64,000 bases of DNA, taken from contig JAFCMP010000547.1 of the NCBI GenBank assembly GCA_017506865.1, forward strand, positions 186,001 to 250,000, written 5' to 3'. The translations under genes were made by a program, and so were the position numbers. Positions 1-64,000 of the stretch are shown here, one piece after another. Origin of the DNA: Tribonema minus. Lineage: Eukaryota; Sar; Xanthophyceae; Tribonematales; Tribonemataceae. Position 1 is the stretch's first letter. Every line of letters starts with the position of its first letter. The notes under the pieces were generated by a model that made no database searches, was not told the origin of the DNA, and saw nothing but the letters and a program-made list of their open reading frames with translations.

Positions 1-377
1 GCGGCATGCTGCTGCATGCAGTTGCTTAGGTACGATAGTGTGCGAGGCTCTGAGCCGTCTATGCGCAATCCCCACTTTAACCATGGGTCGTAATTCTGCT
101 GCCAAGTAGTCGATCAGTTGTACCCATACTGGCAAAAAAGTGTGCACTTTCATTAACTTTTGGTGATCAAGCTTGCTGGTCTTGAAATTGTGTACATCAG
201 TGCCTCGTTTTGAACGCGCACGGGCACCGATCTGCTTGCAGGCCAGCGACCAGCCTGGGACTAGGTGACAGCGATCAGCAGCATGGGCCCAGTCACACAA
301 CGCCACTGCCGCAGCTGGCACAGTCTCATGAATCAGGCCGTCCCAGAGCAACCACAGCTCACGCGAGTCCCGCACCT
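1..377. other. Upstream region of the dynein gene
   Basis: No gene is recognised. The reading frame of the first dynein exon stays open leftward to about position 186 but has no ATG before 378. A good acceptor-like site (tgcttgcag) ends at 241, so the first exon seen here could instead be an internal exon of a gene that begins left of the window. No clear promoter motif was found. Confidence 0.4.
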
Positions 378-1017
378 ATGCTACTACAGCCCCCCACGGC
401 AGCAGTTACAAAGGCAGTAAAGCAACGCTCGCGGCCAACCACAGCCCCCGCCCCTAGCGCCAGACAATCCCCTGTAAACGATGACCGCGCCAGCGGCGGC
501 GGCAGAGCACTGGCAGCAGCGTCGCCGCACCACCGGCCGCCGCAGCCCCCGGACCAGCAGCAGCAGCAGCAGCAGCCGGCGGCACCGCTGCGCGCGCAGG
601 ACCCGCAGCGCAGCGGCGCGCTGCCGCCGCGGCCCGCGTCGGTGACGAGCCAGCTGGCCGCCGCCGCCGCCGCGTCGCGCCACAACGACTTTCCCGCGCT
701 GCTGGCGCTGCTGGCAGGCGAGGAGGGGCGCTTTGCGGGCGTGCTGTACGCGCTGCCGCGGCACGCGCTGGATGCGAACCTGCGCCACGACCCGTACCGC
801 CTGGTCGTGGTGAAGGTGTGCTACGACGACGACGAGAGCGTGGACCTGGACGTGGATCTGGACCGCGTGCGGGAGGAGCTGGGGATGGGCGGCGGCGGCG
901 GCGGCGGCAGCGGCAGCAGCGGCGGCGGCGGCGGCGGCGGCGGCGGTGACGGCGGCGGCGGCGGCGGCGCTCGACAGCAGCAGCAGTGCGTTACCAGCAC
1001 TCAGCAGCAGCTGCAGG

Positions 1018-1053
<36 letters not shown>

Positions 1054-1835
1054 GGCGGCGCGTCGTGCGCGTGACCGCCGCCGAGCACGCCGCCATCACG
1101 CTGCGCGGCGGCGTGCAGTACCGCAACGCGCACGGCGACGTCGCGTCGCAGCCTCTCACCAAGTGGCTCGCGGACGAGGCCGCGTTTCACGCGCTGCTCG
1201 CGACGCGCACCTTCGGGGCGTACCCGCTGTGGAAGTGCTTCGGCGCATGGCGCGGCGCCGCACGCGCGCGCAGATACGCCGCCGTGCGCCGCGCCGTCGC
1301 GGCGCGCCTCGCGCAGGGGCGCGCCGCCGCGCAGCCGACGCTGTGCCGCGTCGCCGCGCTGGTCGCGGAGGCGGTGGCGGCGGGAGGCATCGTCTCAGTG
1401 GCGGCGGCGGCGGCAACAGGCGGTGGTGGAGGGCGTAGCAGGGGCGGCGGCGGCGGCGGCGTGCGCCGCAGCAGCGACTGGCTCGCGCACCTGGGCTCTG
1501 ATCGCGGTAGCAGCAGCGGGAAGGCAGAGTCCGCGCCGTTGGCACTGGAAGCGTTTCTCGACGTGCAGTGGCGTCATCTCACAGGGGCGTTTCACCAGAT
1601 GCTGCAGGGCCTCTATCAGCAGTGCTCCGAAGCGCTGGCGGCGATGGCACGTCACCACCTGGAGTCGCTGGGCCTGATAGGCGACGCCGCGGCGGCGGCG
1701 GCGGCAGTGGCGGCAGCGGCGGCGGCGGAGCGGGCGGCGGCGGCAGAGGCGGCAGAGGAGAGCGACGGAGGCGACGGCGATGCTGCTGCTGCGGCAATGC
1801 TGCTGGCTGACTACAGGGCTGAGACAGAGGCCAAG
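378..1835 (+). CDS. Dynein exon 1: N-terminal tail
   Basis: Runs from the first in-frame ATG to the donor AAG|GTGAGC, phase 0. After a Pro/Gln-rich leader it carries the axonemal-dynein tail block: DPYRLVVVKV, then ITLRGGVQYRN, a PLTKWLADEAAFHALL stretch and YPLWKCFGAWRG. In DNAH3/6/7-type chains the matching block reads like YDLxVVPY...ISARGVTHF...FFRxYRKWKxFxVW. Poly-Gly, poly-Gln and poly-Ala runs interrupt it. The frame stays open past the donor to 1976 only by chance. Confidence 0.75.
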
Positions 1836-4800
1836 GTGAGCGCGGTGGTCGAAGTTGAAGTTCTTGAAGTTGTAGCACCCGGCGCGTTGAGCACTGCTGA
1901 TGCAAGCCTTGAGCGCGCGAGCAGTGCGAAGGCAACTGAGCCGCCATTGGCTGCGGCGGCGGACCAGTCGTCCTAGCGCAGTCACTGTGCACAGCGCGGA
2001 ATGGCACCGCGAAATCGTTTCAGCGGTCTGGGGTATAATCTACTTCGTTGTTGAGGTATGCTGTACTGCTCCGTCAGCGCGTGCTCCCGCTGGCTGATCT
2101 GTCGAGCTTTGATGCCGGAGGTCACAAACACATGACTATGGCCGTTCTGCCGTTCAGTAGGCCTCAAGACTCTGCAGTTCGACTGTAGGCAGACAGAGTG
2201 GGTAGGTATTTGCATACATGCCGTCGCAGCCTCAGGGCACTGAGAGTTGATGAATGTGTGATTTCAAGCCTTGCTGCTGGCTGGTGAGTTGGGGTTGTCA
2301 TAGCGCTTACGGTGTGCGGTCAGACTCGACAAACAGGGTTAGGGCAAGGGTGCTAGTATCAGGGCTAAATCTAGGGTTAAGCATGAAGGTTAGAATCGGG
2401 GTTCGAATCAGGATCAGGCTAGGTCTGCCTCTGCTGCATGTGTACTTCAACGCATGCTATTTGACATGCAGCCGTGAGCCCCTCCACTACATTAGATATA
2501 ATCTGCCTAGTCCTGCTTCTTTGTGGTACACGTTCGCGTTTGTGATTCTCGCTGCAGGGACTGGAGGCGCGTGACGCTGACTGGCAAGCACGGGGTCATA
2601 CAAAGTTGAAGTTGAGGTCACCTGTTCACGGGAGTCCGCCTAGGTCACCCAGGTCACCGAGGGCTTCGCAGGCAGCGGCCAACAGAAAGGTGTGATTGAG
2701 GTGCATGCCTGCTGCAGTTTTGCGCTGCGATCGTTGGGATGTGGTACAGTAGCGATGTCCGCAGCTTGCGTCGTGTGCGATGAGCACTGCCATTCTTTTT
2801 CATGTCACACAAATAATGTAGGTGTGCGCAACCGACATGAGCCCTTCGACGCCGACTCGCAATGGCACTTCGCTACAGCACCTGCCCACGCCCTAACCCT
2901 AGATCCTGCATCAGATATAAACAAACTGTAGAAAGCCCCACCCTACGCACCCGCCTGGCATCTGTAGCCCTAGTCCTAACATCATCCAGCATTCAAACGA
3001 CTTTACAATGGCGTTGGCCAACGACCGCGCTCACCCCCCACCCCGCGCATTTCGCCAACTTTCACCTTTAACTTTATCACAGCGTCGCCCGTCGCCTCCA
3101 TGCAAGCCTCACCAAGCCACACCCCTCACCCCACCTAGCCCCAGGCTATCTATCAGCCACCCCACCTAAACGTGGTAGCGTTCAGTACTTCCCCCTCCCT
3201 CTCGCGCGCGAAGGCCCCTCGACCCCTGGAGCTTCGCGGCGCTGCAGCGCGGCGCTAACTTTAATCCTGACCATTACCTAGAGCGCCTGCCCGCATGCCC
3301 AACCCTGCACCATGCTTAAAAACATACAGACGAGCCCCACTAAGCCCACTGACGACCGCTCCTCCTCCCCGCCCCCCCGCCCCCCCTCATGCAGGGCCCC
3401 CCCGACCCGTGGAGCTTCGCGGCGCTGCAGCGCAGCGAGTGCGCCTTCCTCGCCATCGTCTTCCGCCTCGCCAACGCCATGCTGCGCGCCGCACTGCAAG
3501 ACCTCGCCGCAATCTACGCTGAGTCGCTGCTGGCAATGGTGCGCGGCGCCGCCGCCGCCGCCGCGCGCCCGCTGCGCCACGCGTGCCGCGCGCTGAGCAA
3601 TGCGCAGGGGGGCATGTCCGACGCGGCGGCACTGGGGGAGACTGCACCGCTGCAACTGGGGCCCAGGTGTGCGTTGGTTGTTGATGGAATTTGAGAAGCA
3701 TGGAGACATCCGCTGCTGCTGGCATGGCAGAATGCTGCTGTTTCATACTTCCGAAGTATTATTGAAATTGAGTATGTCAGAGCACACGTGCCGTGCACAG
3801 AGCGATGCCAAGGGGGGTATGGCCGATGCAGCGGCGCTGGGGGAGACGGCGCCGCTGCAGCTCGGGCCCAGGTGCGTGTGTATGTGTATTTCTATTGTTG
3901 TGGTTGTGTGTGTTGCTGTTCTGATGGGAATTTGAGTCAGCAGCGACGTCATCTGCTGAATCGCTTCCATTTGGAGACAGTAATGTGAGAAATAGAGCAT
4001 GGCCGATGCTGCGGCGCTGGGGGAGACGGCGCCGCTGCAGCTTGGGCCGAGGTGCTTGTCTTGGGCTTGTCGGTGCGGTTTGAAAGGCACAGAGACGTCC
4101 GCTGCTGCCTAAAAAAATGGCAAAAGGCTGAAGTGTTTGATATTGATCAGGTTTCTTGTGTAGGAGCACTCGTGCTGCACGCCGAGCGGTGCCGGAGGGG
4201 GGGGCATGGCGGAGACGGCGCCGCTGCAGCGTGGGCCCAGGTGTGTGTTTGTTATCGGTGCGATATGACTCCATGCACGAGGAGGCATCGGCTGCTGGAA
4301 TTGGGAGACGCTGCTGATTAGTAATGTTGAAGTGTTTGTTGTGTCAGAGCACGCGTGCTGCGGGCTGAGCTGTGCTGCATGTTGAGCGATGCCAAGGGGG
4401 CCGCTGGGGGAGACGGCACTGCTGCAGCTCGGGCCCAGGGGTCTGTGTGCATGTATGTGTGTTCGTGATGCGATTCAGGTACGCGATTTGGTGCTGCGGT
4501 GTGCGCGCACGGAAAGCGGAGGGCGCTGCTGCATGTGGCTGCTTGCACGGCTTTGAGCGTAGGGTCAGGGTTAGGGTTAGGGTTCGGGTTAGGGTTAGGG
4601 TTAGGATTAGGGTTTAGGGTTAGGGTTAGGGTTAGGATTAGGATTAGGGTTAGAATTAGGCCACTTCACCCCTGCGTCACCAGATACTACAGCACCCTCA
4701 GGCTGATGATACTGCCACGCAACCAGGAACACATGGTGTGCAACAAGTCCACCAGTGCAGAAGCTACATTCCTAGTCCATCACCACCCGCTGTTGCCGCC

Positions 4801-6657
4801 GCACCCCGCAGCGCGCGCGGCGCGTCGCACAAGGTGGCGGCGTGGCGCCTGGCGGCGTGGCGCGTGGCTCAACACTGTTTATTTATCTTAATACACCTCT
4901 GCCCTCGGGCCTGACCCTAACTCTAACCCTGACCCCAACCCTAAACCTGGCTTTAAGCAGCACGCACGGAGCGTCACACAAGGTGGCGGCGTCGCGCCTG
5001 GCCTTCCGCGCGCGCCTCGCGGCCGTCGCCGCCGCGCACCGTAGTAATACCACACTGCAAGTACAAGCTACACTCGACAGCTCACCACCGCTTATTGCAC
5101 CATGATCCACTGCTACCGCCGCGCCCCCGCAGCGCCCACGGTGCGTCGCAGAAGGTGGCGGCGTGGCGCCTGGCCTTCCGCGCGCGCCTCGCCGCCGTCG
5201 CCGCCGCGCACCGCGCGCGCGCCGCCAAACGCTACAAGGAGCGGCACGGCGCGCGCCCGCGCTACCGCGGCCGCCTCGCGCTGTGGGAGAGCTGCCTGGC
5301 GGTGTGTCACTGCGTTGAACTTGCGCTTGCGCTTTGCCCGTCGGCGGCCGTTCTCGAGCAGCAGCGGTCTGGTGGCGGTGAGGCACAGTCGGTTGTCAGC
5401 GCTGCTGCTGCTGCTGGTGCGGTGGCTGGGGAGGGGGGCGGAGGGGGGGCGGGGGGTGGGGGAGGGGGGGGGCTGAGCGATGCTGAGGTGGTGGTGATGA
5501 CCAGCAGGGCGAGAGCCGTCATCACCAGCCTGATAGAAGGTGGGGTGCTTGTGAAGTATGCTTGTGAAATACGCTTGTTCGCCCACCCAGTGAATGAGCT
5601 ACGTTGACAGGAGTTCTTGTTGCATTGGTAGTTACGCGAACAGGTCACGCAAACAGGTCTACATACACCAGAGTTTGCCACCGTTCTGAGAGGTTGAGCA
5701 GCTCAAGCAATGTTTGTGGTCAGGTTTGATTGGTTACAGTATGGGTGGCAGACAATCTGAATTATGATTGGGGGTAGGTGTAGGTATAGCTACCGAATTA
5801 GCACGCGCCTTATAACATATAAGGATATCACCAGCTGGTAGGAAATTGTAGCTTCAACTGCTTGCTTAGCAGGTTCAGCGCTTGGGTCCTACCCCTGACC
5901 CTAACTTTAAGCCATCTGATGAGCTCAAAACCAGGGCCAAATGCTGTCATTGTCAGCTTTCATGGCGGCATCTTTGCCCTCACAATTATCGGCAATGTGC
6001 GTCGCGCTTAGTGACTGATGTGTCAGCGTTAGGGGTATGGTGAGGGTGAGGGTTGGGGTTTGGAGGAGGGTGGGGAGTGAGGATTAGGGCTTACTTTGGA
6101 ACCGGAAGTTGTAGAGGTAGCAGCAGTACGGGCTCCACAGCGCCGTGCTCGGCGATTTCGCGACGGCCAGCGCTGTTACAAGAGCTGTGTTGCATCCCGA
6201 CCCCATCAGCCGCTGCTGACCTGGGTACCGCCAACGCCCCTGCAAAACCTGCCGCCGCTCGCAGCGAAACTGCCGCCTGAGCTCTGCGACGCGGCAGCGG
6301 CGGCGGCGCACCAGCACGCGCCCCACCTCGCCGCACACGCCAAAGCGGTTACGGCGGTTACGGCGGTTACAGCGGTTACGGAGGACGCCTTCTGCGCCGC
6401 CATGTGGGAGCTCACCGGCATCGTCAGGGCGGCGATAGAGACGCTGCGCGCAGCCAAGGCGCACCGCAAGGCGCTCGCGCGCCAGGAGAAGGAGCGCCAG
6501 ACGGCGGCCGCCGCTGGTCCTGCTGCAGCAGCGGCGGCGGCGGCGGCGGCAGCACCCACCGCAGCTGCCGCCGGTGATGCGGGAGTCGACAGCGCGCCGT
6601 GTGCCGTCACCAATGAAACGAGTGACTGTCGCAAGTTGGACGGCGGCGGCACTCGCA

Positions 6658-6706
<49 letters not shown>

Positions 6707-9700
6707 CAGCGGCGGCGGCGGCGGCACCCCAGAGGGCCCGTGCGGCGCGGAGCGGCTGCTATTTGAGGTGTTCGTGACGGGAGACTTTGACGCGTGGCGC
6801 GTGCGCGTGGCGCCGGACATGCGCGCCTTCGCCTCAGGCTTCCAGCTGCTGCAGTCGCAGTGCCTGCTGACGCTGGCGCGCGTGCCGTCGCTGCTCGACC
6901 ACCCCCTGCTGTCCCCCTACGCGTGCATGGCGCAGGGGCGGGGGGCGAACTTCGTGCCCCCGTGCCTAACCCTAGAGCCAGGGCTTGCGGCGGACGCGGA
7001 CCACGTGCCGCCTGCTGTTACACCCGAGCGTGGTGACATTGGTAGCAGCCCTGTGCACCAGCAACCCGGCAGCGGTGGGACGGGAGATTGGGACGCTGCT
7101 GATGTTGATGACTGGGAGTTTATCCGAGGGCAAAATCGACGTAGTAGTGAATTTGAGCCAGATTCTCGCATTGGCATCAGGACCGGCTCAGGAGCTATTG
7201 GTGAAAATGACGCGGCAGCGGCAGGGTTGGCGCCGTCGGCAGCTGGTCTAGTGGCAGAGGTGCAAGCTGCTGTCGAGGTGGCTTGCGGACAGGAGCTGTC
7301 ACAGCTTCCCGCAGATGATGAGGTGAGTTTGAGGTTTTAGCGTGGAGAACTGCTGCTGGTTGAAGTTGAAGCTACTGCTGAGGTTACTCTGTGAGTGCTC
7401 CTTGCTTCCGCAGGTGACGATGTGTGAAAAGGTGCTGCCGCGCATGCTCCAGCGGCTCCATGTGTACGAGCACAACGACGATGGATTGTATGCAGCAATG
7501 ACGTACTGCTGTTTGCAAAGCGCGCTGGCAACCCGTTTTCACTGCAGTCGGCGAACTGCAACGCGCACAGCCCACCTGCTTTCACTGTTGTCGACACTGC
7601 CACAGCAACCTCATCAGGCTGCTTTCTGCTTCCACTCTCACAGGAAGCTGCCAACCTGCTCGCCTCGGAGCAACCCGAGTGGGCCGCATTACAGGAGGCC
7701 AATACCTACCTGTGCGAGCTCAACGGCGCCACCAGTCGAGCGCTGTCACTGTCGCTATTTGCCGTGCATCGGCTGGTGGCCAGCTTCAAGCCGCTGTGGG
7801 AGGAGCGGCGAGCGCTGATGAGCTTTCACATTGAAGCTGCGCAGGTGAAGTTGAAGTTGTGATTGAAATTGAAGTTTGTGTGGGCAAGAGCAGCTTGCAC
7901 AGTTGAAGTTGTGGCGCCACCAATCGAGCGCTGTCACTGTTGCTCTTCGCCACGCACCAGCTGGTGGCGAGCTTCACGCCGCTGTGGCAGGAGCGGCGGG
8001 CGCTGATGAGCTTTCACGTTGAAGCTGCGCAGGTGCGGGTGCAGTTGAAGTTGAAGTTTGGGTTAGGAAGTACACACAAATGTGCAGTTGGAGTTGTGGT
8101 TGGGGTTGTAATTGAGTGAGTACTCCGAATGAGACATGTCGCTGAAGCCTGGTGATATGGTATAGTGAATCCGCTGCCTTTACATCACCATGCTAAATTG
8201 TATCATCAGGCATGGTCTAGGCCTGTGTCGTACATTCCTATGCTAGTAGTTGCAGGGTAGCAAAGTCCCCTAGCACCAGTCAGGCCGTGATCACCATCAT
8301 TTGGCAGCTGCTATCCGCAATGCAACCGATGATGTGATCGTGGACGTCATGTGAATGTGCAGATTGGTTCATCTGCCAGTCCTTGCGGGACTCAGATCTG
8401 ATCCCAGGCCTGGCAAGCAACACCGGCGCCACCGTCTTTCCCCAGCAGGGCTGACATTTGCGAACATGAGGCAATTGCGCTCACCGCAGCCATGCCACGC
8501 TTGGTCAGCAACGCATTTGTCCAAACTCATCGCCTGCCACACAAACAGTATATTGCCAGCCACACTGTAACTGTCATGTAACTGCCATGCAGGCGTGGTC
8601 CGCTCTCCCCCCCCCCGCCTTCCGCAGCAGCACCGCCGCCGCCGCCGCGTCTCCAGTCGAACTGGCAGTTGAACTTGTGGGAGCGATGCCACACAGCGTA
8701 ACTGTCATGTAACTGTAATGTAACTGCCATGCAGGCGTGGTCCGCTCTCCCCGCCTTCCGCGGCGGCACCGCCGCCGCCGCCGCGTCGCCCGACGAACTG
8801 GCAGTTGAACTTGTCGGAGCAATGCCACACAGCGTTGTGCCGGGGCTGACTAGACTGCGCGCTGCGGATCGCACGGCGGCGTGGGTGGACAAGTGGCACA
8901 CGGCGTTTGTCACGTTCGAGGCGCGCGTTCGCGCCATGCGCACGGAGTGCGGGCAACAACTGCTGCAGGTGACGTGCCACTCGTTGGCTTGCCTGTCAGC
9001 CCGAGGTGTGATTTGGCACACTGCCGGCTTCCCCCGAGGGGCTTGCAAAAAGCCCCCATTTTACGCCTGGTTCACTTGTCACGTTTGAGGCGCACGTGTG
9101 CGCCATGCGCACGGAGTGCGGGCAGCACCTGCTGCAGGTGACGCGCCCTGTGATGGCGTGTTTTGGTGCACAATTTGATGGTGCTTCAGAAGTACGTTGT
9201 GAAGTACAAATGTGCACTTGTGGATCGTGGTGACCCGGTGCAGTCTGTCGTTGCTTCAACAGCGCGTCCTGGGGTACACATGCGTATTCGATACCTTGTG
9301 GCATTGTGCTCGTGATGGCCCCGACGGAGGGACGGGCTGATTGGCACATAGAAGTACATTGCCGATATGCCATTTGGCGGCGGCGGCGTTTGAGTGGTTG
9401 TCATTGAGACAATTTCAGACTGTCACACGACATGTAGATTCCGTACAGCAAGCTTCAAGTCAGATGCCATTCATCTGGGGCTTTTTCGCGCCCCGAGCGA
9501 GAATTAATAAAAAGTGCATTGCTAGCAGCCAAAATGCCTGCAGGCAGTTGGGCTGCAGGCCATGCTTCATCAGCTGGCACAATGGACGTGCTACACATTC
9601 ATATTTGCAGTGCACAACGTTCCGGCGCACAGTGCATATGCACGACATGAGGTGGTTAAAAGAAAAGCACTTCGATGATGCTTCCTGTGCACAGTCCAAG

Positions 9701-12404
9701 ATGGGGAAAATGTAGATGTTGATGCATACATTCCTGAGTATGCAGCAATGTTGGCAAAGCTCACGAGTGCATCCCATTGCAACAAGATGCGCTTGGGACC
9801 TAGAAAGAATGATGGAGACGAATCTGACTGCACTGGCTGATGGCAATTTGGCCCCACTGCAACTGAGTGCGCGTCGCTGCTTTAACTGCCTGTATGTATG
9901 TATGTGATCCGGCGTTCACTGCACCACATTAGGGTAAGGGTCGACATGACGGTCAAGGTTAGGGTTGGAGTTGATATCACTTCCCTCTGTGCAGCCCTGC
10001 TCGACAGTGTACAATTGGCCATTGGCAGCAAGAAGCGGCTCCCGGCACACTTCTTCACCTTCAAGAACGCTTGTTGTTGTTGTTTATGCCATACGCTGTA
10101 TGTTGGAACACCGCTGTCACTGTCACCCTGTGGTTGCGTGCCATCCTCAGAGTATGATGCTCTGTCTTGACGGTCAGTATTACTGCGCTGCGAGAGTCCC
10201 TGCTGCCATGCCCCAGGAAGGGGCTGGCGGAGCTGAAACAGCTCCTTTGGTGCGCTTCTCACATTTCATAAACCTTGCTGTCGTTGTCTTCACAGCATAC
10301 TTACTCATCACTGCGCCTTGTTGACGGACATCGCACTGTGATTGCAGGTCAATATGGCTGCGCTGCAAGAGTACCTACTCGCTTGCCCCAGAGAAGGGCT
10401 GGCAGAGCTGAATCAGCGCCTTTCAAATTGGCAGGCTTCTCACATTTCATACAGCTTGTTGTCATTTTATACACAGTATACTAACACGTCGCTGCGCCTT
10501 GTTGGTGGACATCATACTCTGCCTTGCAGGTCAATATGACTGCATTGCAAGAGTACCTGTTGGCATGCCCCAGGGAGGGGCTGGCAGAGCTGAAGCGGCT
10601 CGCTCCTCAGGGGCTGGCGCAGGAATGCGAAAACTTGGCCGCGTTGCTGCGGCGGTGCGAACAGCTGCTCGCGGAAGCGCCGGTGGGCATTGACGAGTAA
10701 GTTGTTGAGGTAGAGTGGAGGTGACGTGCCACGATGCTGGCAGTTTCACATGTCATTGCGTTGTACAGAAGTGCATCAGGAGCATATATCCGGTAAAAAA
10801 TGAAACAAAGTAAGCCGCCGCTGGCGGAAGAACCAGCGGGCATGGACTCGTGACACTTTGAGTCTTAGCTATACAGCATTTGAGTTGAAGTATGTAAATG
10901 CTGGATGTATGCGCAGGGTTACAGGGTGGTTGACAAGTCACAAATATCACGTGACGAAATGTTGCTGTGATCGACATTGCGCGGTGAGGCACTTGACAAC
11001 AGCGGCACATGCTGGACCAATGAGTGACTCAGATTTACACATTGACTCATGGGTTGACTCGAGTGGCGCATATGGCAGGTCAATAATGATGAGAATAATA
11101 GAGAATTACATAGTTAGCAAGTGTGTGTATACATTTGCCGCACCCCACCAAAACATCACTCTGTGTCGGGGACACTGGGCCATGCATAGATGCACACTCC
11201 TGGCAGACATTCAGACTGCACAACACGCCAAACATGTCTACTGCAGTTGCAGCACTGGGTGTCATCCGCATGGGCCAGACCTGCTTACGGTGCCCTGCAG
11301 GCAAGCAGGTGACACTCCCATCACACTGGCAGGCAAGCACTTCATTTCTTTCTGCTTGAGGGGCAGCCTCTTTATGAAAAGTGCAAGATATGCGCCAGAA
11401 GTGCAAGTCCACTGGCCACCCTTGATTGTGATGTCGTCTCTGACATTCTGCATCTGGTATAGTATTGTAGACATGCGGCATGAGTGTGAACAGGGTGGCA
11501 CACCAGGGGTAGGGTTGGGGTCAGGGTTAGGGTTAGGGTTAGGGTCAGGGTTAGGATTAGAATCATCATTAGGATTAGGGTTTAGGGTTAGGGTTACCTA
11601 ACGCTAGCCCTAAGCCTAACACTACAACAGCGCGGGGTCACTGCTGAGCGTTGCGACCATGCGCCCCGCCCCCGCGCAGGTACGGCGAACAGGTGCACTT
11701 CCTCTCCGAGCTGGAGTCCAAGTCCGATGACATCTGGGAGGCGGTGCAGGACACCAAGGACCTGCACGCGCTGCTCGTGCGCATCGGCTGCTTCAAAGAC
11801 AACAACGACAATCTCGCCTATCAGGCCTCCTCCGCCGCCGCCGCCGCTGCTACCGTCAGCACCGCCACAGCGACGGCGGCGGCGGCAGCAGCGCCGATTG
11901 CTGCTGCCGCTGCAGGTGATGCCGCACCTCTCAGCCCCCATGGCTCAACACCAGCAGCAGCGGCAGACCAAGCGCAACCCACAACATCTTCAGCAGCAGC
12001 TCCCGCTGCTGCATCCATGGCGGCAGCTGCCACTGCACCGGCGGCGCCAGCGGCGGCGGCGGCGGCGGCGGAGGTGTCCGCCGCGCTGCAGTCCCTGGTG
12101 TCTACCCACGAGGTGCTAGTGGCGAGCATCGCCACCGTGCGGCGCAGCCTCGGCCGCAAGCGCGGCGCGTTCGCAGCGCTGCTGCAGGAGGCGGCGGCGG
12201 CGCTGCGGCGCGACCTGGCGGCGCTGGAGGCGCGCGTGTGCGCGGCCGCGCTCACGCAGCGCGCCACCGAGGCGCGCGCCGCCGTCGCGCTGCTCGCCGA
12301 CTGCGAGGCCGCGCTGCGCGCCCTGAGCGCCCGCCACGCGCGCTACCAGCGCTACGAGGCGCAGCTCGGCAGCGCCATCTTTGCGGACGCCGCGGAGCCG
12401 GCCT

Positions 12405-12465
<61 letters not shown>

Positions 12466-15400
12466 GCTCTTCGACGAGGAGCGCACGCGGCTGGACCTCG
12501 CGCGCGTGTGGGACGTCTGCCGCAGCCGCCGCGCCGTCTGGGAGGCGGCGCACGCGGCGGCGGCGACGGAGGCGGCGTGGCGCGGCGCGCTGCTGGCGGC
12601 GCTGGACCCCGCCGCCATGGCCGCGCAGCTCGCGGCGGCGGCGGCGGCGCGCGACGCCGCGGAGGCGCGCGTGGCGGCGGCGACGGCAGACGTCCTGGGG
12701 AGCGTGCGGGAAGCGCTGCGGCGCTGCGCGCGCGCGCAGCGCGCGGCGCGCGACGCCCACAACCGCGACCTCACCACGCACTACTGGCGGCGCGTGGAGG
12801 GGGCGCTGCCGCTGAGCGCTGGCGCAGCGGCGCGCGTCGCGGAGGAGCTGGCGGCGCTGCGCGGGCAGGAGCGGCTCGCGCTGCTGGAGGTCGCGGAGAC
12901 GCACCCGATGGCGGCGACGTGGGGGCTGCTGCCGCTGGGCGTGCTGCTGGACGAGGGGCTGAGCGATGAGGCGGTGGTCGCCAGGTATGTATGTATGCAT
13001 GTAGGGCTGCGAAGTCTTTAAATGCTGTGCATTGGCGTGGCGTGTTTATTGAGGGGGATTTGGGAGTTACACCAATGTGCCGCGGACCGTGCTAGAGCGA
13101 CGAAGTATCACCCACAAGCACTAGCCATGTGCCCACATGTGTCAATGCAACTCAGTTTCTGGGTGCGGTGCATGTGTTTTGCAAATATAATGATATGCTA
13201 GCCCACCAGCTAGTACTCTGCTGCAGCCGTGCGCCGATCCTTGCTGGTTGGTGCCATGCATGGAGTGCTGCACATGCTGCTGCCTGCCCCAGACTCTTCG
13301 CAAAAACTTCACGCTTTTTGTACGGCCTGTTCCCCATATATATGCTGGGCATGTGTGGCGTACATCAGCCAGCGGCGTCATGGCGTGCACACTGACACAA
13401 ACACTAGCCATGTGCGTATACTTTATTCCAGCTGAGTCTCTGAGTGCGTTGCAGGTGTATACTTCTGATGTATGTGTATATGCTGCTACTCACGCACGGC
13501 ACATTTTATGTACTTCAAAGTCTGTACATATGTATACATACTGCGCATGTACGGCGTACATCAGCACCCTCAAACATATACGCGTCTGTCACGACCGACT
13601 TTGCCAGGGTCGCACAGATCAGCGCGGAGGCGACGGCCAGCGGCGTCATGGCGCGCACGCTGGCGGAGCTCGACAGCATCTGGATGAACGCGCCCATGCG
13701 CTTCGAGTGGCGATTCCGCGAGGATGGTCTGGAGCTGGGCGGTGACGCCGGTGGGTTGTCTTCAAGTTGAAGTTTTGATGTTCAGATTGAAGCTTTTATT
13801 GTCAAGTTGCAGTTTTGATGTGAAGTATGAAAGTATGTATGTGCATAAGTGTGCTTTAGTGTTGCTGCATGGTGGCCAATGCTCAAGTGGACATTGTGAC
13901 GTCGTCGTACACAGCTTCTTGAGGTGTTGAAGCATTGCGCCCGCAAAGGCCGAAGTGCAATCAGCTAATATACGACTGGTGACGACACACAAAAGTTGCC
14001 GCTCGTGCTGCTGCTGTCCAGGCGGCTGCTTGCTGTTGTTCCTCATTGAGTGTTGCTGCGCTGCAATCAACACCCTTACCGTGACCCCGACCACAAATGT
14101 CAGCCCTGACAGTTACAGCGCGCTCAACTCGCCAATGCTATGTATCGATATATCGCGCGTATCGCGCGTCACAGCCCACGGCAGCGGTGGCTACGCGCAG
14201 GAGCTGCAGCTGCTATCCAACGGGCGCGCGCTGCTCTCTCTGGTGGACCGCAGCAGCGCCGTCGCCACCCCTTACGCCTTCAATTCCTAAACGCCGCAAC
14301 TCACCTCGACTGCTGCCACTTCCGTCGCTCCCGCGCCCGCTCAACAGCAGCGCACAGCAGCAGCGGCGGCGACGCGCAGGAGCTGCAGCTGCTGTCCAAC
14401 GGGCGCGCGCTGCTCTCCCTGGTGGAGCGCAGCAGCGCCGTCGCCAACGCCGTCGTGGGCGCGCCGCAGGCCCTGCTCGCGACCGCCAACATTGCAGTGC
14501 GCGCCACCCGCTGGCGCGCCGACCTGCAGTGGTTCCACGCGGTGCTGCTGCAGTGGGAGGCCGCGCAGGCGCAGCTGGTGCGGCTGTCGCCGCTGTTCTT
14601 CGGGCCGTTTGGCGACGCGCGCGCGGGGCTTGCGGCGGAGCGCGGACGGTTCCTGGAGGTCGGCGGGCGCTTCAAGAGGCTGCTGGTCGAGGCGCAGGTG
14701 AGACTGTACTTCAATTACTACTCCACAAATACTTCAAGAAACATGGTGACGCGCGCGCGGGGCTCGGGGGCTCGCAGCGGAGCGCAGACGGTTCCTGGAG
14801 GTCGGCGGGCGCTTCAAGAGGCTGCTGGCTGAGGCGCAGGTGGGATGCTCATTTTGAACTTCAACAAGTACTTCGATGATTACTTCAACAAATACTTCAA
14901 GATGAACTCATACTTGGAGAAGGGTTCACGTGGCTCCCTGAGACTTGCTCGCGCCGGAGCGCGGACGGTTCCTGGAGGTCGGCGGGCGCTTCAAGAGGCT
15001 GCTGGCCGAGGCGCAGGTGAGACTGTACTTCAACAAGCACTTCGACAATTACATTACGTCAACGAGTACGTCAAGCAGCACATAAACTTCAAGAGGCTCC
15101 TGGCCGAGGCGCAAGTGGTGGTCAGGTTGAACTAACTTCAATTTGTACTTCAACTAGTACTTCACCTATTTTCTTCAATGAGTACCTCCAGAGCAACTTA
15201 GACTTCAAGAGGCTCCTGGCCGAGGTGCAGGCGAGATTGTACTTTTTGTTAATTTTTCGCTCAGGGCGCGAAAAAGCCCAGATGGTGAGATCGTACTTCA
15301 ATAGGGATTCCAGCAAATACTTCAAAAAATGTTGTATTCCTCAAGAAATATTGTACTTCGTCAAGTGCTCCTGGGAGTAATGCGTGCTTCAAGAAGTGGT

Positions 15401-18400
15401 GACGTGGCGCCGGGGACTTGCACCGGGGATCTGCAGTTTTGCTGCGCATCTGAGTGGTGTGTAGTACAGTATTCATTGTAGAGTGCGCTGCAACTGGTGA
15501 TGCTGCCTTGTGACATTCAGCCAATGCACACTTCTGCTCAACTGTGCGCCAACTACATACGGTAAATACAGCAATGCGGAGGTCTGGATGGAGCTCATTC
15601 AAGCTCCAATGGGCCCAGCGCTCGCATTGCACTGGTGTCCCAAGGCTTCAGCAGCGCCGCACAGGCTCGGCATCCTGAGGCAAACGTGCGCCGACACCCC
15701 ACCCCCGCCGCGCAGGCGTGCTGCCACGTGGCGCCGCTCGCGCTGCAGCAGGAGGGCTCCCGGAACCTTCTCGGGAAGCTCAGCAAGGTGCGCGAGGACC
15801 TGGACGCGTGCGCGCGCAGCGCTCAGCGCTGGATGGAGTTCAAGGCGGTGACGTGCCCGCGCCTGCTGGCGCTGCCCGCGCATGACCTCTTCCAGCTGCA
15901 CCGCAGCTGGGCGCAGGGGGTGGTGCAGCTGGGGGGCGGTGGCGGTGCCCTGGATACGCAGGTATGTACGTAAGTGTGCTCTTGGTTAATAAAAGGGTAG
16001 TGGAAAATATAAGCGCCTGCTCGGGGTTTGGCTGCTGCTCACATGTGCCGAACCCAGCGCTTCTTGGGACCTTTGTACGTAGTAATGTATAAGTGAGGAG
16101 CATTTGTATAATATTCTGCATACATACTCGCTACTGTGCGTGCATTATTGTATTTGCTGGAGTCTCTCTAAGAGTATCCTACCAACTTTGCATGAGTTCA
16201 ATACAGCTGTATTTTGTCAACTGTTGATTGTGTACGTAAATGGCCTGCGCCTCAGGCAGACACAGACTGTCAACATGTTGCACATGTTGACTTGCCGTGT
16301 TGACACACCATCGCGACAATAGAGAAGCTGAAGGCGAGAATGCTGGGTAGGATGGATGGCAACCACAGTGCTAAATAACTGGTTGCTGAGCAATGTAGTC
16401 GTCACCATACCAGTCAACAGCAGTGTAAGAGCAAATATGGAAGTGACTGCAGTGAGCCGATGCGAGCGCACTGGCTACAGTTAGGGTTAGGGCTAGAGGA
16501 TAGGGTCAGGGGTAAGATCAAGGGTTAAGGTTATTGATAAGTATATAATATGAGGGTACTGGCAACATGCTCCGTCACAGTGTCAAGGACTCAAATGCAA
16601 CTTTAACTCTGTATGCAGGTGAACTTGCTGTTCCCGGGGGTGGGGGAGCTCATCTACTAAGCTGGAGTTTGCTGTACCAGTCAACCGCAATGTGTGAGCG
16701 GCTATAAAACTGCCCAGGGCGACCCAATGTTAGGGTACTGGCATCATGCTCTATCACCCCAGTCCAAACTGCAACACCACAGTACCCAATTCTGCTCACA
16801 GGTGAACTTGCTCTTCCCGGGGGTGGGGGAGCTCATCTACAGAGCGTGCGATGACGCCGTGCTGCGCGCACGGCTGCTGGAGGCGCGCGGGCTGTCACAC
16901 GCTCAAGCCTCAACACAACAGGTATGTAGGTATGACGTGTCACTGGCAGTGATTCACTGCTATCATCAGCATATCTCAGTATAGCAGGTACTATAATATA
17001 CAAGCATATGGGCATTGCACTCAAGCTTCTGCAACAACAACAGGCACGGCGATTTCACAAGTGTGCTCGAAAACTAGCTGAATTCACAAATGTGCTCAAA
17101 AACTAGCCGAATTCGGTCAGGCGAATTCACAAATGTGCTCAAAAACCACCCGAGTTTGACCACACGGGTATCAGCAGCTCAAGCGTGCTTTGGGTGTTTT
17201 CATAAATGTTCCTGCCCCCACCGGTAGCCGGCACAGGCCTTAAGTGATACCACATTTCAACAAACACCCTGAGCACATTGAAGCATGCTCTATACGAAGG
17301 CCTGGCTTGTGGCCTGATTTCGTAGACACTCTGGCCATCCTCCATGAATACTGTCTCAATGCCTGAATGCATACCCTTGTCAGCGCTCCCATGGCCATTA
17401 GCACCATTGACATGTGCAGTTCCAGCTTCAACACCCCACCTTCCTCAGTGCCATCGCGCGCATTCAGTCCCCCAACAAGGGTCACAACTCTGGACTTGAC
17501 AAGAATCTTGCTGCACCGGCACACAACATTTGAATGCTTTCACGAACATACCTACCTACACCGGGGTATGCATAATTGCCGCTTTCACTAACATACCTAC
17601 CCCCACTGGGGTACTTCTATGTACAATTGCCGCACATCATGCAGACCGCTGGCGTGTGCAGCTCAGGCGCGGGCCTCGAGTCCCTGCTCTTTGGGGTATG
17701 TATAACTGCCGCTTTCACTAAACCTATCCACCCCCATTGGAGCATGTATGTATGGTTGCCGCAAGTCATGCAGACCGCCGGCGTGCGCAGCTGCACTCTT
17801 TGGGGTAGGTATACTTGCCGCTTTCACTCAACCTACCCCCCATTGGGGTACGAATCGCCGTGCAGGTCATGCAGGCCACCGGCGTGCGCGGCTCCGGCGC
17901 GGGCCTCGAAAGCTTGCTCTCTGGGGTATGCACACTTGCCACTTTCACTAACATACCTCCCTCCCCCCGATTGGGTATGTACTCATCACCGCAGGTCATG
18001 CAGACCGCCGGCGTGCGCAGCTGCGCTCTTTGGGGTATGTATACTTGCCGCTTTCACTAAACCTACCCCCCATTGGGTACGAATCGCCGTGCAGGTCATG
18101 CAGACCGCCGGCGTGCGCAGCTCTGGCGCTGGCCTCGAGTCCCTGCTCTTCGAGAGCGCCGTGTCGAACAGCGTGACCGACGGCGTAGAGGCGTGGCTCG
18201 ACGCCACGCAGCAGCGCGTCGTCGCGTGCATGCGCACGTGCCTCGCAGCAACGCTCAGTAAGCTGCGCGACGGCAGCGGCTGGCCCGCCAAGCCCACGGG
18301 GCTCGAGGGGGAGGAGGCGGCGGCGGCGGCCGCGGCGGCCGCGGCGGCGGCAGCGGCGGCGGCGAAGGCCGCGAAGGCAGGGTCCAATGACCACCAGAGC

Positions 18401-21400
18401 GTGTTTACGTCTCGTACAGGTACGGGACGGAGGGGCGTAGGTATGGGGCGGTGGTGCGGTAGTGTGCACAGCGTCTGGATACTCGAACTGGCAGCAGTTG
18501 AGAAGCGCGTTGAATCGAGCTGTCCAGCGCACGTTTTCTTAACATCATCGCACAAGGGCTAGCTACAGCACTGGCAGCACCAGCAGCATCAAGAGGGGTG
18601 GCTGCCAGAAACATATGGCATGTACAGTGCAAAAAAAAAAAAAAAAAGTTCCTTGCAGCCGCACCAGAGGCGATTTTGTACAGACATGGAAGATATGTTG
18701 CCGTCATCGCTAGTAGTTGCCAGCCGGGGTGCTCTGCAGAGCATAGGAGCAACGCAGTACGCGCATTCAGCCCAGCCGGAGGTACCGCAGTGCTCAGAGT
18801 TGCGTGCGCACAACAACACGAGCTACCATGCACTGGCAGCACCCCCTTGCTGCCAGGCACGTCAAGCTGTACGGGCAAGAGCAGCGCGCCAGCCGCCGCA
18901 GCGCGCGCAGTGGGCCGGCTGCTCATGTACAGCACTTTGCGAGCACGCGAGCGCACCATCAATTTCAAGTGCCTTCTGCTTGGACCACTGAATCACACAA
19001 CGCGGTCACGTCTCGACATGCCCCCCCCCCCTGCTCCCAGGCAAGTCCGGCCGCACCGCGCGCACCGGCAAGAGCAGCGCCAGCGGGCGCAGCGCGCGCA
19101 GCGGGCACAGCGGCCGCAGCAGCCAGCCGCGCGTGCACCGCCTGCGCCGCCGCGCCGCCGAGCAGAGCGCGTGCCTCCAGGCGTCGCTGCTGGCGCACCA
19201 CGCGCACTTCACGAGCGCCGCCGAGGCAGCGCTGCTCAGCCCCGAGCCCTCCTTACGACCGCTAGGTCTAGGGCTGGGGGGAGGTAGACCTAGCTTTAGC
19301 AGCGGTGGTAAACCTAGTCCGGGAGGCGCGGCAGCAGCGCTCAGGGGGCTGCTGGAGGAGACCCTGGAGCACGTGGAGGGGTGGGCGGCGACGTGCCACG
19401 ACGCGTCGCTCGACGCGGCGCAGTACCCGCTGCTGTCGGCGTGCGCGCACGCGACGCAGGCGCTGCACTTCCGGGACGTGCTGCAGGACCTGTGCGCAGG
19501 TGCGTACGCGGTCGCAGTGCTCAGCTGCACTACTTCAAGCACTTGAAGTGTTGCGACACAGGCGCTGCACTTCAGCAACGTGCTGCAGGACCTGTGCGCA
19601 GGTGCGTGCGTAGGGTCGCGGAGGGTGGTGGTTGCACTCGCAGTGCTCAGTGACGTGTAGCTATGACAAACACGGCGGGCACAAACAGTGGGCAGTTGTT
19701 GCGATTTACTAAAAAGACACGTCTCCCACGCTCGCAGCACTTGCTAAAAACCCTCAACCACCTATGCCATGCCCTCTCATATCTGCGTGTGAAGGCATTG
19801 ACAGCGGCGCCATAGACACCAGCGGCAGGAGCAGCGACCCGCGCAGCGCGCCGCGGTGGCAGTGCCACCTGCGCTACTACCTCAACGAGAGGGCGGCGCC
19901 AGCGCCCGCCGCCGCCGCCGCAACAGCGCTCAGCAGCAGCAGCAGCAGCAGCGCTCAGGCAGCAGCAGCCGTCGCCGCCGCCGATGACTCCGCGGCAGCT
20001 GCGCCGTATCTGGTGGCCAGCATTGGCCCCTGGAGCGTCGCGTACGGGTGGGAGTACCACGGCACTGCGGAGCGGCTGTGGATCGCGCCGCTGGCGGAGC
20101 GCGCGCTGCTGCACGCGGCGCACTCTGCGCGGCGCGCCGGCGGCTGCGGCGGCCTGCTCACCGCACCCGCAGGTGCGTGTTGGCGTGCGGTGCGCACGGT
20201 GGTGCTCGAGTAGTGGTTGCAGGGAACTCCGATTGACTGTCGCACTTCCTTACAAAGTGTTTGTGTGGCACTTGATGATGTTGTTGATGTGTGTGCGCGC
20301 TGCTGCACGCGGCGCACTCCGCGCGGCGCGGCGGCGGCTGCGGCGGGCTGCTGACGGTGCCCGCAGGTGTGTGCGGGTCTGCCGTGTGGTGGTTGCAGGC
20401 GATGACGCGCTTCTTCATAGAGTGTTCTTGTGGCAGTTGACGTTGGTGTTGATGTGTGTGCGCGCTGCTGCACGCGTGCAGGGCTGCGGTTTGCACGGTC
20501 AATGCAGGCGATGACGCACTTCCTTATGAAGCGTTCGCGTGGCAGTTGATGTTGTTAATGATGTGTGTGTGCGGGCGGAGCGGAGCGCGCGCTGCGACGC
20601 GCCGGCGGGTGCACGTACATGCTGATGTTGGCATGTGCTACAGTACATGTTGCTGGTTTTATTGCTGGCAAGGATGTTCTTCGTCATGAGATACCATACC
20701 ATATCATACCGTACCATATCAACCATGCCATGTACCCGATGTGCGTGATGCACACGACACGCAATCTGCGACAGCGTCAGTGCTACAGTGTCCTGTACCA
20801 CCCGCCTTGAGTTACTGTGTACTTTACCTATGAAACACAAAATATGCAAGTCGTGTACACATGTGCTGTGTCAAACGTGACACATGCGCTATCTGCAGTA
20901 TCGAACGGTCACAGACCGCCAAGCCACCTACAGAAGGGCTTTCAGGAGGACTTCGTCCGCCTCAGAACCCCCGCCACTGTGTACAGCACTGCGTCGGGTT
21001 ACATTTTCCTCAAGCTAACGCGAAGCTGACCACGCCGCCCCTGACCTGCCTGTTTTCCCCCCGCCTTTACACGCTACGACATGCCCCACTCCACACCAAC
21101 CTCCAAACATCCCCCCCCCCGACCCCCCGGCCTTTCCACACTGAGACATGCCTCACGCCATAACCCCCCCCCCCCCCTCCCCGCACCACCACCCCCCCTG
21201 CCTCACAAAAGGCCCCCTGCACTGAGACATGCCTCACGCCACAAACCCCCCTCCCCCCCACCCCCCTCCCACCCCCCTGCCCCAGGCGACGCGCAGTCTC
21301 TCTGCGCGCCGGCGTGGGACGCCGCGGCGGCGTTCGGCCGCGGCATGGCGGTGCTCAGCGCGTCGTCGATCACGTCGCCGCACGCCGTCGCCGCGCTGCT

Positions 21401-24400
21401 GCGGCGCGTCGTCGCCGGCGGCTGCGTGGGCCTCGTGACGCGCGCCGACGCGCTGAGCGCGCTCGCACGCGGCGTCCTCGTGGAGTCGCTGCACGTGCTG
21501 CGCCAGGCGCTGCTCGCGGGGCACGCCAGCGTGGTGCTGGGCGCCGCCGCGGAGGTGCCGCTCGCGTGCGCGCCGCAGCACCCGGCAGTTACAGCAGTTA
21601 CGGGCGGTTACATGCCGGAGCTCACGCAGTGGCGCCTCGCCGCGGCGCCGGGCGCGCGCCCCGCATTCGCGCTGCCCGTGTTTGCGACGCTCGGCGGCGG
21701 CAGCGCGGCAGCGCTCAGCTCCGGTGCGTCGTCGTCATGGCTCGGCGACGGCGCAGCGGCGCCGCTGCCGCTGGCCCTGCGCGTGTCCTTCCGGCCCGTC
21801 GCGGTCGTGGAGCCGTCGGTCGGAACGCTGCTGACGGCGCTGCTGCACGCGCACGGCTGCCGCTACGCCGTGCCGCTGGCGGCGCCGCTGCTGGGCGGCG
21901 TGCGCGCCATGCTGCGCGCCGTCCGCGGCGGCGGCGGCGGCGGCGGCGGTGCGGATGGCGCCGCGCTGCTGCCGCCGCCGCAGCGCGCGCAGCTGCTCAG
22001 TGCGATGGATGACCCGTCTAGCCGACAGGCTGTGTTCAGGTGCAGCTCACAATGGTGTCATTGAAGCAATTGAAACTGTGCGGTGAGTAGGTATGCTGTG
22101 AGCGGTGTTGTGCGTCAGTCCTCGCTGACAAAATCCCCACTGCAGCAGCTGCCATGGGTACCTGCCTAGATTACTCATTGGCCGAATGCGTCCGTAGTTT
22201 ACTCTCATGCGAACTCTCGCACCGTGCAGACTTCAGCAGTGCAAGTCGGCGCAGCGGTGTCCACCGTCGCTTCCCGCTTCCTTTTCCCCTGCTCCACGTG
22301 GCAATGCTCTGGATCCAGCGAATGCAGGCGGGGGATCTCCGTGAGCGGGGGCTGGTGGATGGGAGACTGGGGGTTGTTTGTCTTGCTGTGTATCGCAACA
22401 ATGTGCCGGCTGATCAAGGGGTAGCTTCATCCAGTGCATTCGGCACCAATTGAACGGCACTTGAAGTTCAGGGGACCCTAACCCTCAGATGCATCAGTCC
22501 TGGGCCTCTCCCTACTCCAACCCCCAACACCGCCTGCCTGCGCGCCTGAATCTGACCCTGACCCTAGCACCAATCCCATCCCTACTGCCAGTCCTAACCG
22601 TACAGCCAAATCTAACCCTAATGCCAATCCCAACCCTCCTGCCGCCAATCCTAATCCTACTGCCACCCCTAACCCTAACCCTAACCCTCGCAGGCGGTGC
22701 GCGCGCCTGTGCGCGTCAGTGCTCGCCCGCGAGAAGGGGCGTGCCCTCACCACCGCCGACAGAAAGCTGGGGCTGTCCACGCTGCCGCGCGCGGAGAAGC
22801 GCCAGCTCGCAGAGGGGCTGCTGGCGGCCAGCGAGGCGCGGGTGCTCGCTGCCGCAATGTTGAAGTCGCTGCTTGAAGTTATAAATGGGATGGCGTCAAG
22901 CGGCGCTGGCGCAGCGGCGGCGGCGCCGCCGACGGCTGCCGCGACGCCGCTGTGTGTGAACTGGATCGGCGGCTGTCTGGTGGCGCCGCTGCAGGCGGCC
23001 ATGGCGCCTCTGCAGGACATGGAGAAGGTATGTATGTGCACCTGTTGAACTAGATGCCTACCTACCTTTGTCTTTGTATTTCCATTTTTTGTAGCACGCG
23101 CAACACAGCACAGACGTGCGGAGGAGGTCAGGTAAAGGGGTTAAGAGGTGGAATTTTGGGCGCAACGGCTAACCACTCCTTGTCACCTGCGACGCGCCAG
23201 GTGGGCAAGATGCGGTCGCGGCTGCCGGCGCACATGCAGGCGCAGGTCGACGCCGCGCGCACCACCGCTACGTACCTACCCCCTTAACCATTTACCTAAC
23301 GCCTGCATTCCCGGCCAGGTGGGCAAGACGCGGTCGCGCCTGCCAGCGCACATGCAGGCGCAGGTAGACGCCGCGCGCACCACCGCAGGCCCCGGCGAAG
23401 ACCTGCTCGCCATCTTCGACAGCGGCGGCAGCGGCGGCGCTGGCGGCACCGGCGGCGCCGGCGCCGCCAAGTCCTCCACGACTGCTGCAAATAAGGATGA
23501 GGCGGTGGTGATGGCATTGCTCAGGAGCGCGCTGAGCGCTGGGGGGCTGGTGCCCGCCCCCGAGCAAGTGCGCGCCGCGGTGGCCGTGTGGGAGTCCCTG
23601 TGGAGCTGCCGCGCGCCCGCTGTGATCCTGTGCGGCCCGCCAGGAGTCGGTGAGAGCGGTTACGAGCGGTTACGGGCGGTTACCACGCGGCATTGGGGCT
23701 GGCGGTGGTGAGAAGGCATGCGCGGGTGAAGGGTTGGAGCGACTGATTTTGAGAAAAGCGGTTGAAAGCAGTACGTGTAGGGCTGGCAAATGTAGCCGTG
23801 TGGGAGTCGCTGTGGAGCTGCCGCGCGCCCGTGGTTGTCCTGTGCGGCCCGCCGGGAGTCGGTGAGAGCGATTACGGGCGGTTACGCACGGCGCGTCGGG
23901 GCTGGCAGTTGTGAGAAGTCATACGTGCGCGCGGCAGGCGAAGGGTTGGAGCGACTGCTTTTGAGAGCGGTTACAGGCGCTTTGTTGCGTTAAGGGGGCC
24001 GGCGGTCATTGGGTTTGTGGGTGGGGTAAGGCTTGAAGAGACTGGTATTGGGGCAGGGAGGGCGGAGATGAGCAATTACGCTGTGTGGCAATCTCTGTGG
24101 AGCTGCTGTTGAATGCAGTTGGTGGTCTGCAGCTGGGCCATCAGCTTTATGCACGCCTCTGTCACAGTGTTCACACAGGTTAACCTCGAGCACAGGGCGA
24201 GAGAGAAAGCGTTGCCCGCGCATTCCATCCGAGCACCAAGTCCCCATTCCAGCCCTCACCAAACCCTATAAACCTCACCCATTCCCCAGGCAAGAGCGCC
24301 GTGCTACACTCACTGGCGCACATGGCGCGCTACGTCAGCAACAACATGGCACGTCGCCTCGCTGTCGAAGTGGACAGGATACAAAAAGCCAAGGCAGCAC

Positions 24401-27400
24401 CGCCCCCGCCTGCACCAACCGCAAACAAGGATGATGCAAAAACGGCAGGAGGCGGCGCTGCGGCCGCTGCGGCCCCTGCTGCCGCCGCTGCCGCCGCCGC
24501 TGCCACCAGTGCTGCTGCCGCCAGCAGTGCGACACCTGTAACGTCTCTGCCATACAGGACGCTGGGCAACAGGACGGTGCCATTCATCGCGTACGCGGCG
24601 CACTGCAACAGGTGAGCGGACGCTGAGCGCTGCTGTGGTGAGGTGAGCAGTTGAAGTAGGTACAGCGTGGGCATGGCATTGGCCATGGCAACGGGCGGCT
24701 AGTGATTTATGTCTCAGTGATTGTGTGTCAGCTTAGTGGCTTTGATCGCAAAGCTGGCGCTCTGGCGCCGAATTGGCTGTTGTAGGGTCAGCACCAGGTT
24801 GCCAGAGGTGTGCAGATGCTCTATCTGTAGCCTTCCCAGGGGTAGCGTTGGGGTTGAGGTTAGGGTCAGGACCATTCGTGAAGGAAAGGGGGGGGGGGGG
24901 GGGGCAGACAGATTCCGATCTTGTCTTGCGCGGCCTGTCTGCAGCACACAAGGGCTAGATCACCCTAGTGTTCGACAGATCCGATGCGATGGTGCTGCAT
25001 CAGATGACAAAACACTGCACACTACGCGGAGGCCACGTGGAGTATGTATGTATGGACAGTGTATACTTGAAGTTGTCGCTCTGCCGGCTCACGGCGGCGC
25101 AAACGCCAATGGCCCAGCTATCTAATTCAGGCCTGAACTTGTTGCTGTAGGACACCCTGATGCAGGAATTCGTTCCGTGCTCTTCAGGTGGTAGTATGTT
25201 CTGTACTTGAGCCTGAACGTCTGTTCTCATGAGGCATTATGACCGTTGCTGCTACGTGCATCGCGTGCTGCTCCTCTCACCTGCCTATGCAGTCGCTTGG
25301 TCCTCACATGCACATTCCGACAACAACCAAGTACTCTTATGTATGACTCTTATAATTATTGATTTCGCTTGCAACAAAGTACCACCATACCTCCGACGCG
25401 CTGTGATTGCAAAATATCCAGCAAGCGCTTTGGGAGCGCTGGCTCTCTGGGACTCTCCGTGTTCAACTTCAACAATGACCGTGCGTGAGTGTTTGCAGGC
25501 TGAAGAAGCAGCGCCGCAGTGCGCGCGGCGCTGATGCTCAGTCGGTGGCCACCGGCAAGAGCGGCAACAGCAGGGCCAGCGGGCTCAGCGCGTTCAGCGC
25601 CAAGAGCGGCGTCAGCGCGCGCAGCGGCATGAGCAGCGGCAGCAAGATGAGCCGCGGCAGCATGATGAGCAAGGTGCACCACGCGCTTGCAGCCTGTATT
25701 TCATTGTCTGCTGCCGCTGCATGTACTTCAAGCGTCTATTGGTAGAGAACTACTTGTACTTTAAAGTATACGGCACCTACAATGCACGACCAGCGGCAGC
25801 ACGATGAGCAAGGTGCATCATGCGCCTGCTGCATGTGATTCATAGTCTGCTGCCGCTGCATGTACTTTGAAACGTGTACGACTGAAGTATACGGTACTTA
25901 CACTGGCATTACAGTAACAATGCACAACCAGCGGCAGCATGATGAGCAAGGTGCGTGATGTCCCTGCTGCATGACCAGCCTGTGATTCGTTGTCTGCTGC
26001 CGCTGCATAAACTACAAACATGTACTAACCCTAACCCTATACTCTAGTCATACTTCGAAGTATGACTAGTACCTACAATGCATCGCCAGCAGCAGCATGA
26101 TGAGCAAGGTGCGCGATGCTCTTGCTGCGTGACCAGCCTGTGATCCATTGTCTGCTGCCGCTGCACGTAGGTACTTTGAATTGTGTATGACTAGAGTATA
26201 TAGTACTTGCATTGGCATTACAGTAACAATGCACAACCAGCGGCAGCATGATGAGCAAGCTGCACGATGCTCTTGCTGCGTGACCAGCCTGCAATCCATT
26301 GCTTCAGGCCATCTGCTGCCGCTGCATTTACTTCGACTCGTATGCGACTAGAGTATACAGTACCTACGATGCGCAACCAGCGACGGCATGACGAGCAACG
26401 TGCACAAAAGGCTCTGCCGGTTGTCGCTTGCCAGAACTGTTGCCGCATGACTACTGTAGCCTGTGGCTCTTCCACTCACACCATATGCTGACACCACCAC
26501 ATTAGCAATACGTCCTGCTTTTGATACAGGGGGCAGCATACAGAGCAAGGGAACGATGCAAGTGGAAGCTGACTGCGCAACTAGCGCGTGACCCATACAC
26601 ACTACACTCACGCTATATGCTGCGACCACCTGAGTGGTATACTACTTTCACTACATTGCCTACATCACCAGAGGCAGCACCGTGAGCAACGCGACGAGGC
26701 TCTGAGAATCATCCCAATTGTCTCTGCCACAACCTTGCAGCAAGACTACATAGTTGGTTTCTGTCCACTCACAGCATCACCTGTCACTGCATGCACATAC
26801 ATACACGTTGGCATCGCACTGACACCGTATGCTGCCGGTATACGTATGCCATACGATGCCTGCATACGCGTACATATAGAAGTGCCCATGTGTGCTCGCA
26901 CAGCACAAGCCCGTGTGGCCAGCCCGCAACGCACCTGCACTCCGCACGCGCCGCCGCTCAACATCCATATACATACACACCCGCCCCCGCTTGCGCACTG
27001 CACGGGGCAGCCGCAAGAGCACCGCCGCTACGAACCGCGACGGCTCCGCGCGCTCAACCCTAATCCAAACACTAACCCTACCCCTGTACATACATACATA
27101 CCTACCTGCCCCCGCGCGCGCACTGTGCAGGGCAGCCGCAAGAGCACCACCGCCAAGGCCCGCGACGGCTCCGCGCGCTCCGGCCTCCCCCAGGTCATGA
27201 TGGAGAGCGCCTTCGCCGTACCCGCGCAGCGCGTAGAGGTCCTCTACACCGGCGGCTGCGAGCCGCACCTTCTCCTGGGCACCAGCGACGAGACGGGGCT
27301 GTGGTGCGACGGCCTTCTGACGCGCCGCCTGCGCGCGGCGGCGCAGGGCTTCGGGGACCTCTACAGCGCGCACGGCCGGCGGGGCGCGGCGCACGAGCCG

Positions 27401-27562
27401 CCGCCGGGCGAGCGCCCCAGCAGGCTGGTGGTGCTGGACGGTCCTCTGTCGCGCGCGCTCGAAGGTGATGAGATTTGAATGTATGGGTTTTGAACGTACT
27501 TGTTTAATTATGTCTCACATTCTATGATGAGGCTTTGAAACGCGTGAAGTGCAGGCGAGGGA

Positions 27563-27593
<31 letters not shown>

Positions 27594-29061
27594 GCACGAG
27601 CCGCCGCCGAGCGAGCGCCCTAGCAGGCTGGTGGTGCTGGACGGTCCGCTGTCGAGCGCGCTCAAAGGTGATGAGGCGTTGATCATATCTGCGATGAGGC
27701 CTGGATTACGACTTTAAGCGTGAATCGCAACTGGGCGCGAAGTGCAACTGGGCGCGGCGCGCGAGCTGCCGCAGGGGGAGCGTCCCAGCAGGCGCGTGGT
27801 CCTGGATGGTCCCCTCTTGCGCGCGCTTGAAGGTAGCGTGCGTCATGCAGCACTGCCGATATCAGTGGTTTTGTGAGACCGCTACAAGTAGAAGTGTAAG
27901 CTTGATGAGGATGAAAAGCGCGTGTAAATGCAGCCGGAAGGAGGCGCACAAGCCGCCATCTAACGAGCACCTCAGCGCACTAAAAGTTCCGAGGGTCCTC
28001 TGTCGCGCGCACTTTAAGGTAGTGTGTGCTGCCATGTGCGGTCGCTGGTAAACGCGGTTTGTTTGGACAGCTGGACCGCCCCATCGGTAGGGAGTGCGAG
28101 GGGGGACCCGCTGTCATGAGCGCCACCATGTTGTCAATTGTGCATGCAATTGACGCACTTCGAAAAATTGCTTGGTGCAGTGGTATTCACCGTATGCTTT
28201 GCAGTAGTCTTTTGTAATCGCAGCCAACACATATTGTACTCGGACAAGAACCAACAATATCTCCTACAGGACCATCACAGTCGCCCAACAGCCTTTTTTC
28301 CTCCAGTCTACTTGTAAATGTACGCGCGCCCTTTGCGACCACTGCTGCCCACCACTTCACTAGTCTCGCACGCTTTTCTCGCCCGCCAAATTCTATGCGC
28401 TGCTGCTGCCACCGCCGCTCGCGCGCAGGCATGATCGCCTCGTGCGCTTGGGCGGCGCCGCCAACCGCGAGCCCCCCGCCGCCGCCGCCGACGCGCGCCG
28501 CCTCTGCCTCCCCGAGGGAGCGTGGCTGCAGATGGGCGCGATGCTGCACGTGGCGGCGGAGGCCGTCAACATCGCTCAGCTTGCGCCCAGCACCCTCGCC
28601 GCCGTCGCCATCGTGCCGCTGTCGCCGCCGCGCGACGCCCTCGTCTACAGCCTCGTGGCGGCGTGGGCGGCGCGCGTGCGCGCCGCGCCGTGGCCCGATG
28701 TTGTTAAGTCCACACTGCGCGAGATCATCTGTGCGCCCGGCGCAGAGCGCGGCCGCAGCAGCGGCAGCGGCGGCAGCGTCGCCAGCAACTCAGCGGCGGC
28801 GGCGCCGGCGGCTGAGGTCTTCCCTCCCGTGTCTGAGCTGATTGCGCTCGGCTGCTGCTTTGAGCAGGACGGGCCGCAGTCGTGCCGCTGCGCGCCGGAG
28901 ACGAGCGCAAGCACTGCCGTCGCGCGCGTCACCGCCATGCTGCGCATCCTCGAGGGCATGCTGCCGTGGCTGCCGCAGGATGGCGCAGCCGCGCGCGGCA
29001 CCGCCGCCGGCGCCGCCGCCACCGCTGCAGACGGCAGCGGCGCCATTGGCACCAGCAACGC

Positions 29062-29117
<56 letters not shown>

Positions 29118-31554
29118 GCAGCGGCAGCGGCGGCGGCAGCGGCAGCGGCGGCCAGACCCAGCTGCAGACGCTCGTCTGGCTGATGAGCGTGTACGCGGCG
29201 GGCTGGGGCATGGGCGCGCACCTGCAGGGTGCCGCGGCGCGCGCGGCGTTCAGCGAGTGGGTGCGGGCGCGCGCGCCGCCGTGCGCGCGCGCCGCCCGCC
29301 ACTCGCGACGGCGCCGTCTCGCTCTTCGACTGCACGCTCGACGCGCGCGCCGCGCGCCTCGTGCCCGTGGGCGACGAGTGCCGCGGCGGCAGCGGCGGCG
29401 GTTCCTGGCGCGCGCCGCGCTTCTGGGGCGTCCACCACAGCGAGCTCGCGGGCGCGCTGCCGGCGTGCGTGCTCGTGCCGTCGCCGCGCGTGCGCGCCGT
29501 CGGCGAGGCACTGCTGACGCTCAACTGCAAGTTGAGGCTGAACGTCGCACTACGCGGGCCGCCGCTGTGCGGCAAGACGGCGCTGGCGGCGGCGGTCATG
29601 CGCGCGGCGGGCGCCGCCGCGCCGCACCCCGCCATCATCGCTCTGCTCAACGAGACGCTCGGCGGCAGCAGCGGCAGCGGCAGCAGCGGCAGCGGCAGCG
29701 GCAGCGGGGGCAGCACCAGCGCCGCGCTGCAGCTGTCTACCCAAGAGGATGCGAGCCTGGCCATGATGGAGTCGCTGAGGGCTGGCATGCAGCGCGAGGC
29801 GCGGCGGCTGGCGCCACGCAGCAGCGTGTCCGCTGCTCAGAGAACCAGCGTGTCGGGTACTCAGCGTGGCAGTGTGTCAGGGGCACAACGAGGCAGTGTG
29901 TCAGGTGCACAGCGCGGCAGCATGGCAGGTGCTCAGAGAGGCAGTGTGTCAGGTGCACAACGAGGCAGCATGTCAGGTGCTCAAAGAGGCAGCGCGCCAA
30001 CTTCCCCGACTGCTTTGCAAGGCAAGAGGGCCAGTGCGGGTGTTGATGTCGCAGCAGGCGGCGGCGCGCAACCGTCCGCAATGAGCACTGCCGCCGCTGC
30101 TGCTGCTGCCGCTGCTGCTGCGGCGGCAGCGGCGGCGGCGGCGCCGGGGCGCGCGGCAGCAGACTGGCGCGTCAGCACGTGCGTGCACGTGGATCTGGCC
30201 CGCCACAGCACCGCCGCTCACGTGCTGGACACGATAGAGGCGGGCCTGCAGCGCGAGACTCACGGCGCGCTGCTGCCGCCGCCGGGTTGCGTCGCCACCG
30301 TCTTCATCGACGACGCGCACCTGATGGACGACACAATTGGCGAGATGCTGCGAGGCGCCTTTGAGGCGCCGCTGGCGGCGCTGCCGCCGCGCGTCGTAGC
30401 CCCGGGTGCATCGCGCAAGGCGGCGGCGGCGGCAGCGGCGGCGTCAAGCGCCGCGGACGACGCGGGACGCAGGGCAAGCGGCGTGCTGCCGGCGCGCGTG
30501 CAGGTGGCGCCGGCGTTCGTCGCGGCGGAGCGCGGCGGCGACGCGTACAACACGCTGTGGGACACCAACGCGCTCGCCGTGGGCCGCGACAGCAGCAGCA
30601 GCAGCAGTGGCAGCGGCGGCAGCGGCGGCAGCCGCGCGCGGCTGTGGCAGCGCTTCGTCACCATCTCCCTCGCGGCGCCGGACGAGCACGAGCTGAGCGC
30701 GGTGTTCGCGTCACTCGCGCGCGACGCGCTGCTGGGCGAGGGCCTGCTGAGCACTGCCGCCTCGGACGGCGCCGCGCGCGCCGTCGTCTACGGCAGCGGC
30801 GTCATGCACGCGCTGCCATGCATCGGCCGCATGACGGCGCGCCTGTTCTCCACCATATCCGCCGCCGCCGCCGATGCCGCGGGTGCCGCAGCACCAACTT
30901 CAACTCCAACTTCAACTCTGCATCTGCCACTGCCGAACGCGTGGCGGCTGAACTACGCGGCGATGCTACGGCTGCTGCGCGGCCTGTCGCTGGCGCGCCC
31001 CGCGCACGTCGCCACCGTGTCCGCGCTCGCGCGGCTTTGGTGCCACGAGGTGTGCGCGGAGCTGCTGCCGCGGTGCCCGCGCGCCGCCGCGCCGCAGCGC
31101 GCCGCCATCCTGCACGCCATCACCGACTGCGTGCGCAGGGAGAACGCGACGCTGGGGCTGAGCGACGCGCAGCTGTTGCATCTCGTCGTCAGCGTCGAGG
31201 GGCAGCGCGGCGGCGGCGGCAGCGGCGGCGGCAGCGGTGACAGCGCTCAGAGTGCTGCGGCGCACGTGCCGCTGGTGTGGGCGGACGCCAGCGGTCTGCG
31301 CGCCGTGCAGGTGCACGAGGACAGGGACCGCAAGCGGCTGATACGGTCCGCGACGGCGGCGCGCGGCGCGCAGCCCTCGTCGCCGAGCGCTGCTGCCGAT
31401 GCTGCCGCTGCCACCGCTGCTGCGTCCGCATCTCCCCTGCAGCGTCCCCAGGAGTACATTGAGGTGTGCTCGCAGGAGGAGGACGAGGATGACGCACCGG
31501 GCGCTCCTATTGCCGCCAACAGCCCCAGCTGCAGTCCCAGGGCGGGCGACAGCA

Positions 31555-31592
<38 letters not shown>

Positions 31593-31774
31593 GGCGGCGG
31601 CGGCGGCAGCGGCGGCAGTGGTGGCGGCGGCGGCGGCAGCGTGCGGCCCAAGGGCAGGCTCATCGTTGCCGACGGCGTGCTCCTAGACAGCCGCGACGCC
31701 TACGGCGTGGACGCCCTCGCGCGCTGCCTGCAGTACGCCATCGGCATGCACGCAGTGCCATGGCCCGTCACAAC

Positions 31775-31807
<33 letters not shown>

Positions 31808-34800
31808 CGCTTCAGCGCTGCCGATACTGACGGCGCCGGACGTCTGCAACGTGATGCGCGCCGCGCGGCAGCTCGCGCTGCCGCTCGCGACGCACGTGCT
31901 GGTGCTCGACGACGGCGGCGGCGGCGGCGCGCGCGCGGGCGGCGGCGTCCGCGCCGTCTTTGCGCTCGCAGCGGCGCTGCAGGGCGCCGCGCTGCACGCG
32001 CTGGACGGCTGCCTGGCGCGCGCCGCGTCGCGCGTGCGCGCCGCCGCCGGCGACTTGGAACGCTTCAGGCAGGAGACAACCGCGCGGCATGTGGTGCGTG
32101 CCGCCGTGAGTGACGCCATCGCCGGCCAGCGCGCCGGTCTGGCGGCGACGGCGGCGTGCAGCGGCGGCGGCGGCAGCGGCGGCGGCGGCGGCGTGGTCGG
32201 TCACCCCGTCGTGCTGCTGATGACGAATGCCGCTCAGGCGCTGAGCGATGTGGACGCCAGCGAAGCGCTGCTGCTCAATGCGCTGGCGGCCGATGACCTC
32301 ATCTCGGGGTTCTTCTCGGACGCCGAGCTGCTGCAGCTGCTGACCCCAGCCCCGCCCTCCGCCGCCGCCACTGGCGCAAACGCATCGTCAGCGTCTGCCG
32401 CCTCAGCGCCGGCTGCGAGCGAGCAGGGGCGCGAGCACTGCGGCGCGGAGCTTTACCGGCGCGCCGTGTCGCTGGCGCGCCGCTGGGTGCGTGTGGTGCT
32501 GTGCATGAGCGAAGACAGCGCTCAGGCATTTGCGGCAGCGCTCCACGAGACGACGTGCGCCGGCGCCGGCACCGGCAGCAGCGGCAGCAGCGGCGCAGGC
32601 AGCGGCAGTGGCGGCGGCAGCGGCGATGGCAGAGGCCGTTGCGACCGGCGCGCTGCGACGCTGCTGCGGCGCTGCTCGTGGATGAGGATGGTGCCATGGG
32701 GCCCCAGTGCTCAGGAGCAGGTGACGCGCCAGCTGCTGCTGCCGCCAGTGCTGCCGCCGCCAGGCGTGGTTGATGGCAGCGTGCACGGCAGTCACGTGCA
32801 CCTCATGGGGCAGCTGCTGGCGTATGACGATCATGCGGCAGCGCTCCACGGGGCCACAGGTAAAACGCATGCACGTTTTCAGTGATGCACGTGTCAGTCA
32901 AGGTCTGCTGAAGCGATCTTGACTAACTTGTGGGGTAGTGCACGGCATTCACGCCGTGCGCATGTTGACCAGAGTCTGCTACAGCAGTGTTTTGACTTCA
33001 GGTAATAAACCACATGTTCTCATGCATGGATCATCGAGACAGTCAGCCCTAGGTGTTGTACTGTCAACCCTAGGTATAATACTTCTAATGCAAAGGGACG
33101 AGGGCTGTCCTTGGATGAGCACGAGTAGGTAATTCAAAGCATCTGTCTGAATCCGGAGCCCCCCTCTATGTGCTTCATCACCTCTTGCATACATGAGGTG
33201 CACCCAGTACCACCGTCTCTTCAAAGTACCACTATCATCTCTGCGAACTCAGTACATGTCAGTTGACACCCGTTGTCGCGCCGTCCCTCCCTCCCTCTCT
33301 TGTACGCTCCGGCAGGCGCGACAGAGGCCGCGGCAGCAACAGCAGCGCGCCTCTACGCCGCCTGGATGCGCATCGCCTCCCCTTCCGTCCTGCAGCACGT
33401 GCTGGCAGCAGCGCGCTCCGCCACCGCCGCCGCCGCCGACCCCAACCTCAACGTTGAAGTCACGGGGGGCCTCGAGCTGACGGCGGCGCTGGCGCTGTTC
33501 CGCCGCGCGTGCGCTCAGGGCGCGCGCCGCCTTGCAGCGCGCTCCACCGTGCTGCGGCGCGCGCTCGCCGCCGTGGACGCATGGTGCCTGCTGGGGCGCG
33601 GGCTGGAGCGTCACACGCGGCACGTCCGCATGTTGAGGTTGAAGTTCGACGCCGCGCTCGCCGCGCTCAAGGGCGAGGCGGCGGCCGCGGAGGAGCGGCG
33701 CCGCGCGCTGGCGCAGCGCTTCGCGCAGCAGCGCGGCGACGCCGAGGCGGCGCGCGCGCGCGCGCTGCAGCGGCAGCACGCCGCGGCGCACGCGCTGGCG
33801 CCGCTGGCGCGCGCCTTCGCGGGCGCGTGCGCGGAGGCGGCGGCGCTGCGCGACGACGCGCTGCAGGCGCTGTGCGAGTCGCTGGGGCTGAGCAGCGCTG
33901 TGGCTGCTGCCGCCGCTGCTGCTGCTGGCGGCGGCGGCGGCGCGGTGGCGCAGCAGGGGGCCGACGGCAGCGGCACCGCTGCCGAGGGGCGGGGTGCGGG
34001 CGCTGGGCTTGTGGGTGGCGACAAGTCACCGGCGGCGGCAGCGCTGCATGGGCCGACGGCACCACATCACGGCATTTCATGTGAGTCATGGGCTGAGGTC
34101 AACTTTAAGCTGAGGTCAACTTTAAGTTAAACGTCCATCGTGGACACTTTTGGCTGCATGTTGGTGCTGTCGCAGGCTGAGGAAAAGCATGCGTGCACAG
34201 CAGGTTGCAGCAACTACATTCTCGATGTGTTGTGGTGCTGACCCATCGTGCCTGACCGTCAGTTATATTCGGAGCTCGTTATCCTGTGGCAGACCGGTGA
34301 GTTCCTCGTCTGCACCTAGTTCTAACCCTAATGGCGGGGTTAGCGCCAACTACGAGTGTTCACGCCTATCATACGCTCCACTGTACACTTCAAGTGCTGT
34401 GCCTCCTGCATGCAATTTCCACGGCTTCAGCGCCTGCTCTGTCATTGCGTACGCCTCCCCGCCGCGCCGCAGTCTCCGACCTGCCCTTCGCCGCCGACGC
34501 CTTCTTCCTGCTCGAGAGCTGCGCGATCCTCATGGGCAACCTCACGCGCTACAGCAGCGCTCAGCCAGCGGCAGGCAAGCTGCCCAAGTCCACGGCCATG
34601 CTGCAGACGCTGCTGCTGGATCCCGCGCTGACGGCCAAGCTCGAGGTGTTCTCGCCGGAGGCGCCGCGCAACGCGCGCGCGCTGTCGCTGCTGCTGGCCG
34701 CAGGTGCGTGTGATGGGTCTGTGTGCGTCTGCTGTTTACTTCAATGGGTGCTTAAGAAGCACATGCAGGCGATGTGGAACTGCAAATTAAGAAACTTCAG

Positions 34801-37725
34801 CGAACGTACACGCGACGTGCAGTGGAACCAAAATACTCCGAAATGCAATGATGTTGTTGATGTGCCGAGCGGGTCAGAGGGGTAACGTTAACAGTGAGGT
34901 TCAGAATCAGGCTACTTCGATTCTAGGTACTGCCATCCAAGCAAGCACTACTCATTGTTACACTGCTTTGGCCTCCCATGCTCTTGAAAGCGTCCATCCA
35001 CCTACTTACGTCGTGGCGTTGCCACTTGAAATCCATCACTTGAAGATGAGCCTCGACATCTGTACCTACCAAGCACTGCCATCGCACCACTGATACGACC
35101 CCCCCCCCCCTCCCCCCCATCTGCCCATCCCTCACGCCACAGTCGCAAAGCACTGACACTGAGCACTGCCACCACACAACTGACACGCCCCCCCCCCCCC
35201 TCCCCCCCATCCACTCCTCACGCCTCAATTGCTAAGCGCCGCCAGGACAAAGGCCTGCCGGAAACTGAACCGCTAGAGTCCACCATGGACGGCGCCGCCA
35301 TTGCAGCACCGACACTGAGCACTGCCACCACACCACTGACACGCACCCCCCCCCCCCCCATCTACCCATCCCCTCACGCCTCAGTTGTCAGTCGCCGCCA
35401 GGCCCGAAGCCTGCCGGACACTGAACCGCTAGAGTCCACCGTGGATGCCACCGCCATCGCAGCGCACCACCCTGCCCTCGCGACGCTGCTGCGCTGGCTG
35501 TGCGCGCTGGTGGCGCTGCAGGAGGCGGCAGCGGCGGCGCGCGAGCGCGCGGCGGCGGCGGAGGCGGAGGTCGCGGAGCTCACGGCTAAGGACGCGGCGC
35601 TGGCCAAGGCGGAGCGCTCAGGTTTGTATGCAGCTTGCTAACTCTAATTCCAACCATAAAGCTATTCCTACCCTTACCTGGTCCTCTCATAGGCCAGGTT
35701 TTCCGGTATTGTTGGCTGGGTCGACGGTATTGCTGGCTGGGTCGAGAGGCCTATGCGTGCAACATACGGCTCAGGACGCGGCGCTGGCCAAGGTGGAGCG
35801 CTGAGATCTGTATGCAGCCTGCGTTCTGCTCAGAAAGGGATATATTCCTGTGTCACCTGCTTGGCACATCTGACATAGACCGTATGGAGCGTAGATTTGA
35901 TACAAACAGCTGCAGCGGCACATGCAAGGGCTACGGAGCTCATTGTCATGTGTAAAGCGTTGGCCAGGGTGGAGCGGTGAGGTATGTGCATGCTGTGCCG
36001 TGCATGCTCCTCTCCCCGGTGTCTCGTCATTGCCACCTTCCAGCTGCAGCAAATTGTGGCATGCATATGATCGCAGGCAATAGGCATGTGTAATGTGCCG
36101 TCCATGCTACACGCAGACAAGCCTTCCATCATCGCAATCCATCGCAAGTTGAAACCCACACGAGGACACGACCGCAGCCATCCCACGCCTGTCACCCAGA
36201 ACCGAAACAACCACGACAACTATCATCAACCACCCACCCTCATCCATTACTGACGTCCTGCTACCATCACCACCTCTCGCCCTGCACGCCCGCAGAGGTG
36301 CGCGCCATCGACGCGGAGCTCGACGCCATCATGGCGCGCCGCCAGGCCACGTACGCGCGCAGCAGCGACGTGCGCGGCCGCGCGCCGCTGCTGCGCGACC
36401 TCGCCGGCCGCCAGGGCGCGCTGCGCGACGCCGTCGCCATGTGCGCACAGGAGCTCAGCGACATTGCCGCCGCAGCACGCGTGTACGCAGGCGACGCCGC
36501 CGTCTTCTGCGCGCTGCTGGCCGGCGGCGCCGCGGCGCTGCCGCGCGCCGCGCTGCGCCGCGCGCAGCGCGCCGCGCGCGCGGCGGCGGCGGCGCGCGGG
36601 TGCCCGGTGTCGTCGCGCAGCAGCAGCGGCGGCAGCGGCAGCGGCGGCAGTAGCGAGGGCGGCTCGATGCTGCCAGCGGACACAGACGGCGACACCAGCG
36701 TCGAAGATGCAGAGGTGCCCGATGAAGTAATGCCGGCGGCGCGGCTCGCGCTGCACGACTTCTGCACGGGCGCGCTGACGGGCGTGCAGCAGGTGCAGGT
36801 GTGGGCAACGGCATCGTACGCGGACGCAACAGCGGCATCCGGTGCCGCCGCCGCTGCTGATGCTGCCACGCTCCCCTTCGGCGCGCCCACGAGCGCCGCC
36901 TTCGGCCTCCCCTTCCACCCCGCCTTCGTCGACGCAGCGCTGCTCACCCTGGGCACCCCCCTGGTCCCTCTCCTCGTCGACCCGCGCGGCGTCGCGCTGC
37001 GCTGGCTGTCCAAGGCGTACCAGGGCAGCGCGCTGCTGCCGCCGGTGCCGGCGGCGCGCGTCGTGGCGTCGCTCCTCGCGGACGCCGCGCGCCACGGCCG
37101 CGTGCTGCTGGTGAGCGCCGTGGAGGCGGGCGTGCACGCGCACCTCACGCACTTTCTAGCGGCGCGCACCGTTCTCGGACCGTGCGGCGGCAGCGGCGGC
37201 GCGCTCCCGCACCAGGGGTTCAAACTGGTGCTGCTGGCACGTGCCGTGCCGCACGTTGACAGCGGCGGCGGCGGCGCTGCTGCTGCGGGCGGTGGGGCGC
37301 ATGGGGGCGCTGCCGCACTGCAGCAGATTGGCAGCTGCCCTGCCGCGATGGCGGCGGTGCAGGTCATCCGCTTCGATGCGGAAACCGGCACTGCCGATGG
37401 GGGCGTGTCTGCTGTGTCCCGCGCTGACACTGATGGAGCCACAGCTGCGCTAGCACCGCATACAGACAGTCCATCACCACTAGCAGCGCCAACAGCAGTG
37501 CAGCAGCAGCAGCAGCAAAGTGGCGGCACGGCAGCGGCAGCAGACACAGCGGCGAGCGAGTGGGAGCGCGAAAGAGCGCGTGCGCGCTACCGCAGCGAGC
37601 TCGTCAGCTGCACCGGCTACCTGCAGCAGGCGCACCAGAGCGTCCTCGACGTGCTGAGCCGCGATGAAGTCTCACTTGAAGACGGAACTTCAACAAGTCA
37701 CGGCAGCGGCGTCGCACGTGGCGGC

Positions 37726-37756
<31 letters not shown>

Positions 37757-40652
37757 GCGCAGCGTGGGCCGGCCCTACGCTGCAGCACACTGGCACGCTC
37801 TCCACGCTGTGCGAGCAGCTGTTTGCCTTCAAGGCGGCGCTGGAGCGGTCCCAGGCGCAGGTGCTCAACTGCAGGGAGAAGCTGGCACAGCTGAGCGCTG
37901 ATGCGGTAACAGACGTAACCGACGTAACTGTCGCGGCGGCGCCGCCGGCGCAGCGCGCAGTGCGCGACATCGTGCAGCGGGTCGCCGGCGCCATGGCGGC
38001 GTGCGGCTTGCCCTGCGAGACATGCGATCCCGTGTCAGCGATCATGCTGGAAGCGCAGGCCGCCGCCGTCGCTGCTGCTGCCGGTACTTCCGACGGAGCT
38101 GCCGCTGTGCACAAGGCAGTGCTGCACCTGTGTGCTGTGCTGAGGACGCGCCTCCCACCATCGCACGTCTGGCTGGTGACCCTTGCGGCGCTGGCAGCAC
38201 TGGAGCCGGCGAGGGTCGGCGGCACCCTGTGGCAGCTGATGCTCGCGGCGCTGCGCCTTTCGCATGGGCGCATACACCCGCACAGTCGCCAGCAGCGGCA
38301 GCAGCAGCAGCAGCAGCAGCAGTGCTTGCCCCCAGAGTCAACTGGTGCAGAAGGCACTCCGGGCATCAGTGCTCAGATGACTGCCGCTGCTGACACTGAG
38401 CAACCATGCCAAGGCGCCGAAGACACAGCAACGCCGGAAGCGCTCGCCTATGCTGCTGAAGTCACCGAACTAGTGGGCATGCCCCGATCGTCCAGCGATG
38501 AACATGAAGAAGATGAAGAGGAGACGGACATGCGCAGCGTGCGACTCTCCACGGACTCCGGCGAATCGGGCGCGGGCCGCGCGCAGCAGGAGGCGGCGGC
38601 AGCGGAGCGGTTGCGGCCGCACCTGTGGGACCTCACCTTTGACCGCCGCGGCTGGGACAGTGGCAGCAGCGCTGGCGGCAGCACCGCCGGCAGCGCCCCT
38701 GCTGACAAGCCTGACAGCAGCGGCAGCAGCAGCAGCAGCGGCGGTGGTGCGTGTCAGGAAGGCGGCAGCACTGATGCTGCGGTGAGCGGAGCCCTGCTGC
38801 AGCGGTTGCTTGACCATCAGGCAACGCACGCGGAGCCCTGGGCGGCGTGGCTGCAGCAGCTGCGGGTGCAAGCGGAAGACCGCGCCGCTGCGGCAATAGC
38901 GCGGACTTTGGCACTGCCGCCGTGCTCCGTGGCCGACGGCGCTGGCTCGCTGGCCGGTCTCATGGCTATCGCCGCACTCCAACCGGCGCTCCTGTCAGAT
39001 CTGTTGAGCAATGCTGCAGTGCTGACGGCCATCGCCGCCGCGCCGTCTACGGCGGCGGCGCTGCGCGTTGCTGCGGCGAGCCCCGCGGCGCTGCTGCGGT
39101 CCGCGCTGCCGCTGCTGCCGGAGCGCATCGCCGCCGTGGGCAGCGCTCGTCCGTTGACGATACTGCTGCCGCAGTCCATTGACTGGCACTTCTTCTCGCC
39201 GCTGGCGGAGATCGAGGCGGCGGCGGCGGCGGCGCGCGTCACGCTGGCCGTCGTGGACGGCTCGCGGCCGCTGCACCTGCGCGTGCCGCGCGGTCTCGTG
39301 GTGCAGCTCAAGGGTGCAGTACTGAGCGGCGGCGGCAGCGGCGGCGGCAGCGCCGGCGGCGGCAGGCGCAGCGGCAGCAACAGCGGCAGCGGCGGCGGCG
39401 GCGGCGGTGCCCTCCGTGATGCCGCCGCGGGGGCGGCGTTGAACATGGCGCGCACCGCCTGGGACGTCATGCAGGAGGCGTACAGAGAGGGCGGCTGGGT
39501 TGTTATTCAGGACCCCGGCGTACTGGTCGACCACCTGATCATCATCGGCGACCTCATGGCGCGCCGCGACGGCCTTGTCCGCGCCTCCACGCGCGCGGCG
39601 ACGCACGCTGTCGCTGCCTTTGACACTGCCGCCAGCGGTGGCGGCGGCGGTGACAGCGGCGGCGCGTCAGACGCTGCTTCCGCTGACGCTGCTGCGGGCA
39701 CAGACACTGCTGCCGCTGCTGGTGCTGCTGGTGGCACAACGTCATCAACCGCAGCAGCAGCGGCGGCGGCGGCGGTGGCGGCGGCTGCAGCGGCACAGGC
39801 TATCGCGGCGGCGGCGGCGCATGAAGCGGGCGGCGCGCGTGTGTTCGCGACGCGCGCGCAGCCGAATCCTCTGCACCGAGTCCTGGGGGAACACGCTGGC
39901 GCGCTGCCGCAGCGGCCGCAGGATGTGGCCCTCATTGTCTCGCGAATGCTGGACACCAGTACGGGCGCTGCTGCTGCTGCCGCTGCTGCTGCCGCAGCGG
40001 GCGGCGCGGTGCGGCAGTCACTGGCGCGTGCGCCGCACCCCGACTTCCGCTTGATCCTGCTGTGCGCAGCGGCATCAGCGGCGCCTGGGGCAATCCTTGG
40101 TGACAGTGAGCTGTGCTGGTGGCAGCGCGACTGCGCAGGCGCCGCCGCCATTGACAGCGGGCGTCGCAGCCGCTGCAGCGCCGAGACTGCTGATGGCAGC
40201 GGCAACGCTGACTGCAGCGACATTGAAGGCAGTAGCGCTGGTAGCGTGGTAGCTGGTGGTGATGGCATTGACACTGCTGTCAGCACCCATGTATGCGCTG
40301 ATAGCAGCGACGACTGCAGTGGCTCCAATGCGGCCCTGGCCATGTGCTCAGCGTTGCTGCGGCGGGAGCTGGCACCCGCGCCATACCTCGACGCGACCGC
40401 AGCAGCGCAAGCCGTGTGTCCGGATGAGGTCGTGGCCTGCCTCGCCAAGTTCATGATGACAGAGCTGTGTGCGCAAAGCGGCGGCACAACCTCTACGCCG
40501 AATTCCGCCACATCGTCACCCGCGGCACTGCCGCCGGACGTGGCGGCGGCGGCGGTCAGGGCAGCAGCAGTTGAAGTTGACGTGCTCGCGCTGGCGCGCG
40601 TCATGCACGAGCTTGACACTAGCAAGCGCGACAGGCCGCAGGCGCTGCGCGC

Positions 40653-40699
<47 letters not shown>

Positions 40700-40866
40700 C
40701 TGAGCGCTTCCCTCTCAGCGTGCGTCGCGGCCGAGGCGCGGGCGATGGTGGCGACGCCGGCGGCCGCAGCACCGCAGCAGCGATCAGCGCAACTGTTGCA
40801 ACTGTGGCCGGCATAGTGCGTGTGCGAAGCTGGTATGCGGCGGAGGACACGAGTGAGGCTACGTAG
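378..40866 (+). CDS. Divergent dynein heavy chain with dead AAA1 (pseudo-dynein), whole gene
   Basis: Giant flagellar-type dynein heavy chain, about 27 exons and 6,500 codons; the usual length is 4,000-4,700, and low-complexity inserts explain the excess. Order seen: axonemal tail (DPYRLVVV and WKCFGAWR motifs, exon 1), linker (exons 9-14), AAA1 (exons 16-17), AAA2 (exons 19-23), AAA3 and AAA4 (exon 23), stalk (exons 24-27), AAA5 and AAA6 (exon 27). AAA1 begins normally (YGWEYHGTAERL) but reads APAGDAQS where GPAGTGKT is expected, and VGLVTRAD where CFDEFNR is expected. AAA4 has LDDGGGGGARAGG in place of a P-loop. AAA2 (GPPGVGKS, VVLDGP) and AAA3 (GPPLCGKT, VFIDD) look able to bind nucleotide. 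The C-terminal domain is short and unrecognisable. AAA1 hydrolysis powers known dyneins, so I infer a structural or regulatory axonemal protein. Vertebrate DNHD1 is a possible counterpart, untested. Start ATG 378 is the first in frame; stop TAG 40864-40866. Confidence 0.85.
1836..3394 (+). other. Dynein intron 1
   Basis: A 1.56 kb intron. It opens with TTGAAGTTGAAG-type motifs (1847-1880), holds a degenerate TTAGGG-like tract at 2336-2410, and near its end carries a decayed copy of the start of exon 2 (3211-3255). No other coding signal was seen; short open frames at 2254-3071 look random. Confidence 0.6.
3211..3255 (+). repeat. Decayed copy of exon 2 5' end
   Basis: Matches 3395-3435 (GGCCCC..GACCC.TGGAGCTTCG and following bases) with few changes. 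It lies inside intron 1, upstream of the real exon. One member of the intron-borne exon-end copies. Confidence 0.75.
3395..3666 (+). CDS. Dynein exon 2: tail
   Basis: Acceptor CATGCAG|GGC, donor CCCAG|GTGTGC, phase 0 in and 2 out. It encodes PDPWSFAALQRSECAFL, matching the tail block of axonemal heavy chains that follows the WRKNVR segment. The last two bases (AG) join C at 5133 to make Ser, which confirms exon 3. Confidence 0.75.
3786..4438 (+). repeat. Four tandem copies of exon 2 3' end with donor sites
   Basis: Copies end at about 3871, 4051, 4240 and 4438. Each repeats the exon 2 end (GGGGGAGACGGCGCCGCTGC, then GGGCCCAG or a close variant), usually with a GTG donor, plus part of the following intron (a 'gagacgtccgctgctg'-like segment). 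Period is roughly 180-210 bp. Copies differ from each other, so they are old enough to have diverged. They could act as alternative donors but are probably spliced out. Confidence 0.8.
4561..4660 (+). repeat. Interstitial telomere-like TTAGGG tract
   Basis: About 100 bp of TTAGGG with variants (TTCGGG, TTAGGA, TTTAGGG) inside dynein intron 2. A shorter CCCTAA-orientation stretch follows at 4909-4951, so the pair is inverted. The tract is embedded in a gene, so it is not a chromosome end. Confidence 0.8.
4803..5046 (+). repeat. Two copies of exon 3 5' end
   Basis: Segments 4803-4858 and 4958-5046 repeat the start of exon 3 (GCGTCGCACAAGGTGGCGGC and beyond); the first is preceded by an acceptor-like CCGCAG. 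Both sit in intron 2 upstream of the real exon at 5133. With the exon 2 copies, this intron consists largely of duplicated exon edges. Confidence 0.75.
5133..5487 (+). CDS. Dynein exon 3: tail
   Basis: Acceptor CCCGCAG|CGCC; the first base completes a Ser codon with exon 2. Encodes an Ala/Arg-rich helix (KVAAWRLAFRARLAAVAAAH) and a Gly-rich run. The 3' end is uncertain: donor GAG|GTGGTG at 5487 (phase 0) fits exon 4 starting at 6210, but GAAG|GTGGGG at 5539 is possible. Confidence 0.55.
6210..7322 (+). CDS. Dynein exon 4: tail with low-complexity inserts
   Basis: Open frame ending at donor GATGAG|GTGAGT, phase 0. It includes AMWELTGIVRAAIETLRAAK and ERLLFEVFVTGDFDAWRVRV, helices typical of the dynein tail, split by poly-Ala and poly-Gly runs and a VTAVTAVTAVT nonamer repeat (6346-6382). 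The start is uncertain: CATCAG|CCG at 6210 is chosen for phase; acceptors near 6127 would lengthen the exon. A degenerate TTAGGG-like tract (6028-6090) lies upstream. Confidence 0.6.
7414..7485 (+). CDS. Dynein exon 5: small tail exon
   Basis: Acceptor TTCCGCAG|GTGACG, phase 0. Encodes VTMCEKVLPRMLQRLHVYEH, a plausible tail helix. I could not place the donor with confidence; the end given is approximate, and the join to exon 6 is unresolved. Confidence 0.4.
7644..7844 (+). CDS. Dynein exon 6: tail
   Basis: Exactly 67 codons between CTCACAG|GAAGCT and GCGCAG|GTGAAG, phase 0 at both ends. Helical (EAANLLASEQPEWAALQEAN). The following intron opens with TTGAAGTTGAAG motifs and carries a near copy of the last two thirds of this exon. 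Confidence 0.6.
7911..8032 (+). repeat. Copy of exon 6 3' part with donor
   Basis: About 120 bp closely matching 7722-7844, again ending GCTGCGCAG|GTG and again followed by TTGAAGTTGAAG. Still open in the exon's frame, so it could be a duplicated cassette or a silent copy. Confidence 0.8.
8593..8700 (+). repeat. Copy of exon 7 5' part with acceptor
   Basis: Follows CATGCAG exactly as exon 7 does and repeats its first ~100 bp (GCGTGGTCCGCTCTCCCC onward), including flanking 'actgtcatgtaactg' intron sequence. It diverges by a run of extra C and several substitutions. Confidence 0.8.
8735..8968 (+). CDS. Dynein exon 7: tail
   Basis: Acceptor CCATGCAG|GCGTGG, donor CTGCAG|GTGACG, 78 codons, phase 0. 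Encodes AWVDKWHTAFVTFEARVRAM, a tail or early linker helix. It has decayed copies on both sides, at 8593-8700 (5' part) and 9078-9137 (3' part). Confidence 0.65.
9078..9137 (+). repeat. Copy of exon 7 3' end with donor
   Basis: Repeats GTCACGTTTGAGGCGCAC through CTGCTGCAG|GTGACG, matching 8909-8968 and carrying the donor site. Lies 110 bp downstream in intron 7. Confidence 0.8.
9361..9525 (+). mobile_element. LINE family A 3' tail, 5'-truncated copy
   Basis: Matches, in opposite orientation, the tail at 63433-63617. It starts at the last LINE codons (ATGCCATTTGGC... ending in TGA), then the 3' UTR with the GGCTTTTTCGCGCC hairpin region, and ends AATTAATAAAAAGTGC. It sits in dynein intron 7. 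Truncation to the 3' end is typical of LINE insertion. Confidence 0.75.
10166..10440 (+). repeat. Two copies of exon 8 5' part
   Basis: Segments 10166-10245 and 10348-10423 repeat the start of exon 8 (GTCAATATGGCTGCGCTGCA..., GAGTACCT, CCCCAGG or CCCCAGA). The second keeps the acceptor TTGCAG. Flanking intron sequence is repeated too ('ttctcacatttcata'), giving a period of about 180 bp up to the real exon. Confidence 0.8.
10530..10696 (+). CDS. Dynein exon 8: tail/linker
   Basis: Acceptor CTTGCAG|GTCAAT, donor GACGA|GTAAGT, phase 0 in and 2 out. Encodes VNMTALQEYLLACPREGLAE. Its last two bases plus G at 11680 give Glu, leading into YGEQVHF, which confirms exon 9. Confidence 0.7.
10697..11679 (+). 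other. Dynein intron 8
   Basis: About 1 kb. Holds a TTAGGG-like tract (11505-11600) near its 3' end. No exon copies were recognised; the 247-codon frame from 10858 looks random. Confidence 0.55.
11505..11600 (+). repeat. Interstitial telomere-like TTAGGG tract
   Basis: About 95 bp of TTAGGG with TCAGGG and TTTAGGG variants, in intron 8 roughly 80 bp before exon 9. Confidence 0.8.
11680..12984 (+). CDS. Dynein exon 9: linker start
   Basis: Acceptor GCGCAG|GTACGG, donor GCCAG|GTATGT, 1,305 bp, phase 2 at both ends. Contains VHFLSELESKSDDIWEAVQ and, after poly-Ala, KRGAFAALLQEAAAALRRDL: long helices with a poly-Gly run. Its final AG joins G at 13608 to give Arg. Confidence 0.75.
12985..13607 (+). 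other. Dynein intron 9
   Basis: 623 bp. A decayed copy of an internal part of exon 10 (CCAGCGGCGTCATGGCG...) lies at about 13367-13402. Nothing else was recognised. Confidence 0.5.
13608..13750 (+). CDS. Dynein exon 10: linker
   Basis: Acceptor TTTGCCAG|GGTC. Encodes VAQISAEATASGVMARTLAE then LDSIWMN, matching the linker pattern IxxISxxAxxExxLExxLxxMxxxW of dyneins. Donor taken as GCCG|GTGGGT (phase 1); GGCG|GTGACG nine bases earlier is also possible. Confidence 0.7.
14175..14268 (+). repeat. Copy of exon 11 5' part
   Basis: Repeats CGCAGGAGCTGCAGCTGCTA, then GGGCGCGCGCTGCTCTC and GCAGCAGCGCCGTCGCCA, matching 14371-14446. Lies in intron 10. Confidence 0.8.
14351..14697 (+). CDS. Dynein exon 11: linker
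   Basis: Acceptor AACAGCAG|CGCAC chosen because it fits phase 1; donor GCGCAG|GTGAGA, phase 0. Encodes RWRADLQWFHAVLLQWEAAQ and ERGRFLEVGGRFKRLL, matching linker blocks of the form LxxWQxxWLxLExIF and GKKFxxVDxxWRxIM. Confidence 0.75.
14742..15232 (+). repeat. Four copies of exon 11 3' end
   Basis: Copies end near 14838, 15016, 15115 and 15232. Each ends TTCAAGAGGCT...GAGGCGCAG or a variant, and the first two keep a GTG donor. They shorten with distance from the exon. Spacers are rich in 'acttcaacaa' motifs. Confidence 0.8.
15238..15291 (-). mobile_element. LINE family A tail fragment
   Basis: Matches the last ~50 bp of the family A tail (GTACTTTTTGTTAATTTTTC, then GCTCAGGGCGCGAAAAAGCC), minus orientation, in dynein intron 11. 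Confidence 0.7.
15716..15961 (+). CDS. Dynein exon 12: linker
   Basis: Acceptor CGCGCAG|GCGTGC, donor ACGCAG|GTATGT, 82 codons, phase 0. Encodes NLLGKLSKVREDLDACARSA, then MEFKAVTCPRLLALPAHDLF, matching the dynein block LLxxLxxCNxxLExIxKxLxxYLExKRxxFPRFYFLSxxDLL. Confidence 0.85.
16479..16530 (+). repeat. Degenerate TTAGGG-like tract
   Basis: Short run of TTAGGG and variants (CTAGAGG, TCAGGGG) in intron 12, next to an exon 13 copy. Confidence 0.6.
16608..16661 (+). repeat. Copy of exon 13 5' end with acceptor
   Basis: TATGCAG followed by GTGAACTTGCTGTTCCCGGG and the GGTGGGGGAGCTCATCTAC segment, nearly identical to the start of exon 13. It runs straight into a TAA, so it cannot serve as a coding exon. 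Confidence 0.85.
16802..16921 (+). CDS. Dynein exon 13: linker
   Basis: Forty codons between CTCACAG|GTGAAC and CAACAG|GTATGT, phase 0. Encodes VNLLFPGVGELIYRACDDAV, in the position of the linker block after FYFLS. Acceptor-side copy at 16608. Confidence 0.75.
17638..18060 (+). repeat. Four tandem copies of exon 14 5' end
   Basis: Copies near 17638, 17766, 17869 and 17996 repeat GTCATGCAGACCGCYGGCGT and in part the following GCGGGCCTCGAGTCCCTGCT. Most are preceded by an acceptor-like tract and by shared intron sequence ('tgccgctttcactaa', 'acctacccccattgg'). Period is about 105-130 bp, ending in the real exon. Confidence 0.85.
18095..18419 (+). CDS. Dynein exon 14: linker end
   Basis: Acceptor GTGCAG|GTCATG, donor ACAG|GTACGG, phase 0 in and 1 out. 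Encodes VMQTAGVRSSGAGLESLLFE, then DGVEAWLDATQQRVVACMRT; the VxxWLxxxExxM pattern is typical of the linker end before AAA1. A poly-Ala run follows. Confidence 0.8.
18872..18985 (+). repeat. Copy of exon 15 5' part
   Basis: Repeats CGGGCAAGAGCAGCGC, CAGCCGCCGCAGCGCGCGCAG and nearby bases of exon 15 in intron 14. The same intron holds an 18-base A run near 18630. Confidence 0.6.
19041..19499 (+). CDS. Dynein exon 15: pre-AAA1
   Basis: Acceptor CTCCCAG|GCAAGT, donor GCGCAG|GTGCGT, phase 1 at both ends. Opens with a basic Ser/Gly-rich stretch (GKSGRTARTGKSSASGRSAR) and then helices (ACLQASLLAHHAHFTSAAEA, LLEETLEHVEGWAATC) in the position of the conserved region before AAA1. Confidence 0.75.
19555..19602 (+). 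repeat. Copy of exon 15 3' end with donor
   Basis: GACACAGGCGCTGCACTTCA, then GTGCTGCAGGACCTGTGCGC and AG|GTGCG, a near copy of 19452-19499, preceded by a 'cttcaagcacttgaag' motif. Confidence 0.85.
19738..20172 (+). CDS. Dynein exon 16: AAA1 start
   Basis: Ends CCCGCAG|GTGCGT, phase 1. Encodes RWQCHLRYYLN, then YGWEYHGTAERLWIAPLAER, the standard entry to AAA1 (QLRYYW...YGYEYLGNxxRLVITPLTDR), then GGLLTAPAG, where the P-loop should begin. The start CTCGCAG|CACTTG fits the phase but is not certain. Confidence 0.85.
20283..20615 (+). repeat. Copies of exon 16 3' end
   Basis: 20283-20366 repeats GCGCTGCTGCACGCGGCGCA through the GCCCGCAG|GTG donor. Partial copies follow at about 20455-20495 and 20568-20615. 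Spacers share 'gcgttcgcgtggcagttgatgttg'-like sequence. Intron 16 ends in C-rich repeats of 'gagacatgcctcacgcc' (about 21070-21285). Confidence 0.8.
21286..22039 (+). CDS. Dynein exon 17: degenerate AAA1 core
   Basis: Acceptor CCCCAG|GCGACG, donor TTCAG|GTGCAG, phase 1 in and 2 out. Joined to exon 16 it reads TAPAGDAQSLCAPAWDAAAA: the P-loop Gly-Lys-Thr is gone. Further on, VLSASS takes the place of FNCSD and GGCVGLVTRADAL that of GAWxCFDEFNRI. Late AAA1 is recognisable (LPLALRVSFRPVAVVEP, like LPxNLKxLFRPVxxxxP), so the fold is probably kept. A VTAVTGG nonamer repeat occurs at 21587-21612. Confidence 0.85.
22476..22692 (+). repeat. CCCTAA-rich telomere-like tract forming the intron 17 acceptor region
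   Basis: Over 200 bp of CCCTAA and variants (CCCAATCC, CTGACC), becoming regular just before CTCGCAG|exon 18. Each unit contains CTAAC, the usual branch-point core, in a C-rich tract, so the repeat may itself be the splice-acceptor signal. Confidence 0.75.
22694..23027 (+). CDS. Dynein exon 18: AAA1-AAA2 junction
   Basis: Acceptor CTCGCAG|GCGGTG (its first G completes Arg), donor GAGAAG|GTATGT. Encodes ALTTADRKLGLSTLPRAEKR, then LCVNWIGGCLVAPLQAAMAP. Lies between AAA1 and AAA2 large domains; weakly conserved. Confidence 0.7.
23203..23272 (+). repeat. Copy of exon 19 5' part with acceptor
   Basis: CGCCAG, then GTGGGCAAGATGCGGTCGCG and CGCACATGCAGGCGCAGGTC through CGCACCACCGC, nearly the same as 23319-23388. 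It could be an alternative start of this exon. Confidence 0.85.
23319..23649 (+). CDS. Dynein exon 19: AAA2 with first half of Walker A
   Basis: Acceptor CGGCCAG|GTGGGC, donor GGAGTCG|GTGAGA, phase 1 out. Encodes VGKTRSRLPAHMQAQVDAAR, a Gly-rich insert, and SLWSCRAPAVILCGPPGVG. The intron splits the P-loop between Val-Gly and Lys-Ser. Confidence 0.85.
23805..23866 (+). repeat. Copy of exon 19 3' end with donor
   Basis: Repeats GTGGGAGTCGCTGTGGAGCT through GCCCGCCGGGAGTCG|GTGAGAGCG, including half of the AAA2 Walker A and its donor, plus the downstream GCGGTTACG motif. A shorter remnant (tctgtggagctgctgtt) lies near 24093. Confidence 0.85.
24290..24611 (+). CDS. Dynein exon 20: AAA2, rest of Walker A
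   Basis: Acceptor CCCCAG|GCAAGA completes GPPGVG-KSAVLHSLAHMAR; donor CAACAG|GTGAGC, phase 2 out. An intact AAA2 nucleotide site followed by poly-Ala and SLPYRTLGNRTVPFIAYAAH. Confidence 0.85.
24612..25498 (+). other. Dynein intron 20
   Basis: 887 bp. Contains a 14-base G run (about 24889) and scattered TTAGGG-like bits near 24840. No exon copies and no other gene were recognised. Confidence 0.55.
25499..25673 (+). CDS. Dynein exon 21: Ser-rich insert in AAA2
   Basis: Acceptor TTTGCAG|GCTGAA, donor AGCAAG|GTGCAC, phase 0 out. Encodes a basic Ser/Gly-rich stretch (KSGNSRASGLSAFSAKSG and SGSKMSRGSMMSK) similar in composition to the opening of exon 15. Probably a disordered insertion in AAA2. 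Confidence 0.7.
25787..26405 (+). repeat. Five tandem copies of exon 21 3' end plus intron
   Basis: Units of about 135-160 bp, each with CAGCGGCAGCATGATGAGCA (or close) followed by GTGCNNGATG, then 'cattgtctgctgccgctgca' and an A/T-rich part with 'tactttgaa...gtatac'. All derive from the exon 21 donor region. Copies begin near 25790, 25927, 26086, 26238 and 26377. Confidence 0.8.
26999..27057 (+). repeat. Copy of exon 22 5' end
   Basis: GCACGGGGCAGCCGCAAGAG, CACCGCCGCTACGAACCGCG and ACGGCTCCGCGCGCTC match the start of exon 22 at 27126-27180. Followed by a short telomere-like 'aaccctaatcc' tract. Confidence 0.85.
27131..27464 (+). CDS. Dynein exon 22: AAA2 Walker B
   Basis: Acceptor TGTGCAG|GGCAGC, donor GAAG|GTGATG, phase 1 out. 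Encodes RVEVLYTGGCEPHLLLGTSD and WCDGLLTRRLR (compare LYGEVDPxTxEWxDGLLSxxFR of AAA2), ending SRLVVLDGPLSRALE, the AAA2 Walker B (VxFDGPVD). Confidence 0.85.
27590..28019 (+). repeat. Three copies of exon 22 3' end (Walker B) with donors
   Basis: Copies end at about 27668, 27832 and 28018. The first is almost identical to the exon (same DGPLS motif, open frame) and is preceded by a long G run (27566-27592) and an acceptor-like GTGCAG at 27554. Decay increases with distance from the exon. The first could act as a cassette exon. Confidence 0.85.
28429..32859 (+). CDS. Dynein exon 23: end of AAA2, AAA3 and AAA4
   Basis: A 4.4 kb exon ending GCCACAG|GTAAAA. AAA2 end: RRLCLPEGAWLQMGAMLHVA. AAA3: Walker A GPPLCGKT (29556-29579) and Walker B VFIDD (30300-30314), with a Ser/Gln octapeptide repeat between them. 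AAA4: HVLVLDDGGGGGARAGGG stands where the P-loop belongs, then VRVVLCMSED (like IVLCMSPVG). Poly-Gly, poly-Ala and poly-Gln inserts are frequent. Two frame problems: the acceptor gives a different frame from the conserved AAA2 end, and a 16-bp tandem duplication at 29265-29296 shifts it back. Confidence 0.75.
29818..29996 (+). repeat. 24-bp coding minisatellite, Ser-Val-Ser-Gly-Ala-Gln-Arg-Gly repeats
   Basis: About seven to eight units of 24 bp encoding degenerate SVSGAQRG octapeptides, placed in AAA3 between the Walker motifs. Substitutions change Val to Met or Gly to Ala, and the frame is kept in every unit. Confidence 0.85.
33316..34080 (+). CDS. Dynein exon 24: AAA4 end and stalk helix 1
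   Basis: Acceptor CGGCAG|GCGCGA, donor TTCAT|GTGAGT, phase 1 at both ends. Encodes a long Ala/Arg-rich heptad region (FDAALAALKGEAAAAEERRR), the ascending coiled coil of the stalk, ending in Gly/Ala low complexity. Confidence 0.8.
34473..34703 (+). CDS. Dynein exon 25: microtubule-binding tip
   Basis: Acceptor GCCGCAG|TCTCCG, donor GCCGCAG|GTGCGT, phase 1 at both ends. FFLLESCAILMG matches the first helix of the microtubule-binding domain (AVxxLL). MLQTLLLDPALTAKLEVF matches the next. With exon 26 the tip is clearly shorter than the usual ~125 residues. Confidence 0.75.
34704..35462 (+). other. Dynein intron 25 with C-rich and exon-edge repeats
   Basis: Holds three C-run units ('cccccccccctcccccccatc', near 35100, 35190 and 35345) alternating with 'actgagcactgccaccac'. 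A duplicated segment 'cgccgccag...ctgccggaaactgaaccgctagagtccacc' (35235-35300) recurs at 35391-35460 and leads to the real acceptor. Confidence 0.7.
35463..35621 (+). CDS. Dynein exon 26: stalk tip to helix 2
   Basis: Acceptor ATCGCAG|CGCACC is the only one that keeps phase 1; donor GCTCAG|GTTTGT. LATLLRWLCALVALQE matches the conserved GLCxWVxxIxxY end of the microtubule-binding domain, and AAAAEAEVAELTAKDAALAK starts the descending coiled coil. 3' end copies lie at 35765-35806 and 35950-35978. Confidence 0.8.
35765..35978 (+). repeat. Two copies of exon 26 3' end
   Basis: CAGGACGCGGCGCTGGCCAA and GGTGGAGCGCTGAG at 35769-35805, and a more decayed AAAGCGTTGGCCAGGGTGGA at 35954-35978 followed by GGTATG. 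Both lie in intron 26. Confidence 0.75.
36296..40866 (+). CDS. Dynein exon 27: stalk helix 2, AAA5, AAA6, C-terminus
   Basis: Acceptor CCCGCAG|AGGTGC, TAG at 40864. Order: coiled coil (AIDAELDAIMARRQATYARS); AAA5 (TPLVPLLVDPRGVALRWLSK, like RWPLMIDPQGQANKWIK, then HGRVLLVSAVE); AAA6 (LTILLPQSIDWHFF; AYREGGWVVIQDPGVLVDHL, like GTWVVLQNCHL; HPDFRLILLCAAASAAPGAI, like HPDFRLWLTSxPSxxFP). Only about 250 residues follow, mostly low complexity with a poly-Gln run at 40654-40698, in place of the usual large C-terminal domain. Uninterrupted for 4.57 kb. Confidence 0.85.
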
Positions 40867-43200
40867 CTGATGTTCTAACTAGTGTGAGGAGTGCATGGTT
40901 GGGTGCGTAGTACTTGGGTTGTTTGATACTCCCGTGGTGCACACCTTACCGAGTGCCCAAGATGAATGGCTGAAGCAGGCACTGCATTGTGTTGACAGTG
41001 GCCATGCACAAGCAGTTGTATTACTTCAGAATGCTGTGACATTTTGGTGGCCAGCCAGTGCAAACAATGCAGGGTATGTGCATGTATACACTCGCACGCA
41101 GGGCGCGTGTGAATGTGCATAGTTGTAACATATGGCATCACAAGTGGAACAAGTTCCACATACATGGACACAAATCTACAACGTCGCCACCGATGAATCT
41201 GCCGGCTGTGAACCTGCCTTTTTGCTGCCGTGTGATGGCGTATGCCTACAGTGATCTTCACGTCGTCTGATGCCCCAATGCAACATATTGCTCAGTGCAT
41301 GCACCACAGCACTGTTGTGCCAGATGTTTTAGGCTATAGGCAACTTCAACTTGTCCACTTGGTTCGCTGAAAGACTAGCAGCCTCTTTTGGGGCTTTGGC
41401 TAGGGTTAGGGCTTGAAGAGGCACTTGCCTTGACCAGCAGCATATACAAGCCGGTACTTATGGTCAGCAATGAGCAATTTGAAAGCTGTCATCGTGTCTA
41501 CAGCTGAGTGATGCTTCTTGTGCTGTCAGTGACAGCTAGACCATGTGCTGAGCTTATTGCTGCGATGTGCAGCTGCTCCAAAGTGGAGCTGCGAGCGAAC
41601 ATTGGATGCATGCGCGGTGCAGCGCCTTTTTGTTGAGCTGTGCAGCATCATTTTTTGAGCGGTGCACCACACAAGCACACCGTAACCCTAGTCTTAACCC
41701 CAAACTTACCCGAACCCCACTGCTGAGCCGTGCAATGACACAAACACAGTTTGTTTTGAACGCTAACTTGATGATTGCAAATGAATCTTAACAACAGCTG
41801 TGCCTTGCACAAGGACGGGACGAGCCTGTACTCTGCCAACTGCACTATGGTAACTTGAGACCTTGATGACCCTGACATGCACGTCAATGTAGCCATGCTT
41901 GAAGTTCCAATATAGTAATGTCAGAGTACTCGGACATTATTTGGCACTGTCGACAGGTGTTGAGACTAATGTGATGCGTGCACGCAGCACATGTTGCATG
42001 CTCATGGTACAAGTACATGTGCTTGCAAGCAATGATGCCGCGCATTTGCATTGACCAGCAGGATCACAGGATACAACAAACAAACACTCGTAGCACACAA
42101 GAACTCATAATTAGATGTAGCTGGTGTTAGTATTGTGATGTTGCTGGTGTTGGTATTGTGAAATGCTCGTAGCGAAACGTGCTGCCTTGGCACGTGCGTT
42201 GCATCTAAAGTCACCAACCCAAATGTACTGTCACAGATCTATGGGTTGACTCGGGCTCTCACAAGGTCATCAACAACCTTGCGTGCTGCTGCACTGACGA
42301 GCTGCGGCCCACTCTGGATATACAGTACTACAAACAAAGTGTTTAGGGCTTGCAGCGGGCGCCAAGGCTGTGACGTCGTCGTGGAATCCTTGTTGGTGTC
42401 ACACTGTCATGACAGCTTGATGACAGCTATGTAGGTGGATAGGTAGGTTTGCCCACCTGTGGCAGTGCAGAGGCAACATACAGACAAGGCGAGAGAAGAG
42501 AGTAGCAGACAGCGTACAAGTATGCGCATGCAACATTTTGATGTTGCCAAATCAACATGCATTGTGACGATACGCATATCAGTATGAATGCTGCATGATG
42601 CATTAATATCAACGGTCTCTACTCAATGGCTGGCTCTGTGAGCAGGAGCACCTCGCATAAGCTCAAAGTGTGTGAGCGACTTCTGAGCGGCTTGCGAAGT
42701 ATAGCAGTAGCTGGCCATGGTAAGGTGGTCTCGCTTGGTACGACACCTGAGCTGGTTGAGCCCACGCGCCTAAGCCTCTGCACCGCGGCAAGGTGGAGAC
42801 CATAATGGCAGAGGAGAAGTTGTGTGCAGAGGTGAGCGATGGATAGCCATCATCTCACCACCTGGGCGGGCCGGGCAGCAGTTCCTACTTGTCTCTCTCA
42901 GGCTGCCTACTCTCAATCTGGTTTGACATCATACATTTATGTTATAACACTTCAGGTCCTCAAAAAGCTATGATGTTGATGACTCGTGGAATTGTGATTC
43001 TTGCTGGTACAGAAGATTATGGTGATACTCAGTGAGTTAATACACAAGCTCATGCTTCAGAACGGCCTGACTTCAGATCAACAGCTGAGCATCAGATTTG
43101 TTCACTTCAAGTTGTGGTTGAACATCAGGTCTTGAATGTGCACCCCAAAGTTAGTGCAGAGCCCTGATGACTAATGGTAAGCGGTAAAGCCTCTCAGGTG
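40867..43200. other. Intergenic, no gene recognised
   Basis: About 2.3 kb of lower GC. Only short telomere-like bits (41398-41415, 41683-41720) and a small tandem duplication (42118-42165, 'gctggtgttagtattgtgatgtt') were seen. No convincing open frame, tRNA or repeat family. Confidence 0.6.
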
Positions 43201-43259
43201 CGCTGCTGTGCATTAGTCGTTGTGCTGCTCGCTACATTCACATGTGCACTTGGCGGTTC

Positions 43260-46200
43260 AGTCTGATGGGGCTCTGCCTCTGAATATGTCTATGTTGTCA
43301 ACACACGCGGCGTGCCAAGGATTAAGAGGCGGCCCGGGAAGGAAGGGATTGCGTCCCTAACCCCCCAGAGAAGGGCATGCACACTTTGTGCTTCCCCTCC
43401 GCAATAACGTCTGCGTCTCAGATTGCCAACCGCCATCAAGTTGCCGAGGACCGAGCTTTAGGCAGCTCCAACAGCAACTAAGCCCCTCCCCCCACCAAAC
43501 CAAGCGGTACGCAGGTTGCCCCACGTTGCTGGCCGTGGGAATCGAGTGACAAAACGCCCACGTGACCACTCAGGATGTCCACCCGGTCCTCCTTTATCAA
43601 AGGCACCGTCGTGCGCCAGGCACTTATCTGTACACATATGCCCAGGCCAGTGAGCTTGCGACGCAAGCGCAGTGGTCCCTCTCGGCACATGTGTTGTGTC
43701 GACACAAAGTGAGCTTCACTGCTTTCATTTTTAATACTTCACGAAGTACATGCTTTTGGCATGGTTTCTAAATGATGCTTAGTAACTGCTACCTGAAGAC
43801 GATGCCTTGTCAGCCACCTTGTCAGATCACTACTTTGAAGTACATCTGGGCTTTTTCGCGCCCTGAGCGAGAATTAATAAAAAGTACATTTTGGCTGAAA
43901 TAGGACAAGCATCCAACTTCTTCAGCCTATGCTCGGGCTACTGTAAAGGGTAAAAGCAGAGCCCCAACTGTCACCATGTGTGTACTGTGTTGTGACCTTT
44001 CAGGTGCAGTTAATACTTGACCGAACGTACATAATAGTAGAGTGACTACTGGCATGCGTTAACTTTCAAGAATCTGGTGGAGCTCTGCCTCTGGATCTAT
44101 GTTGTCAACACACGCGGCGTGCCAAGGATATAGGGGCGGCCCGGGAAGGACAAGATGCATCCCTAGCCCCCCAGAGAAGGGCATGCACAATATGTATACG
44201 TATACGTATGTGCTTCCCCTCTGCGATAACGTCTGCGTCTCAGATCGCCAACCGCCATCAATGCTGCCGACGACAGATCAATAGGCAGCTCCTGCAGCAA
44301 CTAAGAGTCCTCCCCCCACTCTACCAAGCGACACTCGGGTGTGCCCCCAGTGCCACCTGAATTGGTGGGATTCAAGGAGCTGGGATCCAGGGGACACACA
44401 GGTTGTCTGGTCTGGCCCTCCCATATCCATGGCATCGTTTGTGCGTCAGGCACTTATCTGTGCACACATACCCAGGCCAGTGAGCATGCGAAGCACGTGC
44501 AGTGGTCCCTCCAGGCATATATGTGTTCTGTCAACAGATTATTATGCTTGGTTGCTGTTACACACGATTTATTGGCAGCAGTGTTCTGTCGTTACTGCTT
44601 GCTACGTAGAGCATGATAATGTCAGCGACGTCATTGTTGTTATTTGGGAAAACATTGACTGATATGTACAAGTACATATGTGTGGTATTTTATTTAGAAA
44701 ACAACAATGTTTTTTGCTGAGCCAGCTAAATGAGCAAGCTGTAGCCTATGCTTGGACTACTGTAGAGGGTAAGTGCAGCGCCCCAACTTTCACCGTGTGT
44801 GAACTGTCTTGTGATCTTTCCATAATTTTGACCGAATGTTTCAACAATAGTATTCGTGACTACTGGCATGCATCACTTAAATCTGATGGGGCTCTGCCTC
44901 TGAATCTGGCTATGTTGTCAACACACGCGGCGTGCCAAAGATATATGGGGCGGCCCGGGAAGGAAGGGATCGCGCCCCTAGCCCCCCAGAGAGGGGCATG
45001 CACACTTGGTGCTTCCCCTCTGCGATAACGTCTGCGTCTCAGATCGCCAACCGCCATCAGTGCTGCCGAGGACAGATCAAAAGGCAGCTCCTTCACACAA
45101 CCACAGCCCTCCTCAATCCCAGTAAAGCTAGCGGCAGGCGGTGTCCCGCTGATGCCCCTTGGCTTGCTGGGAAAGAAGCGGCTGGAGACCAGGTGACACA
45201 CGGGTTGCCTGGTCTGGCCTCCCATATCCATGGCACCGTTCGTGCATCAGGCACTTACCTGTACACAAGTGACCAGGCCAGTGAGCTTGCTAACGCAGCA
45301 AGCAGGCGCATTGGGTCCTCCAGACAAATGTGTTTTCTGTGAACGGCGTATTCTGCTTGATTGCTTTTATTGCATAGATGGTTTATTGAGATGAGAGGCG
45401 TTTTTTCTACTGTTTTAAGAGGTGTTCTGGTCAAACTGGTAGTGTCAGCCACCACCGTCAAGCATACTGCCTTGATGCCTGTGCTTAGGTTACTGTAGAG
45501 GGTAAGTGCAAAGCCCCAACTATAATTGAAATTTGCCAGATGTCTTGCGTTAGTTCCAAATACGATCATATCATAAGGTCAACAATTAAGCCAAACATTA
45601 GCAAATAATGCCAACAAAGTCAACTGAGGCTATTGCGTTTACTTGAGTATGACGGGGCTCTGCTTCTGAAATGGCTATGTTGTCAACGCACGCGGCGTGC
45701 CAAGGATATAGGGGCGGCCCGGGAAGGAAGGGATGCATCCCTAGCCCCCAGAGAAGGGCATGTACAATACGTTGCGTACGTGCTTCCCCTCTGCGATAAC
45801 GTCTGCGTCTCAGATCGCCAACCGCCATCAATGCTGCCGACGACAGATCATTAGGCAGCTCGTCAGACAACTAAGCCTCCTCCCCCCACTCTACCAAGCG
45901 ACACTCGGGTGTGCCCCCAGTGCCACCTGAATTGGTGGGATTCAAGGAGCTGGGATCCAGAGGACCGGTATGGGCCTTGTCTGCCCCTCCCATATCCATG
46001 GCACCGTTCGTGCGTCAGGCACTTACCTGTACACAATTGCCCAGGCCAGTGAGCTTGCTAACGCAGCAAGCAGGCGCAGTGGGTCCTCCGAACAGGTGTG
46101 TGTTTTTGTGAACGGCGTATTCTGCTTGATTGCTCTTATTGCATAAATGGTTCATTGAGATGAGAGGCGTTTTCTTTACTGTATTATAGAAGTTCTGGTC

Positions 46201-46920
46201 AAACTGGTAGTGTCAGCCACCACCGTCAAGCATACTGCCCTGATGCCTGTGCTTAGGTTACTGTTGAGGGTAAGTGCGAAGCCCCGACTCCAATTGAGAT
46301 ATCCCAGATGTCCTGCGTTAGTTCCAAATACGATCTTATCATAAGGTCAACATTTTAGCCAAACATTAGCAAAAAATGCAAACAAAGTCAACTGGGGTTA
46401 CTGCTTTTCCTTTCACAAAATCTGCGGGGCTCTGCCTCTGAATCTGGCTAAGTTGTCAACACACGCGGCGTGCCAAGGATATAAGGGCGGTCCGGGAAGG
46501 AAGGGATGCATCCCTAGCCCCCCAGAGAAGGGCATGCACAATACGTATACGTATACGTACGTGCTTCCTCTCTGCGATAATGCCTGCGTCTCAGATCGCC
46601 AACCGCCATCAATGCTACCGACGACAGATCATGAGGCAGCTCCTGCAGCAACTAAGCCTCCTCCCCCCGCTCTACCAAGCAACACTCGGGTGTGCCCCCA
46701 GTGCCACCTGAACTGGTGGGATTCAAGGAGCTGGGATCCAGAGGACACACAGGTTGTCTGGTCTGGCCCTCCCATATCCATGGCACCGTTCGTGCACCTG
46801 GCACTTACCTTTACACAATTGCCCAGGCCGGTGCGCTTGCTCACGCATGCTCGTGCAGCAATGAAGCAAGCAGGCGCAGCGGGTCCTCCAGACAACTGTG
46901 TGTTATGTTACGAGAAGTAA
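43260..46920. repeat. Tandem array of five ~0.8 kb units
   Basis: Units begin with the 'ggggctctgcctctga' motif near 43267, 44079, 44884, 45651 and 46424, giving periods of about 812, 805, 767 and 773 bp. Each has 'acacgcggcgtgccaagg', 'cggcccgggaaggaagg', 'gcgataacgtctgcgtctca', and in most 'ccatatccatggcaccgttc'. Copies diverge by substitutions and short indels. Short frames inside (for example VCPQCHLNWWDSRSWDPED) are not kept open in all units, so I do not call genes. Tandem spacing suggests a satellite-like local array; origin unknown. Confidence 0.8.
43848..43893 (+). mobile_element. LINE family A tail fragment
   Basis: CATCTGGGCTTTTTCGCGCC, CTGAGCGAGAATTAATAAAA and AGTACA, the terminal ~45 bp of the family A tail, between units one and two of the tandem array. 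Confidence 0.75.
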
Positions 46921-47640
46921 CATGTTCATATGTGTTGTACCTGTGTTCACTACTTTCGTCAGCTGCTGTTTTGAAATAATTTGTCTTCTAGAGTAATGTT
47001 TACGGGCCTGAGCGCTACCGTGAGACTCAAAGCCAGGAGAGAGATCCCCAGGGTTCAGTGCCAGAACTCTGCCAGCAATTACGTTTTGTTATGCTTCAAG
47101 GTCTCAAGTTGAACGGAGCTAGTAGAGTGCTGTCCGGGCGGCCCAGGTAGCGATCAGATGCTATCATGCCAGCACTAGCGGGCATTGTGAAAACTGCACG
47201 CATCTCCGGCGCTCACCTCTGCTGCCCAGACAACTTGAACTGGGGTACGCGGAGGGTGTCATCATTGCTGGCCTCCCTCATTATAGCGCCTCGAGTTTCA
47301 TCGCCTGCCTCACTGTAGCGCCTGCAACGCGATCTCCTAGAGTTCCACTCTCCGTAGACGGTGCCGGAGAAAGATGAGCTGGGCGATGCGTTCAGCCGGC
47401 GCTGCCGCGGTCCATGGTAGCGTTCCCGGCTGTGGCGAGGCAGCAGCTAATGTTGTGGGTCTTTTCTCCGCAGTAGCACTTATTGTGTGGCCTTGTCGTC
47501 CGATTGCATTGAGACACAGCACAGGCGCGCCCCGCCCTGTCACCAGCTCCTCACCCGATCAGCCACCCCGATTAGAGTCAGAACCGTTTCAGCTTCTAGG
47601 GACCTCAAGTTTAAGTTGAACTTCACCATCGAGAAGCTGT
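46921..47640. other. Unassigned spacer
   Basis: No recognisable gene. Contains 'cagccggcgctgccgcgg' GC-rich patches and an 81-codon frame from 47374 that resembles nothing I know. Confidence 0.4.
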
Positions 47641-48954
47641 GCTGCTTGTGATCATGCGCAGAGACTTGCTGGCACCTTCATGACCCACCCCGGAGCTGGC
47701 GAGGTCGCAGTTTTCACCAACAACCCCCTTTCCTGCGCGCTTTGCACCTGCTGCAAGAGCACCCGCCGCGTGCGAATCACCCACAGGGTCGCGCTTTGGG
47801 AAAACCTGTTGCTGTCGGTGCTCCCTCGCCTCAAGACCGACCAGAAGCACAATCCTGACGGTCTAATTCAAACGCCAGTGACTGAGGCGGAGGCGCCAGG
47901 TTACAGCCTCGTGATCTGCCAGCCATGTATTTCGGAACCATCGAGAGTCGCGGCCGGGACCGGCTGTACCGAGAGCTCGGCGCTTTCGAGGCTGACGTGC
48001 AGCTCGTGTTCTCCAATGCCAGCCTGTTCAACCGCGACCGATCATCGCACCATGTGCACATTCACGCGCCGAAGTTCTCCGCCTGAAGTTCAAAGGCTGA
48101 CGCCAAGCTGCGGGCACAGTGCGGTGGCTGCCCAATGGCAGATTCTCACCACTGCTGCACCATCTGTGGGTATCAGTGCCTTGGGCGTGAGCCCGAGGTG
48201 TACCGGTGCGACATCTGGGGCACGTACGTCAAGGCAAAGGACTTCTACCTAGCCCCTATGCAAGCTGGTGCTATTGCGAATCTGCTACAATAAGCTTCCG
48301 CCGGGCCCAATTGCTGTAACTTCTCATGACTTGGAGGGCTTCGACGGCAACGTGGAGCAGCCTGCACCAGCGGCAGCAGCAGCAGCAACAGCAGCAGCGG
48401 TAGCAGCAGCAGCAACACCGGCAGCAGTGCAAACAACAGTGCTTGGTGAAGCAGAGCGTGATGTGCATGCTGGGGCAGCAGCAGCAGTGGCGAGGGCGGA
48501 GGCAGATGCGGGTTGCAGTGGGCAAGAGCCAGCGGCGGCGCTTACACTGCTCAATCTGGCTGCAGCTGTAGCGTCACATGCACAGTCATCAGCTCAGCCA
48601 GTGTCAGCAGCGGCGGCGGAGGCAGCTGCGGCGGCAGCTGCGGCGGCGTGGTGACGTCGGCAGAAGGGGGCTTGGTGACGATCGTGCAAGCGGCGGCGGT
48701 GAAAAGGGCCACACAGCGGCGGTGGCGGTTGATAACGCATCAGCGGAGGGCGGCGCGCTGCTGCTGGGTATGACGGCAGGGGGCAGGGGGGCGATGGCAG
48801 GGGAAGCAATGACGCACCTGACGGCAGCGGCAGCGTGCACAGAGGCAGCTGCGGCAGCGGCGGAGGGCGGGGCGGTGTTAACGGGTTCAGCAGGAGCGGC
48901 GTTGGTGAGAGGGGGTCTCACAGGTGCGGCGGAGGAGGAGATAGCAGCAGAGCC

Positions 48955-50580
48955 CCAAAAGCTGCTGGAGGGGACAGCAGCCAGAGGCAGGAGGGCAAGG
49001 GCGGACAGGGCGGAGATAACGGAGCGCGCAGCAGCGGTGACTGCACGCACGGCAACCACCAATCAGCGAGCCTCGATGGAAACACGCACAGCAGCGGCAA
49101 AGTCTGGAGCGGGGGGAGGGGGCGGCGCGTTGCCGGGGAGGCAGGTGGCGGTGGGCGGCGAGGGGCTTGTGACCCACGCAGAGGTGACGATTGGTGCCGC
49201 AGCAGCACAACGCTCAACTGCAGCGCATGACGGCGCATCGGCGGGGCGAAAGCGCGCGCCAGCGCGAACGCGCACAGCGACGTCAGAGGACAAAGGGGGG
49301 GCAGGGGGTGGCGCATTGCCGGCGAGACAAGTGGCGGTGGGCGGAGGGGCGCTTGCAGCACCTGCAGTGGTGTCGACGCTTGCGGCAGCAATGCCACGCA
49401 CAGCTGAGGTGCGTGGGGCGGCAGCGGTGGCGGTGGTTACAGTGGCGCAGGCTGCTTCTGCGGCAGCTGCTGGGCTTAACGGAGGTGGCCGCTGGGGCAT
49501 CTGAGGTTGGTGGTAGCTCCACGGAGGAGAAGTCAAGGACGACCTGCAGAAAAGGCACATAGGCAGTGGGCTACTCGAGGGGTGGGTTCGGTGCAGCATA
49601 TGCATGCAGGCGGTACGAGCACTGCGCATGTGCGCTCTACGATCCCCGTATACATACGCATGTGCGCTCTACAATCCATGCAGGGAGGCCGTGATGCTGA
49701 GCGGGACGCAGTCGTCACCGCTGCTGCCGCCAGGCTGCGGCTGGATGAGCGCCAGCAGCGGTGACGACTGCATCCAGCTCAGCATCACGGCCTCCGTGCA
49801 TGGCTTGCATGCGGCAAGCGCAGCATGCGCACATCTCCCCGGTGCTGCCGGCTCGTGGATTGAAGAGCGCACATGCGCAGTGCTCGTACCGCCTGCATAT
49901 GCTGCACTGAACCCACTCCTCAAAGAGCCCGCTGCCTGTGTTGCGCTTCTGCAGGTCTTCCTTGAGGAGTGGTTTCTCGTCCGTGCAGCTACGGCCAACT
50001 TCACATGCCGCGCCACCGGCACCTCCGCTAAGCCCAGCAGCCGCCGCAGCACCAGCCTGCGCCACCGTAACTACCGCCACCGCTGCTGCCGCCCCACGCA
50101 CTGTAGCTGTGCGCGGAGTTGCTGCCGCAAGCGCCGACACCACTGCAGATGCCGCAAGCACCCCCCCTGCCCACCGCAACCTGCCTCGACGGCAATTCGC
50201 CACTCCCTGCCTCCGCTCCGTCCTCTGACGCCGCTGTGCGCGTCCGTGCTGGCGCGCGCTTTCGCCCCGCCGGTGCGCCATTTGCGGCAGCTGTGCGTGG
50301 TGCAGCCGCCGCATGTATCGCCACCACTGCGCGAGCCGCAAGCACCTCTCCGCCCACCGCCACGTGCCTCCCCCGCACCGCACCGCCCCCTGCCCCCGCT
50401 CCAAACTTTGCCACTGCTGTGCGCATTCCCTCGAGGCTCGCTCGCTGCTTGCTGTGCGTGCAGTCGGCGCCGCTGCGCGCTCCGTTATCTCCGCCCTGCC
50501 CACCCTTGCCCTCCTGCCCCTGGCTGCCATCCCTTTCCAGCAGCTTTGGGGCATCTGCTGCTGCCAGCTCCTCTGCCGAC
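48955..50580. repeat. Large inverted repeat centred near 49740
   Basis: The left arm (about 48955-49726) and right arm (about 49753-50580) are reverse complements with moderate divergence. The inner 18 bp are perfect (49709-49726 against 49753-49770) around a 26-bp loop. Both arms share CAGGAGGGCAAGG, GGCGGAGATAACGGAGCGCG and the PHD-like segment. Length and perfect inner stem suggest inverted duplication of a gene fragment. Confidence 0.85.
49715..50554 (-). pseudogene. Inverted copy of the KAT3-like fragment with open PHD finger
   Basis: A 279-codon open frame in the right arm. Its C-terminal part reads FEEWVQCSICRRYEHCACAL, then FNPRAGSTGEMCACCACRM: a PHD-type C-x2-C...H-x2-C...C-x2-C pattern matching the CBP/p300/HAC PHD (WVQCDxCxxWxHQICALFNxRRN). 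The frame contains no bromodomain or acetyltransferase core. Better preserved than the + strand copy. Whether it is expressed is unknown. Confidence 0.5.
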
Positions 50581-50600
50581 CCTGTCATTGTGTTTGAGAT

Positions 50601-52323
50601 GCTGATACAGTACCGCTGATACAGTAGCGATTGTCACAGCTTTTTGTCATGGTTCACCATGACCTGAAATTCGATACGTGTACATGCATACCCACACGTT
50701 GCCCACTGTTCACCCAGTGCCAGGATGACGTGATACTTGAAGTTGAGGGATGCTCGTGCAATTCAAAGCATTCAATGTGAACGCCTTCCTTCTTTTTTCT
50801 TTGCGCTGCGTGCAGAGCTGCGCAAACCACCAAGCCGGTCGCGCGCCTGACGAGCAAGACAAGTGCACCCACGAGAAGCGCCACCCGCTGATCGCCTTAC
50901 ACGTCAGCTGTGGCATTGCCGCTGACGGCACCGACACACCGCCAGCAGCTCATCAGCCACCACAACTGCCGCGAACAGCGCCTGAGGCCGAGCCTGCATG
51001 CGGAGACAAGTTTGTGCTCGGCAAACGGCCTGTGGCAGCACTGTACAACATTTCGGAGGCGGGCGGGGTGGCAGAGGCAGTCTCTGCGGGCGACGGCGGT
51101 GTCCGTGGAGGGTGAAGGTGCCGTGTGAGAGGCTGTGCGATCATACAGGCATGTGTATGCAGCACCGGGGTGACCCTGGAGGAGGGCCATGCAGAGTGCC
51201 ACCGAGTGAAGTACCGCTGACAGAAATGGAAGGGGGGGGGCGGACTGTGCGCGTCATGCACTTGTCAGACTGCGCTGGAATGCAGGTTCAGCCGTGCAAA
51301 CCGAAGCTGCCCGCTTCTGCAGCGCCGCGTGCAGAACCTACCTGGCGACAATGGAGGCTGTTTGAGCAGTTGAAGTTGAGCCCTTCGGAGCATTGCACTG
51401 AGCAATTGAGCAGCTATGTGCAGGGTGCAGTAAGTAGGTCTTGCGCAGCGCTAGCGGCACTGCTTGAAGCGTTGTGCGACGCAGCAGGGTGGTGATGGCG
51501 CAGTGCTGGCCTTGATGGCGGTGACTGCAAGGGTTGAAGTTGAAGTGACCGACTGAAGTTGAAGTGACCGATTGAGCGCCCGTTGCCGCGCAGCACTGCT
51601 GTGCCAGCAGCTGTGTCTGCCCTGCCTGTACAAGGAAAGTCGAAGGAAAGTATTTCGGCTTGTACCGCCACAGAATTGGAGTGACTGGAGGTTCGGTGTG
51701 TCCGGTTGTGCACACACTGACATCCACGTATGTGCCATGCGATTTGGCATGGCTCAACGTCCAAGAATCATGCATGTCTTCAGAGTGTAAAGTTTCGTCT
51801 TATTCATGCATTAACAATTGTTATGTTGGCTTACTGCACGCTACCGCATACAGCACCATGCATATGCCACGCCTGACCATGCCCGAAACGCTTACATGTA
51901 TATATAGGAGAGCACGTATTGGAGAGCATACACCAGCCTAGATCAAAAGCACATTTCGTGCCATGAATGCTCAACATTAGCAGATTACTTGCCCTTGAAA
52001 AAGAGGCTTTTCAAAATCAGGTACTATAGTTGCCAATTCATGTTTAGCTCTTGTAGAGGCTGACAGAAGAGCAGCAGCAGTGCACGTTCCACATATGAGA
52101 TCATTTGGGCATATGTATCATTCTTGCAAGTTGCTGCAGAACGTCCCAGACTCAGGTCAAGTGCTTGCAGGTCAGGTTTCAGCGAGTCAATTGATGGCAG
52201 TCCCAGACCAGATTGCGTGAATGAGGTGTTTGTGAATCGGTGGGCAAAGCTCATGGAGAGAGAACTTGACGTGTAGCTGAGGCTTATGCGGCTTCTGCGG
52301 AAATCAGGTATGTGAATGTCAGG
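50601..52323. other. Unassigned region beyond the inverted repeat
   Basis: A Cys/His-bearing + strand stretch at 50800-50915 (CVQSCANHQ, then DKCTHEKRHPLIAL) vaguely recalls a ZZ finger, which would fit CBP/p300, but is too weak to call. Short 'gttgaagtgaccga' repeats at 51536-51572. From 51800 to 52323 I see nothing. Confidence 0.3.
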
Positions 52324-52471
52324 GTACGTATGGACTTGTATTTATGAAGGCCCAAGGGAGGCCGGGTTGCCTATGCAATCGAAAAGCTTGCGTCAACGCA
52401 GCAGCCTAGTCTGCGCTGTGCCCTAGGAGCTTGGATACGGCGCTGCAACACAGCCCAGCATTCGCGCTCCG
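52324..52471 (-). mobile_element. LINE family B 3' tail, truncated copy
   Basis: 148 bp nearly identical to 52974-53122, the 3' end of the larger family B copy. It begins at the same GTACGTATGGACTTGTATTT terminus and stops inside the coding part, as expected for 5' truncation. Confidence 0.75.
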
Positions 52472-52973
52472 TCAGGGTACAAGTCTGCTATCGTTTGGAG
52501 TAGTGCACCTGAAGGTGAGCGCATCTACAGGGAGGACATACATCAATCCACAAGTAGGCACTTGGCTGATGTCAAGTATGTCACCGCCACGATGCAGCGC
52601 CAAGAAATGCTGCGCTCTTCTGTAGACCAATTGCGCACACATGTGCACAGCGCTTTTTGATCATGGTGACTAACGTATGGGTGGCATCAAGGGCATGAGC
52701 GACTTCAGGTTGTAGCGGGGGGCAGCACCTTGCTTCTTGATGCGGGAATAGTTGGCCAAAGCATATCTTGCACTACATAAAAATAATCTGATGCACATTG
52801 CACATCTGCAAAGTCACACTACTGTTGAGTTTTTGGGGATAGACTCAGACTCGCTGCGGCATCAAAGGCGAAACAGAAACCACCCCCCCCAAAACTATTG
52901 TACTGAGTTTTAGTCATTGCGAGTTTTAGTCATCGCGAGGGCGCAGTCCATATTTTTTGTTTTGTTCATAGAC

Positions 52974-53912
52974 TGTACGTATGGACTTGTATTTATAAAG
53001 GCCCAAGGGAGGCCGGGTTGCCTATGCAATCGAGAAGCTTGCGTCAACGCAGCAGCCTAGTCTGCGCTGTGCCCTAGGAGCTTGGATACCGGCGCCGCAA
53101 CACAGCCCAGCATTCGCGCTCCACGTGTGTACGCCATGACGCGCTCCGCCAACTCCCGCGCCAGCGATATGCTCAGCTCAATGAGGATCTGACGCTTAGC
53201 TAACCCGGCCTTGCGTAACACATCTGCCTTCCCCCCCCCTGAGCACAGTGCTGAGTGCATTGCCAACTCCTTAGCAAAAAGGCTTGTCTGCTTGCCCAGC
53301 CGTCCGTACGACTCCTGCACGAATGGCACAAAAGCCCAAGATGACGTTAAGGTGCCGGTGTGGTGCTTGACCTTCGCGTCCTCCCCCACCCCAGCAGCAT
53401 AGCCGTCCGTGTTCGAGGCATTTGTTTTGCCTGTCAGGTACGAGCTCGCTGTGGGCGCGCGCACACTTGTGTCTAGCACTATTCCCTTGTTACGGTATGC
53501 ACTGCTAAAGTGCAGACACCCTGGGTCAATGACTGTGTCCGCCCGATACCCCGGTACCTTGAAGACGCTAGCGTCCTCATTGCGGACAATAGAGACATGG
53601 TGCTGTCTCAAGATGCGCTGCAGGCATCGCTTTTGGGCAGTGTGTGTCGCGTTGTGCCCCCGTATGTGCTGGCTGGGGCAGCTGATCGCATGCGTGGAGG
53701 TGGGGCTCACATCACTGCACCGCCATGGGCACACCTCGCCCTGTATGCCCCACCCGTCTATGAAGATCGCAATCAAAATCATCGTGGCTGCTGCCATACT
53801 GGACATGGGCGCCGCACCCGGGCGGTCATTGGCAGTGGGTGGCACGCTCATCCACGCCATTGCCCCGGACGCACGCTGGCTGCGCAGCTGCGCCAGGACC
53901 CGTGCGCTAGAC
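52974..53912 (-). mobile_element. LINE family B, 5'-truncated, C-terminal part of ORF2
   Basis: Minus-strand frame of about 285 codons (stop at 53057) followed by a 3' tail ending at 52974. The protein has the post-RT pattern of LINEs: GAMAWMSVPP, a Cys/His knuckle (CPWRCSDVS...HAISC), the following RGHNATH, an endonuclease-like GYRADTVID...GIVLDTSV, and AFVPFVQESYGRLGKQ near the end. Compare GAGAWL...CPxCG...HxxxC...RHNA...VVDVxVxxP...FxPFVxExxGxxGxQ of non-LTR elements. The reverse transcriptase is missing, so it is dead. It abuts a family A tail at 53913. Confidence 0.7.
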
Positions 53913-53985
53913 TGTACTTTTTATTAATTCTCGCTCAGGGCGCGAAAAAGCCCAGATGATTGGCATCTAGCTGTAAGGAATCTAC
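53913..53985 (-). mobile_element. LINE family A tail fragment
   Basis: GTACTTTTTATTAATTCTCG, CTCAGGGCGCGAAAAAGCCC, AGATGATTGGCATCTAGCTG and following, matching 63433-63510. Its 3' end lies exactly at the 5' edge of the family B copy, suggesting that B came in next to, or at, the A tail. Confidence 0.8.
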
Positions 53986-54640
53986 ATGTCGTACTCTGTG
54001 GGAGATGCAACGCCTCTGTTGTGGACAGTAGCACGGTGTGTGCTCAGCCATGCATGCTTGACAGCTTCTTGCATTTTCCCCAAGTGTCAGTTAATTACCC
54101 ATATGCAACTCATTTACAAGGCCATGACATGATGACACGTGAACAAACCAGCATCACGTGCAGTGCAAATCCATGCAAAACTGCGCCGGACAAGATGAGG
54201 GTTCACATGCTCGAGCATGTAAAGGCAGAGACACAGGAGGCCTCAAAGTGGGTCTGGTCGTGGAGAGGCAGTAACTTAGGCACTTTGGTGCAGCATGATA
54301 GTGGGGACCAATCAGGGTTTGGGTGGGGTTTGTGGGGTTGGGTCGGACTCTTCGTAGCAACAGCATATCCTTCGCACCAGTGCCTGGTGCCCAGTGATCA
54401 TTTTGCCTAGAGGCGTGATCCAGACGTGTCAGCATGGTCCTCAGTTCTGGGTGCTGTCAAAGGCGACCCAGGCCTGCATAAATCTTTTCCAAACGGGACA
54501 AGTGTGCCTCGCGGCTGGGCAACCCTAAGTAGGGTTTGGTTGTGGGGTGTCGGTGGTGGTGTGAAGAGGGGGAAGCCTGTTTGCGTTTGAGTTTCTCTTC
54601 GAAGAAGAAGGAATGTTGCATTGAGTGCACATCCAAAGAG

Positions 54641-54690
54641 AAGGCTTTTCGCGCCCCTTGCGTCGCGAATTTAATAAAGTACAGGCCAGC
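54641..54690 (+). mobile_element. Divergent family A-like tail
   Basis: GGCTTTTCGCGCCCCTTGCG and TCGCGAATTTAATAAAGTAC resemble the A tail but lack several bases. Probably a related subfamily. Confidence 0.5.
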
Positions 54691-55057
54691 AATTGCACAT
54701 ACGCGTGTATACACCTACATGCAACAACATGGCTGTACCGCCTGCATTTCGCCTGACACCGTGCCGCTTGCAGGCGGTGGATGATGATCAAGCAAGTTGA
54801 CGCCTTGTGGCCCCCAGTGCATGCACCGAATGCAAGGCAGTGATTACGAGAGTTGCTTTATGTGCTTATGTCAGTGCTCATGTCAACATGAATTGAGCTG
54901 TGCACAGTCAGTCACCTCTACTTCATCAGCATCAACTTCAATACCGCAACAGCGCACCAAGAGGCGACACACTGACCGCAGTTGGACAATGACATTTGCT
55001 TCATTGGGTCCGGCAGAACGCACAAACTGAATACATATTGACTGCCTCTAACCCCCC

Positions 55058-62598
<7,541 letters not shown>

Positions 62599-62680
62599 CG
62601 CTGCTGCTCTCTGTGTTTGGTGCAGAGAAGAGTGAGGCGGATGGAGGGCTCGAGGAGGCACTGGGAAGCCTGCTAGAGCA

Positions 62681-62704
62681 TCCACGTGTTCGTCATCTGA
62701 TTGG
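62681..62704 (-). promoter_or_regulatory. ERSE-like element upstream of BiP
   Basis: Read on the gene strand: CCAAT, 11 bases, then CACGTGG, about 85-105 bp upstream of the ATG. The classic ER-stress element is CCAAT-N9-CCACG (N10 before CACG), so spacing is off by one. Position and content fit unfolded-protein-response control of BiP, by inference only. Confidence 0.35.
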
Positions 62705-62759
62705 AGCGAAGGAAGTCAGTGCTCATGTTCGAGAACAGAGTTGTTAAGGGGTTTTTAGC

Positions 62760-63320
62760 TTCTAGACTCTAGAACTCGTTGTTTTTTGAGGTGCATAATG
62801 AGGGTTGTCATGGATGAGTGCATAATGAGGGCTCCATGGCAACGTACCTTGGTAATGGCAGGTTGCATTCATCCAGGAATTGCAAAGTGGTGAGCATCAA
62901 GCAGCAAAATGGCGCCAGCAAGAATCACCCATGGTGACGCACTGCATGTGGAGCAATTCCGCACAAGTGCAGCACAGATTCACACTTTTTCATCGGTGCA
63001 CCTTTGCATGACACATGCCTCTGTGGCTCATGTTTGTCATTGCCAACATGGACTGAGATCAACCACGTTTCAGCAAGAACACTAAGACTTTCCTAGGCTT
63101 TCCCCTGGACACAGATCAATCAGCTCAATTTGAGTCAATGACTAAGAGACAACCCCCCCTAACTATCAACTAGGTACTTTGTTGCGACGTTGGCCCTGGC
63201 ATTCTAGCACATCCCCATACATGGGTACACTCAGGTGGACCTGATGCTTCAACTGCTGTGGATTTGTGCACCTTGTGCTTGAAGGCTGCCCGAGTCGTAG
63301 ATGCAAATGATGGCATGCTG
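62760..63320. other. Spacer between BiP and the LINE copies
   Basis: Lower GC, no recognisable gene. A short repeated phrase 'gtgcataatgagggttg'/'gtgcataatgagggctc' occurs at 62791-62835. Confidence 0.5.
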
Positions 63321-63321
63321 T

Positions 63322-63800
63322 ACTCTGTACTTTTTATTGATTCTCGCTCAGGGCGCGAAAAAGCCAAGATGATTGGCATCTAGCTGTAAGGAATCTACAT
63401 GTCGTATGACAGTCTGAAAGTGTCGCAACGACTCTGTACTTTTTATTAATTCTCGCTCAGGGCGCGAAAAAGCCCAGATGATTGGCATCTAGCTGTAAGG
63501 AATCTACATGTCGTATGACAGTCTGAAAGTGTCGCAACGACAACCACTCAAACGCCGCCGCCGCCAAATGGCATCTCGGGGTCCTCCCCTACGTCCTCCT
63601 CCATGTGCCCCCCCCCCACTCTGTACTTTTTATTAATTCTCGCTCAGGGCGCGAAAAAGCCCAGATGATTGGCATCTAGCTGTCAGGAATCTACATGTCG
63701 AATGACAGTCTGAAAGTGTCGCAACGACAACCACTCAAACGCCGCCGCCGCCAAATGGCATCTCGGGGTCCTCCCCTACGTCCTCCTCCATGTGCCCCCC
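63322..63800 (-). mobile_element. Three tandem LINE family A tails
   Basis: Tails occupy about 63322-63431 (cut off at 'gtcgcaacga'), 63432-63617 (cut off at a C run) and 63618-63800 (continuous with the LINE frame). Each begins CTCTGTACTTTTTATTRATT on the + strand and shares the GGGCGCGAAAAAGCCC hairpin-like block. Reading on the minus strand, each later unit starts right after the GTACAGAG end of the previous one. Confidence 0.85.
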
Positions 63801-64000
63801 CCCCTGGATTCTGCCATGTGTGTCATGACACGGCCAGAGTACGCCATGTGGAGCGCTGCCGACAGTGCCGAGCGTAAGCGCGCCAGGGCGAAGCCCTTGA
63901 GAGCTTTAGGGCGCGCTCCTCCGGGCACTGACATCCTGCTGGCATACTCCGTCGCCACAGCCTCCAGCAGCTTCCGCCCCTGCTCCCCGATGCTGCCAAA
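63720..64000 (-). mobile_element. LINE family A, C-terminal end of ORF2 (runs off window)
   Basis: Minus-strand frame entering from the right edge: FGSIGEQGRKLLEAVATEYA, then RLRSALSAALHMAYSGRVMT and HMAES. This is the FGxxGxQ...RLRxALSxALxxxxA pattern at the end of many protist and algal LINE proteins. A G run follows (C run on +, 63797-63806); its length decides which frame reaches the end, and one frame finishes MPFGGGGV then TGA, the same end seen in the copy at 9361. Confidence 0.65.

Follow-up and report, generated by a model that had tools for sequence, protein, structure and literature searches.

Hydrolysis at AAA1 is taken to be what drives a working dynein. Canonical axonemal dynein heavy chains (DHCs) are organized in the order tail, linker and AAA modules, with the stalk between AAA4 and AAA5. 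In addition to their normal set, vertebrates possess the dynein-related heavy chain DNHD1, which in the part of one paper available is treated as an orphan, perhaps on its way to becoming a pseudogene (PMC8754002), and which is linked to malformed sperm flagella in the accessible part of another (PMC9916431). Among the literature matches listed, no paper dealt with an algal or protist dynein whose AAA1 is dead.

Organization of the gene

Coordinates throughout are positions in the window, i.e., the whole 64-kb stretch of DNA analysed, and the gene with all its features is situated on the + strand. Between about 0.5 and 40.9 kb a full-length DHC is encoded; sequence comparison reveals a tail, a linker, AAA modules and a stalk-like region, arranged in the expected succession. 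The gene model comprises around 6100 residues and is interspersed with numerous runs of Ala, Gly, Gln and Ser. It begins with an N-terminal tail exon rich in low complexity (494..1835), which weakly matches DHC chains (9y6s_6z, E=0.011; 8glv_Mm, E=0.033; 9e5c_6c, 0.18) and, at a score between these, a pollen allergen (0.05). Further tail exons with matching phases follow at 3395-3666, 5133-5301, 6210-7004, 7644-7844, 8735-8946, 11680-13018 and 13608-13750, and in 7/7 of them GC3 exceeds both GC1 and GC2. The linker exons 14348-14697 and 15716-15961 (span 14348..15961) are recognised by Pfam DHC_N2 above its cut-off (E=1e-13, 51.4 bits; exon-joined piece including part of 13608-13750), and three exons of the gene model (18095-18419, 19041-19265 and 19338-19499; span 18095..19499) lead from the linker to AAA1. 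The locus was absent from the matches reported by six-frame profile searches of the genome with AAA_6, AAA_9 and DHC_N2; for AAA_6, this indicates that the single exons are too divergent.

The AAA1 entry exon (19795..20172; YGWEYHGTAERLWIAPLAERAL), whose 3' end is the altered Walker A (TAPAG), joins the core exon (21286..22039) across GT..AG with matching phases. The joined exons read YGWEYHGTAERLWIAPLAERAL...GGLLTAPAG/DAQSLC...AGGCVGLVTRADALS...PVFATLGGG...LRVSFRPVAVVEPS, with FRPVAVVEP at about 21790. The exon-joined, insert-trimmed piece is matched by Pfam AAA_6 (E=3e-6; 26.9 bits, slightly over the cut-off of 25.2), and the AAA1 part is collinear with AAA1 of the solved chain 9y6s_6k, a match that is weak when taken alone (phmmer, i-Evalue 0.042); the assignment of these exons to AAA1 by the sequence-only reading is thus upheld. 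In alignment with the AAA1s of the same genome, Walker A has changed from GPAGTGKT to APAGDAQS, the Lys being gone and DAQS standing for TGKT in the core exon, and the Asp-Glu of Walker B has become Thr-Arg (GLVTRAD, about 21426-21449), such that both motif losses claimed earlier are confirmed. The Asn of sensor I is replaced by Gly (FATLG, about 21667-21700), a loss missing from that earlier description.

The intron splitting the former P-loop (20173..21285) contains a partial copy of the 3' end of the entry exon. No GK[ST] occurs in any + frame of 20170-21300, so that the + frames of this stretch hold no hidden exon with GxxxxGKT, an alternative which the sequence-only reading had left to be checked. 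In the + frames of 0.5-40.9 kb the sole match to a contiguous [AG]xxxxGK[ST] is that of AAA3 at 29556; the AAA2 P-loop escapes such a scan because an intron splits its motif. The AAA1 core exon is stop-free, which is weak evidence alone, since 64/500 dinucleotide shuffles are stop-free too.

The exons of the AAA1 lid and the AAA2 entry (22694-23027 and 23319-23649; span 22694..23649) stop inside the AAA2 Walker A, at GPPGV, and exon 24290-24611 completes the motif to GPPGVGKS; exons 25499-25673 and 27131-27464 (Walker B VVLDGP) are likewise assigned to AAA2 by motifs. The joined AAA2 piece is matched by generic AAA P-loop models (best AAA_16, E=1.6e-4, under its bit cut-off). The C-terminal part of AAA2 (28429..29282) does not keep the phase of the exon before it, and the same exon continues in another frame with AAA3 and AAA4 (29283..32859; AAA_7 and motif table). 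AAA3 possesses Walker A GPPLCGKT and Walker B VFIDDAH, and is matched by AAA_7 with E=1.5e-5 (25.1 bits, slightly under its cut-off of 25.8), weakly outside the motifs. Walker A is kept and Walker B acidic in both AAA2 and AAA3, and the Walker A of AAA4 is lost.

Concerning the stalk coiled coil and the microtubule-binding region (MTBD), segments resembling them were recognised by eye alone, against dynein stalks, in exons 33316-33993, 34473-34703 and 35385-35621 (span 33316..35621), the last of uncertain start; a Pfam search of these exons gave no match. The last exon (36296..40863) contains the stalk end, AAA5 (PLLVDPRGVALRWL) and AAA6 (GGWVVIQDPG, HPDFRL), with matches to AAA_9 (E=7.1e-5, under its bit cut-off) and Dynein_heavy (0.063); the motifs of AAA3, AAA5 and AAA6 lie in order as judged by eye. 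The ORF stops about 270 residues past HPDFRL, and 3' of its end, up to the HSP70 gene, no strong codon score was found; the C-terminal domain is apparently reduced. The phmmer matches of the untrimmed AAA5-6 and AAA3-4 exons (7 and 50 chains, respectively, 0 of them DHCs) were discarded as low-complexity noise.

Comparison with axonemal dyneins and DNHD1

With the canonical axonemal DHCs the gene shares the order of modules, including the position of the stalk-like segments, and matches to DHC_N2 and AAA_6 above cut-off in trimmed pieces, whereas it differs from them in having lost Walker A, Walker B and sensor I of AAA1 and Walker A of AAA4, as well as in the length of the model, its homopolymeric runs and the reduced C-terminus. 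At E<=0.01, linker and AAA1 together match 19 different solved chains (phmmer), the best being 9y6s_6k, "IDAa heavy chain" (2.6e-10). By name, 14 of the 19 are axonemal, flagellar or outer- or inner-arm chains, four are "dynein heavy chain, putative" and one carries a radial-spoke label; none is named cytoplasmic dynein. The axonemal relationship proposed earlier is thereby weakly favoured, but an AAA1 tree, built without DNHD1, cannot place the gene, whose end branch measures about 8.

No chain named DNHD1 occurs among the solved-structure matches of the tail exon and of linker plus AAA1. The gene resembles DNHD1 in being a dynein-related heavy chain beside a normal set, as which DNHD1 is portrayed, with a flagellar role, in the available parts of the two papers (PMC8754002, PMC9916431), a likeness by description only.

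Other divergent heavy chains in the genome

Besides the window gene, at least two DHCs encoded in this genome, C523 and C149, have lost Walker B and the sensor-I Asn of AAA1 and kept Walker A of AAA2 and AAA3. Both retain Walker A of AAA1, whereas the window gene has lost it, and AAA_6 matches C149 (E=8.7e-31) far better than the window AAA1. C523 bears kelch repeats just upstream of the motor, in a separate gene model, and the tail of the window gene is different. The AAA3 acids are kept in 3/3 of the divergent DHCs examined, i.e., these two and the window gene. In the same-genome AAA1 alignment the window AAA1 has its highest identities to C523 and C149 (111/362 and 103/355); a sister relation of the three is not claimed, the rows being Ala-rich and long-branched and the window gene being unplaced in the AAA1 tree.

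Selection on the exons

Neighbouring introns contain incomplete copies of exon ends of the gene, and mismatches between exon and copy were tallied per codon position, covering the exons from the tail to AAA2 (up to 27464). Ten exons supplied 18 pairs, in which the mismatches amount to 30/388, 27/385 and 62/383 for codon positions 1, 2 and 3 (chi-square p 2e-5), and with one pair per exon to 24/251, 14/248 and 39/248 (p 0.001). In the intronic sequence flanking these copies, 128/742 sites differ with no three-base period (p 0.15), and the flank base rates, which still contain some pairs excluded afterwards because their exon overlap was short, predict 61.6, 66.4 and 58.2. Restricted to the motor side (14348-27464), the pattern is less marked (17/215, 16/212 and 30/213; p 0.04), and of these counts exon 27131-27464 by itself contributes 6/74, 8/73 and 12/73. 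The copy of the AAA1 entry exon failed the filters of both passes; compared apart, it shows 0, 2 and 5 differences per 24 sites at positions 1, 2 and 3.

A first pass with 22 pairs (47/512, 36/511 and 88/504) included exon 35385-35621, the sole pair after 27464, whose 6, 3 and 4 mismatches exhibit no position-3 excess. This pair was dropped from the final set on account of the uncertain exon start, and filters for distance, length, complexity and identity also altered the pair set between passes. A canonical DHC of the same genome exhibits the same pattern (27/291, 22/292 and 50/286), with coding segments in this comparison defined by codon score and one of its three genes (C90) yielding no pairs.

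The exons from tail to AAA2 have been under purifying selection, similar to that on a canonical DHC of the same genome, and given this codon constraint (position-3 excess, p 2e-5 and 0.001) long-standing decay is rejected for them. The earlier statement that the gene is selected and not decayed accordingly holds from tail to AAA2; after 27464 it has long open frames only. Of these, 29283-32859 and 36296-40863 (about 1190 and 1520 open codons) were stop-free in 0/500 dinucleotide shuffles each.

Frame discontinuities near AAA2

The junction 27464/28429 is one base out of phase, the splice-consistent frame meets a stop near 28838, and the first frame change lies, judged by eye, probably inside the initial 65 or so bases of 28429..29282. 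At 29261..29296 the conserved frame changes again at an imperfect tandem duplication of 20 + 16 bases, seen by eye and not listed by a tandem-repeat scan at its threshold. The open frame and agreeing splice phases of the sequence-only reading thus stand at AAA1 and fail gene-wide, at this junction and this duplication. Both breaks sit in very G+C-rich simple sequence and may represent assembly error or unrecognised splicing, both of which are plausible, or recent breakage; if real and unspliced, they would truncate the protein. Both must be explained before the gene can count as intact.

Discussion

The locus is best explained as an axonemal-type DHC turned pseudo-motor, a reading to which we assign a probability of about 0.55 on the evidence of one genome and of DNA alone. 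Judged from its motifs, AAA1 should be unable to bind or hydrolyse ATP, and without either there would be no power stroke. The protein would then sit in the flagellum, anchored to the microtubule, as scaffold, clamp or brake, its state being set at most by the nucleotide at AAA2 or AAA3. The loss of three AAA1 motifs, the missing alternative P-loop exon, the codon constraint from tail to AAA2 and the same split in C523 and C149, with AAA1 Walker B lost and AAA2 and AAA3 Walker A kept, suggest that the product acts not as a motor but as a scaffold, clamp or regulator. The two frame discontinuities count against this reading, as do the p of only 0.04 on the motor side, the sole pair after 27464, which lacks the position-3 excess, the MTBD recognised by eye and the seemingly reduced C-terminal domain.

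The discontinuities themselves might alternatively be inactivating, in a divergent dynein long under selection and now a pseudogene in this strain. The phase mismatch, the stop near 28838 and the duplication speak for such a recent disabling, and as the exon-copy evidence of selection ends upstream of the breaks, confidence in the pseudo-motor is lowered and that in recent breakage raised. Yet the exons upstream are constrained, the two downstream frames remain open far beyond what shuffling yields, simple sequence makes assembly error or unrecognised splicing plausible, and the loss of the AAA1 motifs should far predate the breaks; we therefore regard recent disabling as possible, albeit rather unlikely. 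That the gene is an ortholog of DNHD1, the orphan chain needed for sperm flagella, appears improbable: both are degenerate DHCs beside a canonical set, but the likeness is one of description, the gene finds no place in the AAA1 tree, and it may just as well have decayed independently from another axonemal DHC. An active, very unusual dynein with AAA3 (or AAA2) as its new driving ATPase would agree with what all three divergent DHCs have retained, namely Walker A at both sites and the acids of AAA3; it is nevertheless improbable, given that dynein mechanochemistry is attributed to AAA1 in the available part of one paper (PMC12338079), and that hydrolysis at AAA3, whose profile match is weak outside the motifs, would have to be surmised from the motifs.

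Returning to the pseudo-motor, the genome might, tentatively, hold at least three non-stroking DHCs with AAA1 abandoned and the AAA2 and AAA3 sites kept, serving as nucleotide-gated clamps or axonemal rungs, among which the window gene would be the most extreme, with AAA1 ATP binding wholly lost. Comparison of exons with their intronic copies offers a route to selection where no relative is sequenced. If the reading is true, a selected full-length dynein without AAA1 hydrolysis would show which functions of ring, linker and stalk need no engine. Nature would thus have run an experiment to set alongside DNHD1, the orphan chain for which the choice between ghost gene and working protein is discussed in the part of the paper available (PMC8754002). 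Three such genes keeping AAA2 and AAA3 would, moreover, make regulation by AAA3 testable apart from the motor cycle.

Gene model and domain matches

The gene lies on a contig (C544) of the 158-Mb genome and is modelled as a spliced plus-strand gene at about 0.5-40.9 kb, with a predicted dynein heavy chain of around 6100 residues as its product, enlarged by many Ala, Gly, Gln and Ser runs. Pfam matches were scored on exon-joined, insert-trimmed pieces. The linker (DHC_N2, E=1e-13) and AAA1 (AAA_6, E=3e-6) are matched best, both above the curated cut-offs; AAA3 (E=1.5e-5) and AAA5 (E=7.1e-5) stay under the bit cut-off, AAA6 is marginal (0.063), and the AAA2 piece matches generic AAA models and, weakly, AAA_7. 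The Pfam search of the AAA4 and stalk pieces found no dynein match; judged by eye, the remaining motifs follow a dynein-like order. TTAGGG-type arrays of around 15 units are situated in introns of the model (4560-4653 and 11505-11596), and an HSP70 gene occupies 55061-61901 on the minus strand (Pfam HSP70, E=6.8e-39 and 9.1e-45 for two exons; other exons by codon score).

Concerning kinship, linker and AAA1 matched 19 distinct solved chains, none of them named cytoplasmic dynein. The tail matched two dynein chains at E 0.01-0.03, which decides nothing, since a pollen allergen scores about equally weakly (0.05). In an AAA1 tree of 15 rows the gene is unplaced, with an end branch of about 8 changes per column.

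Nucleotide sites of the ring

Alignment with AAA1 domains of the same genome bears out the earlier claim that the P-loop is replaced and Walker B lost: the gene has APAGDAQS at Walker A, GLVTRAD at Walker B and FATLG at sensor I. The phases of the AAA1 exons (19795-20172 and 21286-22039) match at their junction, and no GK[ST] that an alternative exon might supply occurs in any plus-strand frame of 20170-21300. Walker A and Walker B are retained at AAA2 as GPPGVGKS, which an intron interrupts, and VVLDGP, and at AAA3 as GPPLCGKT and VFIDDAH; AAA4 is without Walker A. Within AAA3 there is a coding minisatellite at 29821-29994 (24-base unit, around 7 repeats, read by eye as GSVSGAQR).

Exon ends and their intronic copies

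In 12 of the 27 exons examined, the ends are partly copied in adjacent introns (e.g., 3783-3871, 4957-5041, 7913-8032, 20294-20386, 23792-23966, 27581-27675), the copies often including the splice site. Similar copies exist in other dynein genes, namely the canonical C113a (16 pairs), the divergent C523 (9 pairs) and C508, and a search of C90 gave no pairs; it looks as if this genome tends to duplicate short stretches locally across the borders of exons and introns.

If the exon is constrained and its copy free, mismatches at codon position 3 are expected to be as frequent as under neutrality, and those at positions 1 and 2 about half as frequent. Across 18 pairs from 10 exons (76-95% identical), we counted 30/388, 27/385 and 62/383 mismatches at positions 1, 2 and 3; in the intronic sequence flanking these copies, 128/742 sites differ, without a three-base period, and the flank base rates predict 61.6, 66.4 and 58.2. 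Pairs from the same exon being non-independent, one pair per exon was also taken (24/251, 14/248, 39/248; p 0.001). Tail exons gave 13/173, 11/173 and 32/170, and motor-side exons (14348-27464) 17/215, 16/212 and 30/213 (p 0.04); the AAA1 entry exon shows 0, 2 and 5 differences from its copy, in 24 sites for each codon position. The corresponding counts are 27/291, 22/292 and 50/286 in C113a (flanks 102/477), and 22/166, 12/166 and 29/168 in C523 (flanks 54/342), where the contrast at position 1 is weaker. A doubtful exon (35385-35621) has 6, 3 and 4 mismatches, without excess at position 3.

Because the AAA1 core exon and the exons after 27464 yielded no usable pairs, the test covers the tail to AAA2, not each AAA1 residue nor the rest of the ring. 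For the tail to AAA2, the position 3 excess supports the sequence-only reading in so far as it saw no decay.

Frame discontinuities near AAA2

That reading had also described an open frame with agreeing splice phases, which holds at the AAA1 junction but not at the junction 27464|28429, where the phase is off by one. The splice-consistent frame begins there with LEG-MIASCAW, resembling by eye the AAA2 helix that follows Walker B; within about 20 codons the conserved frame shifts, at a spot that the codon score does not fix. The return change of frame coincides with an imperfect tandem duplication at 29261-29296, and the segment after it, DGAVSLFDCTLDARAARLVPV, is by eye like the AAA2-AAA3 connector of other dyneins. 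These breaks may be assembly errors, the sequence there being very G+C-rich, or recent lesions, or they may reflect splicing that was not recognised; for the last, there is a candidate intron (29281-29392) which is weak but keeps the frame and would remove the DGAVSLFDCTLDARAARLVPV segment.

Other dynein genes of the genome

The genome profile search gave 59 AAA_6 matches, grouped into 15 loci besides the gene studied. All 12 canonical loci among them possess the canonical AAA1 Walker B; their Walker A is whole in nine, an intron interrupts it in C90 and C146c, and in C537 it lies beyond the exons inspected. In the part read of one further locus (C525), only the second half of AAA1 was seen. 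The two divergent dyneins, C523 (G000:C523:647100-686999, minus strand; L019, L014, L012, L018) and C149 (G000:C149:5000-13500; L027, L029; P-loop GAPGAGKS), have an AAA1 P-loop, a broken Walker B (ACLSAPQR and ACLEDVDA, respectively) and no sensor-I Asn. These two and the gene studied all retain Walker A at AAA2 and AAA3 as well as the AAA3 acids, and in all three the AAA4 acid is missing from its usual place. Loss of the AAA4 lysine is by itself not special, since the canonical C113a also has Arg there.

Kelch repeats are encoded immediately upstream of the C523 motor, and kelch N-termini mark the third outer-arm dynein chain according to PMC12338079. A canonical gene near this class also exists (C146a, whose best matches are the gamma chain of Tetrahymena and the alpha chain of Chlamydomonas), so that C523 appears to be an additional, diverged copy. 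More partial DHC_N2 or AAA1 matches (G000:C385:13917-16275 and G000:C525:336236-344500) may belong to one or two further dynein genes.

Possible role of the protein

If AAA1 does not bind ATP, the linker would not be primed; P-loop mutants of cytoplasmic dynein lose motility. With linker, ring and a stalk still encoded, the simplest role would be that of a flagellar component which is anchored to microtubules but makes no power stroke, and which AAA2 or AAA3 might gate.
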